Assembly: GCA_021848345.1 (NCBI GenBank)
Contig: JAJZUV010000008.1
Location: 1 to 64,000 of the forward strand
Origin: Pseudomonadota bacterium
GTDB taxonomy: Bacteria > Pseudomonadota > Gammaproteobacteria > Burkholderiales > Burkholderiaceae_C
Direction of reading: 5' to 3'
DNA: 64,000 nt
Below the pieces are notes generated by a model that saw nothing but the letters and a program-made list of their open reading frames with translations, searched no databases and was not told the DNA's origin. The position numbers were made by a program, and so were the translations under genes. Positions 1 to 64,000 of this stretch are shown one piece after another (position 1 is the first letter of the stretch; each line of letters opens with the position of its first letter).

Positions 1-215
1 CGGCGATCGCGCGCACCTCCGACCTGGTGCGCGAGATCAGCGCCGCGGCCGAGGAGCAGGCCACGGGCATGAAGCAGATCAGCACCGCGGTGGCGCAGCT
101 CAGCAGCGTCACCCAGCAGAACGCGGCATCTTCGGAGCAGCTGGCGGCCACGTCCGAAAGCATGAACGACCAGGCGGTGCAGTTGCGCGAGCTGATGCGC
201 CAGTTCCGCATCTGA
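1..215 (+). CDS. Methyl-accepting chemotaxis protein, C-terminal end (partial)
   Basis: Only the last 71 or so residues lie in the window; the gene starts upstream. The reading frame uses codons beginning at base 3 and stops with TGA at 213-215. The Ala/Glu/Gln-rich heptad pattern (EISAAAEEQATG, ISTAVAQL, TQQNAASSEQLAA) is the end of the cytoplasmic coiled-coil signalling bundle of chemoreceptors. Such proteins pass ligand signals to CheA/CheW. The run QNAASSEQ resembles the distal methylation helix of this family. The closing LRELMRQFRI is a typical receptor tail, and no CheR/CheB-tethering pentapeptide is present. The sensing domain, and so the ligand, cannot be seen. Confidence 0.9.
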   Translation, partial: AIARTSDLVREISAAAEEQATGMKQISTAVAQLSSVTQQNAASSEQLAATSESMNDQAVQLRELMRQFRI

Positions 216-375
216 GGCGCCGGCAGGCGAAGGGGGCGGCGGGGAGCGCCGTCCCCTCGTTTGCCCCAGATCAAGGAATTCCGATATTGGCACGAAATTG
301 CGTGTCGGGTGTCAATTTGCGCGGGCACAATCCGGCATCGGACCCCCAAGGAGCCCCGGAATTGCGCCGGGGCCG

Positions 376-2460
376 ATGCCCTCGACCATGCGCTCCCGCG
401 ATCCAGCCCCAGTTCCCGAGTGCGCATCGCCGGAGGCGATGGCCGACGGGAGCCTTGTGCAGCAGATCGCCGACAACGTCAGCGACGCGATCGTCGCCAA
501 GGACCTGCAGGGGCGCTTCCTGCTGTTCAATCCCGCGGCCGAGCGACTGAGCGGACGCAGCGCGAGCGAAGTGCTCGGGCGCACCGAACGCGACCTGTTC
601 CCGCTGGCGCAGGCGCGCGAGCTGGAGCGCGACGATCAGCGCATCCGGCGCGATCGCGAGGTCTTCAGTGTCGAGGAAACCCTGGACCTGGGCGATGGCA
701 AGCATGTGCTGCAGGCCGTGAAGGGCCCGCTGTTCGATGCGCGCGGCGAGCTTTCGGGCACCTTCGTCGTGGCCCGCGACATCACGCGAAGCAAGCTCGA
801 CGAGCACGAACTGCGCATCGCCGCGGTGGTGTTCGAGTCGCAGATCGGCATGCTGGTGACCGACGCCCACGGCGTGGTGCAGCGGGTCAACGGCGCCTTC
901 ACCCGCATCACCGGCTACGCCGCGGAGGAAATCGTCGGGCGCAATCCGCGCATGCTTCGCTCCGGGCTGCAGCCTCCCGCCTTCTATACCGATATGTGGC
1001 GCCAGTTGCGCGAACACGGCCACTGGCAAGGCGAACTGGTGAACCGGCATCGGGACGGATCCCTCTACCACGAGCGCCTGGACATTTCCGCCATCCGTGA
1101 CGCGCGAGGCGCGGTGCTGCACTACGTGGGATCGATGTCCGACATCACACGCGAGAAAAGCGCCAGCGCGCGCATCGAGCACCTGCGTTACCACGACCCC
1201 TTGACCGAGCTGCCCAACCGCAGCCTGTTGCAGGACCGCCTGGCGCACGCCTTGCAGGCCGATTCGCGCAGCGGGGAATACGGAGCGCTGCTGCTGCTCG
1301 ACCTGGACGATTTCAAGAACGTCAACGATTCGCTGGGTCACGCCTTCGGCGACCGCGTGCTGGTGCAGGCGGCGCAGCGCATGCGTCGCGCCATCCGTAC
1401 GGAAGACACGCTGGCCCGCTTCGCCGGCGACACCTTCGCGGTGCTGGTCGAGGGCCTGGGGCGCAGCCCCTCGGAGGCCGCCACCCGTGCCGCGGCCATC
1501 GCGGCCAAGCTTCGCCACGGCCTGGAGCAGCCCTTCCGGGTCGACGCGCGCGCCGTGTCCTGCGGCGCCAGCATCGGGCTGACCCTGTTCGACGGCGACG
1601 CCGAGGAGGTGGACGTGCTGATGCGCGAGGCGGAGCTGGCGATGTACCAGGCCAAGGAGCGCGGGCCGGGCGGGCTGTGCTTTTTCGAACAGGCGATGCA
1701 GGTGGAACTCGAGGCGCGCAACGCCCTCGAGGCGGATATGCGGGCGGCGCTGGCCGCCCGGCAATTCGTGCTGCATTACCAGGGACAGTTCGACGCGCAG
1801 GGCCGACGCATCGGGGCCGAGGCGCTGCTGCGCTGGCGCCATCCCGTGCGCGGCCTGCTGGCACCTGGCTGTTTCATCGAGCTGGCCGAGCAGACCGGGC
1901 TGATCGAGCCGCTGGGCCAGTGGGTGCTGGAGCAGGCCTGCGCGCAGCTGGCCGCATGGGCGCGCGACGCCGCCACGCGCGACCTGAGCCTGGCCGTGAA
2001 CGTCAGCGCGCGCCAGTTCCGGCACGCCGACTTCGTCGAACGGGTGTTGCGCACCGTCGAGGCCGCCGGGGCCGATGCGCGCCGTCTGCAACTGGAAATC
2101 ACCGAGAGCCTCGCGCTGGAGAACCTGCAGGACACCGTGCGCAAGCTGCGCGAGCTGCGCGCGCAGGGCGTGGGCGTGGCACTGGACGACTTCGGAACCG
2201 GCAATTCCTCGCTGGCCTACCTGGCGCAGCTTCCGCTGGACCAGATCAAGATCGACAAGTCCTTCGTGGACAAGCTGCCACAGGATCCGACCTCGGCGCT
2301 GATCGTGCAGGCCGTGCTGGCCATGGGACACGGCATGGGCCTGCAGGTGATCGCCGAGGGCGTCGAGACCCAGGCCCAGCACGAGCACCTGCGGGCCCTG
2401 GGCTGCGACGCCTTCCAGGGCTTCCTGTTCGCCAGGCCGGTGGCGACCGCAGAGTTCTGA
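376..2460 (+). CDS. PAS-PAS-GGDEF-EAL protein; probable c-di-GMP phosphodiesterase
   Basis: A 694-residue protein if it starts at ATG 376. It has two PAS sensor domains (about residues 25-135 and 150-260), a GGDEF-like domain (about 270-430) and an EAL domain (about 440-690). The EAL domain looks intact: EALLRW at 482-487, then NVSARQF, DDFGTGNSSL and KIDKSFV, all typical of c-di-GMP phosphodiesterases. The cyclase signature is AGDTF (350-354) in place of GGDEF, so cyclase activity is unlikely and the domain may be regulatory. No membrane segment or signal peptide is visible, so it probably acts in the cytosol. The start is uncertain. The open frame reaches TTG 298, and a good AAGGAG at 348-353 lies 7 bases before an in-frame ATT at 361 but 22 bases before ATG 376. 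Confidence 0.88.
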   Translation: MPSTMRSRDPAPVPECASPEAMADGSLVQQIADNVSDAIVAKDLQGRFLLFNPAAERLSGRSASEVLGRTERDLFPLAQARELERDDQRIRRDREVFSVEETLDLGDGKHVLQAVKGPLFDARGELSGTFVVARDITRSKLDEHELRIAAVVFESQIGMLVTDAHGVVQRVNGAFTRITGYAAEEIVGRNPRMLRSGLQPPAFYTDMWRQLREHGHWQGELVNRHRDGSLYHERLDISAIRDARGAVLHYVGSMSDITREKSASARIEHLRYHDPLTELPNRSLLQDRLAHALQADSRSGEYGALLLLDLDDFKNVNDSLGHAFGDRVLVQAAQRMRRAIRTEDTLARFAGDTFAVLVEGLGRSPSEAATRAAAIAAKLRHGLEQPFRVDARAVSCGASIGLTLFDGDAEEVDVLMREAELAMYQAKERGPGGLCFFEQAMQVELEARNALEADMRAALAARQFVLHYQGQFDAQGRRIGAEALLRWRHPVRGLLAPGCFIELAEQTGLIEPLGQWVLEQACAQLAAWARDAATRDLSLAVNVSARQFRHADFVERVLRTVEAAGADARRLQLEITESLALENLQDTVRKLRELRAQGVGVALDDFGTGNSSLAYLAQLPLDQIKIDKSFVDKLPQDPTSALIVQAVLAMGHGMGLQVIAEGVETQAQHEHLRALGCDAFQGFLFARPVATAEF

Positions 2461-2620
2461 GCAAGCGCTTCGCGCAGCGGGCGAGGCCCCGCGATCCCGC
2501 ATCGCCTTGCTCCGCCTCAAACTCGATGCACACGCACATGCTTGCAAGGTGCACCACCAGTCGACAATAGTGACGGAACGAAACAAGATGAAATAAAACA
2601 CTATATCGATTCATTGATCC
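2461..2620 (+). promoter_or_regulatory. AT-richer leader before the first NRPS gene
   Basis: The 160 bp between the EAL gene and the NRPS gene is clearly AT-richer near its 3' end (about 2560-2620) than the surrounding DNA. A weak promoter guess is TTGCAA at 2542-2547 with GACAAT at 2563-2568, but the 15 bp spacer is short. No clear Shine-Dalgarno sequence precedes ATG 2621. The AT-rich, unstructured leader may itself favour ribosome loading. This is inference only. Confidence 0.3.
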
Positions 2621-5600
2621 ATGGACCAAGCCATCGAGAAGTCTCCGGCGCCGACGCAGGCTCGGGCGGAGCAGGAAGAGCAGGGACCCCTTTCGTTTTC
2701 TCAGGAAGCCTTCTGGTTCATGGACCAGTTCCCGGGCGCGGATCAGGCCTACATCGCGGTCACTGCCACGCGCATTGCCGGATCGCTCGACGTGAGGCGC
2801 CTGGAGGGGGCCGTTCGAGCGCTGGTCGCTCGCCACGCGGCTTTGCGAACCCTGTTCGTCCCCTCTGCGGAAGGGGTCGCGCAGACCGTCCTGGAAGCCG
2901 AGGCCGCCGCGGCACGTCTGCCATGGATGACCGCGCGGGCGGAGCAAGGCGAGCGGGACGGCGAAGGGCTGGCGCGGCTGATCGCAGGCCTGGTCGGTCG
3001 AGGCTTCAAGCTCGATCGGGAATTGCCGTTCCGAGCTGCATGCATCGACTTGGGTCAGGGCGAGGCGGTGCTCGCACTTGCGGTGCACCACATGGTCAGC
3101 GACGGCACGTCGATGGGCATCATGCACAGGGATCTCGCCGCGCTGTATGCATCGGGGCAGATGCTCCAGACCCTGCCGGAATCTGCAGGAAGTCTGCTCG
3201 CGCATGCCCGTGCTCAACGCGAGCGCGCGCACACTTCCTCATGGCAAAGCGCACAAGGCTATTGGCACGGTGAATTGGCAGGCGTGCAGGATCTGTGCCT
3301 TCCGACGGACTGGCCGCGCCCCGGCGTCTCGGACTTTCCCGCTGGCAGTCTGCGCACCGAAATTCCTCTTCGCCTCGTCGAGGGGCTGCGCGACCTGGCC
3401 CGCCGCAATGGCGCATCGAGGTTCCGGGCGTGGCTGTCCGTGTTCGAGGCCTTGCTCGCCCGCGTGGGCGACGGCGTGGACTTCGCGGTCGGCATCCCCG
3501 TGTCGCTGCGCAAGGATGAAATCCTGCACGAGACGGTAGGCAATTTCATCAATACCCTGGCCATCCGCATGCCCGAGGGCGCGCTGGAGGGTTCCTTTCA
3601 CGAGTTGCTGGTCGCCACGGCCGCAAAGGTTGCGCGGGCCGTCGAACACGCTGACTATCCCTTCGAGCGGGTCGTCGCGGAGCTCTGTCCCGCAAGGAGC
3701 CCGGAGCGCAATCCCATCTACCAGGCGTACTTCGCGCTCCACAACCTTCCGGACCAGTGGCAGGTGCGATTGCCGGGCCTGGAATGCTCGCGTGTGTCGA
3801 TGACCCAGCAGCGCGTGACCCTGGACCTGCTGCTGGGTATCGAGGAACACGACCAAGGAGCCACGGCGACCTGGCAGTATCGTGCGGATCTGTTCAGCGC
3901 GTCCACCATCGCGCGTCTCGCGCGACAGTTCGACATGCTGCTCGAAGGCATCGTCGCCGAGCCCTCCCGGCCCCTGCGCGGCCTGGCCCTGCTCGACACC
4001 GCCGAACGCGACGACGTATTGCGTCGATTCGCGCTGGGTGCACCGGCCATCGTGCCGTTCGTGCCCGTGCACGAGCAGTTCCGCCAGCAGTGCCTGCAAT
4101 CGCCCGAGGCTGTCGCGCTGCGCTGGAACGGGCACACGATGCGCTACGGCGAACTGGGCGAACGCGTGCATGGATGGTCGGCCACATTGCGCCAGATGGG
4201 AGCCGGGCCGGGCGGCCTGGTGGCCCTGTGCATGCCCCGCGGCTTCGCCGAGGTCGTCGGGCTGATGGCGATCCTTGAGGCCGGCGCCGCCTTCCTGCCC
4301 CTGGACCCCGACAATCCGGAGCAACGCCTGCGAGACATTCTGGACGATGCGAAGCCTGCGCTGGCGCTGGCGCACCCGGAGACGGCCGAGCGTCTGCGGC
4401 GTGCGGCGAACGCGGCGACTCGCGTGCTCGAGATCCCCGAGGACGGGCGTCATGCCGAGACGCTGGACACCGAGCCGGCACGCGTGGCCTCGCGCCCGGA
4501 CGACCTGGCGTATGTCATCTTCACGTCGGGAAGCACCGGACGACCCAAGGGCACCCTGATCGAGCACCGGGGCCTGAGCAACCATGTCGAATGGGTGCGG
4601 CAAGCCCTGCAGGCGACGCCGCGGGACCGCTTTCTGCAGAACGTGTCTCTCGCCTTCGACGGCTCGCTGTACTCCTTCTTCGTTCCGCTGGCCTGCGGCG
4701 CCCGTGTGATCCTGGTCGATGCGGCTCGTCAGAAGGACATGGAACTCCTGCATCGGCTCATGCTCGACGAGCAGGCGACCACGGCGATGCTGGTTCCGAG
4801 CGTGCTGCGCGCCTTGCTCGAACATGCCACGCCGAGCGACTCCCATGCGCTGCGCTACGTGGTGTGCGGCGGCGAGGCGCTCGACAGCGCATTGGCGCGC
4901 AAGCTGTTCGATACCTATCCGGGCGTGCGTCTGGGCAACTTCTACGGCCCCACAGAGGCTACCGTGGTCAGCGTGGCCCTCGAGGTGCAGGCGTCCGACA
5001 TGGAAGGCGCCACGGTTCCCATCGGACGCCCGACCGCCGGCCTGCGCGCCTACGTGCTGGCCCCCGATCTGCAGCCGCAGCCCATCGGCGTGGCCGGCGA
5101 ATTGTGCCTGGGGGGCGTGGGCCTGGCGCGGGGCTACCTGAACCGCCCGCAGCTCGACGCCGAACGCTTCGTGCCCGATCCTTTCCATCCCGGGGAGCGA
5201 CTCTACCGCAGCGGCGATCTGGCGCGCTGGCGAGCCGACGGCAAGCTGGAGTTCCTGGGGCGCGGGGACGACCAGGTGAAGCTGCGGGGGCTGCGGGTCG
5301 AACTGGGCGAGGTCGAGGCAGCATTGCTCGATCAGCCCCAGGTGCGCGGCGCGGTCGTGGGGGTGGCTCGAAACGAGGCAGGAGCGCCACGACTCGTGGC
5401 CTACGTGCTGGCGCGGGGACTGGACGCGGCGACGCTGCGAGAGCGGCTCAAGGCGCGCATACCGTCGTACATGGTGCCGTCGAGCTTCCTGTTCCTCGAC
5501 GCCTTTCCCAGTCTGCCCAGCGGCAAGGTGGACCGCAAGGCGCTGGCCCTGCTCGAGCCGACGCCCGATCGCTCCGAGGACGCGCAAGGCCTCGCGCCGC

Positions 5601-8600
5601 GTTCTGCGCTCGAGGCGAATCTGCTGGAGATCTGGCAGAGAGTGCTCGGCGTGACGCGGATCGCGCCGAACGATGATTTCTTCGCGCTCGGCGGAAACTC
5701 GCTGCAACTGACCCAGGTGGCCTCGCAGATGCGAGCGGCATTGGGGGTCAACATCGAATTGCGCACCTTGTTCGATCGTCCGACCTTGCGTGAGCTCACC
5801 CAGGTCGTCGAGGCCAGCATCGGAGCCAGGGGCGAGAGCGGGGAAGATGTTCCCATTGCGAAGGTCGCGCGGGACGGGGCGCTTGCCCTTTCGTTCTCGC
5901 AACGGCGCATGTGGCTGGAACATCAGATGGATCCGCGGGGCGGCGCTTACAACGTCTATGGAGCGTTGCGCCTGCACGGAGCCCTGGACCGGAGCGCGTT
6001 GCGCCGGGCGCTGGACCGGCTGGTCGCGCGCCATGAGGCCTTCCGCACGCGGTTCAGCTTCGAGGCCGGGGAGCCCGTTGCCCGGATCGACCCGCCCGCG
6101 CCGGCCAGGCTCACCGAGGTCGACGCGACCGCGGGCGCCCCGCCGGAGCATGCATCCGTCGAGGCATGGCTGTCGCGGCTCGCCGCGGAACCCTTCGACC
6201 TGGAACATGGGCCCGTGTACCGGGTCATCCTGGCCCGCGAGGCCGCCGAGCGCCACGTCTGCGTGGTCGTGATGCACCATATCGTCACCGACGGCTGGTC
6301 GCAGGGTATCCTGGCCACGGAACTCGAAGAACTGTATCGTGCCGAGCATCTCGGCCGGCCCGCCAGGCTCGCTTCCCAGGGTATCGAATTCGCCGACTAT
6401 GCGTGCTGGCAACGCCGTCACGTGAACGAGGACTCGCTGCAGCCGCAGGTTGCCTACTGGCTGGAACGCCTGGATGGCATGGTGCCGCTGAGCCTGCCCA
6501 CGGACACCGGCCGGGCCACGCGCTCGGGCAGCCGAGGCGATCTGGTCCTGCTGCCGTTGAGCGACGACTGGATCGCCCAGCTGCAGCAGCGCAGCGCGAG
6601 GCTGGGATGCACGCCGTTCATGGTGCTGCTCGCGGTGTTTCAGTCGATGCTGGCCCGCTGGTGCGGGCAGGATGACGTCAGTGTGGGATTTCCCATTGCC
6701 AATCGCACGCGCCTGGAGGCCGAGGGCATCGTGGGCTCGTTGGTCAACACCCTCGTGATGCGCAATCGGGTGGATGGCGCGGCGAGCTTCAGGGCCTTCC
6801 TGCACGATGAAGTCCGCCCCGGCGTGCTGGGAGCGTTCACGCATCAGGATCTGCCGTACGACAACCTGATCAACCGGCTGCGCGAGCGAGCGGCGCCCGG
6901 CGATGATCCGGGGATTCGCGTCCTGTTCAACGTTCTCAACAGTCCGCGTGCGCCCCTGCATTTCGAGGGGCTGGATGCACAGTACGTGGATCTGGGTCTG
7001 GGATCCACCCAGTTCGATCTTTCGCTCGGTATCGACCCCGTGTCGCAGAAGGCGCTCGGGCTCAGCTATTCCACGGAACTCTTCGAACGCTCGAGCATGG
7101 AGGGACTGGCTCGCCTTTTCCTCCACGGAGTGGAGCGCGCCCTGCGCGAGCCCGACTGCCGGCTGGAGGATCTGTGGGTGGCGCCGCCCGAGGACCAGGC
7201 ACGCATGGCCGGCTGGAATGCGCCGCCGGCGGTCGCCGCGGCCATGCTTCCCGCGAACTTGCCGAGTTTGCTCGCCGCTTCGCGCGCCTGCACGGGGCCT
7301 GCCCTTCGCGACTCCGAGGGGCGCACCTGGAGCTATCCGGAGTTGTGGGCGGCCGTGGATGCCTTCGCCGGCGTGCTGCGCGCGCGAGGCGCGCATCGAG
7401 GCCGCCTGGTCGGGCTCGGCCTGCCTCGCGGCGCCGAATTGGTGATCGCGCAGTTGGCTACCCTGGAGGCGGGCGCCGCCTATGTGCCACTGGATCCGCG
7501 CTATCCCCAGGCACGTCTGCACGACATGATCGAGGACGCCGGGCTGCTGCTGCTCGTCACGAGCTCCGAATTGCACGGTGTGTGGGAAGGCGCCGACGTC
7601 CAACTCCTGGATATCGGCACCGCGACAGGTTCCGTCGCCACGCTGAGGGTGGATCCGGACGACGAACTTGCGGCTCGCCCGGAGGATCCCGCCTACGTGA
7701 TCTACACCTCGGGTTCGACCGGGAAACCCAAGGGAGTCGTGGTTCCGCACCACGCCGTGGTCAATTTCCTGGTGTCCATGCAGCGGGAACCCGGGCTGCG
7801 CCAGCAGGACACCCTGCTCGCCGTGACCACGCTGAGCTTCGACATCGCCGTTCTGGAACTGCTGCTGCCCGTGAGTCTCGGTGCCTGCGTGGCGGTGGCC
7901 TCGCACGAGGAGGTGAGCGACGGCGGTGCGCTGCTGCGGCGCATCGAACGCGAGCAACCCGCGGCGATGCAGGCCACGCCTGCCACCTGGCGCATGCTCA
8001 TCGATGCCGGATGGAGGGGCACGCCCGGCTTGAAGGCCCTGGTAGGAGGCGAGGCCCTGGGCCGAGGGCTGGCGGACGAGATCCTGGCTCGGTGCGCGGA
8101 ACTATGGAACATGTACGGGCCGACCGAGACGACCGTATGGTCGACCTGTTGGCGCGTCGCGCCGACGCCGGCGCCGATCCGCATCGGGACCCCCATCGCC
8201 AACACCCAGATCCACGTGCTCGATCCCCACGGGAGGCCGTGCCCCATCGGCTTCAGCGGGGAGATATTCATCGGCGGCGACGGCGTCACTTCCGGCTACC
8301 TGCACCGCGCCGAACTCACCGCCGAGCGTTTCGTGCCCAACCCCTTCGCGCCAGTGGCCGGGGCCACCATGTATCGCACGGGCGATCGCGGGCGCTGGGG
8401 GCACGACGGCTTGCTGGAGCATCAGGGGCGCCTGGACTTCCAGGTCAAGGTGCGAGGCTTTCGCATCGAACTCGGCGAGATCGAGTCCCACCTGCAGGCC
8501 CACGAAGACGTGGCCCAGTGCCTGACCCTGGTGCGCGAGGACTTTCCGGGCGACCCTCGGCTGACGGCATACGTGGTGCCCCGAGGCGCGCAGTGCGATC

Positions 8601-9070
8601 CTGCTGCGCTTCGCGACTGGCTGCGCGCGCGCCTGCCTGCCTACATGGTGCCGCAGCAGATCGTTCGACTCGCCGAGTTTCCGCGCCTGCCCAACGGCAA
8701 GATCAACCGTGCCTTGCTGCCCAGGCCCACGCAGGAAGCGCCGGGCCCCGGGCGAGGCGCGGACGATGCTCCCAGGACCGAGGCCGAGCGCGCCCTGGCG
8801 GGAATCTGGAGCACGCTGCTCGGGGCTTCCGAGATCAGGCGAGGGGACAATTTCTTCGACCTCGGCGGGCATTCGCTGCTCGCCAACCGCGTGGTCGTGG
8901 AGTTCGAGAAGCTCTGCGGCGCGCGCCTGGATCTGCGCAGACTGGTGCACGAGAACCTTGCGCAGCTGACCCATGGCGTGGACGAGTCGGCGATGCAGGG
9001 CACCGGAGAGCCGCAGGCGTCCGGACCGGAGAGCCTCTGGCACAGCCTTCGCCGTCGACTGTGGTCATGA
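2621..9070 (+). CDS. Nonribosomal peptide synthetase, C-A-T-C-A-T (second module Gly-like)
   Basis: A 2149-residue two-module synthetase. C1 (about 20-450) has HHMVSDG at 156-162. A1 (about 480-985) has the core TSGSTGRPKG after Tyr631. T1 carries its phosphopantetheine serine at Ser1027 in GGNSL. C2 (about 1100-1520) has HHIVTDG at 1219-1225. A2 (about 1550-2050) has TSGSTGKPKG after Tyr1692. T2 has its serine at 2085 in GGHSL. Aligning by eye to GrsA, A1 reads DGYMVGFVVK, which I cannot assign. A2 reads DILQLGMVWK, eight of ten matching the published glycine code DILQLGLIWK. There is no epimerase, methyltransferase, reductase or thioesterase domain, so release must be in trans or at another protein. 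The gene converges on a second NRPS gene 25 bp away. No MbtH-like, phosphopantetheinyl transferase or export gene is nearby. Confidence 0.95.
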   Translation: MDQAIEKSPAPTQARAEQEEQGPLSFSQEAFWFMDQFPGADQAYIAVTATRIAGSLDVRRLEGAVRALVARHAALRTLFVPSAEGVAQTVLEAEAAAARLPWMTARAEQGERDGEGLARLIAGLVGRGFKLDRELPFRAACIDLGQGEAVLALAVHHMVSDGTSMGIMHRDLAALYASGQMLQTLPESAGSLLAHARAQRERAHTSSWQSAQGYWHGELAGVQDLCLPTDWPRPGVSDFPAGSLRTEIPLRLVEGLRDLARRNGASRFRAWLSVFEALLARVGDGVDFAVGIPVSLRKDEILHETVGNFINTLAIRMPEGALEGSFHELLVATAAKVARAVEHADYPFERVVAELCPARSPERNPIYQAYFALHNLPDQWQVRLPGLECSRVSMTQQRVTLDLLLGIEEHDQGATATWQYRADLFSASTIARLARQFDMLLEGIVAEPSRPLRGLALLDTAERDDVLRRFALGAPAIVPFVPVHEQFRQQCLQSPEAVALRWNGHTMRYGELGERVHGWSATLRQMGAGPGGLVALCMPRGFAEVVGLMAILEAGAAFLPLDPDNPEQRLRDILDDAKPALALAHPETAERLRRAANAATRVLEIPEDGRHAETLDTEPARVASRPDDLAYVIFTSGSTGRPKGTLIEHRGLSNHVEWVRQALQATPRDRFLQNVSLAFDGSLYSFFVPLACGARVILVDAARQKDMELLHRLMLDEQATTAMLVPSVLRALLEHATPSDSHALRYVVCGGEALDSALARKLFDTYPGVRLGNFYGPTEATVVSVALEVQASDMEGATVPIGRPTAGLRAYVLAPDLQPQPIGVAGELCLGGVGLARGYLNRPQLDAERFVPDPFHPGERLYRSGDLARWRADGKLEFLGRGDDQVKLRGLRVELGEVEAALLDQPQVRGAVVGVARNEAGAPRLVAYVLARGLDAATLRERLKARIPSYMVPSSFLFLDAFPSLPSGKVDRKALALLEPTPDRSEDAQGLAPRSALEANLLEIWQRVLGVTRIAPNDDFFALGGNSLQLTQVASQMRAALGVNIELRTLFDRPTLRELTQVVEASIGARGESGEDVPIAKVARDGALALSFSQRRMWLEHQMDPRGGAYNVYGALRLHGALDRSALRRALDRLVARHEAFRTRFSFEAGEPVARIDPPAPARLTEVDATAGAPPEHASVEAWLSRLAAEPFDLEHGPVYRVILAREAAERHVCVVVMHHIVTDGWSQGILATELEELYRAEHLGRPARLASQGIEFADYACWQRRHVNEDSLQPQVAYWLERLDGMVPLSLPTDTGRATRSGSRGDLVLLPLSDDWIAQLQQRSARLGCTPFMVLLAVFQSMLARWCGQDDVSVGFPIANRTRLEAEGIVGSLVNTLVMRNRVDGAASFRAFLHDEVRPGVLGAFTHQDLPYDNLINRLRERAAPGDDPGIRVLFNVLNSPRAPLHFEGLDAQYVDLGLGSTQFDLSLGIDPVSQKALGLSYSTELFERSSMEGLARLFLHGVERALREPDCRLEDLWVAPPEDQARMAGWNAPPAVAAAMLPANLPSLLAASRACTGPALRDSEGRTWSYPELWAAVDAFAGVLRARGAHRGRLVGLGLPRGAELVIAQLATLEAGAAYVPLDPRYPQARLHDMIEDAGLLLLVTSSELHGVWEGADVQLLDIGTATGSVATLRVDPDDELAARPEDPAYVIYTSGSTGKPKGVVVPHHAVVNFLVSMQREPGLRQQDTLLAVTTLSFDIAVLELLLPVSLGACVAVASHEEVSDGGALLRRIEREQPAAMQATPATWRMLIDAGWRGTPGLKALVGGEALGRGLADEILARCAELWNMYGPTETTVWSTCWRVAPTPAPIRIGTPIANTQIHVLDPHGRPCPIGFSGEIFIGGDGVTSGYLHRAELTAERFVPNPFAPVAGATMYRTGDRGRWGHDGLLEHQGRLDFQVKVRGFRIELGEIESHLQAHEDVAQCLTLVREDFPGDPRLTAYVVPRGAQCDPAALRDWLRARLPAYMVPQQIVRLAEFPRLPNGKINRALLPRPTQEAPGPGRGADDAPRTEAERALAGIWSTLLGASEIRRGDNFFDLGGHSLLANRVVVEFEKLCGARLDLRRLVHENLAQLTHGVDESAMQGTGEPQASGPESLWHSLRRRLWS

Positions 9071-9095
9071 GGCGGCAAGCCTCCAGGCGCAGCAC

Positions 9096-12000
9096 TCAGG
9101 GCTTCGCGGTGCCGCCAGGCACGGCGCGCGCCAATTGTCCAAGGGTCTCGAAAATCAGCCTTCGGGGTTCCAGGCGGATTCCCAGGCGCTTCTCGATCTC
9201 CACCACGGCGCGCATGGCCAGCAGCGAATGGCCGCCCAGGTCGAAGAAGTTGTCGTCGCGGCGGATCTCCGACGCGCCCAGGAGTTCGGCCCATACCTCG
9301 GCCATGACCGATTCGGCGGGGCTGCCGGGAGCATTCGCGGCCTGCGCGGAGGCTTCCGGCGCGCGTTCCACCGGTCCGGGCGCGGGCAGCCGGGCGCGAT
9401 CCACCTTGCCGTTGGGGAGCAGCGGGAACTCGGCCAGCACCACGAAGTGCTGCGGGATCATGTACTCGGGCAGGCGCCGCTGCAGCTGGGCTCGCAGCTG
9501 CGCGGCCGGGGGTGCGTCGCCTTCCACCGCCAGGTAGGCGACCAGGCGAACGTCGGCGCTGTCGAGTTGCTGCGTGCTCAGCAAGGCCTGGCGCACGCCC
9601 GGTTGCTCGAGCAGGGCCGCCTCGATCTCGCCCAGCTCGATGCGGAATCCGCGGACCTTCACCTGATGGTCCAGGCGTCCGAGATGCTGCAGCAGCCCGT
9701 CGTGTCCCCACTTGCCGAGGTCCCCGGTCCGGTACAGCCGGGCCGCAGGGTCCGTCGCGAAGGGATCGGCGACGAATCGCTCGGCGTTCAGTTCCGGCCG
9801 CTTCCAGTAGCCGAGGGTCACGCCCGTGCCGCCGATGTGGATTTCTCCCGGTATCCCGGTGGGACAGGGCTTGCCGCAGGCATCCAGCACCCAGACCGTG
9901 GTGTTGTCGATGGGGTGGCCGATGCGGATCTGCGCCTCCGGTTCCACCCGCCAGCAGGTCGACCACACGGTCGTCTCCGTGGGGCCGTACATGTTCCACA
10001 ACTCGGGACAGGCCTCGAGCAGACGCTTGGCCAGATCGGGCGCCAGGGCCTCGCCGCCGATCAGGCCCCGCATGGCGCCATGGCCGCTCCAGCCGGCGTC
10101 GAGCAGCAGGCGCCAGGTCGAAGGGGTCGCCTGCAGCACGTTGGCGGCGCTGGACTCGAGCAGCTCGCGCAGTGCGAAGGGGTTGCGGGTGGTGGCCGTG
10201 TCGGCGATGACCAGATCCGCTCCGGTGGCCAGCGGAAGCAGGAGTTCCAGCACCGCGATGTCGAAGGACAGCGTGGTCACGGCGAGAAGCTTGTCGCCGG
10301 CGCCCAGTCCGGGGCGGACGGACATGCTCTGCAGGAAATTCACGATCGCGCCGTGGGGCACCGAGACCCCTTTGGGGCGTCCCGTGGAGCCCGAGGTGTA
10401 GATCATGTAGGCGCAGTCTCGCGCGCCGGCGTCCCGTGCCGCATCGGCAGGCAAGGGAGCGTCCGGAAAAGTCCGCCAGGGTGCCGAGGCATCGAGCTCA
10501 AGGGTTTCCAGCCCGGCCAGGTCGAGGCGATCGCGCAGATCCGCATGCAACAGCACGGCCGCGAGTTCGGCGTCGCGGGCCATGTAGTCCAGGCGCTCGC
10601 GCGGATAGTCCGGGTCCAGCGGCACGTAGGCGGCACCCGCCTCGAGCACGCCCAGCATGGCCGCGAGCATGTCGGTGCCGCGGTGCGCGCACAGGCCGAC
10701 GCGGGAGCCGCGCTGGATGCCGCGGGAGCGCAGCAGGCGGGCGATGCGGTGTGCCTGACCCAGCAGTTCCGGTTGCCCGATGGAGCGCCCGTCGGGGCCG
10801 GCGATCTCCGCGCCCGAGCCCAGGCTGGCGATGCGCTGCGCCAGGTGGCCGTGCACCACCAGGGTCTCGGGCAGCGCGCGCGGCGCGGGCGCGCAGTGCT
10901 CGCGCTGGCGTCCGAGCATCGCGGGCGACACCATCGATAGCTCGTCCAGCCGCGCATGCGGATTCGTCAGCGCCGACTCGGCCAACCAGACGAAGGCCTC
11001 GAGCAGCTGACGTACCGTGGCTTCGGTGAACAGATCGCTGGCGTACTCGATGTGGATGCGCTTGGCGAATTCGGTGTCGATGTGCATCGACAGGTCGAAC
11101 TGCGCCGCCACGCGATCGATGGGGAAATCGGCATAGTCGAAATCCACCGAGGCCAGCGCCCCGAGCGGTGCGTTGCGCAGGTTGAACAGTACGCGCACGG
11201 GGCCTTCGGCGTGAACCGTGCGGTCCATGTCGAGGCGCTCGACCAGGTCGTCGTAGGGCGTGTCCTGATGGGCGAAGGCCTCGAGCGCGGTGTCGCGCAC
11301 GCGCAGGGCCCACTGCTCGAAGTCGAGCGAGGGGTCCAGGCGTGTGCGCATCACCAGGGTGTTGACCAGGGTTCCGAACAGGTGCTCGGTGGCTTCGTGG
11401 TGACGGTTCGCGATGGGGCTGCCGACCGCGATGTCGTCGATGCCCGAAAGGCGCCACGCCAGCAGCTTGAACACCGCGAGGAAGCTGACATAGGGGGTCA
11501 CCCCGAGACGACGGCAGAAAGGGTCGAGCAGGGCCAGCACGCGCGGCGGGATATCAGCGCGGATCTGATGCCCGTGGAATCCACGCACGGGCGGCGGCGA
11601 CAGATCGGTCGGCAACTGCAGCGGGCGCACCCCGCGCAGGCGCTCCAGCCAGTAGTCCATCTGGTGGCGCCTGATCGCCTGTACCGCCTCGCTTCGTTGC
11701 CAGACCGCGTAGTCGGCGTACTCGATGCCCAGCGGGGCCCACGAGGGCCGTTGCCCGGCGCGACGTTGTGCGTAGGCCTGAAGCAGGTCGCGCAACAGCA
11801 CGCCGATGGCCCAGGTGTCGGCGATCGCATGATGGAAAACCCACGACACCACGAACTTGCGCTCGTCGAGGCGCAGCAGGTAGATGCGGTGCAGCGGGGC
11901 CGCCGCAAGATCGAAGGGCCGCTCGAATTCCTGCAGAAGCAGACGACGCGCCTCGTCCTCGCGCGCCGTGGCCGCAAGGTGGCGCAGGTCCCATGGCTGG

Positions 12001-15000
12001 ATGGCCATCCGGAGTTCGGGCAGGATGATCTGCATCGGCTCGTCATCCTGCAGCACGAAGGCGGTGCGCAGGCCCTCATGCCGCCGCACGAGGTCGTCCA
12101 CGACGGCTTGCAGCGCGTCGAGGTCGAGTTCGCCGCGTATCAGGATCGTGACCGGGATGTTGTAGGCGACGGAGCTGGGATCGAATTGCTGGATGACCCA
12201 CATGCGGCGCTGGGAGAACGAGGTCGGCAGCGGAACGCCGCGCGGAACCCGCACGATCGGGGGCAGTCCGTCGCGCGCCACGTTCGCGTCTTGGGGGCCC
12301 TGCGCGCGCAAGTGCTCGGCGATGTCCGCGATGCTGCGCAGATCGAACAGCGTGGCCAGCGGCAACTCGATGCCCAGGCGGCCGCGGATGCGCGACGCCA
12401 CCTGGGTGATGAGCAGCGAATGGCCGCCCAGATCGAAGAAGCTGCTGTTCACCCCGAAATTGGTCTGACCCAGCACCTCGCTCCAGATCGACCACAGGCT
12501 TCGCTCCAGGTCGTCGCGCGGCGCCGTGTCGCCGACCTGCTCGGCCGCGTCGTCCTGCGGGCGGGGCAGGGCGCGGCGGTCGATCTTGCCATTGGCGTTC
12601 AGCACGAAGGCCTCGAGGGCCAGGATGCTGGACGGCACCATGGCCTGCGGCAGCAGTTCCTGCAAGCGCCGGCGCAATGACTGGGTGTCGACCTGTGCGA
12701 CCGGAACCTGGGCGGTGACGTAGGCGATCAGACGCAGCTGCCCGGTCGGATCGGCTTCGGCGGCGACCAGCGCCTGGCGCACCGGGGGCAGGCCGCCCAG
12801 CACGCTCTCGACCTCGGCCGGCTCGATGCGGTGCCCGCGGATCTTGATCTGGTGGTCGGCCCGCCCCAGGTACTCGAGGCTTCCGTCCGGGTTCCACGAC
12901 GCGAGGTCCCCGCTGCGATACATGCGCTCGCCCGGGGCCGGTGCCCACGGGTCGGTCACGAAACTGGCCGCGCTGCGCTGTTCGAGACCCAGGTAGCCTC
13001 GGGCCACCCCGGCTCCGGCGATGCAAAGCTCTCCGATCGCTCCGATCGGGCACAGGCGTCCGTCCAGGTCGACCACGTAGGTGCGTACCCCGGGCAGCGG
13101 GCGTCCGATGTTCGGCTGCGTCGACTCCCCGATGGGGGCCCAGGTCGCGTCCACAGTGCATTCGGTCGGGCCGTACACGTTGTGAAAGGCGATACCTTGC
13201 TCACGTGAGATCCTGCTCAGCAGGGCCCACGTACGCGCGTCGATCGCTTCGCCGCCCACCAGGGTGAGCCCGGGCCATCCGCCGGTCGCGAAGGTTTCGG
13301 TCTGAACCACCGCGAGCAGTTGCTGCGGGGTGATGTCGACCACGTCGGCGCTGGTGCGCACCAGGTATCGATGCAATTGCATCGGGTCCAGCCGTGCCCG
13401 CTGGGGAATCAGCACCAGCGTGCGCCCGGCGGCGACCTGGATCCATTGCTTGATCGAGGCATCGAAGCCCATTGAGGCGTTCACCGCCACGCGCCGCGCC
13501 TCGGGGTGTTGCGCATAGATGGCGCCTTCCAGCGCATCCAGCAGGTAGGCGAGGTTGCCGTGTTCGACCATCACGCCCTTGGGCGTTCCGGTCGAGCCGG
13601 AGGTGTAGAGCACATAGGCCAGCTGCGCCGGGGGGCACGGACGCGCGAGATGGTCTGCGATCGCCTCGTCCCCTTCCAGTGCCGATTGAAGGTCCAGGGT
13701 CGGGATTTCCATCGCGCGGGCCTGGGGCAGCGGCTCGAAGTGACTCAGGATCACGGTCGGCCGGGCGTCCGCGATGATCGCGCCCAGGCGCGCGACGGGC
13801 GTCGCCGGATCGAGGGGAACGAAGGCCCCGCCAGCGCTCAGCACGCCCAGCAGCGCCGGAAGCAGGTCCAGTCCTCGCTCGACGTGCAGACCCACGAGAC
13901 TTTCGGGGCCGACGCCCGCACGGAGTAGCCGCGCGGTCACCCGATTCGCCCGGCGCGCCACCTCGCCGAAACTCAACATCCCGTCGTCATAAACCACCGC
14001 CGTGCGCTCGGGGTGCAGCCTGGCCTGCTCGGCGAAGCGAACGTGGATGGGCTGGCCCGCGGGCGCCTCGTGCGCCAGCCGAGGTCCCAGGGCCAGAGTC
14101 GATCGGATGCGATCGAGCTCGGCCGGATCGGCCATGTCGAAGTCGCGCAAGGGTCGTATCGTGTCTTCCAGCGTGCGCCTGGCCAGCGAGTCGAGTTGCC
14201 GGGCATAGCCTTCGACCTGCGCGCGGGTCAGGCGCCGAGGGTTGTAGTTCAGTTCGACCTCGAAGTCCCCGCCGGCGGCGTAGCGGCGAACCCGGACGGT
14301 GAGCGCGACCTGGGAGCCGCCCTGGAACAGCGGAACCACGGCATAGCGCGCGCTTCCCAGGTTGCCCTCGACCTCGAATTCCTCGATCGAAACGACGATG
14401 TCGAACAAGCGTGTCCGTGCCCCGGCGTTCAGGCCGTGCAGTCGATGAATCTCCGACAGCGGGAAATTCTGATGACGGTACAGACGTCGCAGCGTCGCGC
14501 CGATCACATCCATCGACTGCTCCAGGCTCAGCGCCCCGTCGTAGTGCAGGGGTACGGGAAGCATGGTGCTGAACATGCCGGGCGTGGCCCTGTCCTCCCG
14601 CGTAGTGCGGTTGTGGATGGGAACTCCGATGGTCAGATCCCGCGTGCTGTTCGCCCTGGCGAAGTAGCTGCTGACCAAGGCCAGCATGAAATGCGCCATG
14701 GACAGTCCTCGCTCCTGGGCGCGCTCCTGCACGGGCTCGTAGTCGGCGCGGGGCAGCGTCCAGCGCACGAGGTTGCGCGACGCATCGATCGGTTCCTCGG
14801 GTCCCGTCGGACTCCTCGGGAACGGGGGCGGCGCCAGTTCCGCCAGTTCGGTGCGCCAGAATTCCGCGTCGGCCTGGTACCGATGGGAGGAGCGATAGCG
14901 CGCCTGCCGCTCGACGTAGTCGGAGTAGTCCGGTAACGCCGCGGGCCTCGGGGCATCGGCCAGCAGCGCATCGTAGAAGCGCGCGATCTGCCGGGACAGG

Positions 15001-15440
15001 ATCCACAGACTGTAGGCGTCCTGGACGATGTGATGCGAGCCCAGAAACAGCAGGTGCCGCGACGGCGAGGTGCGCACCAGCGCAAAGCGCCAAAGCGGAC
15101 CGCGTTCAAGGTCATAGGGGCGCGCCAGAATGGCTTGCATATACGCCGTCTGCGCATCGGGGCTGTCGTGCAGCCCGGGCACATGCTCGACATCCAGATT
15201 CCAGGCACTCGGATCTGCCACGCGGGCCAGCACGGCCTCGTCACGACGCTCGATGGTCGAGCGCAGCACGCGCTGGTCCTCCAGCACCTGTTGCAGGGCG
15301 AGTCGCAGTCGCCCGACGTCCAGTTCACCGTCGACCCGGAAGTAGCAGCCGATGTTGTAGACCGGCTGTTGGTCGTGAAGGACTTGATCGATGTAAACAT
15401 CGATCTGCTGTTGAGACAGTGGGAATGCCTGCGTGTTCAT
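9096..15440 (-). CDS. Nonribosomal peptide synthetase, C-A-T-C-A-T (Glu then Gly predicted)
   Basis: A 2114-residue two-module synthetase starting at ATG 15440. C1 starts at the N-terminus (LSQQQIDVYIDQVLH) in the style of starter or acylating condensation domains, with HHIVQDA from His136. A1 has TSGSTGTPKG after Tyr609. T1 has Ser1008. C2 has HHAIADT from His1203. A2 has TSGSTGRPKG after Tyr1678. T2 has Ser2072. By-eye codes are DAKDLGVVDK for A1, identical to the published glutamate code, and DILQLGMVWK for A2, identical to A2 of the neighbouring NRPS and glycine-like. Both condensation motifs replace the final glycine of HHxxxDG (Ala and Thr), but the catalytic second histidines remain. 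There is no thioesterase. Given the starter-like C1, a plausible but unproven product is an acylated Glu-Gly unit passed to the other synthetase. Confidence 0.95.
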   Translation of the reverse strand: MNTQAFPLSQQQIDVYIDQVLHDQQPVYNIGCYFRVDGELDVGRLRLALQQVLEDQRVLRSTIERRDEAVLARVADPSAWNLDVEHVPGLHDSPDAQTAYMQAILARPYDLERGPLWRFALVRTSPSRHLLFLGSHHIVQDAYSLWILSRQIARFYDALLADAPRPAALPDYSDYVERQARYRSSHRYQADAEFWRTELAELAPPPFPRSPTGPEEPIDASRNLVRWTLPRADYEPVQERAQERGLSMAHFMLALVSSYFARANSTRDLTIGVPIHNRTTREDRATPGMFSTMLPVPLHYDGALSLEQSMDVIGATLRRLYRHQNFPLSEIHRLHGLNAGARTRLFDIVVSIEEFEVEGNLGSARYAVVPLFQGGSQVALTVRVRRYAAGGDFEVELNYNPRRLTRAQVEGYARQLDSLARRTLEDTIRPLRDFDMADPAELDRIRSTLALGPRLAHEAPAGQPIHVRFAEQARLHPERTAVVYDDGMLSFGEVARRANRVTARLLRAGVGPESLVGLHVERGLDLLPALLGVLSAGGAFVPLDPATPVARLGAIIADARPTVILSHFEPLPQARAMEIPTLDLQSALEGDEAIADHLARPCPPAQLAYVLYTSGSTGTPKGVMVEHGNLAYLLDALEGAIYAQHPEARRVAVNASMGFDASIKQWIQVAAGRTLVLIPQRARLDPMQLHRYLVRTSADVVDITPQQLLAVVQTETFATGGWPGLTLVGGEAIDARTWALLSRISREQGIAFHNVYGPTECTVDATWAPIGESTQPNIGRPLPGVRTYVVDLDGRLCPIGAIGELCIAGAGVARGYLGLEQRSAASFVTDPWAPAPGERMYRSGDLASWNPDGSLEYLGRADHQIKIRGHRIEPAEVESVLGGLPPVRQALVAAEADPTGQLRLIAYVTAQVPVAQVDTQSLRRRLQELLPQAMVPSSILALEAFVLNANGKIDRRALPRPQDDAAEQVGDTAPRDDLERSLWSIWSEVLGQTNFGVNSSFFDLGGHSLLITQVASRIRGRLGIELPLATLFDLRSIADIAEHLRAQGPQDANVARDGLPPIVRVPRGVPLPTSFSQRRMWVIQQFDPSSVAYNIPVTILIRGELDLDALQAVVDDLVRRHEGLRTAFVLQDDEPMQIILPELRMAIQPWDLRHLAATAREDEARRLLLQEFERPFDLAAAPLHRIYLLRLDERKFVVSWVFHHAIADTWAIGVLLRDLLQAYAQRRAGQRPSWAPLGIEYADYAVWQRSEAVQAIRRHQMDYWLERLRGVRPLQLPTDLSPPPVRGFHGHQIRADIPPRVLALLDPFCRRLGVTPYVSFLAVFKLLAWRLSGIDDIAVGSPIANRHHEATEHLFGTLVNTLVMRTRLDPSLDFEQWALRVRDTALEAFAHQDTPYDDLVERLDMDRTVHAEGPVRVLFNLRNAPLGALASVDFDYADFPIDRVAAQFDLSMHIDTEFAKRIHIEYASDLFTEATVRQLLEAFVWLAESALTNPHARLDELSMVSPAMLGRQREHCAPAPRALPETLVVHGHLAQRIASLGSGAEIAGPDGRSIGQPELLGQAHRIARLLRSRGIQRGSRVGLCAHRGTDMLAAMLGVLEAGAAYVPLDPDYPRERLDYMARDAELAAVLLHADLRDRLDLAGLETLELDASAPWRTFPDAPLPADAARDAGARDCAYMIYTSGSTGRPKGVSVPHGAIVNFLQSMSVRPGLGAGDKLLAVTTLSFDIAVLELLLPLATGADLVIADTATTRNPFALRELLESSAANVLQATPSTWRLLLDAGWSGHGAMRGLIGGEALAPDLAKRLLEACPELWNMYGPTETTVWSTCWRVEPEAQIRIGHPIDNTTVWVLDACGKPCPTGIPGEIHIGGTGVTLGYWKRPELNAERFVADPFATDPAARLYRTGDLGKWGHDGLLQHLGRLDHQVKVRGFRIELGEIEAALLEQPGVRQALLSTQQLDSADVRLVAYLAVEGDAPPAAQLRAQLQRRLPEYMIPQHFVVLAEFPLLPNGKVDRARLPAPGPVERAPEASAQAANAPGSPAESVMAEVWAELLGASEIRRDDNFFDLGGHSLLAMRAVVEIEKRLGIRLEPRRLIFETLGQLARAVPGGTAKP

Positions 15441-15766
15441 GGAAATTCGCTATTGCAGCCGGTGTCGCCGGCGCTTGTTCGGCGTGTCGATTCGTTTCGA
15501 CAATCTAGCGCATCGCAACCGCTGGAATCCGCCCCGCGGTCGGGGGATCGGCGTGTCTTGACCCAAGGCAGGGTCGAGGCGCGTTCCTTCGCGAGCTTGC
15601 GTGAACTATTTCGCGAAACCGCCCGATTTGTCAGCGCGATGCAGCACGTGGCTTGCCGTCGACCCGTCTTGCGGAGTAACGTAGGACCTTACGGAAACTG
15701 GGCGGCTAGGATGGCCGCTGCCCGGAGCGCCCATTCGCAGCTGGCAGGCTGCTAGCGAGGTACCTC
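15441..15766. promoter_or_regulatory. Divergent spacer between the second NRPS gene and an HDOD gene
   Basis: This 326 bp gap must hold the promoters of the leftward NRPS gene and the rightward HDOD gene. I see no open frame worth calling. It contains one clear inverted repeat (15485-15502, listed separately). TTGACC at 15558-15563 and the TAGGAT at 15717-15722 resemble promoter hexamers but are not paired at the right distance. No strong sigma-70 promoter could be read. Confidence 0.4.
15485..15502. promoter_or_regulatory. Inverted repeat TGTCGA-N6-TCGACA upstream of the second NRPS gene
   Basis: Perfect 6 bp arms flank TTCGTT. The site is centred about 53 bp upstream of the NRPS start codon at 15440, a position where a transcription factor could act. 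The 8-mer TCGACAAT at its right edge also occurs at 2561-2568, 53 bp upstream of the other NRPS start codon. A shared operator is inferred from position and similarity only. No regulator gene lies beside the cluster. Confidence 0.3.
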
Positions 15767-16654
15767 ATGTCCAGCCCTCCGGCCGATGCGCTCGAAGGAC
15801 TCGAGAAGCGACTCGAGCAACTCCCCCTGCTGCCGGAGGTCGTGCGCAGGCTGATGAGCCTGCGCCAGGACAGCCCCGACTATTTCGACCAGGTGGCGCA
15901 GGCGCTGCATGGAGATCCGGTCTTCGCCACACGCCTGCTGCAGTACGCCAACTCCGCGGCGCTGGGCGCCGGGCGACCGATCACCACCATCCAGGAAGCC
16001 ATGCTGCGCGTGGGCGCCCGCGGCGCGGTGGATCTGGTCCTGGCGCACTCGGCGGTGCGCGTGTTCGAGCCGGGCAGCGACTGGGAGGCCGGCCTGTGGA
16101 GGCACTCGGTGGACGTCGCCTGGCTGATGCGCAAGTTGTGCGTGCTGGCCATCGACCATCGCGGCGAGCCCGACGAAGCCTATGTGTTCGGGCTGCTGCA
16201 TGACATCGGACGCTTCGTGCTGTACCTGGAGGCCCCCGAGCAGCTGCGCGGCGTCGAGGAGACGGACTGGGGCACCCCCGACGAACTGATCGAGGCCGAG
16301 ACCCGGATCTGCGGCTACACCCACGCGGAGCTCGGCTATCTGGCGCTGCGCAAGTGGCGCCTGCCCGACGCGCTGGCCGAGGCGGTGCGCTGGCACCATA
16401 CCCGGCCGCTTCCGCTGGAGGGCATCGACGGCCGCTATCGCGCGCTGAACGCCCTGCTGCAGGAGGTGGACTGGATCGCCGTGGGTGCCGAGCGCGCCGC
16501 GGTAGGGGACGCCGCCGCGCGGTCCGAGTTCCGCGCGGCCCTGGACGGCAAGCTGCAACTGCGCCTGCGCGGTACCCTGGACGACCTCGAGTTCACGATC
16601 CAGGAGGCGCTGCGCGAGTCCCGGCGTATGCTCACGGCATTGCACCTGCAGTGA
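15767..16654 (+). CDS. HDOD domain signalling protein
   Basis: A 295-residue soluble protein. The N-terminal two thirds match the HDOD family: LEQLPLLPEVVRRLM, then DPVFATRLLQYANSA and an AMLRVGARGAVDLVL helix. A further histidine-aspartate pair (HD at 145-146, in LLHDIGR) resembles HD-type hydrolases, and many HDOD proteins keep it without proven activity. The family is linked to c-di-GMP, motility and stress signalling in proteobacteria, but no substrate is known for most members. It starts at ATG 15767, 13 bp before the next gene, so co-transcription with the propeller protein is possible. The exact role is unknown. Confidence 0.85.
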   Translation: MSSPPADALEGLEKRLEQLPLLPEVVRRLMSLRQDSPDYFDQVAQALHGDPVFATRLLQYANSAALGAGRPITTIQEAMLRVGARGAVDLVLAHSAVRVFEPGSDWEAGLWRHSVDVAWLMRKLCVLAIDHRGEPDEAYVFGLLHDIGRFVLYLEAPEQLRGVEETDWGTPDELIEAETRICGYTHAELGYLALRKWRLPDALAEAVRWHHTRPLPLEGIDGRYRALNALLQEVDWIAVGAERAAVGDAAARSEFRAALDGKLQLRLRGTLDDLEFTIQEALRESRRMLTALHLQ

Positions 16655-16667
16655 CAATGGGGACGCG

Positions 16668-17852
16668 ATGACTTCGATGATCCTGCTCGGCACGCGCAAG
16701 GGAACCGTCCTGCTCGACCGCGGCGCGTCGACCTGGCGCCCGCGTGCGATCGAACATGCGGGGATTCCGGTGTGCTACGCGGCGCGCGATCCGCGCGACG
16801 GTACCTTGTGGGCCTCGCTGGACCACGGCCATTGGGGCCCGAAGCTGTCGCGTTCGCGCGACGGCGGCGCCACCTGGCAGGACCTGTCCTCGCTCAAATA
16901 CCCCGCGGGTGCGCGCTATATCGTCAAGTACCTGCCGACCCCGGATTTCGATCCCGCGGCGCCGGCGGCGCAGCCCGAGTACCGCGACGCCACGGTGTAC
17001 AAGATCTGGAACCTGGCCTTCGGCAATGCCGACCAGCCCGGGCGCCTGTACGCGGGCACCATCCCCGGCGGTCTGTTCGTCAGCGACGACGGCGGCGACA
17101 CCTGGGAGCTGAACCGCCCGCTGTGGAACCATGAAAGCCGTGGCGGGGATCTGTTCGCCGGCGACGCGACCCACGAGAACCGCTGGTTCGGCACCCCGGC
17201 CAGCGTGGACTACGGCGTGTTCGAGCCGGGCATCCACTCCATCGTCGTCGATCCGCGCGACGGTCGGCAGTTGCTGGTGGCGGCTTCGTCCGCCGGAGTG
17301 CTGCGCAGCAGCGACGGCGGCCTGAGCTGGGCCGGCTGCCATCTGGGCATGCTCAACGATTACCTGCCCGATCCGCGCGCCGAGTGGGGGCACGATCCGC
17401 ATTTCGTGACCGCCTGCGCGGCGCAGCCCGACCGTGTCTGGCAGCAGAACCACTGCGGCATCTTCCACAGCGAGGACGGGGCCGCGAACTGGCGCAAGGT
17501 CAGCCAGCCGGAGGTCGGGGCGCATTTCGGCTTTCCCATCGCGGCCGACGCTGCCGACGGGCGCACCGCCTGGGTGGTGCCGGCGCGGGCCGATTCCCAG
17601 CGCATGGCCATCGGCGCCGGGCTGTTCGTGGCGCGCACCGAGGACGGCGGGAACTCGTGGACCGAGCTGCGCAGGGGCCTGCCGCAGGAACACTCCTACG
17701 ACATCGTGCTGCGCCACGCGCTCGACGCGTCGGACGACTGCCTGTGTTTCGGCACCACCACCGGCAACGTCTACCTGTCCGAGGACCGGGGCGATTCCTG
17801 GCGCTGCCTGGGGCACAACTTCCCGCCCGTCTACTCGGTGCGTTTCGGCTGA
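16668..17852 (+). CDS. Six-bladed BNR/Asp-box beta-propeller protein (sialidase-like fold)
   Basis: A 394-residue protein with six spaced Asp-boxes of the form SxDGGxxW: SRDGGATW, SDDGGDTW, SSDGGLSW, SEDGAANW, TEDGGNSW and SEDRGDSW. Together they imply a complete six-bladed propeller. The fold is shared by sialidases and VPS10-like proteins. I see no clear arginine triad, so glycosidase activity should not be assumed. No signal peptide is evident (MTSMILLGTRKG), which points to the cytosol and away from a secreted sialidase. The stop codon is 5 bp before a MoaD/ThiS-like gene, and such pairs are, to my knowledge, recurrent. Function unknown. Confidence 0.8.
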   Translation: MTSMILLGTRKGTVLLDRGASTWRPRAIEHAGIPVCYAARDPRDGTLWASLDHGHWGPKLSRSRDGGATWQDLSSLKYPAGARYIVKYLPTPDFDPAAPAAQPEYRDATVYKIWNLAFGNADQPGRLYAGTIPGGLFVSDDGGDTWELNRPLWNHESRGGDLFAGDATHENRWFGTPASVDYGVFEPGIHSIVVDPRDGRQLLVAASSAGVLRSSDGGLSWAGCHLGMLNDYLPDPRAEWGHDPHFVTACAAQPDRVWQQNHCGIFHSEDGAANWRKVSQPEVGAHFGFPIAADAADGRTAWVVPARADSQRMAIGAGLFVARTEDGGNSWTELRRGLPQEHSYDIVLRHALDASDDCLCFGTTTGNVYLSEDRGDSWRCLGHNFPPVYSVRFG

Positions 17853-17857
17853 GGACC

Positions 17858-18136
17858 ATGGCGACGGTGGAGATCACCCGGCACCTGCACCGTTTCTTTC
17901 CCGCGCTGCAGGCGGGAAGCATCGAGGTGGAGCCGGGCTCGGTCGCCGAGGTGCTGCGGGCGGTGGACCGCCTGGCCCCGGGCTTCACCGACTACGTGCT
18001 CGACGAGCGCGGCGCCCTGCGCCGCCATGTGGCGCTGAGCATCGACGGCCGGGTCGTGGTCGATCGCACCACGCTGCGCGACCACGTGTCCGGGAACTCG
18101 GTGGTCCACGTGTTCCAGGCGCTGACCGGGGGGTAG
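17858..18136 (+). CDS. MoaD/ThiS-like small carrier protein ending in Gly-Gly
   Basis: A 92-residue protein with the size and pattern of ubiquitin-fold sulfur carriers. It has an N-terminal beta-hairpin (VEITRHLHRFFPAL), a turn with SVAEVLRAVDRLAPGF, and a C-terminal strand ending ALTGG. In MoaD and ThiS the terminal Gly-Gly is adenylated and thiocarboxylated by an E1-like enzyme. No such enzyme (MoeB/ThiF), and no MoaE or ThiG, is adjacent, so it is unlikely to be the main MoaD or ThiS of the cell. It starts at ATG 17858 just after the propeller gene, and the two probably form one transcript. A partner or substrate relation with the propeller is inferred from this pairing. Confidence 0.75.
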   Translation: MATVEITRHLHRFFPALQAGSIEVEPGSVAEVLRAVDRLAPGFTDYVLDERGALRRHVALSIDGRVVVDRTTLRDHVSGNSVVHVFQALTGG

Positions 18137-18146
18137 GACGGGCTTC

Positions 18147-18809
18147 TCAGGAAGCCTGGTGCCGGCCCGCGCGCTCGGCCACGAATTCGGCTTCGATGCG
18201 CAGGTGCACGGTGTCGCCCACCAGGCCCGGCCATGCCTTCAGGCCCAACTGGCTGCGCGAGAACTCTCCGGTGGCCGAGAAGCCCAGCGTGGGCGCGCCT
18301 GTGACCGGGTCGACCCCGTAGCCGTTGAATCGCACCTGCAGCCGCAGGGGCACGCGGTCGCGGCCGAGGCTGAGCACCCCGGTCACGTCGCCGTGCCCAG
18401 GCGCGGTGGCCTGCCAGCCGTGGGCCCGCAACACGATGAAGGGTTGCTGCGCGGAGTCCAGCATGGCCGGCGAGCGCAACTCCCGGTCCAGCAGCGGCAC
18501 GTTGGTGTCCACGCTGTCGGTACGCACCCGGGCTTCGAGGCTCGCGCCGGCGGCGCCTTCGGCGGGCCAGACCAGCGTGGCCTGCACGCGGTCGAAGCGC
18601 ATGATGGGGCGGGAGAAACCCAGGTGATCCACCGAGAACACCACGCTGCAGTGCTCGGGGTCGAGCCGGTAGGTTCCCGCCGGCACCGCGGCCAGGCTGC
18701 GGTCCTGCACGCGCAGCGCCGAACGCAGCCCGGCGCAGCCGCCGAGCGCCAGCAGCGCCGCGGCGAGACCGAGGCAGAGGAAGCGACGTAGCGGCAGGGA
18801 AGTGCGCAT
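18147..18809 (-). CDS. YceI-family lipoprotein
   Basis: A 220-residue protein read from ATG 18809, chosen because it gives a lipoprotein signal peptide: [14 protein letters not shown] followed by a lipobox LGGC at about residue 24. An upstream in-frame ATG at 18845 would only lengthen the signal. The mature part matches the YceI lipocalin-like fold: [43 protein letters not shown] and a closing strand region. YceI proteins are periplasmic and bind isoprenoid-type lipids. The ligand here is unknown. The gene converges on the MoaD-like gene and is divergent from the VOC gene. Confidence 0.82.
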
Positions 18810-18968
18810 GCGGGCGGGGCGTGCCGGGTGGAGTCGTTCCAGCATAACCCGAGCGCGTCGACGGGAGCGGGCCTACCATGGAATCCAGGCGCCGGCCGCG
18901 CACCGCGCTGCGATCCGCCGACCCGCCCCTTGTTCGATGCGTCCTTCCCTTTCGTCGAGTCCGTTCCG

Positions 18969-19412
18969 ATGCAAGCTCCCATCACCAACCCCGGCATGTT
19001 GTCCCCGTTCCACCTCGCCTTCCCGGTGCACGACCTCGCGCTCGCCCGCCAGTTCTACGGTGGCCTGCTGGGTTGCCCGGAAGGCCGCAGCTCCGAGGAC
19101 TGGGTGGATTTCAACTTCTACGGGCACCAGATCGTCGCCCACCTGGCGCCCGGCGAGACCGGCGCGGTGGGGCGCAGCGCCGTGGACGGCCACGGCGTAC
19201 CGGTGCGCCATTTCGGGATCGTGCTGCCGATGGCCGACTGGGAAGCGCTGTCGCAGCGCCTGCAGGCGCATGGCGTGAGCTTCGTGATCGAACCCTACAT
19301 CCGCTTCAAGGGCCAGCCCGGCGAGCAGGCCACGATGTTCTTCCTCGATCCCTCGGGCAACGCCATCGAGGTCAAGGCCTTCGCCGACATCGGCAGGTTG
19401 TTCGCCAAGTAG
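18969..19412 (+). CDS. VOC-superfamily (glyoxalase/dioxygenase-like) protein
   Basis: A 147-residue protein read from ATG 18969. The frame is open upstream to 18828, but those codons look non-conserved. It shows a single vicinal-oxygen-chelate domain: [26 protein letters not shown] at the start and [15 protein letters not shown] at the end. His near residue 14 (FHLAF), His around 80 (RHFGIVLP) and Glu in NAIEVK are the usual metal ligands of the fold. The family includes glyoxalase I, extradiol dioxygenases and fosfomycin resistance proteins. No neighbour points to one of these. Confidence 0.78.
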
Positions 19413-19418
19413 TCGCGG

Positions 19419-19444
19419 GCCGCGCTGCTCCACGCAAGCGCGGC
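19419..19444 (+). terminator. Hairpin after the VOC gene
   Basis: A perfect 8 bp stem (GCCGCGCT/AGCGCGGC) with a 10-base loop begins 7 bases after the VOC stop codon. No T-run follows, so it is a hairpin-type terminator or processing site only by position. The convergent tRNA gene lies 39 bp further on. Confidence 0.4.
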
Positions 19445-19482
19445 TGCCGGGCGGGCGCTCACGCGCCGTGCCTGGTGTTCGC

Positions 19483-19569
19483 TGGTGCCGGGAGGGGGAC
19501 TCGAACCCCCACACCATCGCTGGCGGCGGATTTTGAGTCCGCTGCGTCTACCGATTCCGCCATCCCGGC
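19483..19569 (-). tRNA. tRNA-Leu (anticodon CAA)
   Basis: Read on the minus strand, the gene starts GCCGGGATGGCGGAA and ends with the acceptor strand TCCCGGC, discriminator A and an encoded CCA. The anticodon stem GCGGA/TCCGC closes the loop CTCAAAA, giving anticodon CAA for the UUG codon. A long variable arm precedes the T stem GGGGG-TTCGAGT-CCCCC, as expected for a class II leucine tRNA. It lies downstream of ppc on the same strand. Confidence 0.96.
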
Positions 19570-19602
19570 CAAGCCCGCCATTATTCCATACGGGCAGATC
19601 CC

Positions 19603-22425
19603 TCAGCCGGTGTTGCGCAAACCCGCCGCGATGCCATTGATGCTCAGGTGGATGCCGCGGATGGTGCGCTCGTCGGTCTGGCCCTCGCGGAACCGGCGCA
19701 GCAACTCGACCTGCAGGTGGTTCAGCGGGTCGATGTAGGGGAAGCGCGCGCGGATCGAACGCGCCAGCGTCGGGTTGGTCTGCAGGAACTGCGACCAGCC
19801 GGTGATGTCGCGCAGCGCCTGCACGCTGCGCTGCCATTCCTTTTCGATGGCGCGGAATACGCGGCGGCGCAGCGCGGCGTCGCCGACCAGCTGCGCGTAG
19901 TTCGACGCCACGGCCAGGTCGGTCTTCGACAACACCATGTCCAGGTTGGACAGCAAGGCCTGGAAAAACGGCCATTGGCGATGCATGCGCGCCAGCAGCT
20001 CGGCTCCCTCGTCGCCGCGCTGTTCCACGAAGGCCTGCACGGCCGAGCCGAAGCCGTACCAGCCCGGCAGGGCCACGCGGCACTGGCCCCAGGAGAAGCT
20101 CCAGGGAATCGCGCGCAGGTCGCCGAGCTCGGTGCTGGCCTTGCGCGAAGCCGGGCGACTGCCGATGTTGAGCCCGGCGATTTCGCGGATCGGCGTGGCG
20201 GCGTAGAAGTACTGGGCGAAGGACGGGTCGGCGTAGACCAGCTCGCGGTAGGCATGCATGGCCGATTGCGACAACTGCGCCGCGGCCTCGCGGAAGCTTT
20301 GCGGCGCCGCCACGCGGGTGCCGCGCCGGCCCGTCGCGGCGGAGCCGGGCTGGCGCGCGCTGAGCAACGTGGCCTCGAGCGTGGCCGCGACCAGGGTCTC
20401 CAGGTTGCGCCGGCCGATCTCGGCGTTGGCGTACTTGCTGGAAATCACCTCGCCCTGCTCGGTCAGTCGGATGCTGCCGCCCACCGTGCCCGCCGGCTGC
20501 GCCAGGATGGCCTCGTAGCTGGGGCCGCCGCCCCGGCCCACGCTGCCGCCGCGGCCGTGGAACAGGCGCATGCGAATGCCGTGCTGCTCGCCCAGGCGGC
20601 CGAACAGCTCGGCCAGGGCCACCGAGGTCTTGTGCAGTTCCCAGTTCGACGTCAGGTAGCCGCCGTCCTTGTTGCTGTCGGAGTAGCCCAGCATGATCTC
20701 CTGCAGGGAGCCCGAGGCCGCCACCAGTTCAGGGATGCCGGGAAGCTCGTAGAGGCCCTGCATGATCTGCGGCGCGTTGCGCAGGTCGGCGATGGTCTCG
20801 AACAGCGGCACCACGATCAGTTCCACGTGCGCGTCGGCGGTGCCCAGCGTGCCGTGCAGCAGGCCGCACTCCTTTTGCAGCAGCAGCACTTCGAGCAGGT
20901 CGCTGACGCTTTCGGTGTGGGAGATGATGGCCTGGCGCACCGCCTGTTCGCCCAGGCTGCGACGGGCCGCGTGCGCGGCCTCGAACACCGCCAGCTCCGA
21001 CACGGTGAGCTCGGCGTACTGCGCATCGGGCACGCGCAGCGGGCGCGGGTCGCGCAGCATGCGCAGCAGCAACTCGATGCGCGCGGCCTCGTCGAGCCCG
21101 GAGTAGTCGTGGCACAGCTGCGCGTGGCGCAGCAGGTCGGCCAGCACGGCCTCGTGCTTGTCCGAGCTCTGGCGCAGGTCCAGCGTGGCCAGGTGGAAGC
21201 CGAATACCTCGACCGCCCGCAGCAGCGGCGCCAGGCGCATGCCGGCCAGGGCCTGCGCATGGTGGGCCTGCAGCGAATCGCGCACGATGCGCAGATCGGC
21301 GGCCAGCGCCTCGGCGTCGGGATAGGGCTCGGCGGGGCCGACTTCGTGGCGCAGCGCCTGGGTGCCTCCGAGCTTGCGCAGCGTGGCCGCCAGGCGCGCG
21401 TAGACGCCGATCAGCGCGCGGCGATAGGGTTCATCGCGCCGGTGGTCGCTGGTGTCCGGCGAAGCCTCGGCCAGCGCCAGCAATTGCGGGCTCGCGCTGG
21501 CCAGCATCAGGGACACCGAGAGTTCCGAGCCCAGCGCATGCACCTGGTCGAGGTAATGGGTCAGCGCGGTGCGCGCCTGCAGTCGCAGCGCGTACTGCAG
21601 GGTCTCGGCGGTGACGAAGGGATTGCCGTCGCGGTCGCCGCCGATCCAGTGCCCCATGCGGAAGAACGAGGGCAGGCGCCAGGGCTTGCCGTCCGGGCGC
21701 GGGAACAGTTCGTCGAGGTCCTGCTCCAGGTCCAGGTACAGGCGCGGCACTTCCTGGAAAAAGGTGCTGCCGTAGTAGGACAGCGCGTTCTTGATCTCGT
21801 CCGACACGCGCAGCTTGGTGAAGCGCAGCAGGCGCGTCTGCCAGATCTGGGTGATGCGCGCCTGCAGTTCGGCGTCGAGCTGGCCCCGGCGGCGCGGCGC
21901 CATCGGCGCGTCGCGCTGCGCCAGCAGGCGCGCGATCTCGCGCTCGGCGTCCAGCAGGCTCTTGCGCTGCACCTCGGTGGGGTGGGCCGTGAGCACAGGA
22001 GCGATCAGCGAGTGCGCGAAAAATTCCTCCAGCTGCTCGGGCGACACCTCGGCGCGGCGCAGCTTGTCCAGCGCGGCGCGCACGCTGCCGGGCTGCGGGC
22101 GCTCGCTGGCCAGTTCGTGGGCCTGGCGCCGGCGTAGCACGTGGCGGTCCTCGGCCAGGTTGGCCAGGATCGAGAAATAGCTGAAGGCGCGAATCACGCT
22201 GACCGCCTGGTCGCGCGACAGGCCCTCGAGCAACCGGCCCAGCATGCGCCGCTGGCGGGCATCGCCCTCGCGATGAAAACGCACGGCAAGCTGGCGCACC
22301 TGCTCGACGGTGTCGAACATCGCCTGCCCCTCCTGCTCCCGAATCACCTCGCCCAGCATGCGGCCGAGCAGGCGGATGTCGTCGAACAGGGCGGTATCGT
22401 CGGGCACGGGCGGCTTGGGCGGCAT
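19603..22425 (-). CDS. ppc: Phosphoenolpyruvate carboxylase
   Basis: A 940-residue protein, normal length for the bacterial enzyme, which carboxylates PEP to oxaloacetate and so refills the TCA cycle. Visible signatures are [11 protein letters not shown] with the catalytic histidine (near residue 150), [10 protein letters not shown], the PEP-site loop [24 protein letters not shown], and the C-terminal [14 protein letters not shown]. The last four residues are RNTG where QNTG is commonest. It starts at ATG 22425 and is divergent from the heme operon. It is followed by the tRNA-Leu gene 33 bp downstream. Confidence 0.98.
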
Positions 22426-22608
22426 GGATGTCGGGCGGGCAGGGCGGCGTCCGCGGGGGGGCGGGCGCGGGGTGGACGAAGGGGGGAGAGCCCGGCCCGG
22501 CAGCGCCGGTCGGACCTCCCGATGCTAGCAGCGCGACCGCGTGGCGGAATCGGGTGGGGTACGGGTGGGCCCCCTCCGGTACTTCGGCAGACTGCTAGGA
22601 TCCCTCGC

Positions 22609-23592
22609 ATGTCCGAAGCCTCCGATTCCTCCAATTCCTCGTCCGAAGCTGGCGGCGCGGGCCTGGTCATCGCCTCGCGCGAGAGCCGCCTGGCGATGTG
22701 GCAGGCCGAGCACGTGCGAGCGCGCCTGAGCGCGCTCGACCCCGCGCTGGACGTGCGCATCCTGTCCATGACCACCCGCGGCGACCAGATCCTCGATCGC
22801 GCGCTGTCCAAGGTCGGCGGCAAGGGCCTGTTCGTGAAGGAACTCGAGGTGGCCATGCAGGAGCGCCGCGCCGATCTGGCGGTGCACTCGCTCAAGGACG
22901 TGCCGATGCAGTTGCCCGAGGGCTTCGAGCTGTGCGCCATCCTGGAGCGCGAGGATCCGCGCGACGCCTGGGTGTCCAGCAAGGCGGCGGCCTTCACGGA
23001 ACTTCCGCGCGGTGCCGTGGTGGGCACCTCCAGCCTGCGCCGGGAGATGCAGATCCGCGCCCTGCGCCCGGACCTGCAGGTGTGCGCGCTGCGCGGCAAC
23101 CTGGACACCCGCCTGCGCAAACTCGACGAAGGCCAGTACGACGGCATCGTGCTCGCCGCCGCGGGCCTGCTGCGCCTGGGCATGGGCGATCGCATCCGCG
23201 CCTACATCGAGACCGAGCAGATGCTGCCCGCAGCCGGGCAGGCCGCGCTGGGCCTGGAAATCCGCAGCGGCGAGCCCGCGTTGGCGGCGCGCCTGCGGGC
23301 GTTGCAGCACACCCCCACCGCCCTGGCCGCGCAGGCCGAGCGCGCGCTGGCGCGCGCCATGGGCGGCAGTTGCAGCACGCCTTTGGGGGCGCATGCGCGC
23401 TGGGGCCTGGGCGGCGGCGAGTTGTGCCTGCGCGCCGTGCTGGGCATGCCCGACGCTTCGCAGGTGCTGCGCGTGGAGGCGCGCGCGGCCGTGTCCGACT
23501 CCGCGCAGGCCGAGGAACTCGGACGCGCCGCGGCGCGCCAGTTGCACGAGCAGGGCGCGCAGGCCCTGCTGGACCGCCTGCAGGGCTCCTGA
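22609..23592 (+). CDS. hemC: Hydroxymethylbilane synthase (porphobilinogen deaminase)
   Basis: A 327-residue enzyme that joins four porphobilinogens into hydroxymethylbilane, the linear precursor of heme. Motifs: [55 protein letters not shown] and [17 protein letters not shown]. The cofactor-attaching cysteine is probably Cys255 in [14 protein letters not shown] 22609 is preceded by AGGA 8 bases upstream, and the short Ser-rich N-terminus before VIASR is not unusual. It is first in hemC-hemD-hemX-hemY and divergent from ppc. Confidence 0.98.
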
Positions 23593-23651
23593 GCCGGCAG
23601 CCGCCGGCCCGCAGCCCGCGTTGCGTCTCGCCTGGTTTCGGAGACCACGCC

Positions 23652-24446
23652 ATGGACGCCCCGCATTACGTGTCCACCCGCGCGCGCGACCCCGGCTCGG
23701 GCGAGGAGGCTTCCGCGCTGGAGCTCGAACTCGCCGCCGCCGGCGTGCGGGTGCACCCCTTCGCGCTGATCCACGTGCTGCCCGCGGCGGACCCGCAGGC
23801 CGCGCAGCGCGCGGTGGACGCGCTCGAGGAGTTCCAGCTGGCCGTGCCGGTCAGTCCGTCGGCCGTGCGCGCGTTGCTGCGCATGCGCGGCGCTGCCTGG
23901 CCGGCGGCTTGCGCGGTGGGACTGATCGGGCGCGCCAGCCGCGAGACCTTCGAGACGGCGCTGCGCGAGCGCGGCGAGGATGCGCAGCGTCTGCGCCTGC
24001 TGTGCGCGCAACAGGCCGGTGCCGATTCCGAGGCCCTGTGGCAGGAGCTGCAGGCGCTGCGCGCGCGCTGGCAGGGCGTGCGGGTGCTGATCCTGCGCGG
24101 CGACGGCGGGCGCGACTGGCTGGCGGCCACGCTGCGTGGCGCCGGCGCCGAGGTCGAGGTGGTGGAGTTGTACCGGCGCGTGGCGCCCGATCCCGATGCC
24201 GCCACCCTGGGCCGGTTGCGCGAGTTGCTGGATCTGCGCGCGGCCTGGCAGATCGGCGCTGCCTCCGCGCTGGACCACCTGTGCGGGTTGCTGCGCGCGG
24301 CCCGGCTGGACCCGCGGCGGGAGCTGGCGGCGCAGCGCGCGCTGGTGCACCACGCGCGGGTGGCCGAGGCGGCGCGCCGGGCTGGTTTCGGGCGCGTCGA
24401 CGTGGTGGAATTCCGTGCCGGGGCACTGCTCCGGGCCTTGCGCTGA
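23652..24446 (+). CDS. hemD: Uroporphyrinogen-III synthase
   Basis: A 264-residue protein, 59 bp after hemC. HemD closes and inverts ring D of hydroxymethylbilane to give uroporphyrinogen III. The family is weakly conserved. The recognisable parts are the opening VSTRARDPGSGEEASALELELAA, LAVPVSPSAVRALL, RVLILRGDGGRDWLAATL and a C-terminal ALVHHARVAEAARRAGF. Position between hemC and hemX makes the call secure. Confidence 0.93.
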   Translation: MDAPHYVSTRARDPGSGEEASALELELAAAGVRVHPFALIHVLPAADPQAAQRAVDALEEFQLAVPVSPSAVRALLRMRGAAWPAACAVGLIGRASRETFETALRERGEDAQRLRLLCAQQAGADSEALWQELQALRARWQGVRVLILRGDGGRDWLAATLRGAGAEVEVVELYRRVAPDPDAATLGRLRELLDLRAAWQIGAASALDHLCGLLRAARLDPRRELAAQRALVHHARVAEAARRAGFGRVDVVEFRAGALLRALR

Positions 24447-24502
24447 GCCTGTCGTTGCCCATGGCGGGCGGTGCGGGTGCGCTAGCTCCTAGAATCGGCG
24501 CC

Positions 24503-25636
24503 ATGTCCGAGTCCAACGTATCCGACGAGAACCCGTCGGCGCCGCCTCCCGCGGCGCCGGCTCCCGCAGCTGCGGCGGTCGCCGGTGGCCCCGCCGGCGG
24601 CTACGCGCCACCGCCCGCCGTGCCGGGGGCGGGCGGCGCGAGCCGGGGCACGACCGGCTTGTGGCTGGCCGTGCTGGGCCTGCTGGTACTGGTGGGCCTG
24701 GTGGCCTGGTGGCTGAACCAGCGCCTGTACTCGACCCAGGCGGAAATCGCCCAGCGCCTGCAGCAGGCGCAGACCCACTCCATCGAAGCCCGCACCATCG
24801 CCACGCAGAACGTGCAGGCCACGCGGGATCTGGCCGCGAAGATCGCCGTGCTGCAGTCGCGCGAGCAGGATCTGGCCGCGCAGCGCACCGCGCTGCAGCA
24901 ACTCGTGCAGGACCTGGCCAAGACCCGGGACAACGCCTTCCTGGGCCAGACCTCCGAACTCATCGCGCTGGCGCAGCAGCAGGCCGAGCTCACCGGCACG
25001 CTGCAGCCCCTGATCGTCACCCTGCAGTCCAGCCTGCAGCGCCTGCAGCGCGTGGACAGCCCGCGCGCCGCGCTGGTCGCGCACGCGGTGCAGTCCGACC
25101 TGGCCCGGCTGAAGGCCGCGGTGGTGCCCGACGTGCCGGTGGCCGCGCAGCGCCTGGACCAGCTGGCCGCGATGATCGATCAGTTGCAGGTCCTGGGCTC
25201 GGCCGCGCCGCTGGAGGGTGCGTCCGCGCCGGCGCCGGCGGCCTCGCGCCCCGAGGCCAAGGGCTGGCGCGACTGGTTGCGGCGCCTGGGCAGCGACGCC
25301 TGGCGCCAGGCCCGCGGCCTGGTCACGGTCACCCGCGTGGACCAGCCCGAGGCCTTGCTGGCATCGCCCAAGCAGGATGAGTACCTGCGCGCCAACCTCA
25401 AGCTGCGCGTGCTCAACGCCCGCCTGGACCTGCTGTCGCGCAACGCCTTCGGTTTCAAGGTGGACATGCAGGACATCGAGCGGGTGCTGCGCACCCAGTT
25501 CAACCCGCGCCAGGCGCGCACCCAGATGGCGCGCGCGCTGGCCGCGCAGATCGCCCAGGTCGACCTGACGGCGCAGCCCGCGGCCAACCTGCAGTCGCTG
25601 CTGGTGCTGGCCAATCTCGGCCTGGGAGGCGACTGA
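24503..25636 (+). CDS. hemX: HemX-like membrane protein of the heme operon
   Basis: A 377-residue protein. It starts with an Ala/Pro-rich cytoplasmic tail (about 1-50), has one membrane helix (LWLAVLGLLVLVGLVAWWL, about 53-71) and then a long coiled-coil region rich in Gln and Ala (about 75-200), followed by a helical periplasmic domain. This matches the proteobacterial HemX family, once annotated as a uroporphyrin-III methyltransferase although it lacks that fold. Its role in heme synthesis is unclear. The stop codon overlaps the start of the next gene (TGATG at 25634-25638), indicating translational coupling. Confidence 0.88.
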   Translation: MSESNVSDENPSAPPPAAPAPAAAAVAGGPAGGYAPPPAVPGAGGASRGTTGLWLAVLGLLVLVGLVAWWLNQRLYSTQAEIAQRLQQAQTHSIEARTIATQNVQATRDLAAKIAVLQSREQDLAAQRTALQQLVQDLAKTRDNAFLGQTSELIALAQQQAELTGTLQPLIVTLQSSLQRLQRVDSPRAALVAHAVQSDLARLKAAVVPDVPVAAQRLDQLAAMIDQLQVLGSAAPLEGASAPAPAASRPEAKGWRDWLRRLGSDAWRQARGLVTVTRVDQPEALLASPKQDEYLRANLKLRVLNARLDLLSRNAFGFKVDMQDIERVLRTQFNPRQARTQMARALAAQIAQVDLTAQPAANLQSLLVLANLGLGGD

Positions 25637-26853
25637 TGCGCTGGCTGGCCTGGCTGATCACCCTGGCGCTGGGCGCGGCGCTGCTGGCCATGGCGGCCAG
25701 CGGGCGCCCGGGCAACGTTGCCATCCTGCTGCCCCCGTACCGCATCGACGTCTCGCTGAACCTGGCGGTGCTGGTGCTGCTGCTGAGCTTCGCGCTGCTG
25801 TACGGGGCCGTGCGCGCGCTCAGCCTGTTGCTCGGCTTGCCCCGGGCGGCCGCCCGATTCCGCTCGCGGCGTCGCATGCAGGTGGCCGCGGCGGCGTTGC
25901 ACGAGTCCTTGCTGCACCACCTGGGTGGGCGTTTCCGGCGCGCCGAGCGGGCCGCCGCGCGCGCCGCCGAGGTCGAGGACTTCCGCCCGGGTGCGCTGCT
26001 CACCGCGGCCCAGGCGGCGCAGGCCGTGCAGGCCTACGAGCGACGCGACACCTACCTGGAAGCCCTTCCGCAGGCCGCCCGGGAAACCGGCACGCTGCTG
26101 CAGGCGCAGTGGCAGATCGAGGCGCGCGACGCGCAGGCGGCACAGCGCGCGCTGCGCGGTCTGTCGGGCGGGGTGCAACGCCGTACCCAGACCCTGCGCC
26201 TGGCGCTGGCCGCGGCGCGCGCGCTGCAGGACCACGCCGAGGTGCTGCGTCTGGCCGGTGCGCTGCGCAAGCACCACGGACTGCATCCGGCGGCCGCGCA
26301 GGCCATGATCCACGGCGCCGCGCTGGGCCTGATTCGCCAGGCCGACCACGACGCGGAGACGCTGCGAGCGATCTGGAAATCCTTCGATCCGGTGCTGCGC
26401 CACGACGCGCAGATCGCCGTGGCCGCCGCGCGCGGCTTGAACCAGGCGGGCGAGCCCGCGCAGGCACGCGCGCTGCTGGTGGAGGCGCTGCGCGTGTCGC
26501 AGGCCGAACCAGCCGCGCTGATGCCCGCGCTGCGGGGCATGCTGGCGGGCATCGACGCCGCCTTCGTGGCCCAGGCCGAGGCCTGGATGGACCGCTGGCC
26601 GCAGGAGGCCCAGGCCAGCTTCCTGGCCGCGCGCGCCTGCGTGGAACTGGAACTGTGGGGCAAGGCGCAGCAGTACCTGCAGCGCGCGCTGGAACAGTGC
26701 CAGCCGGACGAACGCCGGCTGCGCGGCCAGATCCATGCCGCGCTCGGGCGCCTGCAGGAGCGCATCGAGCGCGAGGACCAGGCCATGCGCCATTGGCGCT
26801 TGGCCGCGCTGGACCTGGCCAACGACGACGGCGGCGCGGCCGGTGGTGCCTGA
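25636..26853 (+). CDS. hemY: HemY-type inner-membrane TPR protein
   Basis: A 405-residue protein with two N-terminal membrane segments (LAWLITLALGAALLAMAA and LNLAVLVLLLSFALLYGAV). A helical-repeat periplasmic or cytosolic body follows, rich in Ala, Leu and Arg, with TPR-like spacing. It matches the proteobacterial HemY found after HemX. It is unrelated to the Bacillus protoporphyrinogen oxidase of the same name. Established work links it to late heme steps without a defined catalytic role. It overlaps hemX by one base. Confidence 0.9.
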   Translation: MRWLAWLITLALGAALLAMAASGRPGNVAILLPPYRIDVSLNLAVLVLLLSFALLYGAVRALSLLLGLPRAAARFRSRRRMQVAAAALHESLLHHLGGRFRRAERAAARAAEVEDFRPGALLTAAQAAQAVQAYERRDTYLEALPQAARETGTLLQAQWQIEARDAQAAQRALRGLSGGVQRRTQTLRLALAAARALQDHAEVLRLAGALRKHHGLHPAAAQAMIHGAALGLIRQADHDAETLRAIWKSFDPVLRHDAQIAVAAARGLNQAGEPAQARALLVEALRVSQAEPAALMPALRGMLAGIDAAFVAQAEAWMDRWPQEAQASFLAARACVELELWGKAQQYLQRALEQCQPDERRLRGQIHAALGRLQERIEREDQAMRHWRLAALDLANDDGGAAGGA

Positions 26854-26917
26854 GCGCCGCGGCGGCGACCCGAAGCGGGCGCCCCAGGAACGGCCGCATC
26901 CACCGGGCTCGCACGCC

Positions 26918-28051
26918 ATGGGCCGGGGCGGCTGGGCGAGGGACTGCTGGAGCAGGCTGCGCCGCGAGCGCCTCCTGCTGGTGTTCGGCGGCGTCGCGCT
27001 GGCGCTGCAACTGCTCGACCCCCAGCCCTGGGCGCGCTGGCGCGCATGGCTGGCGCTGCCCACGCTGCTGGGCCTGTTCGCGCTGCTGCTGAGCATCGAG
27101 GGCATCCGCGCCAGCGGCGCGGTGCAGCGCGCCGCGCAGGCCCTGGCCCGGCGCGTGCACGACCAGCGCACGCTGGCGCTGGCGCTGGTCGGCGGCTCGG
27201 CCCTGCTGTCCATGGCGCTCACCAACGACGTCAGCCTGTTCCTGCTGGTGCCGCTGACCCTGGCGCTGGGGCGCGGCAGCGCCTTGCCGGTGCGCCGGGT
27301 GGTGATCCTGGAGGCGCTGGGCGTGAACGCGGGCTCCGCGCTCAGCCCCGTGGGCAATCCGCAGAACCTGCTGCTGTGGCAGCACTCGGGCCTGAGCATG
27401 GCGCAGTTCGTCTGGCGCATGCTGCCGGCCGCGGGCACGATGCTGGTGCTGCTGGCATGCGCCGTGTGCCTGTTGGTGCCGGCGCGCGCGCTGGCCGCCG
27501 GCGACGCGCCGGCCGCGTCGGCCGCGCCCCTGCGTCCGGCGCTGGGCTGGGTGTCGGCGCTGCTGCTGCTGAGCGTGCTGGCGTTGCTGCAGGAACATCG
27601 CGCTGCGCTGGCGGCCGCGCTGGCCTTGCTGGTGTTCGCGCTCGGCTGGCGCGACGTGCCGCGCCGCGTCGACTGGGGCCTGCTGGGCACGCTGGCGACG
27701 ATGTTCGTGGGCTTGGGGCACCTGGCCGAGTGGCCGCCGCTGCAGGCCTGGCTGCTGCGTCCCGACTGGCACGCGCCCCTGGTGCTCTACGCGGGCGGCG
27801 TGTTGCTGTCCCAGGTGTTGAGCAACGTCCCCGCCACCGTGCTTCTGTGGCCGCACGTGGGCCATGCGATGGCGCTGGCCGTGGCGGTGAACGTGGGCGG
27901 CTTCGGTCTTGCGCTGGGCTCGCTGGCCAACCTGATCGCGCTGCGCCTGGAGGGCGGTCGCGGCTCTCTGGGGGAGTTCCATCGCATCAGCCTGCCCTTC
28001 CTGCTGGTGTGCGCGCCGCTGGTGTGGCTGGTCACGCGTTTGCTGGGGTGA
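26918..28051 (+). CDS. Citrate/arsenite-type ion transporter superfamily permease
   Basis: A 377-residue, very hydrophobic protein with about ten membrane segments. Conserved parts are LLSMALTNDVSLFLLVPL in the first half and LLSQVLSNVPATVLLWP in the second. These are the paired Thr/Ser-Asn re-entrant motifs of the ion transporter superfamily that includes CitMHS, ArsB and SLC13 carriers. GSALSPVGNPQNLLLW is the typical GNPQN motif. The substrate cannot be told from sequence. ATG 26918 lies 64 bp after hemY, so read-through from the heme operon is possible but the roles look unrelated. Confidence 0.82.
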   Translation: MGRGGWARDCWSRLRRERLLLVFGGVALALQLLDPQPWARWRAWLALPTLLGLFALLLSIEGIRASGAVQRAAQALARRVHDQRTLALALVGGSALLSMALTNDVSLFLLVPLTLALGRGSALPVRRVVILEALGVNAGSALSPVGNPQNLLLWQHSGLSMAQFVWRMLPAAGTMLVLLACAVCLLVPARALAAGDAPAASAAPLRPALGWVSALLLLSVLALLQEHRAALAAALALLVFALGWRDVPRRVDWGLLGTLATMFVGLGHLAEWPPLQAWLLRPDWHAPLVLYAGGVLLSQVLSNVPATVLLWPHVGHAMALAVAVNVGGFGLALGSLANLIALRLEGGRGSLGEFHRISLPFLLVCAPLVWLVTRLLG

Positions 28052-28121
28052 AGCCCCGCGCGGCAGCGGGATGCCGGCGCCGATCCGGCGCGCATGCCAG
28101 AATGTAGGAAGGAGAAATTCG

Positions 28122-29030
28122 ATGCCCTCGTACAAGACCCTGGAACAGACCATCGGCGCCACCCCGCTGGTGCGCCTGCAACGCATCGGCGCTGCCGACA
28201 ACGAGCGCCGCGGCAACGTGCTGCTGGCCAAGCTCGAAGGCAACAACCCGGCCGGCTCGGTCAAGGACCGACCGGCCTTGTCGATGATTCGACGCGCCGC
28301 CGAGCGCGGCAGCATCCGCCCCGGCGATACCCTGATCGAGGCCACCTCGGGCAACACCGGCATCGCGCTGGCGATGGCCGCGGCCATCCTGGGCTTCCGC
28401 ATGGTGCTGATCATGCCCGAGGACCTGTCGGTGGAGCGCGCGCAGACCATGCGCGCCTACGGCGCCGAACTGATCCTCACGCCGAAGGCCGGGGGCATGG
28501 AATACGCCCGGGATCTGGCCGAGCAGATGCAGCGCGACGGCAAGGGGCTGGTGCTCGACCAGTTCGCCAACCCCGACAATCCCCGCGCGCACTACGAGGC
28601 CACCGGCCCCGAGATCTGGCACGACACCGACGGCACCGTCACGCACTTCGTGTCGTCCATGGGCACCACCGGCACCATCACCGGAGTCTCCCACTACCTG
28701 AAGGAGCGCAACCCGGCGGTGCAGATCGTCGGTGCGCAGCCCGAGGAGGGGTCGCGCATTCCGGGCATCCGCAAGTGGCCCCAGGAATACCTGCCGAAGA
28801 TCTACCAGCCCGAGCGGGTCGACCGCATCGAGTCGGTCAGCCAGGCGGCGGCCGAGGCCATGGCGCGGCGCCTGGCGCGTGAGGAAGGGCTGTTCTGCGG
28901 CATCAGCTCCGGCGGCGCCTGCGAGGTCGCGTTGCGCCTGGCGCGCGAGTTGAGCCACGCCACCATCGTGTTCATCGTCTGCGACCGCGGGGATCGCTAC
29001 CTGAGCACGGGGGTATTCCCAGCCGCGTGA
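28122..29030 (+). CDS. cysM: Cysteine synthase B (O-acetylserine/thiosulfate type)
   Basis: A 302-residue PLP enzyme of the CysM branch. The PLP lysine is Lys48 in NNPAGSVKDRPAL, with the phosphate-binding EATSGNTGIALA and later SSMGTTGTITGVSHYL and GISSGGACEVAL. The CysM-type IGAQPEEGSRIPGIRKWP segment supports this class over CysK. It makes cysteine, or S-sulfocysteine from thiosulfate. The start at ATG 28122 is supported by GGAAGGAG a few bases upstream. A TusA-like sulfur carrier gene follows 58 bp downstream. Confidence 0.95.
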   Translation: MPSYKTLEQTIGATPLVRLQRIGAADNERRGNVLLAKLEGNNPAGSVKDRPALSMIRRAAERGSIRPGDTLIEATSGNTGIALAMAAAILGFRMVLIMPEDLSVERAQTMRAYGAELILTPKAGGMEYARDLAEQMQRDGKGLVLDQFANPDNPRAHYEATGPEIWHDTDGTVTHFVSSMGTTGTITGVSHYLKERNPAVQIVGAQPEEGSRIPGIRKWPQEYLPKIYQPERVDRIESVSQAAAEAMARRLAREEGLFCGISSGGACEVALRLARELSHATIVFIVCDRGDRYLSTGVFPAA

Positions 29031-29088
29031 TCGGCGCGGCGGGTCGTACAATTGTCATGGGTTGGGATCGCAAAGGACGAGGTTGGCC

Positions 29089-29340
29089 ATGAGCGGGGAA
29101 AGCGCGGCGCTGGACAAGGTGGACGTGGAAGTCGACGCCCGCGGCATGAACTGCCCCTTGCCCATCCTGAAGGCCAAGAAGGCGCTGTCGGCGATGCACA
29201 GCGGCCAGGTGCTGCGCGTGCTGGCCACCGACCACGGCTCCATGCGCGACTTCCAGGCCTTCGCGCGCCAGACCGGCAACGAGCTGGTGGCGCAGACCGA
29301 GCAGGCCGGGGTGATCTCGCACCTGCTGCGGCGGCGCTGA
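29089..29340 (+). CDS. TusA-family sulfur carrier protein
   Basis: An 83-residue protein. It has the signature MNCPLPILKAKKAL with the sulfur-accepting Cys22 in the CPxP motif, then VLATDHGSMRDFQAFARQTGNEL. Members relay persulfide sulfur for tRNA thiolation, molybdenum cofactor or sulfur oxidation. Which one applies here is not clear. ATG 29089 is preferred over an upstream TTG at 29062 because AAAGGA lies at a fair distance before it. It follows cysM, so both may belong to sulfur assimilation or relay. Confidence 0.9.
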   Translation: MSGESAALDKVDVEVDARGMNCPLPILKAKKALSAMHSGQVLRVLATDHGSMRDFQAFARQTGNELVAQTEQAGVISHLLRRR

Positions 29341-29345
29341 GGCGG

Positions 29346-32141
29346 TCAAGGGGCGGTGTTCGGCGTGGGGCCGTCTTCGACGTGCAGAGGGTCGAGCTCC
29401 AGTTCCCCTAGCCATCGCGTCTCCTGCTCGGTGTGCATTTCGGGCGTCAGCGCCGACTCAGGGGTCGTGTGCAGCTGGCCCTCCCAGGGGTCCGCGGCTT
29501 GTGCCTGCTCGGGCAGCAGGCGATAGCGCAGGCCTCCCCACCGCCTGGCAGCCGGCGTGGTCAGCTCCATCCGCCCCATGAATTCCTGCAGCTCGGGCTC
29601 GCCGCGCGCGCCCACCCCCAGGGTCCGCGGCGACGACAGGTCCAGCCTGGCGTGCACCTGCAACTGCTCCGCCTGCACGCAGACACCTCCAGCGTCCAGG
29701 CGCAAGGCGCTGGGGCCACCCTGCAGCAACAGCTCCTTGTCCGCGCGGATGCTGATGTGTTCGGCGGACTCCTCCAGGCGTAGCCGGGCCCAGATGCGAA
29801 TGTTCTGCCGGAGGGCCCGGATGTCCACGTCGCCGCCAAAGGCCATCAGGCGCAAGCCGGCCTGCCAGGCGAACAGGCGCAGGCCCTGAGCGGCACTGGC
29901 CAACAGGCTACCTCCGGCGCTCAGGCTGGTGTGCCCGCCGCTGCTCAGGCTCAGGTGCTCGCCCGCGCTCACGTGCGCGTGGGCGTGTGCGTTGGCATGC
30001 AGCGACGCGGCCGAGCCCAGGTTCAGGTCCGCGGGAGTGGTGTCATAGGCCATGGGTTGGACCTGGCCGTCCTCGCCCAGAGCGCGGGCAGGCAGGGGCG
30101 CCGGTGTGCGGCCGGCGGCGGCCTGCAGGCTGGCCGCTACCACCTGTTGCTCGCCGTTTTCCTGCAAGCCCGTCTGCTCGACGGCGCGCGCCTGCGCGCG
30201 TTGCTGCTGCGCGGCCCGCAGCAGCCTGCCACGCGATTCCTGCATGTCGTCGATGCGTCCCACGCCATGCAAGCGTGCATCGGTGCTCAGGCTCAGCCCG
30301 GCGGCCGCGCGCACGGCGCCGAAGGCGTCGCTGCGCAACTCGAAGCCGTCGCCGCGCGCCTCCTGGCGCCCGCTGCTGCCCGCGATGCGCGTGATGCGGC
30401 CCAGGGACAGCGCGCCATGCGCATGGTCGCAAGCCAGCTGGGTCTGGATCTGACCGTGGGTATCGTCGAAGCTCAGATGGCTTGAGCGGCCGGTGTTCCA
30501 GTTGCCCCGCCCCCCCGCCAGTTCGCGGCTGCGCCAGCCGCTGAGCGCCACCTGCCCGGGCAGATCCCAGTTCGGCGGGTTGTCCAGGCCGTTCACGCAG
30601 CCCAGCACCAGGGGGCGGTCGGGGTCGCCATGCTCGAAGGCCACGATCACCTCCTGGCCGATGCGCGGCACGCCCTGGTAGCCCTGGGCGCCGCCGCTCG
30701 CCGGGCTGGCCACGCGGATCCAGCAACTGCAGTCGTCCTTGCGCTCGCCCGCGCGGTCCCAGGGGAACCACACCTTGATGCGGCCATGCTGGTCGGTGTG
30801 CACGCTTTGCCCCGACGGGCCGATCACCCTGGCGGTCTGCACCCCGTGGATGCGTGGCTTGCGCAACTGACCGTCGAACTCGCGCGGTGCATCGGCCAGC
30901 ACCAGGCGGTACGCCCAGCGGGTTTCGAACTCGCAGCGGGCCTCGATCTGCTCGTCGGCGCGGTCCTGCTCCCGGCCATCGCCATGGTCTTCGGGAACGC
31001 GAATCCGCAGGCGCGTGGACGTGACAAAGTGCGGGCGATTGTGCGAATCCAGCGAATGCCCGTCGAGATCGAAGCGGTAGCCCGGACGCAATCCGCGCAG
31101 TGCGCCTTGCCCTTGCGCGATGAAGTTCCCGCCCTCGGCCTGGTATTGCCGGACCCGCGCCAGGTGGTCCGAGACCTTCGCGTCGTGCGCTGACGCGTCG
31201 AAGCCGGCCGGCCAGTGGATCAGGGTGTGGCGTTCCGCCGTGGGGACGTTGTGCGGAACCTGGGCGCGCGCCTCGCCGACCAGCCGGCGTTGCGGGTGCA
31301 GGAAGTCGTAGTCCCAGGCCTCGGTCCACTCCCCATGCAGGCTCAGGCAGGTGTCGAAGGCGTGCACCACCGGCCTGTCGCGTTCGCCCGGGGCGTCGCG
31401 GCGCGCGCGCAGCGGGAGTTCGCGATAGGCCGGGCAGGGTTGCGGGTCGAGTCCGGACTTGGGGTCGCGGATGACCAGCGTGTGGGGCGGCGCGCGCGAG
31501 CACTTGCGTGGATCCCCGTCCGCGTGCTCGAAGTAGTAGCTCAGGCCCCAGCGTGCCATCAGGCGCACCACGAAATCGAAGTCCGTCTCGCCGTATTGCA
31601 CCTGGTAGTCGAGCTTCGGATAGTCGCCGCCGCAGCGCATGTCCAACCGCCAGGGGTAGGCGCCGAGCACGGTGCGCAGGATGTCGGGAACGCGCTGGTG
31701 CTGGAAGATGCGATAGTGGTTGCGCAGCCGCGCCAGCGCCAGCCACGGCTCCAGGCGCAACTCGATCATGCGGCCGCGCGCATCGGTGTCGAGATGGCGC
31801 AATCCGGTCACGATGCCGTTGATGCAGCGCCAGCGCGCCACCGGGGGTCCGAAGCGATCGCGAATGCCCGCTTCGAGTTCCAGGCATACACCGAGCTCCT
31901 GGCCGAGCAGGGCGTTGGCGTCCGTGCGGTCGCTCTCGCCGTGGCGCGGCACGTAGTCCTTTCCCTGCTGCACGACCCACGCTGAGCGCCGGTCGCGCGC
32001 CAGCAGGCGGTAGCGGAACGGCTTGCCGACCTCCTCCTCGCCGTCAAGTTCCAGCAAGCGCAATGCGGGCTCGTCGCGCCACAGTGGCATGCTGGCGCTG
32101 ATCAGGGAGGCGGCGATGGGTTCGTCGGGCTGGATGGGCAT
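29346..32141 (-). CDS. vgrG: VgrG-type spike protein of a type VI secretion system
   Basis: A 931-residue protein from ATG 32141. The N-terminal gp27-like part (about 15-420) includes YRIFQHQRVPDILRTVLG and YGETDFDFVVRLMARWGLSYYFEH. The gp5-like OB fold follows (about 440-540) with DQHGRIKVWFPWDR and PRIGQEVIVAFEHGDPDRP. A long repetitive needle region with a DUF2345-like section (about 640-850) is next. The last 75 residues have no recognised effector domain. VgrG trimers tip the secreted spike and carry effectors. No tss core genes, hcp or PAAR gene are in the window, so this is an orphan vgrG. It is the last gene of a three-gene minus-strand unit. Confidence 0.95.
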   Translation of the reverse strand: MPIQPDEPIAASLISASMPLWRDEPALRLLELDGEEEVGKPFRYRLLARDRRSAWVVQQGKDYVPRHGESDRTDANALLGQELGVCLELEAGIRDRFGPPVARWRCINGIVTGLRHLDTDARGRMIELRLEPWLALARLRNHYRIFQHQRVPDILRTVLGAYPWRLDMRCGGDYPKLDYQVQYGETDFDFVVRLMARWGLSYYFEHADGDPRKCSRAPPHTLVIRDPKSGLDPQPCPAYRELPLRARRDAPGERDRPVVHAFDTCLSLHGEWTEAWDYDFLHPQRRLVGEARAQVPHNVPTAERHTLIHWPAGFDASAHDAKVSDHLARVRQYQAEGGNFIAQGQGALRGLRPGYRFDLDGHSLDSHNRPHFVTSTRLRIRVPEDHGDGREQDRADEQIEARCEFETRWAYRLVLADAPREFDGQLRKPRIHGVQTARVIGPSGQSVHTDQHGRIKVWFPWDRAGERKDDCSCWIRVASPASGGAQGYQGVPRIGQEVIVAFEHGDPDRPLVLGCVNGLDNPPNWDLPGQVALSGWRSRELAGGRGNWNTGRSSHLSFDDTHGQIQTQLACDHAHGALSLGRITRIAGSSGRQEARGDGFELRSDAFGAVRAAAGLSLSTDARLHGVGRIDDMQESRGRLLRAAQQQRAQARAVEQTGLQENGEQQVVAASLQAAAGRTPAPLPARALGEDGQVQPMAYDTTPADLNLGSAASLHANAHAHAHVSAGEHLSLSSGGHTSLSAGGSLLASAAQGLRLFAWQAGLRLMAFGGDVDIRALRQNIRIWARLRLEESAEHISIRADKELLLQGGPSALRLDAGGVCVQAEQLQVHARLDLSSPRTLGVGARGEPELQEFMGRMELTTPAARRWGGLRYRLLPEQAQAADPWEGQLHTTPESALTPEMHTEQETRWLGELELDPLHVEDGPTPNTAP

Positions 32142-32155
32142 GGCGGTGCTCTTCC

Positions 32156-33085
32156 TCAGGCGGTTTCGCCCAACGCGAGAATGGGCGGATCGCGGTAGGT
32201 CTCGTCGATCTCGTAGCCCTGGCTGCGCAGTTCGGCTTCGGCGCGCGGGCGCAGGTGCCTGTAGCTGGCGAGCTTGGCGGGAATCAGCTCCTTCCAGCGC
32301 TTCATGTCCTCGACGTTGCGGAAATATCCCCAGAAGTAGGATGCCTCGTTTTCGAGTTCGATGGCGAACATGTAGACACCACCGCCCTTGGAATTGCGCA
32401 GGGCGGGTTCGTCGATGGCGCGTACGGTCATGTACACCCCGTCCGCCCAGAATTGCCAATAGGGCAGGTGAAGGTTGATTTGCATCCACTGGTCCAGCGA
32501 AGGCACCAGTGCGGGATCGAGCGCATAGCCACCAGGTTTGGAAAGGGAATAGCGGATGGCCTCCAAGCCTCGAAGTCGGGGCTCCGTGGGCAGCAGGTGC
32601 CGCCGCCACCCCGCCCGCAGGATGTCGTCGAACAGCGCGAACAGCCTGTCGCGGGCGAGCGCGTGCGGAACCCGCTCTCCGTCCATCGCGAAGGCTCGGA
32701 TATTCCACGAGTAGATGCCCTCTTCGGGAGCTTCTGGGTCGCTGGTGCCCATCACGCCAGAAACTCGCGGAATGTCGAAGCTGTACGCGCCTTGCAGGTA
32801 GCGCACGCGGCCAAGCGCGTCGAGCGGCCATTTGCGCTTGTAGAAATGGATCCCCACGGGTTTGCGATCCATGCGCGCGCCAGCAGCGCGCAAGTCGAAG
32901 TTTCCGGGGTCGCCGAGCGTAATCGTGAAGGGAGAGTCGGCCATGGCTTGAGGGGGGCGGAAGAGGAGGGAATGGTGACTGCCGCGCCTCCAGAGGATGA
33001 GGAGCGCTGATGCGCCGACGCCGCCCGCGGCGGCCCCTGCCAGAAGCAAGCGTCGGCGCCCCGGGTACGGACATGCGTCAGGCAT
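32156..33085 (-). CDS. Unknown protein with Tat-like N-terminus, in the vgrG unit
   Basis: A 309-residue protein from ATG 33085, chosen because it overlaps the stop of the gene before it by 8 bases. The N-terminus is PGRRRLLLAGAAAGGVGASAL: an arginine cluster and a hydrophobic stretch, resembling a twin-arginine or signal-anchor sequence. The rest would then be periplasmic. The body is rich in Trp, Tyr and Arg (YKRKWPLDALGRVRY, YWQFWADGVYMTV, SYFWGYFRNVEDMKRW) and I do not recognise the family. It ends 14 bp before vgrG. A periplasmic place and the coupling to the gene before it fit an immunity protein, but this is inference. It could also be an effector or an accessory factor. Confidence 0.7.
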   Translation of the reverse strand: MPDACPYPGRRRLLLAGAAAGGVGASALLILWRRGSHHSLLFRPPQAMADSPFTITLGDPGNFDLRAAGARMDRKPVGIHFYKRKWPLDALGRVRYLQGAYSFDIPRVSGVMGTSDPEAPEEGIYSWNIRAFAMDGERVPHALARDRLFALFDDILRAGWRRHLLPTEPRLRGLEAIRYSLSKPGGYALDPALVPSLDQWMQINLHLPYWQFWADGVYMTVRAIDEPALRNSKGGGVYMFAIELENEASYFWGYFRNVEDMKRWKELIPAKLASYRHLRPRAEAELRSQGYEIDETYRDPPILALGETA

Positions 33086-34244
33086 ACCGGCTCCCCAGGA
33101 TGCGCAACTCATCCAGCATGCGGCTTTGGCATCGACCACACATCAGCTTGTGATATTGATCCGCCGTGTCACTGATCCATTCCATGCGCTCGCGGTAGTC
33201 AAACAAACGGATGCCCGGCGGTGCGTCGGAGCGCCACTCCGGATCCTCCACGAACTCGCTCGCGCTGAAGCTGAGTTGCATGCGGAACGTGAGCGGCGTG
33301 CCCTTGCTGTTCATGGGCATTCCCATCTTGCGGGCTGTCTCGAGTTCCTCTTGGAACTTGGGGTTGCCGTAGATCAGGCCCTGCAATACCTCGCCCTGTT
33401 CGTGGCGCGCCATCGCCCACAGGTGTTGCATGGCAAGGGCCGCCTTCCCTTTATCGCTCGTCTCGGCTTCGAAGGCCTTCCAGCCGTCGATGGCCTCGCG
33501 CATCAGCGGCGCCAGGCGCAGCTGGCCGATGGGCGCACCCAGGGTCGCGCTGTTCTCATCGAAATTCCAGGGGATGTTGGGCACGGCCTCCCGGGCCCAT
33601 TCCTGCTTGCCCAGGTTGGACAGCACGACGGGCTCGAAATCCTGCGCGCTGCGCTCGGCCGCGCACATCTCCACCGATTCCGGGCACACCGTCCAGGCGT
33701 AGTGCCACGGCAGCGCGTCGTTGTACAGCCACAGGTTGCCCTTGCCCAGCGCGCTCAGCGTGGCCGGACCGAAGAATGGAACCGCCCAGTTCTGGATCGT
33801 GAAAGCCACCTGCTTGGACGCGAACGCCGCCAGGCCCGCCCAGTAGAAGCGCCCGCGGCGCGCAGGGTCGCCGTGCAGCCGTTCGATTTCCAGGTACAAG
33901 CGCGCATAGCCGCCGGCGATGCGCTCCGCGCGCATGGCGTAGCGCACGACTTTTCCGACGTACTCGGCCCGCAGGTAGGGTTCGATGTCGGTCCACTGCC
34001 CCTGCTCGTTCTTGTAGCGCGGCACGGGCCAGTCGGGATCGGGCAGCGGATCCGGGGAGATGATGATGGGCGTCTCCCGGCTCAGATCGATCATCCTGGG
34101 CCGGCGCATGTTGATCCGGGGATACAGCTGCAGCATCGCGTGTTGCTGCGCCACGCTCCAGAACGAGCAGCAGGGGCATCGCGCCTGTTGCGGCGGGCCG
34201 GGGTTGCGCACGGTGTGCAGGATGAACTTCAGGTGCTCGGGCAT
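33078..34244 (-). CDS. Unknown protein in the vgrG unit; candidate secreted effector
   Basis: A 388-residue protein from ATG 34244, the first gene of the unit. No signal peptide or clear membrane segment is visible. Two cysteine clusters bracket it: CPCC near the N-terminus (about residues 23-26) and CGRC near the C-terminus (about 371-374), suggesting a metal site. Between them are RYAMRAERIAGGYARLYLE, FYWAGLAAFASKQVAF and WHYAWTVCPESVEMC. I suspect a DUF2515-like family but cannot confirm it. It is co-directional with vgrG and coupled by overlap to the Tat-like gene, so a T6SS cargo role is plausible. There is no recognised catalytic motif. Confidence 0.7.
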   Translation of the reverse strand: MPEHLKFILHTVRNPGPPQQARCPCCSFWSVAQQHAMLQLYPRINMRRPRMIDLSRETPIIISPDPLPDPDWPVPRYKNEQGQWTDIEPYLRAEYVGKVVRYAMRAERIAGGYARLYLEIERLHGDPARRGRFYWAGLAAFASKQVAFTIQNWAVPFFGPATLSALGKGNLWLYNDALPWHYAWTVCPESVEMCAAERSAQDFEPVVLSNLGKQEWAREAVPNIPWNFDENSATLGAPIGQLRLAPLMREAIDGWKAFEAETSDKGKAALAMQHLWAMARHEQGEVLQGLIYGNPKFQEELETARKMGMPMNSKGTPLTFRMQLSFSASEFVEDPEWRSDAPPGIRLFDYRERMEWISDTADQYHKLMCGRCQSRMLDELRILGSRYA

Positions 34245-34400
34245 GGAGGTCTGGCGGGCGACGCGTGAAGCGCTGCCGCCAGACTAGACCCGTCCGGCAA
34301 GCCCGCGCCGGCGTGGGGATGCAAGACCTGAATACTCCGATCGGCCGTGGGGGTCGGCGCGAGGGCGGCCGTGGCGCGCCCTGGGGTGCATCGGGTCGGT

Positions 34401-34423
34401 GTGGCCCGGGGTGTCCGGGCCAC
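34401..34423 (-). terminator. Hairpin downstream of galU
   Basis: A perfect 9 bp stem (GTGGCCCGG/CCGGGCCAC) with a 5-base loop lies 40 bases after the galU stop codon, in the 219 bp gap before the vgrG unit. It has no T-run. The remainder of that gap shows no gene. It should also hold the promoter of no rightward gene, since both flanking genes run leftward; the promoter of the vgrG unit would lie here. Confidence 0.4.
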
Positions 34424-34463
34424 GGGCCACGAGACCGCCGCGGGCGGCCTCGGGCGGTTCGGC

Positions 34464-35339
34464 TCAGGGCAGTTGCAGGCCCTTGAGGTAGGCGGCCAGC
34501 GCCTCGCCGGTCTCGGGGTGGGCCAGGCCGAGTTGCACGGTGGCCTCCAGGTAGCCCTGCTTGCTGCCGCAGTCGTAGCGGCGGCCGCTGTAGCGGTAGG
34601 CGTAGACGGCTTCCTCCGCCAGCAGCGCGGCGATGCCGTCGGTGAGCTGGATCTCCGAGCCGGCGCCGGGGGCGACGTTGCGCAGGTGATGGAACACCCG
34701 CGGGCTGAGCACGTAGCGCCCCACCACGCCCTGGGTGCTCGGCGCCTTCTCGGGGGAGGGCTTCTCGACGATGGCGTCCAGCGAGGTCAGGCCCGGCAGG
34801 ATCTCCTGGCCGCGCACGATGCCGTAGCGCCGCGTGTGCTCGCGCGGCACCTCCTCGGTGGCGATCACGCTGCGGCCGTGGCGGGCGTGGATGTCCACCA
34901 TCTGGGCCATGACCGGGGGCTGGCCCACCAGCAGGTCGTCGGCCAGCAGCACGGCGAAGGGCTCGTCGCCCACCAGGCGCTCGGCGCACAGCACCGCCGC
35001 GCCGAGGCCGTTGGCCACCGGCTGGCGCACGAACACGCATTGCACGTCGGCCGGCTTGACACTGCGCACCACGTCGAGCAGGGCCTGCTTGTTGGCGGCC
35101 GCGAGCTCGTTCTCCAGCTCGTAGGCGGTGTCGAAATGGTCCTCGATGGCACGCTTGTGGCGCCCGGTGACGAAGATCATCTCGGTGATGCCGGCCGCGT
35201 AGGCCTCTTCCACCGCGTACTGGATCAGCGGCTTGTCCACCACCGGCATCATCTCCTTCGGAGTGGCCTTGGTGGCGGGGAGGAAGCGTGTTCCCAGCCC
35301 CGCGACGGGGAATACGGCTTTGGTGATGGCTGGTGGCAT
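34464..35339 (-). CDS. galU: UTP-glucose-1-phosphate uridylyltransferase
   Basis: A 291-residue nucleotidyltransferase that makes UDP-glucose for polysaccharide, lipopolysaccharide core and other sugar nucleotides. Signatures: [48 protein letters not shown] and [12 protein letters not shown]. The length is normal. The start at ATG 35339 begins the conserved [14 protein letters not shown]. It lies 26 bp downstream of valS on the same strand. Confidence 0.97.
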
Positions 35340-35365
35340 GGTGGATCTGCCTGGAAGTTGAGGTT

Positions 35366-38191
35366 TCAGGATCCGCCGAGGCGGGCGAGTTGTTCGAGCA
35401 CCTTGTCGCGCGTGGCGCCGAATTCGGCCACGCGGCGCTGTTCCTGTTCCACGACGGCGGCCGGCGCGCGCTCGACGAAGGAGGCATTGCCCAGCTTGGC
35501 CCGGGCCTTGGCGATCTCCGCTTCCAGGCGCTGGGCTTCGCGTTGCAGGCGCTCGCGTTCGGCCGCGCGGTCGACCTCGATGAACAGCGCGATGCTGGCC
35601 TCGCCGACCACCGCGGTGGGGGCGGCCTGCACGGCGGCCGCCCACTCCTCGCGGCTGGCGAACACGCGCAGCTCGGACACGCGCGCCAGCGCCTGCAGCG
35701 CCGGGGCGTGGCGCTGCAGCAGCGCGGTGTCGCCGCAGGCCAGCAGCGGCAGGCGCTGAGCGGGCGAAACGCCGAGTTCACCGCGCAGGTTGCGGCAGGC
35801 GTCGACGATGTGCTTGAAGCCGGCGATCTCGGCCTCGGAGGCCTCGTCCAGCTTGGAGAGCTGCGCCTCGGGGTAGGGCGCCAGGCTGAGCGTGGCACCG
35901 CCGCGCCCGGCCAGCGGCGCGACCTTGTGCCACAGCTCCTCGGTGATGAAGGGGATGATGGGATGGGCCAGGCGCAGCACGGTCTCGAGCACGCGCAGCA
36001 GGGTGCGCCGCGCGCCGCGCTGCTGGGCGGGGCTGCCCTGCGCGATCTGTACCTTGGCGATCTCCAGGTACCAGTCGCAGTACTCGCTCCAGACGAACTG
36101 GTAGATGGCCTGCGCGGCGAAGTCGAGGCGGTAGTCGGACAGTCCCTGCGCGACTTCCTGCTCGGTGCGCTGCAGCAACGAGACGATCCAGCGGTCGGCC
36201 GCGGTGAAATCGAGGTAGCCCTCGGGCCCGCAATCGTGCGAGCAATCGCCCATGCCGCGCTCGCTTTCGTCGAGGCCTTCGACCTGCATCAGCACGAAAC
36301 GCGTGGCGTTCCACAGCTTGTTGCAGAAGTTGCGGTAGCCTTCGCAGCGCTTGGAGTCGAAGTTGACATTGCGCCCCAGCGTGGCCAGCGAGGCGAAGGT
36401 CAGGCGCAGCGCATCGGCGCCGAAGGCGGGAATGCCCTGCGGGAATTCCTTCTCGGTGGCTTTGCGCACCTGCGGCGCCAGTTCGGGCCGGCGCAGCCCG
36501 GAGGTGCGCTTTTCCAGCAGGGGCTCCAGGGCCACGCCGTCGATCAGGTCCACCGGGTCGAGCACGTTGCCCTCGGACTTGCTCATCTTCTTGCCGTGGG
36601 CGTCGAGCACCAGGCCGTGGATGTAGACGTCGCGGAAGGGCACCTTGCCCGTGAAATGGGTGGTCATCATGATCATCCGGGCGACCCAGAAGAAGATGAT
36701 GTCGTAGCCGGTGACCAGCACCGAGGAGGGCAGGAACAGCTCCAGCTCGCGCGTGGCGTCCGGCCAGCCCAGCGTGGAAAAGGGCACCAGCGCCGAGGAA
36801 TACCAGGTGTCGAGCACGTCCTCGTCGCGGCGCAGCGGCCCGTGGTAGCCGGCTGCGCGCGCCTTGGCCTGGGCCTCGACCTCGTCGCGCGCGACGAACA
36901 GCTCGCCGCCTTCGCCCCACCACGCGGGGATCTGGTGCCCCCACCAGAGCTGGCGCGAGATGCACCAGTCCTGGATGTTGCGCATCCACTGCTCGTAGGT
37001 GTTGACCCAGTTCTCGGGCACGAAGCGCACCTGGCCGCCACGCACGGCCTCCAGGGCCTTGTCGGCCAGGCTGCGTCCGTCGGGGCCGGGCTTGGTGGTG
37101 GCGACGAACCACTGGTCGGTGAGCATGGGCTCGACGACCTGGCCGGTACGCGTGCAGCGCGGGATCATCGACTGGTGCTTCTTCACGTCCACCAGCACGC
37201 CGTCGGCCTGCAACTGTGCGACCACGCGCTTGCGCGCCTCGAAGCGGTCGAGACCGCGCCAGGGTTCGGGTACCTGGTCGTTCATGCGCGCGTCCAGGCC
37301 CATGACCGAGATCATCGGCAGGCCGTGGCGCTGGCCCACCTGGTAATCGTTGAAATCGTGCGCCGGCGTGACTTTCACCACCCCGGTGCCGAACTCGCGG
37401 TCCACCGCGGCGTCGGCGATCACCGGGATGAGCCGCCCGCTCAGCGGCAGGCGCACGCGGCGGCCCACCAGCGCGGCGTAGCGCTCGTCCTCCGGGTGCA
37501 CCATGACCGCGGTGTCGCCGAACAGGGTCTCCGGGCGCGTGGTGGCCACCACCACGGCGCCGCTGCCGTCCTCGAGTTCATAGCGCAGGTGCCACAGTGA
37601 GCCTTCCTCGGCCGCGCTTTCCACCTCCAGGTCGCTGACCGCGCTGCGCAGCACCGGATCCCAGTTGACCAGGCGCTTGCCGCGGTAGATCAGGCCCTGT
37701 TCGTATAGGCGCACGAAGCTGTCCATGACCACGCGCGAGAGCTTGTCGTCCATCGTGAAGTACTCGTACTTCCACGACAGCGAGTCGCCCATGCGCCGCA
37801 TCTGGCGCGCGATGGTGCTGCCCGAATGGCGCTTCCATTCCCAGATGCGGTCGACGAAGGCCTGGCGGCCCATTTCGTGGCGGCTCAGTCCGGCCGCCTG
37901 CAACTGGCGCTCCACGACGATCTGCGTGGCGATGCCGGCGTGGTCGGTGCCGGGCACCCACAGGGTGTTGTCGCCACGCATGCGGTGCCAGCGCGTGAGC
38001 GTGTCCATCACCGTGTGGTTGAAGGCGTGGCCCATGTGCAGCGTGCCGGTCACGTTGGGCGGCGGAAGCTGGATGGAGAACGACGCGCGCGCCGCGTCCA
38101 ACGTGGGATCGAAGCAGCCGAGTTGTTCCCAGCGTGCGCTCCAGCGCGCTTCGATGTCGGCGGGCTCGAAAGACTTGGCGAGGTCGGTCAT
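35366..38191 (-). CDS. valS: Valyl-tRNA synthetase
   Basis: A 941-residue class I synthetase of normal size. It has the HIGH-type motif in [17 protein letters not shown] (residue 45 onward) and [12 protein letters not shown]. The editing domain begins around [16 protein letters not shown], and a C-terminal coiled-coil arm (about 870-941) is rich in Glu, Arg and Gln. It charges tRNA-Val. It starts at ATG 38191, divergent from the helicase gene, and probably shares a transcript with galU. Confidence 0.98.
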
Positions 38192-38308
38192 GGGCAGGAC
38201 GGGTGGCGGCGGGCCGGCGTGGGCACATCCCGGCGCGGGCAGGCCAAAACCTCAGGATTGTAGGCGGGCGGCCCCTGCCGCGGGCTTGACGCCTTCTACA
38301 ATGCGGAC

Positions 38309-40636
38309 ATGTCCGATCTGCTCGCACGGCTCAACCCCGAACAGCTCGCCGCGGTCACGCTTCCCGCCGACAGCGCGCTGGTGCTGGCCGGCGCCGGCAG
38401 CGGCAAGACGCGCGTGCTCACCACCCGCATCGCCTGGCTGATCTCCACCGGGCAGGCCTCGCCGGCCTCGATCCTGGCGGTCACCTTCACCAACAAGGCG
38501 GCCAAGGAGATGCTGGCGCGCCTGTCGGGCATGTTGCCGATTCCGTTGCGCGGCATGTGGATCGGCACCTTCCACGGGCTGTGCAATCGATTCCTGCGCG
38601 CGCACTGGCGCAGCGCCGGGCTGCCGCAGAGCTTCCAGATCCTGGACACCCAGGACCAGCTGTCCTCGCTCAAGCGCCTGCTCAAGGCGATGAACGTGGA
38701 CGACCAGCGCGCGCCCCCGAAACAGGTGCAGTGGTTCATCAACGGCTGCAAGGAGCGCGGCATGCGCGCGCGCGACTGCGATTCCCACGATGCGCACAGC
38801 CGCCTGTTCGCGGAGATCTATGCCGCCTACGAGGCGCAATGCGAGCGTGAGGGCGTGGTGGATTTCGCGGAACTGCTGCTGCGCAGCTTCGAGGTGCTGC
38901 GCGACCACCCCGAGGTGCGCGCGCACTATCGCCAGCGCTTCCGCCACATCCTGGTCGACGAGTTCCAGGACACCAACCGGCTGCAGTACATGTGGCTCAA
39001 GCTGCTGGCCGGGCCCGGCGAGCAGCAGCCGGCGGCGGTGCTGGCGGTGGGGGACGACGACCAGAGCATCTACGCCTTCCGTGGGGCCCACGTGGGCAAC
39101 ATGGACGACTTCCAGCGCGATTTCCACGTGCGCCACCTGATCAAGCTGGAGCGCAACTACCGCTCGCATGCCTACATCCTGGAGGCGGCCAACGAGCTCA
39201 TCGCCCACAACACCCGTCGCCTGGGCAAGGTGCTGCGCACCGAGGCCGGCGACGGCGAGCCGGTGCGGGTGATCGAGCACCCGACCGACCAGCAGGAAGC
39301 GCTGTGGCTGGTCGAGGAGATCCGCCTGCTGCTGCGCGAGGGTTTCGCGCGCGACCAGATCGCGCTGCTGTACCGGTCCAACGCGCAGTCGCGGGTGATC
39401 GAGGGCGCGTTGTTCAACGCCGGGATTCCCTACCGGGTGTATGGCGGACTGCGGTTTTTCGAGCGCGCGGAAATCAAGCACGCGCTGGCCTACCTGCGCC
39501 TGCTGCACAGCCTGCACGACGATACCTCGCTGCTGCGCGTGGCCAATTTCCCGCCGCGGGGCATCGGCGCGCGCACGCTGGAGCAACTGGCCGACGCCGC
39601 GGCCGCGCGCGGCGTGCCGCTGGCCGACGCCATCGCGCAGGTGCCGGGGCGCGCCGGCGCCAGCCTGCAGGCCTTCGGCACGCTGATCCAGCGCATGCGC
39701 GAGGAATGCGAGCACGCGAGCCTGCCGGAGACGGTGCGCCAGGTGCTCGAGCACAGCGGGCTGCTCGACCACTACCGCGCCGAGCGCGACGGCCAGGACC
39801 GGGTGGAGAACCTGGAGGAACTGGTCAACGCCGCCGCGGCCTTCGTCACCCAGGAAGGCTTCGGGCTGGATGCGCGCGCGCTGAAGGAGCAACCGCTGGG
39901 TACCCAGGCGCTGGCCGACCAGGGCATCGATCCGGCCACCGGCGAGACCCTGTCTCCGCTGGCGGCCTTCCTGTCGCACGCGTCGCTGGAGGCCGGGGAC
40001 AATCAGGCCCAGGCCGGGCAGGACGCGGTGCAGATGATGACCGTGCACGCGGCCAAGGGCCTGGAGTTCGACGCCGTGTTCATCACCGGACTGGAGGAAG
40101 GCCTGTTCCCGCACGAGAACGCGCTCAACGAGGCCGACGGAGTCGAGGAGGAGCGGCGCCTGATGTATGTCGCCATCACGCGCGCGCGCCAGCGCCTGTA
40201 CCTCAGCCACGCGCAGACCCGCATCCTGCACGGACAGACCCGCTACAAGCTGCGCAGCCGCTTCCTGGACGAACTGCCGCAGGAGTCCATCAAGTGGCTG
40301 AGCCCGCGCCAGGGCGGCTTCGGGGTGGGCGGCATGCTGGCGGGGGCGGTGCGCGGCGGACTCGGCGGCTGGCCGTCGTCGGGCGCGGGCGCGACCCAGG
40401 GCTCGGGGTTGGCGCAGTCGGCGCAGCCGGCCATGGCCCAGGGAGCCTCGGCGCCTGCCGGCGCGGCCGGGCAGCTGCGCGTGGGCCAGGCGGTGTTCCA
40501 CAATCGTTTCGGCGAGGGCGTGGTGCTCAGCCTGGAAGGCCAGGGCGAGGACGCGCGCGCCCACGTGCGTTTCCACCGCCACGGCACCAAGTGGCTGGCG
40601 CTGGCGGTGGCCAAGCTGACACCGGTGGACTCCTGA
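38309..40636 (+). CDS. uvrD: UvrD/PcrA-type superfamily 1 DNA helicase
   Basis: A 775-residue helicase with the full set of motifs: Walker A LAGAGSGKTRVL, Ia TFTNKAAKEM, Walker B DEFQDTN, III GDDDQSIYAFRGA, IV ALLYRSNAQSR, V MTVHAAKGLEFD and VI RRLMYVAITRARQRL. A Gly/Ala-rich linker leads to a C-terminal PcrA-like small domain (VFHNRFGEGVVLSLEG). It unwinds DNA 3'-5' in excision and mismatch repair. The gene ends within a 17 bp duplication around its stop codon. UvrD is favoured over Rep by the C-terminal domain. Confidence 0.93.
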   Translation: MSDLLARLNPEQLAAVTLPADSALVLAGAGSGKTRVLTTRIAWLISTGQASPASILAVTFTNKAAKEMLARLSGMLPIPLRGMWIGTFHGLCNRFLRAHWRSAGLPQSFQILDTQDQLSSLKRLLKAMNVDDQRAPPKQVQWFINGCKERGMRARDCDSHDAHSRLFAEIYAAYEAQCEREGVVDFAELLLRSFEVLRDHPEVRAHYRQRFRHILVDEFQDTNRLQYMWLKLLAGPGEQQPAAVLAVGDDDQSIYAFRGAHVGNMDDFQRDFHVRHLIKLERNYRSHAYILEAANELIAHNTRRLGKVLRTEAGDGEPVRVIEHPTDQQEALWLVEEIRLLLREGFARDQIALLYRSNAQSRVIEGALFNAGIPYRVYGGLRFFERAEIKHALAYLRLLHSLHDDTSLLRVANFPPRGIGARTLEQLADAAAARGVPLADAIAQVPGRAGASLQAFGTLIQRMREECEHASLPETVRQVLEHSGLLDHYRAERDGQDRVENLEELVNAAAAFVTQEGFGLDARALKEQPLGTQALADQGIDPATGETLSPLAAFLSHASLEAGDNQAQAGQDAVQMMTVHAAKGLEFDAVFITGLEEGLFPHENALNEADGVEEERRLMYVAITRARQRLYLSHAQTRILHGQTRYKLRSRFLDELPQESIKWLSPRQGGFGVGGMLAGAVRGGLGGWPSSGAGATQGSGLAQSAQPAMAQGASAPAGAAGQLRVGQAVFHNRFGEGVVLSLEGQGEDARAHVRFHRHGTKWLALAVAKLTPVDS

Positions 40637-40734
40637 ATCCGCTGGACTCCTGAGCCGGCCGGACGGCCCGATTGTCAGGGTCCGACCGTTGTGGCTATGC
40701 TGCGCGCAGGCCTGCACACCCTGGGGGGAGAGCG

Positions 40735-41922
40735 ATGCTGCGCGAGCCGGACACGGTCGATCGGGAGCCGCGGGAGTGGTACCGGGAGCAGGAGGGCCGC
40801 CTGGAGGATCTGGCGCGACTCGTCGAGCAGGGCCGCTTGCCGAGCCTGCGCTACGCGCGGGATGTGTCCGGCGGCATCCCCATCTACGACGGCGAATCGT
40901 GCAGGCGCTGGATCGCGGAAGGGTCCGCCTGCGTGGCGCTGCAGTCCGAGTGGGTGGCGGTACTGCGCGATGGCGCTGGCGCCCTGGTGCTGCGCCGGGC
41001 CTGTGCCGACACCACAGCCGTCGATGCCGCCACCGCCGTGTTCGAGTCGATCATCCGCGACGAGCGTTCCGGCGCGACCGGTGGGGCGGATCATTTCGCC
41101 AAGCCGGGAGCCAATGACCGGATCTGGAACGCGCAGGAGAAGCTCTGTCTGCGCGATCCCGAGGTGTTCGTGCGCTATTTCGCCAATCCCCTGCTGATGG
41201 CGGTGTGCCAGGCCTGGCTGGGTCCGGCCTACCAGATGACCTCGCAGGTCAACGTGGTTCGCCCGGGGGGCGACGCGCAGATGGCGCATTGCGACTATCA
41301 CCTCGGGTTCCAGACGGTGGAGCAGGCGCTGCGCTATCCCGAGCACGTGCATCGCATGTCCTCGTTCCTGACCATCCAGGGAGCGCTCGCCCACTGCGAC
41401 ATGCCGATGGACAGCGGGCCCACCAAGCTGCTGCCGTTCTCGCAGCGCTTCGCGCTAGGCTATCTCGCGTGGCGCAGGCCGGACTTCCGCGCCTATTTCG
41501 AGGAGCATTTTGTTCAACTGCCGCTGGGCAAGGGCGATGCGCTGTTTTTCAATCCGGCGCTTTTTCACGCGGCGGGGGCCAATCGCACCGCGGACGTCTC
41601 ACGCATGGCGAACCTGTTGCAGGTGTCGTCCGCCTTCGGCAGGGCCATGGAGGTGCTGGATCGCCGGCACATGTGCGAAGCCGTCTATCCCGCATTGCGC
41701 CGCGGCCGCGACGCGGGCGGCATGCGCGATGCGGACATCGACGCGGTGATCGCCGCGTGCGCCGAAGGCTATCCGTTTCCGACCAACCTGGACCGCGATC
41801 CGCCGCTGCAGGGGCTGGCTCCAGCGAGCCAGCAATCCTTGCTGCGGCTGGCCCTGGAGCAGAACTGGTCCGTCGGCGAGCTGGCAAAGGCGCTGACGGA
41901 ACACGCGTGGCGCCGCTCCTAG
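40735..41922 (+). CDS. Phytanoyl-CoA dioxygenase (PhyH)-like Fe(II)/2-oxoglutarate enzyme
   Basis: A 395-residue protein from ATG 40735, preceded by GGGGGGAG. The facial triad is readable: His185 and Asp187 in MAHCDYH, and His278 in NPALFHAAGANRT, with Arg284 as the likely 2-oxoglutarate ligand. HRMSSFLTIQGALAHCDMP and DSGPTKLLPFSQRF are typical of PhyH proteins. They oxidise varied small molecules, and the substrate here is unknown. No transporter or biosynthetic neighbour helps. A role in tailoring the NRPS product is not supported, as the genes lie about 25 kb apart. Confidence 0.82.
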   Translation: MLREPDTVDREPREWYREQEGRLEDLARLVEQGRLPSLRYARDVSGGIPIYDGESCRRWIAEGSACVALQSEWVAVLRDGAGALVLRRACADTTAVDAATAVFESIIRDERSGATGGADHFAKPGANDRIWNAQEKLCLRDPEVFVRYFANPLLMAVCQAWLGPAYQMTSQVNVVRPGGDAQMAHCDYHLGFQTVEQALRYPEHVHRMSSFLTIQGALAHCDMPMDSGPTKLLPFSQRFALGYLAWRRPDFRAYFEEHFVQLPLGKGDALFFNPALFHAAGANRTADVSRMANLLQVSSAFGRAMEVLDRRHMCEAVYPALRRGRDAGGMRDADIDAVIAACAEGYPFPTNLDRDPPLQGLAPASQQSLLRLALEQNWSVGELAKALTEHAWRRS

Positions 41923-41926
41923 CCTG

Positions 41927-42727
41927 CTACGCGCGCGTGCGATCCCCGGGCGCGGCGCCTTCGTCGGGCTCGCCCAGCAGGCTGTGCACGCTGGCCTGGA
42001 AGGACAGTGCGAAGGGCGCGAACAGCAGCAGCCACAGCGGCAGTTCCAGCAGCAGCGAGGAGTTGTCCAGGCGCATCGCCGCCGCGGCCAGGGATCCGAG
42101 GATCAGCGTGGCCGCGAACAAGCCCCACCATTGCGCCACGTACAGCGCGAAGGCCCCGAGATTGCGGGCCACGATGACGAAACTCGTGAACAGGGCCTGC
42201 GCCACCCCCATGCCCCACCAGGCCACCAGCGGCGGCGCGAACCAGAAGGCCATGGACACGGGCAGGTAGACCAGCAGGGTGATCAGGCCCGCCTGGCCCA
42301 GCGCGCCGTTGGCCAACGCCCCCTTGGCCGGATAGGCGGAGAACAGGAACAGGCGCAGCAGCGCGCCGCCGTCGGCCAGCGACGACAGGCCCAGCGCCAG
42401 CAGCAGCGCGAGTGCATAGACCAGGCACAGCAGCAGCATCGAGCGTACCCGTCGCGGCGGCGCGCGCAGCACCTGGGCGAACACGCCCGGCCACGCCGGC
42501 GCGCCGCGCGCGATGTTGCGCGCACCCTGCATGAATCCCAGCGTGGTGAGCTGGGTGGCGGCGATGGACAGCGGAATGCCCAGCACGGGCACCAGTTGCA
42601 GCGCCGCGACCAATCCGAAATACACCAGCACCAGCAGCAGGGCCTGCAAGGGGCGGCGCATGAGGCAGGCGAAGCCGAAACGTACCCACAGCAGACCCAC
42701 TCGGGCCGGAACCGATCGAAGAATCAT
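41927..42727 (-). CDS. BPSS1780-type integral membrane protein
   Basis: A 266-residue protein with about six membrane segments, for example LQALLLVLVYFGLVAALQL, SMLLLCLVYALALLLALGL and LLLELPLWLLLFAPFAL. The motif GARNIARGAPAWPGVFAQVLR follows the first pair. In Burkholderiales this family commonly sits beside thrB, as here (12 bp downstream of it). Its function is not known. The open frame ends 4 bp from the convergent dioxygenase stop. Confidence 0.8.
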   Translation of the reverse strand: MILRSVPARVGLLWVRFGFACLMRRPLQALLLVLVYFGLVAALQLVPVLGIPLSIAATQLTTLGFMQGARNIARGAPAWPGVFAQVLRAPPRRVRSMLLLCLVYALALLLALGLSSLADGGALLRLFLFSAYPAKGALANGALGQAGLITLLVYLPVSMAFWFAPPLVAWWGMGVAQALFTSFVIVARNLGAFALYVAQWWGLFAATLILGSLAAAAMRLDNSSLLLELPLWLLLFAPFALSFQASVHSLLGEPDEGAAPGDRTRA

Positions 42728-42739
42728 GGGGAGGCTCGT

Positions 42740-43702
42740 TCAGGCCATGCCTTCGCGCAGCCGGGTCTCGAGCTGGCGCTGGCGCAGTACGCGTTCGAAG
42801 TGCGTGGGGTCGTGGGGCTGCAGCAGATGGGCGTCGCGCGGCAGGTGCAGGTCGCCCAGGCGGGAGACCCAGAAGCGCAGCGCCGCCGCGCGCAGCGCGT
42901 CGGGCAGAAGCTCGCGCTCCAGCGCCTGCAAAGGGCGCACGCGCTGGTAGGCGTCGAGCAGCGCGGCGCGGCGCTCGGCGTCGAAGGCGCCGGTGTCGAG
43001 CTCGATGCACCAGTCGTTGAGCGCTACCGCGAGGTCGAACACCCAGGTGTCCACCCCCGCGAAGTACCAGTCGAACACGCCGCTGAGACGGTCCTGGTCG
43101 AACAGCGCGTTGTCGCGGAACAGGTCGGCATGCACGGCGCCGCGAGGGAGCAGGGCATGCTCGGGGCTGGCCGCCAGCAGCGATTGATGCACCAGCTCCG
43201 ATTCCAGCAGCAGGCGTTGCGCCGGCTCGATCAGCGGCGCGAGCCGCGGGGCGATGCCGCGCTGCCAGTCCAGGCCGCGCAGGTTGGGCTGATGGGGTTC
43301 GAAATCACGCGTGGCCAGGTGCATGCGCGCCATGCATTCGCCGATCTGCGCGCAATGCGAGGGCAGCGGCTGCAGCACGCTCCTGCCGCGCAGGCGTGTG
43401 ACCAGCGCGGCGGGCTTGTCCTTCAGGCGGCGCAGCGCCTGACCGTCGCGCCCGGGCATCGGGTCGGGGACCGCGATGCCGTGGGCCGCCAGATGGTGCA
43501 TCAGCGCCAGGTAGAAGGGCAGCTGCTCGAAGCCCAGGCGCTCGAACAGGGTCAGCACGTAGCGTCCGCGCGTGGTGCTGACGAAATAGTTGGTGTTCTC
43601 GATGCCGCTGCCGATGCCTTCCAGTTCGGTCAGTTCCCCGAGATCGAATTCGCGCAGGAAGGCCTGGACCTCGGCCTGGTCAACGGGGGTGAATACGGCC
43701 AT
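42740..43702 (-). CDS. thrB: Homoserine kinase (aminoglycoside-phosphotransferase fold)
   Basis: A 320-residue kinase of the ThrB type with an APH-like fold, found in many beta- and gamma-proteobacteria. Visible: LEGIGSGIENTNYFVSTTRGRYVLTLFE, the catalytic loop GAVHADLFRDNALF, and the metal-binding GVFDWYFAGVDTWVFDLAV. It phosphorylates homoserine in threonine synthesis. The gene lies between a small exported-protein gene and the BPSS1780-type gene, all leftward. Confidence 0.93.
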   Translation of the reverse strand: MAVFTPVDQAEVQAFLREFDLGELTELEGIGSGIENTNYFVSTTRGRYVLTLFERLGFEQLPFYLALMHHLAAHGIAVPDPMPGRDGQALRRLKDKPAALVTRLRGRSVLQPLPSHCAQIGECMARMHLATRDFEPHQPNLRGLDWQRGIAPRLAPLIEPAQRLLLESELVHQSLLAASPEHALLPRGAVHADLFRDNALFDQDRLSGVFDWYFAGVDTWVFDLAVALNDWCIELDTGAFDAERRAALLDAYQRVRPLQALERELLPDALRAAALRFWVSRLGDLHLPRDAHLLQPHDPTHFERVLRQRQLETRLREGMA

Positions 43703-43753
43703 CGGCGTCGCGGGCGCGAGAGTCGGGGTTGCGGGCAGGCCGCGGATGCGGCA

Positions 43754-44134
43754 TTACTTGAAGGTGCCGATGCGCCATTGCATGCGCCCCTGCATGCTGC
43801 CGGGGCCTTGCGGCGCGTCGGCCTTCGGGGGCACGATGGTGTAGGGGGCACCGCCGTGCAGCGGCTGCACCCGGATGCTGGTGGTGGCTCCGCGTACCTG
43901 TTCTTCCTCGATGCGCACCGCGCGGTCCTGCGTGACCAGGTGGCGCACGACGGGCTCCGGATAGTGCGATGCCGGCTGCGAGGCCACCAGGCGGGGCGCC
44001 CGCGCGGGGGCCTGCGCGGTCCCCGCGGCATGAGCGCACAGGGGCAGGGCGGCCAGCAAGGTGCCCGCGCTCAGCGCGCAGGCAACGCGCAGGCGACGCA
44101 AGGGGGCTTGCAATGCGAGGTTCATGGTGTCCAT
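43754..44134 (-). CDS. Small exported DUF2782-like protein
   Basis: A 126-residue protein from ATG 44134; ATG 44125 is a possible alternative. It has a signal peptide (LRRLRVACALSAGTLLAALPLCAHA, cut near residue 35-38 after AHA) and a mature part of about 90 residues. The core EPVVRHLVTQDRAVRIEEEQVRG is the recognisable segment, and PYTIVPP follows. Such proteins commonly lie between thrB and polA in beta-proteobacteria. The function is unknown. It is divergent from polA, with start codons 50 bp apart. Confidence 0.8.
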   Translation of the reverse strand: MDTMNLALQAPLRRLRVACALSAGTLLAALPLCAHAAGTAQAPARAPRLVASQPASHYPEPVVRHLVTQDRAVRIEEEQVRGATTSIRVQPLHGGAPYTIVPPKADAPQGPGSMQGRMQWRIGTFK

Positions 44135-44184
44135 TTTAGCCGCCCCGCTCGTTCTCGCTTCCGGCTGGGACCGATAATCCCGCA

Positions 44185-46953
44185 ATGACCCAAGATCTCG
44201 AAGCCGAGCGCATGCTGTTGCTGGTCGACGGCTCCAGCTACCTGTACCGCGCCTACCACGCGATGCCCGACCTGCGCGGCCCCAACGGCGAGCCCACGGG
44301 GGCGCTGTACGGCATCACCGCGATGCTGCGCCGGCTGCGCCAGCAATATCCGCCCGAAAAGGGCTACGTGCACGCTGCCTGCGTGTTCGATGCCAAGGGC
44401 CCCACCTTCCGCAACGAGATGTACGACCAGTACAAGGCGCATCGCCCGCCGATGCCCGAGGACCTGGCCGCGCAGGTGGAACCCATTCGCGAAGTGGTGC
44501 GCCTGATGGGCTGGCCGATGCTGGTGGTGCCGGGCGTGGAGGCCGACGACGTGATCGCCACGCTGGCGGCGCGGGCCCGGGCGCGCGGCATGCGCACCCT
44601 GGTGTCCACCGGCGACAAGGATCTGGCGCAGCTGGTCGACGCGCACGTCACGCTGGTCAACACCATGACCAACGAGACCCTGGACGAGGCCGGGGTGCTG
44701 GCCAAGTTCGGCGTGCCGCCGCAGCGCATCGTCGACTACCTGTGCCTGATCGGAGACGCCGCCGACAACGTGCCGGGCGTGCCCAAGGTCGGCCCCAAGA
44801 CGGCGGTGAAGTGGTTGCAGCAATACGGCAGCCTGGAGGGCATCGTCGAGCATGCCGCGGACATCGGCGGCGCGGTGGGCCAGAACCTGCGCGACACCCT
44901 GGAGTGGCTGCCGCGCGCGCGCGAACTCATCACGGTGCGCGCCGACTGCGACCTGGACGGCCACGCCGGCGACCTCGACCGCGATCTGCACGCGGCCCCG
45001 GAGGACGAGCAGGCGCTAGCGCCGTTCTTCGGGCGCTTCGGGCTCAAGCGCTTCCTGCACGAATTGCCCGCGCCGCCCGTGGGGGCAGCACCGGTCGCGG
45101 GTGTCGAGGCCGCGGCCCACGCGGACCCGGCCGCGTCGCCTCCGCCGCCCGGCGACTACGAGACGGTGCTGACCCTGGAGCGACTGCGGCACTGGATCGG
45201 GCTGATCGAGCAGGCCGAACTGACGGCGCTGGACACCGAGACCGATTCGCTGGACCCGATGCACGCGCGGCTGGTGGGCATTTCGCTGGCGGTGTGCGCC
45301 GGACAGGCCGCGTATATCCCGCTGGCCCATGCCTATCCGGGTTGCCCCGAGCAACTGCCCATGCAGCAGGTGCTGGATCTGCTGCGTCCCTGGTTGACCG
45401 ACGCGGCGCGCCCGAAGCTCGGGCAGAACAGCAAGTACGACCGCCATGTACTGCAGAACGCCGGCATCGTGGTGCAGGGCTACGTGCACGACACGCTGCT
45501 GCAGAGCTATGTGCTGGAGGCGCACAAGCCGCACGCGCTGGACAGCCTGATCACGCGCCACCTCGGGCGCAGCGACACGCTCAGCTACGAGCAGATCTGC
45601 GGCAAGGGTGCGAAGGCCATCGGCTTCGATCAGGTGGACCTGGAGACGGCCACCCGCTACAGCGGCGAGGATTCCGACCTGTGCCTGCAGGTGCACCAGC
45701 GGCTGTGGCCGCTGATCCAGGCCGACCAGGGACTGGCGCGCATCTATGCGCTGGAGCTGCGGGTCAGCGAAGTGCTGCAGCGCATGGAGCGCGTGGGCGT
45801 GCTCATCGACGCGCCCGCACTGCGCGCGCAAAGCGGACAGATCGGCGCGCGCATGGTGGAACTGGAGCAGCGCGCCTACGAGCTCGCCGGCGGTCCCTTC
45901 AACCTGGGCAGCCCGCGCCAGATCGGCGAGATCCTGTTCGGACGCCTGCAGTTGCCGGTGCAGAAGAAGACCACCGGCGGAGCCCCCTCGACCGACGAGG
46001 AGGTGCTGGAAAAGCTCGCCGAGGACTACCCTCTGCCGCGCGTGATCCTGGACCATCGCGGCCTGTCCAAGCTGCGCAGCACCTACACCGAGAAATTGCC
46101 CCAGATGGTCGATGCGGATACCGGGCGCGTGCACACCAACTACGCGCAGGCGGTGGCGGTGACCGGACGCCTGGCTTCCAACGATCCGAACCTGCAGAAC
46201 ATTCCGGTGCGCACCGCCGAGGGGCGGCGCATCCGCGAGGCCTTCGTGGCGCCGCAGGGCTGGAGCATCGCCTCCAGCGATTACTCCCAGATCGAATTGC
46301 GCATCATGGCGCACCTGTCGCAGGACGAGGGCCTGCTGCGCGCCTTCGCGGCCGGCGAGGACATCCACCGCGCCACGGCGGCGGAGATCTTCGGCGTGAG
46401 TCCGGGGGAAGTCAGCAGCGACCAGCGGCGCATGGCCAAGGTGATCAACTTCGGTTTGATCTACGGCATGAGCGCCTTCGGACTGGCGCGCAACCTGGGC
46501 CTGGAGCGCGATGCCGCGCAGGTCTACATCGGGCGCTACTTCGCGCGCTACCCCGGCGTGGCGGTCTACATGGAGCGCACGCGCGAGCAGGCCAAGAGCC
46601 AGGGCTACGTCAGCACGGTGTTCGGGCGCCGCCTGTGGTTGCCCGAGATCAACTCACCCAACGGCCCGCGTCGCGCCGCCGCCCAGCGCGCAGCGATCAA
46701 CGCGCCCATGCAGGGCACCGCGGCCGACCTGATCAAGATGGCCATGATCGACGTCGAACAGGCACTGCTGCGCGAGGGCCTTCGCGCGCGCATGGTCATG
46801 CAGGTGCACGACGAACTGGTGCTCGAGGTCCCCGACGACGAACTCGCCTGGGTGCGCGAGCGCATCCCCGCGCTGATGGCCGGCGTCGCCGAACTCAGCG
46901 TCCCCCTGGTCGCCGAACTCGGCACCGGCCCGAACTGGGAAGCGGCGCATTAG
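44185..46953 (+). CDS. polA: DNA polymerase I
   Basis: A 922-residue three-domain polymerase. The 5' nuclease (about 1-300) has LLVDGSSYLYRAYHA, GVEADDVIATLA and the helix-hairpin GDAADNVPGVPKVGPKTA. The 3'-5' exonuclease (about 325-515) keeps its acidic pair Asp350 and Glu352 in LDTETDSL, so proofreading is probably active. The polymerase domain (about 520-922) has SSDYSQIELRIMAH, RRMAKVINFGLIYGMS and QVHDELVLEV. It fills gaps in repair and Okazaki processing. The stop TAG 46951-46953 is directly followed by the large palindrome. Confidence 0.98.
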   Translation: MTQDLEAERMLLLVDGSSYLYRAYHAMPDLRGPNGEPTGALYGITAMLRRLRQQYPPEKGYVHAACVFDAKGPTFRNEMYDQYKAHRPPMPEDLAAQVEPIREVVRLMGWPMLVVPGVEADDVIATLAARARARGMRTLVSTGDKDLAQLVDAHVTLVNTMTNETLDEAGVLAKFGVPPQRIVDYLCLIGDAADNVPGVPKVGPKTAVKWLQQYGSLEGIVEHAADIGGAVGQNLRDTLEWLPRARELITVRADCDLDGHAGDLDRDLHAAPEDEQALAPFFGRFGLKRFLHELPAPPVGAAPVAGVEAAAHADPAASPPPPGDYETVLTLERLRHWIGLIEQAELTALDTETDSLDPMHARLVGISLAVCAGQAAYIPLAHAYPGCPEQLPMQQVLDLLRPWLTDAARPKLGQNSKYDRHVLQNAGIVVQGYVHDTLLQSYVLEAHKPHALDSLITRHLGRSDTLSYEQICGKGAKAIGFDQVDLETATRYSGEDSDLCLQVHQRLWPLIQADQGLARIYALELRVSEVLQRMERVGVLIDAPALRAQSGQIGARMVELEQRAYELAGGPFNLGSPRQIGEILFGRLQLPVQKKTTGGAPSTDEEVLEKLAEDYPLPRVILDHRGLSKLRSTYTEKLPQMVDADTGRVHTNYAQAVAVTGRLASNDPNLQNIPVRTAEGRRIREAFVAPQGWSIASSDYSQIELRIMAHLSQDEGLLRAFAAGEDIHRATAAEIFGVSPGEVSSDQRRMAKVINFGLIYGMSAFGLARNLGLERDAAQVYIGRYFARYPGVAVYMERTREQAKSQGYVSTVFGRRLWLPEINSPNGPRRAAAQRAAINAPMQGTAADLIKMAMIDVEQALLREGLRARMVMQVHDELVLEVPDDELAWVRERIPALMAGVAELSVPLVAELGTGPNWEAAH

Positions 46954-46954
46954 G

Positions 46955-47289
46955 TGCCCCCTCCGTCGCCGGGCGCGAGCCCGGCTCCGTCCCCCCGAGG
47001 GGGACGCACCCCACCTTGGGGCGGCCCTGCGGTGGGTGTGCTCTCGACAGCGGGCGCTGTCGCAATGGCCATCGCTTTCAGGTGGCGGTGCAGAGCCGCC
47101 TTCGGCGGCCCAAATCGAAGAATGGTTCGCTTCAGGCCGCCGCAGGCGGCTCTGCAGCCCGCCTGGAAGTCTCACTTCCACGCGAGCCCTCCCCATGCCG
47201 AGAACCCTCCTGCCGCAGGGCCGCCCCAAGGCAGGGGGTGTCCCCCTCGGGGGGACGGAGCGGGGGCCGCCCCCCGCGACGAAGGGGGC
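46955..47289. repeat. Nested palindromic intergenic element between polA and a usp gene
   Basis: Outer arms of about 78 bp (46955-47032 and 47213-47289) are imperfect inverted copies. Both contain CCGTCCCCCCGAGGGGGAC, itself a hairpin, and CTTGGGGCGGCCCTGCGG. Inner arms of 22 bp (47089-47110 and 47135-47156) match at 21 positions and flank a 24-base loop. The element fills the entire gap between two convergent genes. The outer arms begin one base after the GT following the polA stop and end on the first base of the usp stop codon. It may be a BIME/REP-like or MITE-like element acting as a bidirectional terminator. No gene is called within it. Confidence 0.8.
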
Positions 47290-47723
47290 TAACGTACTAC
47301 GAGGACGGGGATCTTGCTGTGGGAGAGGACGCGGGCGGTCTGGCTGCCCAGCAGGGCGGAGCTGATGCCTCCGCGGCCGTGGGAGGACATGACGATCAGG
47401 TCGGCCTTCTCGCGTTCGGCCACGCTCAGCGCGCCGCGCCAGGCGAGGGTGTCTTCCTGCACCGCCGTGTTGCATTCGATGCCGGCCGCTCGGGCCGCGT
47501 CGGCCACCGCCTGCACGGCCGCTTCGGCCTGCGCGCGGATGGCTTCCTGCCAGCCCTCGATGCCGGTGGGCATCACCTCGATGGCGCCGATGTAGGGGTA
47601 CAGGTCGATCACCGACACGGCGGTGATGCGCGCTCCCTGCATCTTGGCCTGTTCGATGGCCACGGGGATGGCCCGCTGCGCGATCTCGGAGCCGTCGGTG
47701 GGGATCAGGATGTGCTTGAACAT
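47289..47723 (-). CDS. Universal stress protein A family (first)
   Basis: A 144-residue protein. It opens MFKHILIPTDGSEIAQRAIPVAIEQAK and closes with the nucleotide-binding pattern VMSSHGRGGISSALLGSQTARVLSHS, matching the G-2x-G-9x-GS motif of ATP-binding Usp proteins. It probably binds ATP in the cytosol under stress or anoxia. The stop TAG overlaps the end of the palindromic element. It lies 47 bp after a second usp gene on the same strand, with which it is about 40% similar by eye. Confidence 0.93.
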   Translation of the reverse strand: MFKHILIPTDGSEIAQRAIPVAIEQAKMQGARITAVSVIDLYPYIGAIEVMPTGIEGWQEAIRAQAEAAVQAVADAARAAGIECNTAVQEDTLAWRGALSVAEREKADLIVMSSHGRGGISSALLGSQTARVLSHSKIPVLVVR

Positions 47724-47770
47724 GATTCGTCTCTCCGTTTGCGTGGCGTCAAGGTCGTGTGCGGGGCGTC

Positions 47771-48208
47771 TCAGCGCACCACCAGGACCGGCAGGCGTGA
47801 ATGGGTCAGCAGCTTCTGGGTCTCGCTGCCCAGCAGCACGGCCTGCACGCCGCGGCGCCCGTGCGAGGCCATGACCACGAGGTCGCAGCCTCGGGTCTCG
47901 GCGGCGTCGAGCAGGGCCTTCCAGGGGTGGGGGTCTTCCGAGACCACGCATTCGCAAGCCAGGCCGGCGGCCTTGCAAGCGTCGACCAGGGGTTGCAGCG
48001 CGGCGTCCGCCGCGCGCAACGTGGTGGCGCGGTATTCGTCGGCGGTGATGGGTACCGCGTCGGCCAGGCCGGCGTAGGGGTAGGGGTCGGTGACGGTGGC
48101 GCCGACGATCGCCAGGTTGCCGCACTGGCGGGCGAACTCGACGGCGGGGCCGATGGCCTTGGCCGCGGTGGCCGAGCCGTCCAGGGGGACGAGGATCTTC
48201 TTGTACAT
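47771..48208 (-). CDS. Universal stress protein A family (second)
   Basis: A 145-residue paralogue of the gene downstream of it. It opens MYKKILVPLDGSATAAKAIGP and ends with VMASHGRRGVQAVLLGSETQKLLTHS, keeping the ATP-binding glycine pattern. ATG 48208 has AGGAGCC just upstream. The two genes look like a tandem duplication in one operon. A possible FNR/Anr-type site and -10 element lie upstream (48248-48292). Confidence 0.93.
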   Translation of the reverse strand: MYKKILVPLDGSATAAKAIGPAVEFARQCGNLAIVGATVTDPYPYAGLADAVPITADEYRATTLRAADAALQPLVDACKAAGLACECVVSEDPHPWKALLDAAETRGCDLVVMASHGRRGVQAVLLGSETQKLLTHSRLPVLVVR

Positions 48209-48247
48209 GGTGGCTCCTGACTCCTGCGCCCGACGGGGCGCCTGACC

Positions 48248-48292
48248 ATTATGCTGCCTGCGCCGCGAGCGTCGGGCATTGATCTGCGGCAA
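48248..48292 (-). promoter_or_regulatory. Possible FNR/Anr-type promoter for the usp pair
   Basis: On the minus strand TTGCC-GCAG-ATCAA (48279-48292) fits one perfect half and a three-of-five second half of the FNR/Anr consensus TTGAT-N4-ATCAA. CATAAT (48248-48253, five of six to TATAAT) lies 32 bp from the box centre, near class II geometry. Proteobacterial usp genes are known FNR/Anr targets. There is no good -35 hexamer, as expected for an activated promoter. The match is suggestive only. Confidence 0.4.
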
Positions 48293-48394
48293 CCTCGATT
48301 CCGCCGCAGGCATGCGAAGGCGATGGGCGCGGCGGCAGCGGCCGGGCCAGGAGCGAGCCGGCGATTGGAGCGCGCGCCTGCGTGCGCGGGGCTC

Positions 48395-49282
48395 TCAGGG
48401 TTTGGCGCCGCGCGCCACCGGGCGCCGCGGGTCGGAGCACCACTGGCTCCAGGAACCCGGGTACAGGCGCGCGCCGTCGAGGCCGGCGAGTTCCAGCGCC
48501 AGCAGGTTGTGGCAGGCCGTGACCCCCGAGCCGCATTGGCTGACCACCTCGCGCGGGTCGCGGCCCGCGAGCACGCGCGCCCATTGTTCGCGCAGTTGCG
48601 TGCCGGGCAGGAAGCGCCCGTCCGAGGCCAGGTTGTCGCGGAAAAAACGGCACACCGCCCCCGGGATATGGCCGCCCACCGGGTCCAGGGTCTCGCCTTC
48701 GCCGGCATAGCGCTCGGGCGAACGCGCATCGACCACGAGCCATGCCGAGGGCCGCGAGGGCGCAGCCTGCACCTGGGCCAGCAGTGCGTCCACGTCGACG
48801 CTGGGCATGCCGGGCTGCGCGGCCGGCGCGAAGTCGCCGGGCGCGCGCTCGGCGGCGGCTCCGGTCTCGGCCGCGCCGCCAGCGTCCAGCCAGCCCTGCC
48901 AGCCGCCGTCGAGCACGGCCACCGGCGCGTGCCCCAGCCAGCGCAGCAGCCACCACAACCGTGCCGCGTAGGGAGAGAAGTTGCGGTCGTAGGCCACCAC
49001 CGGCTGGCCGCGCCGCAGGCCGAGCTCCGCCAGACGCGAAGCCAGGCGCTCGCGCTCCGGCAGCGGGTGGCGCCCGGTGCCCGGACCGACGGGGCCGGAG
49101 AGTTCCCGGTCGAGGTGCATGTGCACCGCGCCCGGCACATGGCCCAGTGCGTAGGCGTGCGCTCCCGCGTCGGGCGCGGCCAGGTCGTGGCTGCAGTCGA
49201 CCACGAAGGCCTCGGGCAGGCGCTGGCGCAGTTGCTCGGCGCTGATCAGCGGGCAGGGAAAGGCGGAACTGGAGGCGGTCAT
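48395..49282 (-). CDS. Thiosulfate/3-mercaptopyruvate sulfurtransferase (two-domain rhodanese)
   Basis: A 295-residue tandem rhodanese. The inactive first domain has FVVDCSHDLAAPDAG and GAVHMHLDRELSG. The second carries the catalytic Cys250 in CGSGVTA, the loop form typical of mercaptopyruvate sulfurtransferases. WLLRWLGHAPVAVLDGGWQGW links the domains. It moves sulfur from mercaptopyruvate or thiosulfate to acceptors. It starts at ATG 49282 and is 34 bp downstream of the Rieske gene on the same strand. Confidence 0.92.
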   Translation of the reverse strand: MTASSSAFPCPLISAEQLRQRLPEAFVVDCSHDLAAPDAGAHAYALGHVPGAVHMHLDRELSGPVGPGTGRHPLPERERLASRLAELGLRRGQPVVAYDRNFSPYAARLWWLLRWLGHAPVAVLDGGWQGWLDAGGAAETGAAAERAPGDFAPAAQPGMPSVDVDALLAQVQAAPSRPSAWLVVDARSPERYAGEGETLDPVGGHIPGAVCRFFRDNLASDGRFLPGTQLREQWARVLAGRDPREVVSQCGSGVTACHNLLALELAGLDGARLYPGSWSQWCSDPRRPVARGAKP

Positions 49283-49316
49283 GGCGGTGGCTTGGGGATA
49301 GGCCGGAGCCGGGGGC

Positions 49317-50447
49317 TCAGACCGCGGGCTCCGACTCGGGCAGGCCCATGCGCGTGCGCCACCATTGGTGGAAGTGGCGCATGCCGTCCTCCATCGGCGA
49401 CTGGTAGGGGCCGAACTCGTCGTCGCCCCGTTGCAGCAGCGCGAGTCGTCCGGCATCCATGCGCAGCGCGATTTCGTCGTCCTCGACGCAGGTCTCCATG
49501 TACGCGGCGCGCTCGGCCTCGATGAATTCGCGCTCGAAGGCGGCGATTTCCTCGGGGTAGTAGAACTCCACCACGTTGAGGGTGCGCTGCGGGCCCTGCG
49601 GGTACAGCGCCGAGACCACCAGCACGTGCGGGTACCACTCGACCATCAGGTTCGGATACAGCGTGAGCCAGATCGCGCCATGTTCGGGAGGGACTCCCTG
49701 GCGGAACTTGAGCAGTTCGTCGTGCCAGCGCGCGTACACCTTGCTGCCGGCGCGCTTGAGGGCGTTGTTCACGCCGACGGTCTGCACGCTGTAGTGGGTG
49801 CCGAACTGCCAGCGCAGGTCGTCGCAGCTGACGAACTGGCCCAGGCCCGGGTGGAAGGGCACGACGTGGTAGTCCTCGAGGTACACCTCGATGAAGGTCT
49901 TCCAGTTGTACTCGCACTGGTGGTGCTCGACGTGGTCGAGCACGTAGCCGCTGAAATCGAGTTGCGGCGCGTTGACCATGCCGGCCAGCGCCTGGGTCAC
50001 GTCGAAGCCATTGCGCTCGAACAGCAGCCCGTTCCACGATTGCGGCGCCTCGAAGCGCTGCAGATGCAGGCAGGGGTCGTGGTCGAAGTGCGGGGCGCCG
50101 ATCAGGCGGCCCTGCAGGTCGTAGGTCCAGCGGTGCAGCGGGCAGACGATGTTGCGTCCGGTCTTGCCGCGGCCCCGCAGCATCACGGCCTGGCGGTGGC
50201 GGCACACGTTGGAGACGAGTTCGACCCCGGAGGCCGAGCGCACCAGTGCCCGACCTTCGCCTTCCTGGGGCAGCGCGTAGTAGTCGCCCACCTCGGGCAT
50301 GGACAGTTCGTGCCCGAGGTAGCGGGGGCCGGCATCGAAGATGAGCCGCTTCTCCATGGCATACAGATCGGGGTCGAAGTAAGACGCCACGGAAAGTTGG
50401 GTCTTGCTCGGGGCCAGATGTACGCTGGGCAGGCTCAAATCCGACAT
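49317..50447 (-). CDS. Rieske-type aromatic ring-hydroxylating oxygenase, alpha-subunit-like
   Basis: A 376-residue protein. Rieske [2Fe-2S] ligands are Cys82/His84 (CRHR) and Cys102/His105 (CPLH). The mononuclear iron site is His194 and His199 in EVYLEDYHVVPFH. Length and layout match alpha subunits of ring-hydroxylating oxygenases. No beta subunit, ferredoxin or reductase gene is adjacent. The substrate is unknown. It is divergent from xseB, and a neighbouring sulfurtransferase is not a usual partner. Confidence 0.87.
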   Translation of the reverse strand: MSDLSLPSVHLAPSKTQLSVASYFDPDLYAMEKRLIFDAGPRYLGHELSMPEVGDYYALPQEGEGRALVRSASGVELVSNVCRHRQAVMLRGRGKTGRNIVCPLHRWTYDLQGRLIGAPHFDHDPCLHLQRFEAPQSWNGLLFERNGFDVTQALAGMVNAPQLDFSGYVLDHVEHHQCEYNWKTFIEVYLEDYHVVPFHPGLGQFVSCDDLRWQFGTHYSVQTVGVNNALKRAGSKVYARWHDELLKFRQGVPPEHGAIWLTLYPNLMVEWYPHVLVVSALYPQGPQRTLNVVEFYYPEEIAAFEREFIEAERAAYMETCVEDDEIALRMDAGRLALLQRGDDEFGPYQSPMEDGMRHFHQWWRTRMGLPESEPAV

Positions 50448-50635
50448 GATGGGCTCGAAATCTCCTGGAAAATCAAACGGCTAAGGGAGGGGCGATTGTA
50501 GACCGCGCCGGCCGAGCGGGGGCGGGGGCCGACCCTGGAAATGGCATGGGGATAAAATGGAGCCTTTTCCCCAGCTGCCGTCCGCCGTGCCGCGGACCGT
50601 CGGCGGGGACGCACCGGCCCGCCGGAATTCCCTCG

Positions 50636-50884
50636 ATGAACGCCACCACGCGCAAGCAGCAGCCGGCCAGCTACGAACAGGCCTGCTCCGAGCTCGAACA
50701 GCTCGTGCAGCAGCTGGAATCCGGGCAGATGAGCCTGGACGACACCCTCAAGGCGTACGCGCGCGGCTCGCAGTTGCTGCGCTACTGCCGCGATCAGTTG
50801 CAGGCGGTGGAGCAGCAGGTGCAGATTCTCGACGGCGCCGAACTCAAGCCCTTTGCCGATGAGCGCGCACGCGACGACGACTGA
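50636..50884 (+). CDS. xseB: Exodeoxyribonuclease VII small subunit
   Basis: An 82-residue protein with ASYEQACSELEQLVQQLESGQMSLDDTLKAYARG, the family signature. It is the small partner of XseA in the nuclease that degrades single-stranded DNA to oligonucleotides. xseA is not in the window. ATG 50636 was chosen because the conserved part starts 12 residues later. It overlaps ispA by 26 bases, so it is translationally linked to it. Confidence 0.95.
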   Translation: MNATTRKQQPASYEQACSELEQLVQQLESGQMSLDDTLKAYARGSQLLRYCRDQLQAVEQQVQILDGAELKPFADERARDDD

Positions 50885-51824
50885 GCCCGCCGCCCACCTG
50901 GCGCAGGACGCGGGGGCGGATTTCGAGGCGTGGGCGGCGCGGCGTGCGCAGCGCGCGCGCGAGCTGGTCGAGCGCTACACGGGGGCCTGGCTCACGCCGG
51001 GCTCGCCGCTGGGGGAGGCCATGCATTACGCGGCCGCGCTGGGCGGCAAGCGCATGCGTCCGCTGCTGGTGTGGGCCACCGGCGAATGCCTGGGCGCCGA
51101 CGAGGCCGCGCTGGACGCCGCCGCCTGCGCCACCGAGCTGGTGCACGCCTACTCCCTGGTCCACGACGATCTGCCCTGCATGGACAACGACGTGCTGCGC
51201 CGCGGCCAGCCCACGGTGCACGTGCGCTTCGGAGAGGCCATGGCGATGCTGGCGGGCGATGCACTGCAGACCCGCGCCTTCGAGGTGCTGACCTCCGATC
51301 CGGCCTTGCCGCCGGCGCTGCAGGCGCGCCTGTGCGGCCTGCTGGCGGCGGCGGCCGGCGCGGCCGGCATGGCGGGCGGCCAGGCGCTGGACCTTGGCGC
51401 GACCGGCCGGCGGCTCGATCTGCAGGCCCTGCGCGACATGCACGCGCTCAAGACCGGCGCGCTGCTGCGCGCCAGTGTGATGATGGGCCTGGCTTGTGCC
51501 GCCGAGCGCGAGCCGGGGCTGGCGGCCGACTGCGAGGGGGCGCTGCGCCGCTACGCGGACGCCGTCGGCCTGGCCTTCCAGGTGGTGGACGACGTGCTCG
51601 ACGCCAGCATGGATTCGGCCACGCTGGGCAAGACCGCCGGCAAGGACGCCGAGCAGGGCAAGGCCACCTTCGTCGGCCTGCTCGGCGTGGAGCCGGCACG
51701 AGACCATGCGCGGCGTCTGCTGGAGCAGGCGCTGCAGGCGCTGCGCGAGCTGCCGCAGCCGGCGAGGGCGCGCTCGGCGCGCCTGGCCGAGCTGGCGCAG
51801 CGCGTCGTGGCCAGGAGCCATTGA
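50859..51824 (+). CDS. ispA: Farnesyl diphosphate synthase (polyprenyl synthetase)
   Basis: A 321-residue trans-prenyltransferase. It has [13 protein letters not shown], the first aspartate-rich motif DDLPCMDND and the second DDVLD, plus [10 protein letters not shown]. The FARM in the beta-proteobacterial IspA arrangement joins IPP with DMAPP and GPP to make FPP. ATG 50859 is used; a TTG two codons upstream is less likely. The stop overlaps the dxs start (TGATG at 51822-51826). Confidence 0.95.
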
Positions 51825-53737
51825 TGAACCTTCTGGACGGCATCGACGACCCGCGCGAACTGCGTCGGCTCTCGCCGGAGCAGCTTCCCGCGCTGGCGCG
51901 CGAATTGCGGCAGTTCCTGCTGGAAACCGTCGCGCGCACGGGCGGGCACCTGTCGTCCAACCTGGGCACGGTGGAACTCACGCTGGCGCTGCACTACGTG
52001 TTCGACACCCCGCACGACCGCCTGGTGTGGGACGTCGGCCACCAGACCTACGCCCACAAGATCCTCACCGGCCGGCGCGAGCGCATGGGTACGCTGCGCC
52101 AATGGGGGGGTATCTCCGGGTTCCCGCGGCGCGACGAGTCGCCCTACGACACCTTCGGCACCGCGCATTCGTCCACCTCGATCTCGGCGGCGCTGGGCCA
52201 GGCCCTGGCGGCGCGAGCCAAGGGCGAACCGCGCAAGGTGGTGGCGGTGATCGGCGACGGCGCGATGACCGGCGGCATGGCCTTCGAGGCGTTGAACAAC
52301 GCGGGGGTGCACCCCGAGGCCGACCTGCTGATCGTGCTGAACGACAACGACATGTCGATCTCGGCGCCGGTGGGGGCGCTCAACCGCTACCTGGCGCGCC
52401 TGCTGTCCGGGCGCTTCTACGCCAGCGCGCGCGACGCCGCCAGGCAGGTGCTCAAGGCGGCGCCGCCGCCGCTGCTGGCGCTGGCTCGGCGCCTGGAGGA
52501 GCAGGCCAAGGGCCTGGTCGCACCTGGCACGCTGTTCGAGGAATTCGGCGTCGAGTATTTCGGCCCCATCGACGGTCACGACCTGCACGCGCTGGTGCCC
52601 ACGCTGCAGAATCTGCGCGAGCGCAGCGGCCCGCGGCTGCTGCACGTGGTCACGCGCAAGGGCTACGGCTACAAGCTGGCCGAGGCCGATCCCATCACCT
52701 ATCACGGGCCCGGGCGCTTCGATCCCGCGGTGGGCATCAAGCCGCCGGCGGTGGCTCCGCGACCGACCTTCGCGCAGGTGTTCGGCAACTGGCTGTGCGA
52801 CATGGCGCAGGCCGATTCGCGCCTGCTGGCCGTCACGCCGGCCATGTGCGAAGGCTCCGGCATGGTGGAGTACGCGGCGCGCTTCCCGCAGCGCTATTTC
52901 GACGTGGGCATCGCCGAGCAGCACGCGGTGACCTTCGCCGCGGGCCTGGCCTGCGAGGGCATGCGCCCGGTGGTGGCCATCTATTCGACCTTCCTGCAGC
53001 GCGCCTACGACCAGGTGATCCACGACGTGGCGCTGCAGAAGCTGCCGGTGGTGTTCGCGATCGACCGCGCGGGCATCGTGGGCGCCGACGGCGCCACCCA
53101 CACCGGCGCCTACGACATCGCCGCGTTGCGCTGCCTGCCCGGCATGGTGCTGATGGCCCCCAGCGACGAGCTGGAGTGCCGGCGCATGCTCAGTACCGCG
53201 TTCGCGCTCGACGGCCCCAGCGCGGTGCGCTATCCGCGCGGTGCCGGCATCGGCGCAGCGGTGGACCGCGCCGACCTGTCCACGCTGCCCGTCGGGCGCG
53301 CGCTGCTGCGTCGCCAGGGCCGTGCGCCGGCCGGGCGCAGGCTGGCGCTGCTGGCCTTCGGTCCGGTGCTGCACGCGGCGCTCAAGGCGGCCGAGGAACT
53401 GGACGCCACGGTGGTGGACATGCGGTTCATCAAGCCGCTGGACCAGGACATGCTGCAGCGCATCGCCGCCGCCCACGACGCCATCGTGACCGTGGAGGAG
53501 GGGGCCGTGCGTGGCGGGGCGGGCTCGGCCTGCCTGGAAGAGCTGCAGCAGATGGGCTGGACCCTGCCTGTGCTCAACCTGGGACTGCCCGACATCTGGC
53601 TGGAACATGGCGATCCGGCCCAGGTGACGATCTCCGCCGGCCTGGATGCCGCCGGGCTGCTGCGCAGCATCCGCGAGCGTTTCGCGTTCCTGCCGGGCCC
53701 GACGGATGCGCAACGCCGCGAGGCGGCGAATTCGTGA
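51824..53737 (+). CDS. dxs: 1-deoxy-D-xylulose-5-phosphate synthase
   Basis: A 637-residue thiamine-diphosphate enzyme that makes the first committed intermediate of the MEP isoprenoid route. The conserved [19 protein letters not shown], the TPP/Mg site [28 protein letters not shown], and [17 protein letters not shown] are all visible. It is fused in context to ispA by a one-base overlap, so early and later isoprenoid steps are co-expressed. Confidence 0.98.
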
Positions 53738-53874
53738 GGCGCCTCGCGCCGCGGTCCGCGTCGTGCAGCTTCGGCGCGGGGCCGCGATAATCCCGAGTAT
53801 TCCCACGGGTCATTGGGGCCGACCGAGGCCTCGATGAGCCACGACTTAGGCCGGCTGCGCGTGCCGGCTCGATC

Positions 53875-54663
53875 ATGAATCAACCCTACGAACCCATCCC
53901 CGACGTCCAGAGTTCCTTCGACCACCGCCGGCTGGCCATCCAGCGCGTGGGCATCAAGGATCTGCGCTATCCGGTGGCACTTCGCACCGCGGACGGCGGC
54001 GTGCAGCATTCCGTGGCGTGGGTGGACGCCGACGTGGCGCTGCCGGCCGAGCGCAAGGGTACCCACATGTCGCGCTTCGTGGAACTTCTCGAAGCCGGTG
54101 CCGACACGCCGCTGGAACACGCCAGTCTGGGGGAGATGGCGCGCGCCATGGTGCAGCGCCTGGATGCGGACGCCGGGCGTCTGGCCTTCCGCTTCGTGCT
54201 GTTCGTGCGCAAGCTGGCCCCGGTCAGCCGCGTGGCCAGCCGCATGGACTACGAGGCCCAGTGGATCGTGCGCATCGATGGCGGCGAGACCCGCATCACC
54301 GCCGTGGTGCAGGTGCCGGTCAAGGCGCTGTGCCCGTGCTCCAAGGAGATCTCCGAGTACGGTGCGCACAACCAGCGCTCGCACATCACCATTCGCGCCG
54401 AACTGCGCGAGGCGATGGCGCTGGAGGAGTTGATCCGCATCGCCGAGGAGGAGGCTTCCTGCGAGATCTGGGGCCTGCTCAAGCGTCCGGACGAGAAGTA
54501 CGTGACCGAGCGCGCCTACGACAACCCGAAGTTCGTCGAGGATCTGGTGCGCGACGTGGCCGCGCGCGTGGGGGCGGAGCCGCGCATCGCCTCGTTCGTG
54601 GTGGAGGCGGAGAACTTCGAGTCCATCCACAACCACTCGGCTTACGCGCGCATCGAAGGCTGA
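53875..54663 (+). CDS. folE2: GTP cyclohydrolase, FolE2 type
   Basis: A 262-residue member of the FolE2 (COG1469) family that makes dihydroneopterin triphosphate from GTP without being strictly zinc-dependent. The key segment is CPCSKEISEYGAHNQRSH (Cys153), with GTHMSRFVELLE earlier and ENFESIHNHSAYA near the end. FolE2 is the metal-flexible, often zinc-limitation alternative to FolE. I did not see a clear Zur site in the 137 bp gap after dxs. Confidence 0.95.
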   Translation: MNQPYEPIPDVQSSFDHRRLAIQRVGIKDLRYPVALRTADGGVQHSVAWVDADVALPAERKGTHMSRFVELLEAGADTPLEHASLGEMARAMVQRLDADAGRLAFRFVLFVRKLAPVSRVASRMDYEAQWIVRIDGGETRITAVVQVPVKALCPCSKEISEYGAHNQRSHITIRAELREAMALEELIRIAEEEASCEIWGLLKRPDEKYVTERAYDNPKFVEDLVRDVAARVGAEPRIASFVVEAENFESIHNHSAYARIEG

Positions 54664-54669
54664 GGCAGA

Positions 54670-54686
54670 CGGGGCCCCCGGCCCCG
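54670..54686. terminator. Hairpin between folE2 and the YqeY gene
   Basis: A 7 bp perfect stem (CGGGGCC/GGCCCCG) with a CCC loop sits 6 bases after the folE2 stop codon and 5 bases from the end of the convergent YqeY-like gene. It would serve as a bidirectional terminator by position. It has no T-run, only TTT nearby. Confidence 0.45.
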
Positions 54687-54691
54687 CGGTT

Positions 54692-55144
54692 TCACTGGCC
54701 CGACAGCAGCGCCTTCGCGCGGGCCGAGACCTGGCCCATGTCGGCGCGGCCGGCCAGGCGGGTCTTCAGCGCGGGCATGAGCTTGCCCAGGTCCTGCGGC
54801 GCGCCCAGGCCGAGTTCGGCGATGGCGCCGCGGATTTCCGCGTCCAGTTCCTCGCCGCCCAGGCGGGCCGGCATGTAGGGCTCGAGCACGGCGATTTCCG
54901 CCGTCTCCGCGGCCGCCAGGTCGGCGCGGCCGCCGGCCTCGAACTGGGTGATGGCGTCGCGGCGCTGCTTGATCATGCGTTCGATCACCGCCAGCACGGC
55001 GGCGTCGTCGAGCTCGATGCGTTCATCCACCTCGCGCTGCTTGACGGCGGCCAGCAGCATGCGGATGGTGCCCAGGCGCGCGCTGTCCTTGGCACGCATG
55101 GCCGCCTTCATGTCGTCCTGGATGCGGGTCTTGAGCTGGGACAT
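54692..55144 (-). CDS. GatB/YqeY domain protein
   Basis: A 150-residue helical protein: LKTRIQDDMKAAMRAKDSARLGTIRMLLAAVKQREVDERIELDDAAVL and EPYMPARLGGEELDAEI. It matches the YqeY family, which resembles the tail domain of amidotransferase GatB and may bind tRNA. It commonly follows rpsU, as it does here. ATG 55144 is preferred over an upstream start at 55156. Confidence 0.93.
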   Translation of the reverse strand: MSQLKTRIQDDMKAAMRAKDSARLGTIRMLLAAVKQREVDERIELDDAAVLAVIERMIKQRRDAITQFEAGGRADLAAAETAEIAVLEPYMPARLGGEELDAEIRGAIAELGLGAPQDLGKLMPALKTRLAGRADMGQVSARAKALLSGQ

Positions 55145-55251
55145 GGGATCCACCAATGGAAACCGGCGCTGCCTCGCGGCGCGCCGGTCGTGTCGCGTCG
55201 TGCGTCGGCGGGGGCATCCGAGCGATGCCGGCCCCGCCGCGAGAACCTGGC

Positions 55252-55464
55252 TCAGTACAGGCGCTTGGGCAGCATGTGGCTGCGGATGCGCTTGTAGTGG
55301 CGCTTCACCGCGGCCGCCTTCTTGCGCTTGCGCTCGGCAGTGGGCTTTTCGTAGAACTGGCGCGCGCGCAGGTCGGTCAGCAGACCGAGCTTCTCGATCG
55401 TGCGCTTGAAACGGCGCAGCGCGACGTCGAAGGGTTCGTTCTCTTTAACGCGAATCGTTGTCAT
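55252..55464 (-). CDS. rpsU: 30S ribosomal protein S21
   Basis: A 70-residue basic protein, normal for the family: [44 protein letters not shown], and a C-terminal [12 protein letters not shown]. It assists mRNA binding in initiation. It is the head of a minus-strand unit with the YqeY gene, divergent from tsaD, in the usual arrangement. Confidence 0.97.
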
Positions 55465-55672
55465 TGCAGACGGGTACCTTTGTTCGGGAATTGCGCCCTG
55501 CGACACCCGGAGCCGATGGGGCCCGAGCCGCTTGGGACTTTGACGTCGCCGGGCGCCCCGGCCATCGGTGTCGGGCCCGAATCGTGGGTGCAATGCGACG
55601 AAAAAACCTTTAAAGTATACCCCATCCGCCGCACCGTGCCCAGGTGGGGGACACATTTTTCCCGAAATCACC
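55465..55672. promoter_or_regulatory. Divergent promoter region of rpsU and tsaD
   Basis: An A/T-rich patch at 55600-55620 stands out. On the minus strand TATACT (55614-55619) is a good -10 for rpsU, giving a leader of about 140 bases, but no clear -35 hexamer pairs with it. On the plus strand TAAAGT and TATAC overlap the same patch for tsaD. No open frame is likely in this 208 bp stretch. Confidence 0.4.
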
Positions 55673-56749
55673 TTGTCCGACGCCGCTCCCCCTGGCGCCG
55701 CAGCGTCGCGCGTGCGCGTGCTCGGCATCGAAACCTCCTGCGACGAAACCGGCATCGCCGTCTACGACAGCCGCGACGGGCTGCTCGGCCAGGCCCTGCA
55801 TTCCCAGATCGCGCTGCACCGGGACTATGGCGGCGTGGTGCCCGAGCTGGCCTCGCGCGACCACATCGCGCGCGTGCTGCCGCTGGTGGACGAGGTGCTG
55901 GGGCAGGCCGGCCTGGACCTGCGCGATCTCGACGCCATCGCCTATACCCGCGGTCCCGGCCTGGCCGGCGCGCTGCTGGTGGGGGCGGGCGTGGCGGCCG
56001 CGCTGGCCATGGCGACCGAGCTGCCGCTGCTGGGGGTGCACCACCTGGAAGGGCACCTGCTGTCGCCGCTGCTGGCGCAGCCGGATCTGGACTTCCCCTT
56101 CGTCGCGTTGCTCGTCTCGGGCGGTCACACCATGCTGCTGCAGGCCACGTCGCTGGGCTGCTACGAGCTGCTGGGCGAGACCGTCGACGACGCCGCCGGC
56201 GAGGCCTTCGACAAATCGGCCAAGCTGCTCGGCCTGGGCTACCCGGGCGGACCCGAGCTGGCGCGCCTGGCCGCCGGAGGGCGCGCCGAGGCCTTCGATC
56301 TGCCGCGCCCGAAGCTGCATTCGGAGGATCTGGACTTTTCCTTCGCGGGGCTGAAGACCGCGGTGCTGACCCGCGTGCGCCAGCTGAGCCAGGCGGACCA
56401 GGCAATCCCCGCGCAGGCCCGCGCCGACCTGGCGGCGGCCACGCAGGAGGCGATCACCGACGTGCTGGCGGCCAAGGCGGCCGCCGCGCTGCGCCGCAGC
56501 GGGCTGCGCACCCTGGTGGTGGCCGGCGGCGTGGGGGCGAACCTGCGCCTGCGCGAGAAACTGGATGCCGCCTGCGCCGCGCTCGGCGCGCAGGTTCACT
56601 ACCCGCCGCTGCAGTGGTGCACCGACAACGGGCCGATGATCGCCTACGCCGCCTGCCGGCGCCTGCAGGCCGGGCTGGCCCGGGGCAGTCGCGACTACGC
56701 CTTCGACATCCAGCCGCGCTGGGACCTGGCGGATCTGCGGGCCTGCTAG
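55673..56749 (+). CDS. tsaD: tRNA N6-adenosine threonylcarbamoyltransferase
   Basis: A 358-residue protein that, with TsaB/E, makes t6A37 on ANN-decoding tRNAs. It has [17 protein letters not shown], the metal-binding [33 protein letters not shown], and [11 protein letters not shown]. The start is uncertain. TTG 55673 gives a 13-residue lead into VLGIETSC; the in-frame GTG codons at 55708 and 55714 are alternatives that give a more usual length. It overlaps the convergent phosphoesterase gene by 4 bases. Confidence 0.93.
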
Positions 56750-57513
56750 ACCTCCCACACCCCCAGGGGCTGGAAGTCCTCCGATTCGCCCTTGCTCGCG
56801 TGCCCGCGGGAATTGCACACCACCCGCGAGTCGTCCACGCGGTAGTCGTGCCGGCAGTGCAGGTGGCCGTGCAGCCACAGGTCGCTGCGCCCGATCATGT
56901 CGTCGTAGGCGTTGCAGAAACTGGCGGTGGCGCCGTTCACCGGGTAGCGAGGATCGGTGCTGCGCAGGCTGGGCGCGAAATGGGTGACCACCACGGTCGC
57001 GTCCCAGCGCCCCGGCGCGCTGCGCGGCAGCTGAAGCTGCTCGCGCAACCAGTCGCGGCTGCGCAGGCCTTCCTCGCGCACCGCGTGGGCGTCCATGGGT
57101 TTGCCGTGGCGCACCGAACGCTGCACCTGTTCGATGAAGTAGCGTGCCGCGCGCATGCACTGCTCGCGCCGGGACTGGCCGAACAGGTCGAAGTCGTTCC
57201 ACAGGGTGGTGCCGACGAAGCGCACCTTGCGCTCGCCGGCTTGCAGCACCAGCGTGTCGCGCTCGAGCATGTGGATGCCGGCGCGGTCGCAGCGCAGGCG
57301 CAGCGCGGCGGTGGCGGCGTCGAAGTCGCGCTCGTCGTACTCGTGGTTGCCCGCCACGAACAGCACGGGAACCGGCCAGTCGCGAAAGCGCTCCAGGCCC
57401 TCGTGGCCGGCGTCGATGTCGCCGGCCAGCACGAGCAGATCGGCGTCGGGGGCGGGTTGGGGGTCGAAGGTCTCGGCTTCGAGGTGCAGGTCGGAAAGCA
57501 GTTGAAGGCGCAT
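56746..57513 (-). CDS. Calcineurin-like metallophosphoesterase
   Basis: A 255-residue protein with the full dimetal motif set: [37 protein letters not shown] and the closing [12 protein letters not shown]. Such small cytosolic phosphoesterases act on varied phosphomonoesters, nucleotides or cyclic nucleotides. No substrate can be assigned. It overlaps the tsaD stop region by 4 bases at its end. Confidence 0.87.
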
Positions 57514-57747
57514 GTGCGGCGTGGGGCGTCCCGGCGCGAAGCGCGGGGCGAGCGGACTGGGCGGCGAGGAGGTGTCGGTGCGGGTTTGCGGCGGGCAAGG
57601 CGCAGTTTCGGGCTTTGATTGAGCGCGCGCAAGGCCTGCGGGGGGTCCAGGCTGGGGCTTGGTCTACAAATGCGCTAAACTGTGCTTTTTTTCACGGCGT
57701 GGAATGGTTTCTTCCGCGTTCGCGAGTTCTTCTCAGGAAACTGCCCC

Positions 57748-58017
57748 ATGAGTCTGGATCAAACCGCGACGGCCAAGATCGTCGCCGACAACGCTCGCGC
57801 TCCCAAGGACACCGGGTCCCCCGAAGTCCAGGTGGCGCTTCTTACCGCCCGCATCAACGAACTGACCGGGCACTTCAAGACCCACGCCAAGGATCACCAT
57901 GGCCGCCGCGGACTGCTGCGCATGGTCAGCCGCCGGCGCAAGCTGCTCGACTACCTGAAGGGCAAGGACGCGGACCGCTATCGCGCGCTGATCGCGAAGC
58001 TGAACCTGCGCAAGTAA
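57748..58017 (+). CDS. rpsO: 30S ribosomal protein S15
   Basis: An 89-residue protein of family length. [23 protein letters not shown] and [22 protein letters not shown] are the S15 signatures for the 16S rRNA central domain. ATG 57748 follows CAGGAAACTGCCCC. The 234 bp upstream includes TAAACT (57676-57681) as a possible -10 followed by a T-run. No pairing -35 was found. It is first in rpsO-pnp. Confidence 0.97.
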
Positions 58018-58283
58018 TTCCGCATGAAACATGGGGCGCCTGCTTCGCTGAGTCGAGCCAGGCGCCCTGTTGTCATGCGCGACGCGCGTAGCGTGTCGCG
58101 CACCATGAGCCGGGAGGTGCTGCTGTGTCATTCCTGGGCCGCTCTGGCCGTCGCGCACGACGCGGCGGCTGCGGGCAGAGCCGCGCAGGAATGGCATTGT
58201 GCTTCCCGACATGCCCGCGCAAGCGGGCGCAGGCGTGACGCGGCCCGAGGCCGTGGCGCGCCCGTTCAACCGGAGTGAAAACA
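58018..58283 (+). promoter_or_regulatory. Structured rpsO-pnp intercistronic leader with three hairpins
   Basis: In the 266 bp between rpsO and pnp I read three perfect hairpins. They are 58034-58067 (9 bp stem GGGCGCCTG/CAGGCGCCC), 58076-58102 (8 bp stem TGCGCGAC/GTCGCGCA) and 58213-58228 (6 bp stem with GCAA tetraloop). In enteric bacteria RNase III cuts such a stem upstream of pnp and PNPase then destabilises its own mRNA. The same autoregulation is inferred here by position. The first hairpin could also end part of the rpsO transcript. Confidence 0.55.
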
Positions 58284-60404
58284 ATGTTCAACAAGATCAC
58301 CAAGAGCTTCCAGTGGGGTTCGCACACGGTCACCATGGAGACGGGCGAGATCGCCCGCCAGGCCGGCGGCGCCGTGCTGCTGAACATGGACGACACCGTG
58401 GTGCTGGCCTCGGTCGTGGCGGCCAAGTCGGCCAAGCCGGGCCAGGACTTCTTCCCGCTGACCGTCGACTACATCGAGAAGACCTACGCCGCGGGCAAGA
58501 TCCCCGGCGGCTTCTTCAAGCGTGAAGGGCGCCTGAGCGAGCACGAGACCCTGACCTCGCGCCTCATCGACCGCCCGATCCGCCCGCTGTTCCCCGAAGG
58601 CTTCTACAACGAGGTGCAGGTGGTGGCGCAGGTGCTGTCGCTGAACCCCGAGGTCGAGTCCGACATCGCCGCGATGATCGCCGTCAGCGCCGCGCTGGCC
58701 GTCTCCGGCATCCCCTTCGACGGTCCCATCGGTGCCGCTCGCGTGGGCTACGTGAACGGCGAGTACGTGCTCAACCCGAGCCGCGCCCAGTTGGCCGATT
58801 CGCGCCTGAACCTGGTGGTCGCCGGCACCGACGCGGCCGTGCTGATGGTCGAGTCCGAGGCCGACCAGCTGACCGAGGAAGTGATGTTGGAGGCCGTGAT
58901 GTTCGGCCACCGCCAGATGCAGACCGCCATCGACGCCATCCACGAACTGGTGCGCGAAGGCGGCAAGCCGGCCTGGGAATGGCAGGCCGCGCCGCGCGAC
59001 GAGGCGCTGATCGCGCGCATCGACGCGCTGGCCGGCGAGGCGCTGCGCGCCGCCTACAAGATCACCAGCAAGCAACTGCGCACCGACGCGCTGCGCAAGG
59101 CCTACGCCGCGGTGCACGAGGCGCTGGCTGCCGAGGGCTCCGAGGTCGACTCGGCCAAGGTCGAGCAGATCCTGTTCGACATGGAAGCGCGCATCGTGCG
59201 CAGCCAGATCCTGGCCGGCGATCCCCGCATCGACGGGCGCGACACGCGCACCGTGCGTCCCATCGAGATCCGTACCGGCGTGCTGCCGCGCGCCCACGGC
59301 AGCGCGCTGTTCACCCGCGGGGAAACGCAGGCGCTGGTGGCCGCCACGCTGGGCACCGACCAGGACTCGCAGATCATCGACGCGCTGGGCGGCGAGTACC
59401 GCGACCGCTTCCTGCTGCACTACAACATGCCTCCCTACGCCACCGGCGAGACCGGCCGCATGGGCTCGCCCAAGCGCCGCGAGATCGGCCACGGCCGCCT
59501 GGCGCGCCGCGCGCTGCAGGCGGTGCTGCCGAAGAAGGAGGACTTCGCCTACACGATGCGCGTGGTCTCGGAGATCACCGAATCCAACGGTTCGTCGTCG
59601 ATGGCCTCGGTGTGCGGCGGCTGCCTGAGCCTGCTCGACGCCGGCGTGCCGCTGAAGGCCCACGTGGCCGGCATCGCCATGGGCCTGATCAAGGACGGCA
59701 ACCGCTTCGCGGTGCTCACCGACATCCTCGGCGACGAGGACCACCTGGGCGACATGGACTTCAAGGTGGCCGGCAGCTCCACCGGGGTCACCGCGCTGCA
59801 GATGGACATCAAGATCCAGGGCATCACCCGCGAGATCATGCAGGTGGCGCTGGCCCAGGCGCGCGAGGCGCGCCTGCACATCCTGGGCCTGATGCAGCAG
59901 GCGGTGGGCGGCGCGCGCGCCGAGGTGTCGCAGTACGCGCCGCGTCTGTACACCATGAAGATCAACCCCGAGCGCATCCGCGACGTGATCGGCAAGGGCG
60001 GCGCGGTGATCCGCGCGTTGACCGAGGAAACCGGCACCCAGATCGACATCGCCGACGACGGCACCATCACCGTGGCCTCCACCGACGCCGATCGCGCCAA
60101 GGAAGCCATGCGCCGCATCGGCGAGCTGACCGCCGAGGTCGAGATCGGTCAGATCTACGACGGCACGGTGGTCAAGCTGCTGGACTTCGGCGCGCTGGTC
60201 AACGTGCTGCCGGGGCGCGACGGGCTGCTGCACATCTCGCAGATCGCCAACGAGCGCATCGCCAAGGTGTCCGACCACCTGCAGGAAGGCCAGAAGGTGC
60301 GCGTGAAGGTCATCGAGACCGACGACAAGGGCCGTTTCCGCCTGTCCATCAAGGCCCTGCTGGGCGACGGCGGCGCGGCTGCCCCGTCCGAGCCGCAGGC
60401 CTGA
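58284..60404 (+). CDS. pnp: Polyribonucleotide nucleotidyltransferase (PNPase)
   Basis: A 706-residue exoribonuclease of normal size. Two RNase PH cores (about 10-230 and 315-540) flank an alpha-helical part; then come a KH domain ([27 protein letters not shown]) and an S1 domain ([33 protein letters not shown]). [18 protein letters not shown] and [16 protein letters not shown] mark the active second core. It degrades RNA phosphorolytically and works in the degradosome. GGAG at 58272-58275 supports ATG 58284 over the GTG 58275. Confidence 0.98.
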
Positions 60405-60448
60405 GCGGACCCGCGCGCGGAGAGTCCCGAGCCAAGGAGCGTGAAGCC

Positions 60449-61441
60449 ATGAGCCAGACCATGCGGGTGGCCGAGATCACGACCCCGGGCGGCCCCGAGG
60501 TGCTGCGTTGGGCCGAGCGCCCGATGCCGCGCCCCGGCGCCGGCGAGGTGCTGCTGCGCGTGCGCGCCTTCGGCGTCAATCGTCCCGATCTGCTGCAGCG
60601 CCAGGGCTCCTATCCGCCGCCGCCGGGTGCCTCCGACATTCCCGGCCTGGAGGTGTGCGGCGACGTGCTGGAAGGGGACTACGCGGGCACCTCGCTGCGC
60701 AGCGGCATGCGCGTGGTGGCGCTGGTCAACGGCGGCGGCTACGCGGACTACTGCGTGGTGCCGGCCGGCCAGTGCATCGAGGCGCCGAAGTCGCTGAGCG
60801 ACGTCGAGGCGGCGGCGATTCCCGAGACCTTCTTCACCGTCTGGCACAACCTGTTCCAGCGCGGCGCGCTCAAGGCCGGCGAGCATGTGCTGGTGCAGGG
60901 CGGAGCCAGCGGCATCGGCAGTACCGCGGTGCAGCTCGCCCACGCGCTGGGCGCGCGGGTGTGGGCCACCGCGGGCACCGCGGCCAAGTGCGAGGCCTGC
61001 GTGGAGCTCGGGGCCGAGCGCGCGATCAACTACCGCGAGCAGGACTTCGTGGAAGTGGTGCGCGAGGGCACGGGCAAGCGCGGTGTCGACGTGATCCTGG
61101 ACATGGTCGCCGGCGACTACGTGGCGCGCGAGGTGCGCTGCCTGGCCGAGGACGGACGGCTGGTGATCGTCGCGGTGCAGGGCGGCACCAGCGCGGGTTT
61201 CGACGCCTCGCTGCTGATGCGCCGGCGCCTGCACATCACGGGCTCCACGCTGCGCCCGCGCGACGCTGCCTTCAAGAGCGCGCTGGCGCGCTCGCTGGAG
61301 CAGCAGGTGTGGCCGCTGATCGAGTCCGGGCGCGTGCGTCCGCGCATGCACGCCGTGCTGCCCGCGCAGGAGATCGTGCGGGCGCACCAGATGCTCGAGG
61401 CGGGCGATCACGTGGGCAAGATCGCCCTGAGCTGGAACTGA
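60449..61441 (+). CDS. NAD(P)H quinone oxidoreductase (Qor/zeta-crystallin family)
   Basis: A 330-residue medium-chain reductase of the zinc-free quinone type. It has [19 protein letters not shown], the Rossmann signature [22 protein letters not shown] and a typical final KIALSWN. It uses NADPH to reduce quinones or enones. GAGCCAAGGAG precedes ATG 60449. The position between pnp and tpiA recurs in beta-proteobacteria. Confidence 0.9.
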
Positions 61442-61491
61442 TGCGCGGGCGGCGGGAGTCGCCGACACCAAGCAACCGAGGAGACGAACGC

Positions 61492-62238
61492 ATGCGCCGA
61501 AAGATGGTCGCCGGGAACTGGAAGATGCATGGCAGCCTGCAGGCCAACCGTGAACTGCTGGGGGCGCTGGTCGCAGCGCCGCGTCCGGCTTGCGAGTTGG
61601 CGGTATGCGTGCCTTTTCCCTACCTGGCGCAGGCGCAGGCACTGCTCGACGGCTCCGGCATCGCGCTGGGCGCGCAGGACTGTTCCATGCACGAGCAGGG
61701 GGCCTACACCGGCGAGGTGGCCACGGGCATGCTGCGCGAGTTCGGCTGCAGCCACGTGATCGTCGGCCACTCGGAGCGGCGCGGCCTGCACGGCGAGAAC
61801 GACGCCTCGGTGGCGGCGAAGGCGCAGCGCGCGCTGACCAGCGGGCTCACCCCCATCGTGTGCGTGGGCGAGACCCTGGAGCAGCGCGAACAGGGCCAGA
61901 CCGAAGCGGTCGTCGGACTGCAGCTCGACGCCGTGCTGCACCTGCTGGGCGCGCAGGCCGAAGGCATCGTGCTGGCCTACGAGCCGGTATGGGCGATCGG
62001 CACCGGCCGCAGCGCCAGCGCCGCGCAGGCGCAGGAGGTGCATGCCTTCCTGCGCGGGCGGGCCCGCCACCACAGGATCGACGCCGACGCCCTGCCCATG
62101 CTGTACGGCGGCAGCGTCAAGCCCGACAACGCGCGCGAGCTGTTCGCGCAACCCGATATCGACGGCGGCCTGATCGGCGGCGCGTCGCTCAAGTCGGCGG
62201 ATTTCCTGGCCATCGCGGCCGCCGCCGGCAGTCACTGA
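61492..62238 (+). CDS. tpiA: Triosephosphate isomerase
   Basis: A 248-residue TIM barrel. It has [18 protein letters not shown], the catalytic histidine in [10 protein letters not shown], the catalytic glutamate in [11 protein letters not shown], and [15 protein letters not shown] with GGLIGGASL. It interconverts DHAP and glyceraldehyde-3-phosphate. ATG 61492 is preferred over a later ATG 61504; GAGGAG precedes it. It lies between the quinone oxidoreductase and secG. Confidence 0.98.
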
Positions 62239-62260
62239 CAACCGGTTTTTTTCGTTCATC

Positions 62261-62677
62261 ATGACCCTTGTTCTGAACCTGATCCTCGTCGTGCAGATCC
62301 TGGCCGCCATGGCCATGGTGGGCTTGATCCTGCTACAGCACGGCAAGGGCGCCGACATGGGCGCCTCCTTCGGCTCCGGAGCCTCGGGCAGCCTGTTCGG
62401 CGCCACCGGCTCGGCCAACTTCCTCAGCCGCAGCACGGCGGCGGCGGCCACCGTGTTTTTCGTCTGCACCCTCGCGCTGGCCTACTTCGGCACGCGTCCG
62501 GCCGACAGTGGCGGCGGCCTGATGGGCGAACTGGCCGGCAAGACCGTCGCGGCTCCGCAGGGCGCTTCGGCGGCGTCCAGACCCGCCCCGGCTGGCTCGC
62601 AGGGTGGCCTGGCGCAGATTCCCGGCAGCGCGAAGGCACCGTCGAGCAGCTCCGCGCCGGTCAAGGCCAAGCCCTGA
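62261..62677 (+). CDS. secG: Protein-export membrane protein SecG
   Basis: A 138-residue protein with two membrane helices (LNLILVVQILAAMAMVGLILLQ and AAAATVFFVCTLALAYFG) separated by GKGADMGASFGSGASGSLFG, the SecG signature. The C-terminal Ala/Pro/Ser-rich tail is longer than the E. coli tail. It is part of the SecYEG channel. It is 22 bp after tpiA. Confidence 0.95.
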   Translation: MTLVLNLILVVQILAAMAMVGLILLQHGKGADMGASFGSGASGSLFGATGSANFLSRSTAAAATVFFVCTLALAYFGTRPADSGGGLMGELAGKTVAAPQGASAASRPAPAGSQGGLAQIPGSAKAPSSSSAPVKAKP

Positions 62678-62986
62678 AGGTGCTCGGAGAGCATCGATTT
62701 TGTAGCGTTTTGTTGCACTGCGCAACACGGAGATTGCCTCTTGTCAAGGGCGCTGCGTCGCGTACTTTGCCGCAGCGCAATCAAGGCGCCGCAAACGTTG
62801 CGTCGCAACAGCGCAGGCCTTAAGATTGACGGGTTGCGCGAATGCGGGACGGCGTTTGCGGACTGCATGCCAGGCGGGTGAATACCCCTTCCTCCGGGGT
62901 GTAGAAAAATCCGCCACCCGCCACTCGCACCGGGAATCCGGGGGCGTGCATGGTAGAAATACCGTGGTGCTCGCAGGAGCGTCATG
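62678..62986 (+). promoter_or_regulatory. secG-tRNA-Leu spacer with repeated GTTGC/GCAAC palindromes
   Basis: No gene is seen in these 309 bp. Palindromes are TGTTGC-N5-GCAACA (62711-62727), an 8 bp stem GCGCTGCG/CGCAGCGC (62750-62778) and GTTGCG-T-CGCAAC (62797-62809). TGG-TAGAAA (62951-62959) is a weak extended -10 that would place a start near the tRNA-Leu at 62987, but no -35 pairs with it. The repeats may be regulator sites; no factor can be named. Confidence 0.35.
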
Positions 62987-63071
62987 GCCGACGTGGTGAA
63001 ATTGGTAGACACGCTATCTTGAGGGGGTAGTGGCGAAAGCTGTGCGAGTTCGAGTCTCGCCGTCGGCACCA
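62987..63071 (+). tRNA. tRNA-Leu (anticodon GAG)
   Basis: It starts GCCGACGTGGTG and ends CGTCGGC, discriminator A and an encoded CCA. The anticodon stem CTATC/GGTAG (one G-U pair) closes the loop TTGAGGG, giving anticodon GAG for CUC and CUU. A long variable arm precedes the T stem GCGAG-TTCGAGT-CTCGC. This tRNA between secG and nuoA is the usual beta-proteobacterial order. Confidence 0.96.
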
Positions 63072-63082
63072 AAGAGGATGGA

Positions 63083-63126
63083 CCCGCGTGCAGCACGCGG
63101 GCTGGCAGCCGCCGCGATGCGGCGGC
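63083..63126 (+). terminator. Two tandem hairpins between tRNA-Leu and nuoA
   Basis: Stem one is CCCGCGTG/CACGCGGG with a CAG loop (63083-63101). Stem two is GCCGCCGC/GCGGCGGC with a GAT loop (63108-63126). Both are perfect 8 bp stems. No T-run follows, so either partial termination after the tRNA or 3' tRNA processing is possible. Confidence 0.45.
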
Positions 63127-63207
63127 GCTGATTTGCGCGAATCTGCCGGGGGGAACGCTGCGAACGCGGCCCGCCCTCGCGGCGTCAGAAGTGACGAGGA
63201 GGGCGTG

Positions 63208-63567
63208 ATGTTCGTCGAGCAGTACCTGCCAGTCTTGCTGTTCATCGTGATCGGCATCGCCGTCAGCGTGGCGCCCATGGTCCTGGGGCGCCTGCTCGGG
63301 CCGTCGCGTCCCGACAGCGCCAAGAATTCCCCCTACGAGTGCGGCTTCGAGGCTTTCGAGGACGCGCGCATGAAGTTCGACGTTCGCTACTACCTGGTGG
63401 CGATCCTGTTCATTCTGTTCGACCTCGAGATCGCCTTCCTGTTCCCCTGGGCCGTCGCCTTGAAGAAGATCGGCGCCGTGGGTTTCTGGGCGATGATGAT
63501 CTTCCTGTCCATCCTGGTCGTGGGTTTCATCTACGAGTGGAAAAAGGGCGCGCTCGACTGGGAGTGA
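63208..63567 (+). CDS. nuoA: NADH-quinone oxidoreductase subunit A
   Basis: A 119-residue membrane subunit of respiratory complex I. Three helices are visible, and the conserved loop [43 protein letters not shown] is diagnostic (shown here by its positions, about residues 39-82: [19 protein letters not shown]). ATG 63208 follows GAGGAGGGCGTG. It is first of the nuo operon, which continues beyond the window. Confidence 0.97.
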
Positions 63568-63592
63568 GCGCCCCCATGGTCTGCTCGAGCCA

Positions 63593-63624
63593 TCCCGGGG
63601 CCCGTCCTGCGGACGAGCCCGGGA
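63593..63624 (+). other. Intercistronic hairpin between nuoA and nuoB
   Basis: Stem TCCCGGG/CCCGGGA (63593-63599 and 63618-63624) encloses a second stem CGTCC/GGACG around a TGC loop. It sits in the 88 bp gap between two subunits of one complex. It may stabilise or process the mRNA to tune subunit ratio. It does not look like a terminator, because the operon must be read through. Confidence 0.5.
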
Positions 63625-63655
63625 ATGTCGGTGATGCGAGGTTTGGGGATCTGCG

Positions 63656-64000
63656 ATGAGTATCGAAGGTGTTCTGAGCGAAGGTTTCATTACCACCACA
63701 GCTGACAAGCTGATCAACTGGACCCGTACCGGGTCGCTCTGGCCGATGACCTTCGGCCTGGCCTGTTGTGCGGTGGAGATGATGCATGCGGGGGCCGCGC
63801 GTTACGACCTGGATCGCTTCGGCATCGTGTTCCGTCCCAGTCCGCGCCAGTCGGACCTGATGATCGTGGCCGGCACGCTGTGCAACAAGATGGCGCCGGC
63901 GCTGCGCCGGGTGTACGACCAGATGCCCGAGCCGCGCTGGGTGGTGTCCATGGGCTCCTGCGCCAACGGCGGCGGCTACTACCACTACTCCTATTCGGTG
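63656..64000 (+). CDS. nuoB: NADH-quinone oxidoreductase subunit B (partial)
   Basis: The first 115 residues are present; the gene runs off the right end. [20 protein letters not shown] is followed by [23 protein letters not shown], with the adjacent cysteine pair that ligates the N2 cluster, and [13 protein letters not shown] with another ligand. It carries the terminal iron-sulfur cluster passing electrons to quinone. The start ATG 63656 is 89 bases after the nuoA stop. Confidence 0.96.

Follow-up and report, generated by a model that had tools for sequence, protein, structure and literature searches.

Two convergent dimodular synthetase genes without a thioesterase, apparently inserted separately into a chromosome of the Burkholderiales

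Introduction

In an uncultured bacterium of the Burkholderiales, two large nonribosomal peptide synthetase genes, here NRPS1 and NRPS2, converge tail to tail, raising the question of whether they form one assembly line and how a finished chain would leave it. The window analyzed is the first 64,000 nucleotides of a contig of 94,973 bp (JAJZUV010000008.1), from an assembly that is 93.7% complete (GCA_021848345.1). A preliminary description had proposed a four-residue line making acyl-Glu-Gly-X-Gly, without release, tailoring, or export genes. Our own reading, held tentatively and at somewhat less than even chances, is that these are two separately acquired, thioesterase (TE)-less dimodular synthetases that act in the order NRPS2 to NRPS1 and whose acyl-Glu-Gly-X-Gly product is freed in trans.

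Domain architecture and predicted substrates

Both reading frames are open and complete, and each protein carries two Condensation, two AMP-binding, and two PP-binding Pfam domains in the order C-A-T-C-A-T (Table 1). Each of the C domains keeps the HHxxxD motif and each of the T domains LGG(H/N)SL, so that both proteins are modular synthetases with repeated C, A, and T domains and intact core motifs. The layout first described, including the 25 bp between the stop codons, thus holds, and the substrate codes once read by eye were reproduced by alignment. We take DAKDLGVVDK, the first code of NRPS2, to specify Glu, and codes beginning DILQLG presumably specify Gly; the last A domain of each protein is accordingly predicted to be Gly specific.

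Table 1. Features of the synthetase pair and its flanks, as read from the sequence (positions in the window)
Feature	Positions	Strand	Basis or remark
Left flank, PAS-GGDEF-EAL protein, resident gene outside any cluster	298..2460	+	neighbor comparison
NRPS1, C-A(X)-T-C-A(Gly)-T with basic tail	2621..9070	+	2149 aa; domain profile search, codes
NRPS1 C1, elongation-like condensation domain, HHMVSDG	2684..4006	+	structure-match scores, motif
NRPS1 A1, code DGYMVGFVVK, residue X	4061..5545	+	alignment
NRPS1 T1	5606..5815	+	domain match, motif
NRPS1 C2, HHIVTDG	5879..7195	+	domain match, motif
NRPS1 A2, code DILQLGMVWK (Gly), ordinary length	7271..8719	+	alignment
NRPS1 T2, terminal carrier	8780..8986	+	domain match
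NRPS1 C-terminal tail, 27 aa, ends SLWHSLRRRLWS	8987..9067	+	other NRPS1-type proteins seen also end in W-containing basic tails
Gap separating the stop codons	9071..9095		25 bp
NRPS2, C(starter)-A(Glu)-T-C-A(Gly)-T	9096..15440	-	2114 aa; domain profile search, codes
NRPS2 T2, terminal carrier, nearly tailless	9117..9320	-	domain match
NRPS2 A2, code DILQLGMVWK (Gly), ordinary length	9387..10850	-	alignment
NRPS2 C2, HHAIADT; identical motif in G001, G014, G023	10917..12233	-	domain match, motif
NRPS2 T1	12303..12512	-	domain match, motif
NRPS2 A1, code DAKDLGVVDK (Glu, presumed)	12567..14054	-	alignment
NRPS2 C1, starter-like condensation domain, HHIVQDA	14118..15428	-	RzmA-Cs the best solved relative
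Right flank, HDOD protein, resident gene outside any cluster	15767..16654	+	neighbor comparison

The first C domains of the two proteins suggest an order of action. That of NRPS2 scored highest against RzmA-Cs (133.6 bits, next-best molecule 98.8), as did its counterpart in relative G014, bearing out the earlier impression of a starter-like domain, by sequence similarity of the class that marks lipopeptide synthetases with a starter C. RzmA-Cs is a starter domain that uses acyl-CoA, according to passages of PMC7804268. The best scores of NRPS1 C1 were to structures of the DhbF, TycC, Txo, and PCP-C entries, and its 42 matches to solved structures include none from RzmA. It therefore looks like an elongation domain that should need an upstream donor, making NRPS2 first and NRPS1 second the sensible order.

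Insertion site and history

The neighbors on both sides, GGDEF-EAL and HDOD, are ordinary chromosomal genes, in agreement with the earlier report that no accessory genes lie alongside. Of the seven genus genomes that carry the HDOD gene, five have the GGDEF-EAL gene directly adjoining it, free of any synthetase. The same site in a further one, G027, is occupied by an NRPS2-type gene but has no adjacent NRPS1, which makes NRPS1 look like a separate insertion. The first 660 residues of NRPS2 are 66% identical to the G027 gene, against 89-99% for the flanks. NRPS1 and NRPS2 thus appear to have been inserted separately among ordinary chromosomal genes, and the pair is not a single cluster from which parts are missing. 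It would be such a fragment if a third synthetase gene, or one for release or tailoring, lay past the contig start, 2.6 kb from NRPS1, or in the 6% of the genome that the assembly lacks, and contig breaks do cut short several of the relatives' NRPS genes. We regard this as improbable, since the left neighbor is the resident gene found beside HDOD in the five NRPS-free relatives and related genes end in T as well in the well-assembled G011, G014, G021, and G099.

Distribution of the two gene types

TE-less genes ending in C-A-T recur at several loci in the genus. Like the pair, these relatives have the same or a partial domain order, no TE, and a terminal Gly wherever it can be read; their neighbors are unrelated, they lie at other loci except in G027, and the first residues of the NRPS1 types differ. 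Besides the source genome, the NRPS2 type was found in G014, G001, G023, G020, and G027 and the NRPS1 type in G015, G011, G021, G013, G012, G026, G006, and G027, with at most 6 candidates scored per genome in one scan and 14 in another. Among the matches listed, only two genomes (G000 and G027) have both types, and about 1.9 are expected by chance from frequencies of 9/28 for the NRPS1 type and 6/28 for the NRPS2 type. Co-occurrence no commoner than chance argues against an obligate NRPS1-NRPS2 line and, together with the G027 site, indicates that the two genes were not inherited together. The NRPS2 type is under purifying selection in the G014/G001 pair (dN 0.062, dS 0.233).

In wider samples, the NRPS2 query at E<=1e-250 found matches in 9 of 120 genomes from the family and in 4 of 140 from the order, the source genome included in each count (2-3 candidates scored per genome); the best among the matches listed to plasmid records was 37%. 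In 19 other long NRPS stretches of the genus, no further C-A-T-ended genes were found. Nine proteins with natural ends there are C-T-ended; eight of them are C-A-T-C-T and the ninth is an A-T-C-T protein truncated by the end of its contig. The remainder are PKS-type, A-T-C, or fragments.

These patterns bear on a competing explanation, that the two genes are independent neighbors: NRPS2 alone would make acyl-Glu-Gly, NRPS1 would make Y-X-Gly from another, for example stand-alone, carrier, and each chain would be freed in trans, whether by a separate enzyme or by one that serves both. NRPS2-type genes occur singly amid housekeeping genes in G014 and G001, next to ClpA in G023, and, with no NRPS1 alongside, at the same site in G027. 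Chance-level co-occurrence points the same way. Seven of the nine genomes with the NRPS1 type lack the NRPS2 type among the matches listed, G015, G013, and G026 being NRPS1 only; the NRPS1-type gene comes after an A-T protein in G011 and G021 and opens with A in G012. In the source assembly, however, no A-T loader was seen, since the five carrier matches outside the pair fall in short frames of 89-140 aa, and NRPS1, despite its elongation-like C1, has no NRPS donor other than NRPS2. We therefore rate independence as possible but doubtful.

Returning to the two-gene line, NRPS2 is the only other C-domain protein in the assembly besides NRPS1, which speaks for it as the donor. Against the line stand the G027 site, the chance-level co-occurrence, the genomes with a single type, the lack of any recognized docking pair between the NRPS2 end and the NRPS1 start, the lack of an identified release enzyme, and the upstream stretches of the two genes, which have no 10-mer in common; a shared promoter motif was rejected on this last ground. 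Thus, acyl-Glu-Gly-X-Gly stands as a fair prediction with a sensible order, but the notion of one dedicated line is weakened by the separate insertions, by chance co-occurrence, and by G014, which is 99% complete and has the NRPS2 type but no NRPS1 type among the matches listed. We infer that the starter C domain of NRPS2 would join an acyl group to Glu, followed by Gly, and that in this genome the acyl-Glu-Gly thioester would most likely be handed to NRPS1 C1. NRPS1 would then append X and finally Gly, and a separate enzyme, perhaps docked on its basic C-terminal tail, would free the product.

Release and the constant terminal Gly

Neither protein has a Pfam match to a TE or R domain, as had been noted, so release in cis by such a domain is not indicated. 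After the last T, 6 aa remain in NRPS2 and 27 aa in NRPS1 (2-34 aa in their relatives, and 2-6 aa in NRPS2-type proteins). Release by a terminal C domain elsewhere, as first suggested and as in glidonin, was rejected, since the only four C domains in the 93.7%-complete assembly are those of the pair. Three PF00975 matches on other contigs, two of which exceed the cut-off at 36.5 and 30.4 bits, are candidate TEs that may act in trans. The reported absence of adjacent MbtH and phosphopantetheinyl transferase genes extends, for MbtH, to the whole assembly; two transferases lie on other contigs (C2 and C46).

A basic tail containing W closes the NRPS1-type proteins and is lacking in those of the NRPS2 type. 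A W..(L/F/I) pattern, picked only after the tails had been inspected, occurs in 10 of 10 NRPS1-type tails (nine from the genus plus G141), against an average of 1.8 in shuffles. The last module is constant as well. In the C-A-T-ended genus genes examined, the Gly code is present in every one of the 13 last modules that could be read, while the first residue differs between genes. Left out of this count are fragments in which no last A domain could be read (G027 C138, C141, and C258; G015 C51; G026 C3; G020 C183; G006 C230), genes that are partial or of another type (G018 C6, G017 C63, and G019 C310), A-T proteins (G011 and G021), PKS-type proteins (G012 and G021), and C-A-T-C-T genes (G012 L096, G021 L095, and G018 C20). 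The 19 further stretches contributed no additional terminal code.

Such constancy would suit a different exit, in which an oxidase in trans cleaves the terminal Gly and so frees a chain that bears a terminal amide. Passages of PMC12283262 describe terminal amide formation and report MOX features in four Gly-activating domains whose code, DILQLGMIWK, is near identical. The A2 domains of our pair, however, lack the MOX insert, their matches spanning 483 aa in NRPS1 and 488 aa in NRPS2 with no extra Pfam domain, and none of the neighboring genes (GGDEF-EAL, HDOD, and a BNR protein) encodes an oxidase. We give this route little chance.

A broader proposal, unlikely but of some consequence, is that the solitary TE-less synthetases of the genus have one common release system in trans. 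The constant Gly module and the W..(R)L tail of the NRPS1 type could serve one dedicated partner, either an amide-leaving oxidase or else, from the polysaccharide gene cluster close to several of these genes, a serine hydrolase or transferase. One partner would then unload many X-Gly chains, and new products would arise by exchanging the first module only. If true, this would be a natural plug-in system of swappable first modules, a constant Gly end, and a common unloader, with direct bearing on synthetase engineering. Even otherwise, the site forms a natural series, from empty through one gene to two, for studying the entry of cluster-less synthetases into chromosomes.

Comparison with known systems

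Two of the closest described systems also come from the Burkholderiales. In the parts of PMC7804268 that treat rhizomide RzmA and holrhizin HolA, a starter C condenses acyl-CoA with the first amino acid, as predicted for NRPS2, within a modular C-A-T layout common to our pair. The pair is set apart by having only two modules in each protein and by its solitary, convergent genes; in both of its proteins the last T is terminal. The glidonin synthetase is likewise a lipopeptide line with a starter C and unusual termination; its last C domain adds putrescine, by the account in portions of PMC10587159, whereas nothing follows the last T in NRPS1 or NRPS2. Judging by titles and abstract openings in a literature set with few subscription papers, we recognized no TE-less Glu-Gly or X-Gly synthetase pair in the literature, nor any such pair in papers on the codes or on an exosortase or polysaccharide link.

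Additional observations

Several TE-less synthetase genes of the genus lie near a polysaccharide gene cluster. A link to exosortase A genes was considered and dropped: an XrtA-system deacetylase above the cut-off follows the G012 NRPS, but the hydrolases there fall under it, and the related hydrolase cluster of the source genome has no adjoining NRPS. An NRPS remnant at the tgt locus of the source genome was likewise discarded, with no convincing tblastn match (best E 0.02); this stretch aligns with a GNAT/glycosyltransferase stretch of G027 and G026.

Two intact convergent synthetase genes

The preliminary description of two intact, convergent C-A-T-C-A-T genes (condensation, adenylation and carrier domains), 25 bp apart between stop codons, is upheld by their frames, Pfam, domain HMMs and motifs. 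Each protein matches Condensation, AMP-binding and PP-binding twice in Pfam, purpose-built HMMs give that domain order for both, and the catalytic HHxxxD and the LGG(H/N)SL motifs are intact in all four C and all four T domains, respectively. Pfam finds no thioesterase (TE) or reductase match in either protein, as had been described.

Peptide synthetase genes of the pair
Gene	Position	Strand	Remark
NRPS1	2621-9070	+	complete frame, 2149 aa
NRPS2	9096-15440	-	complete frame, 2114 aa

The window's genome assembly (G000; 3.26 Mb, 48 contigs, 93.7% complete) contains no MbtH and two PPTases, both on contigs other than the window's, in agreement with the earlier statement that neither is adjacent. 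A terminal C domain elsewhere had been proposed for release, and this assembly holds no C domain beyond those of the pair; its five other carrier matches all lie within short frames. The closest named relative of NRPS1 is on a contig of MAG DX2.bin53 ('Proteobacteria bacterium'; 65%).

Left of NRPS1 are a PAS-GGDEF-EAL gene and a short frame with a weak, below-cut-off chemotaxis-receptor match; because just 2.6 kb of contig precede NRPS1, the claim that this side lacks accessory genes has little sequence behind it. Right of NRPS2 follow genes for HDOD, BNR-repeat and YceI proteins, glyoxalase, PEP carboxylase (PEPC) and HemD; this PEPC-HemD order, together with the family's size, suggests Burkholderiales. 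At least 25 kb from the pair lie genes for a dioxygenase of the PhyH family (window 40672-41922) and for a Rieske ring-hydroxylating oxygenase (window 49317-50447).

Substrate codes and first C domains

Codes were read by alignment to a gramicidin S synthetase domain, whose own code came out as DAWTIAAICK. This yields DGYMVGFVVK (A1) and DILQLGMVWK (A2) for NRPS1 and DAKDLGVVDK (A1) and DILQLGMVWK (A2) for NRPS2, in agreement with the earlier by-eye reading of X plus Gly and Glu plus Gly. We take DAKDLGVVDK to be a Glu code. No residue is assigned to the NRPS1 A1 code, whose nearest genus relative is DGYMGGLVVK (genome G015). Reading the DILQLG-family codes as Gly is supported by PMC12283262, where DILQLGMIWK stands for Gly.

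The starter-like character noted for the first C domain of NRPS2 agrees with its best solved relatives, 7C1K, 7C1H and 7C1P (133.6 to 128.8 bits; next ObiF1, 98.8), deposited for RzmA-Cs, a starter domain using acyl-CoA according to PMC7804268. The same entries rank first for the first C domain of the NRPS2-type gene of G014. For that of NRPS1, DhbF, TycC, Txo and PCP-C structures lead and no RzmA entry occurs among 42 structure matches; the first C domain of G011 likewise has Txo, DhbF and TycC on top and RzmA last of 47. Because of these resemblances, which type the domains by similarity to solved structures rather than by a tree with labelled references, NRPS2 should be able to start a chain, and NRPS1 would be expected to continue one.

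A genus-wide family of Gly-ending synthetases

Sorted by domain identity, with several members being contig-end fragments, NRPS1-type genes are found in at least 9 of 28 genus genomes (G000, G006 (partial), G011, G012, G013, G015, G021, G026, G027; in G015 on contig C98 and on C51+C220, possibly one gene) and NRPS2-type genes in at least 6 (G000, G001, G014, G020, G023, G027). Their neighbourhoods include tgt/queA, IlvD-ClpA, guaA-guaB, a polysaccharide region and the window's HDOD site. Thirteen genes fetched from the genus have a natural C-A-T end and a last A domain that can be read, and in all 13 the last A code is DILQLG(M/L)VW(K) (that of G021 read minus its final position, where the fetched stretch ended), and 19 further stretches spanning the other listed long NRPS places of the genus held no more C-A-T-ended genes. 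The first code is DAKDLGVVDK in all three NRPS2-type genes that allow a reading; NRPS1-type genes and fragments show nine different strings, that of G027 being the Gly code itself. NRPS1 and NRPS2 thus belong to a larger group of synthetases that stand isolated at several loci, lack a TE and end on the Gly code. A C-A-T-C-A-T gene of 2154 aa with a Gly-code end and a 7-aa tail also occurs in G099, which lies outside the genus. The 12 C-T-ended proteins (three in the first set, nine among the 19 further stretches) are a distinct type.

Several other arrangements were observed. An A-T protein, possibly a loading module and without counterpart in the window, directly precedes the NRPS1-type gene in G021 (L018 11732-13633) and G011 (L016 about 8062-9888). 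A PKS-NRPS set recurs in the genus (L095 3908-16619; L096 5923-19102; also L162, L163, L165, L169, L170, L171, L173, L177), comprising A-T-KS-AT-T-aminotransferase (by eye) and C-A-T-C-T proteins, the last with a C-T end, a basic tail and no TE; in G021 a PPTase follows it, with Wzz and a glycosyltransferase near. In the tgt-peroxidase interval, the NRPS of G020 (L092 6337-7653 / L093 3-2531, split across two contigs, same peroxidase gene) is apparently oriented opposite to that of G021 (L018 14055-20000). In G141, from another genus of the family, both modules of a C-A-T-C-A-T gene (L155 5447-15717) carry Gly codes; a PPTase and IlvD follow this gene, and IlvD is also the neighbour where the NRPS2-type genes of G014 and G001 are located.

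Probable separate insertions at the HDOD site

The window's HDOD gene was matched in 7 of 28 genus genomes (E<=1e-80). In five (G002, G004, G007, G009, G026), GGDEF-EAL is followed by HDOD after merely 101-209 bp. In G027, an NRPS2-type gene has its 3' end within a few dozen bases after GGDEF-EAL (C111), and the 5' end of such a gene precedes HDOD (C258); no NRPS1 stands between GGDEF-EAL and that 3' end on C111, the two contigs being unjoined and the middle unseen. The window's site carries both genes. Drawn from the 7 matched genomes, the other 21 being uninformative, the simplest order of insertion would be empty site, then NRPS2, then NRPS1.

Between G000 and G027, HDOD (97.3% aa, dS 0.13), PEPC (98.7%, dS 0.12) and GGDEF-EAL (89.3%, dS 0.30) are close, whereas the first 660 residues of NRPS2 share 65.9% identity (dS 0.83), with DNA identity per 30 codons varying between 48% and 96%; over 212 bp, the 3' T domain reaches 92%. 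This patchiness beside close flanks suggests that internal segments were exchanged or the gene replaced, rather than steady divergence. The mismatch is not universal: at the IlvD-ClpA site, the NRPS2-type genes of G014 and G001 (88.2% identity, dN 0.062, dS 0.233) diverge alongside flanks of 98.4% and 93.5% (dS 0.32 and 0.27), so at this site the gene was passed down with its neighbourhood under purifying selection.

A single two-gene line, possibly making acyl-Glu-Gly-X-Gly, had been proposed. Its domains, codes and starter C domain stand as read, but for its central oddity, two accessory-free convergent genes, the best explanation is that members of a family of solitary NRPSs inserted separately. 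Among the matches listed, both types occur together in 2 genus genomes against 1.9 expected from 9/28 and 6/28, and G014 (99% complete, three contigs) shows the NRPS2-type alone; both observations count against a joint line. Given this chance-level co-occurrence and the solitary gene of G014, we regard a joint assembly line as tentative, somewhat short of an even chance, and independence as somewhat less likely still.

Release of the chain

The family raises the question of how TE-less, Gly-ending chains are released; no TE, R or C domain follows the last T domain of NRPS1 or NRPS2. NRPS2-type proteins end 2-6 aa past that domain; NRPS1-type tails are 26-34 aa long and varied in sequence, ending in W, then L/F/I and mostly basic residues. 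The pattern W.{2,4}[LFI].{2,4}[LIWVR] matches 10 of 10 NRPS1-type tails (when each tail is shuffled 2000 times, mean 1.8 and maximum 6 of 10), but it is suggestive only, because it was picked with the tails in view and is shared by related proteins, that of G141 coming from another genus. Nor is a basic tail particular to this type, since C-T-ended proteins also bear short basic tails, mostly without W.

Alpha/beta hydrolase genes lie near NRPS genes of relatives, at no constant position. A mutually related group is found directly before the gene (G012), one gene from its end (G027 C138), past tgt and a transporter gene (G027 C141), past tgt (G026) and adjoining C-A-T-C-T genes (G018, G021); a different hydrolase directly follows the NRPS in G013, and one directly precedes it in G015. 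Contig C46 of G000 encodes a relative of the mutually related group (75% to G027's copy), a candidate release enzyme and no more, because no NRPS lies beside its cluster. That cluster (L027 3-8976) comprises a GDSEG hydrolase, a GH2-like protein, DUF1839, a protein of 312 aa that matches nothing in Pfam, an acyl-CoA dehydrogenase-like protein, a carrier protein and an Sfp-like PPTase, and resembles amino acid:carrier protein ligase clusters.
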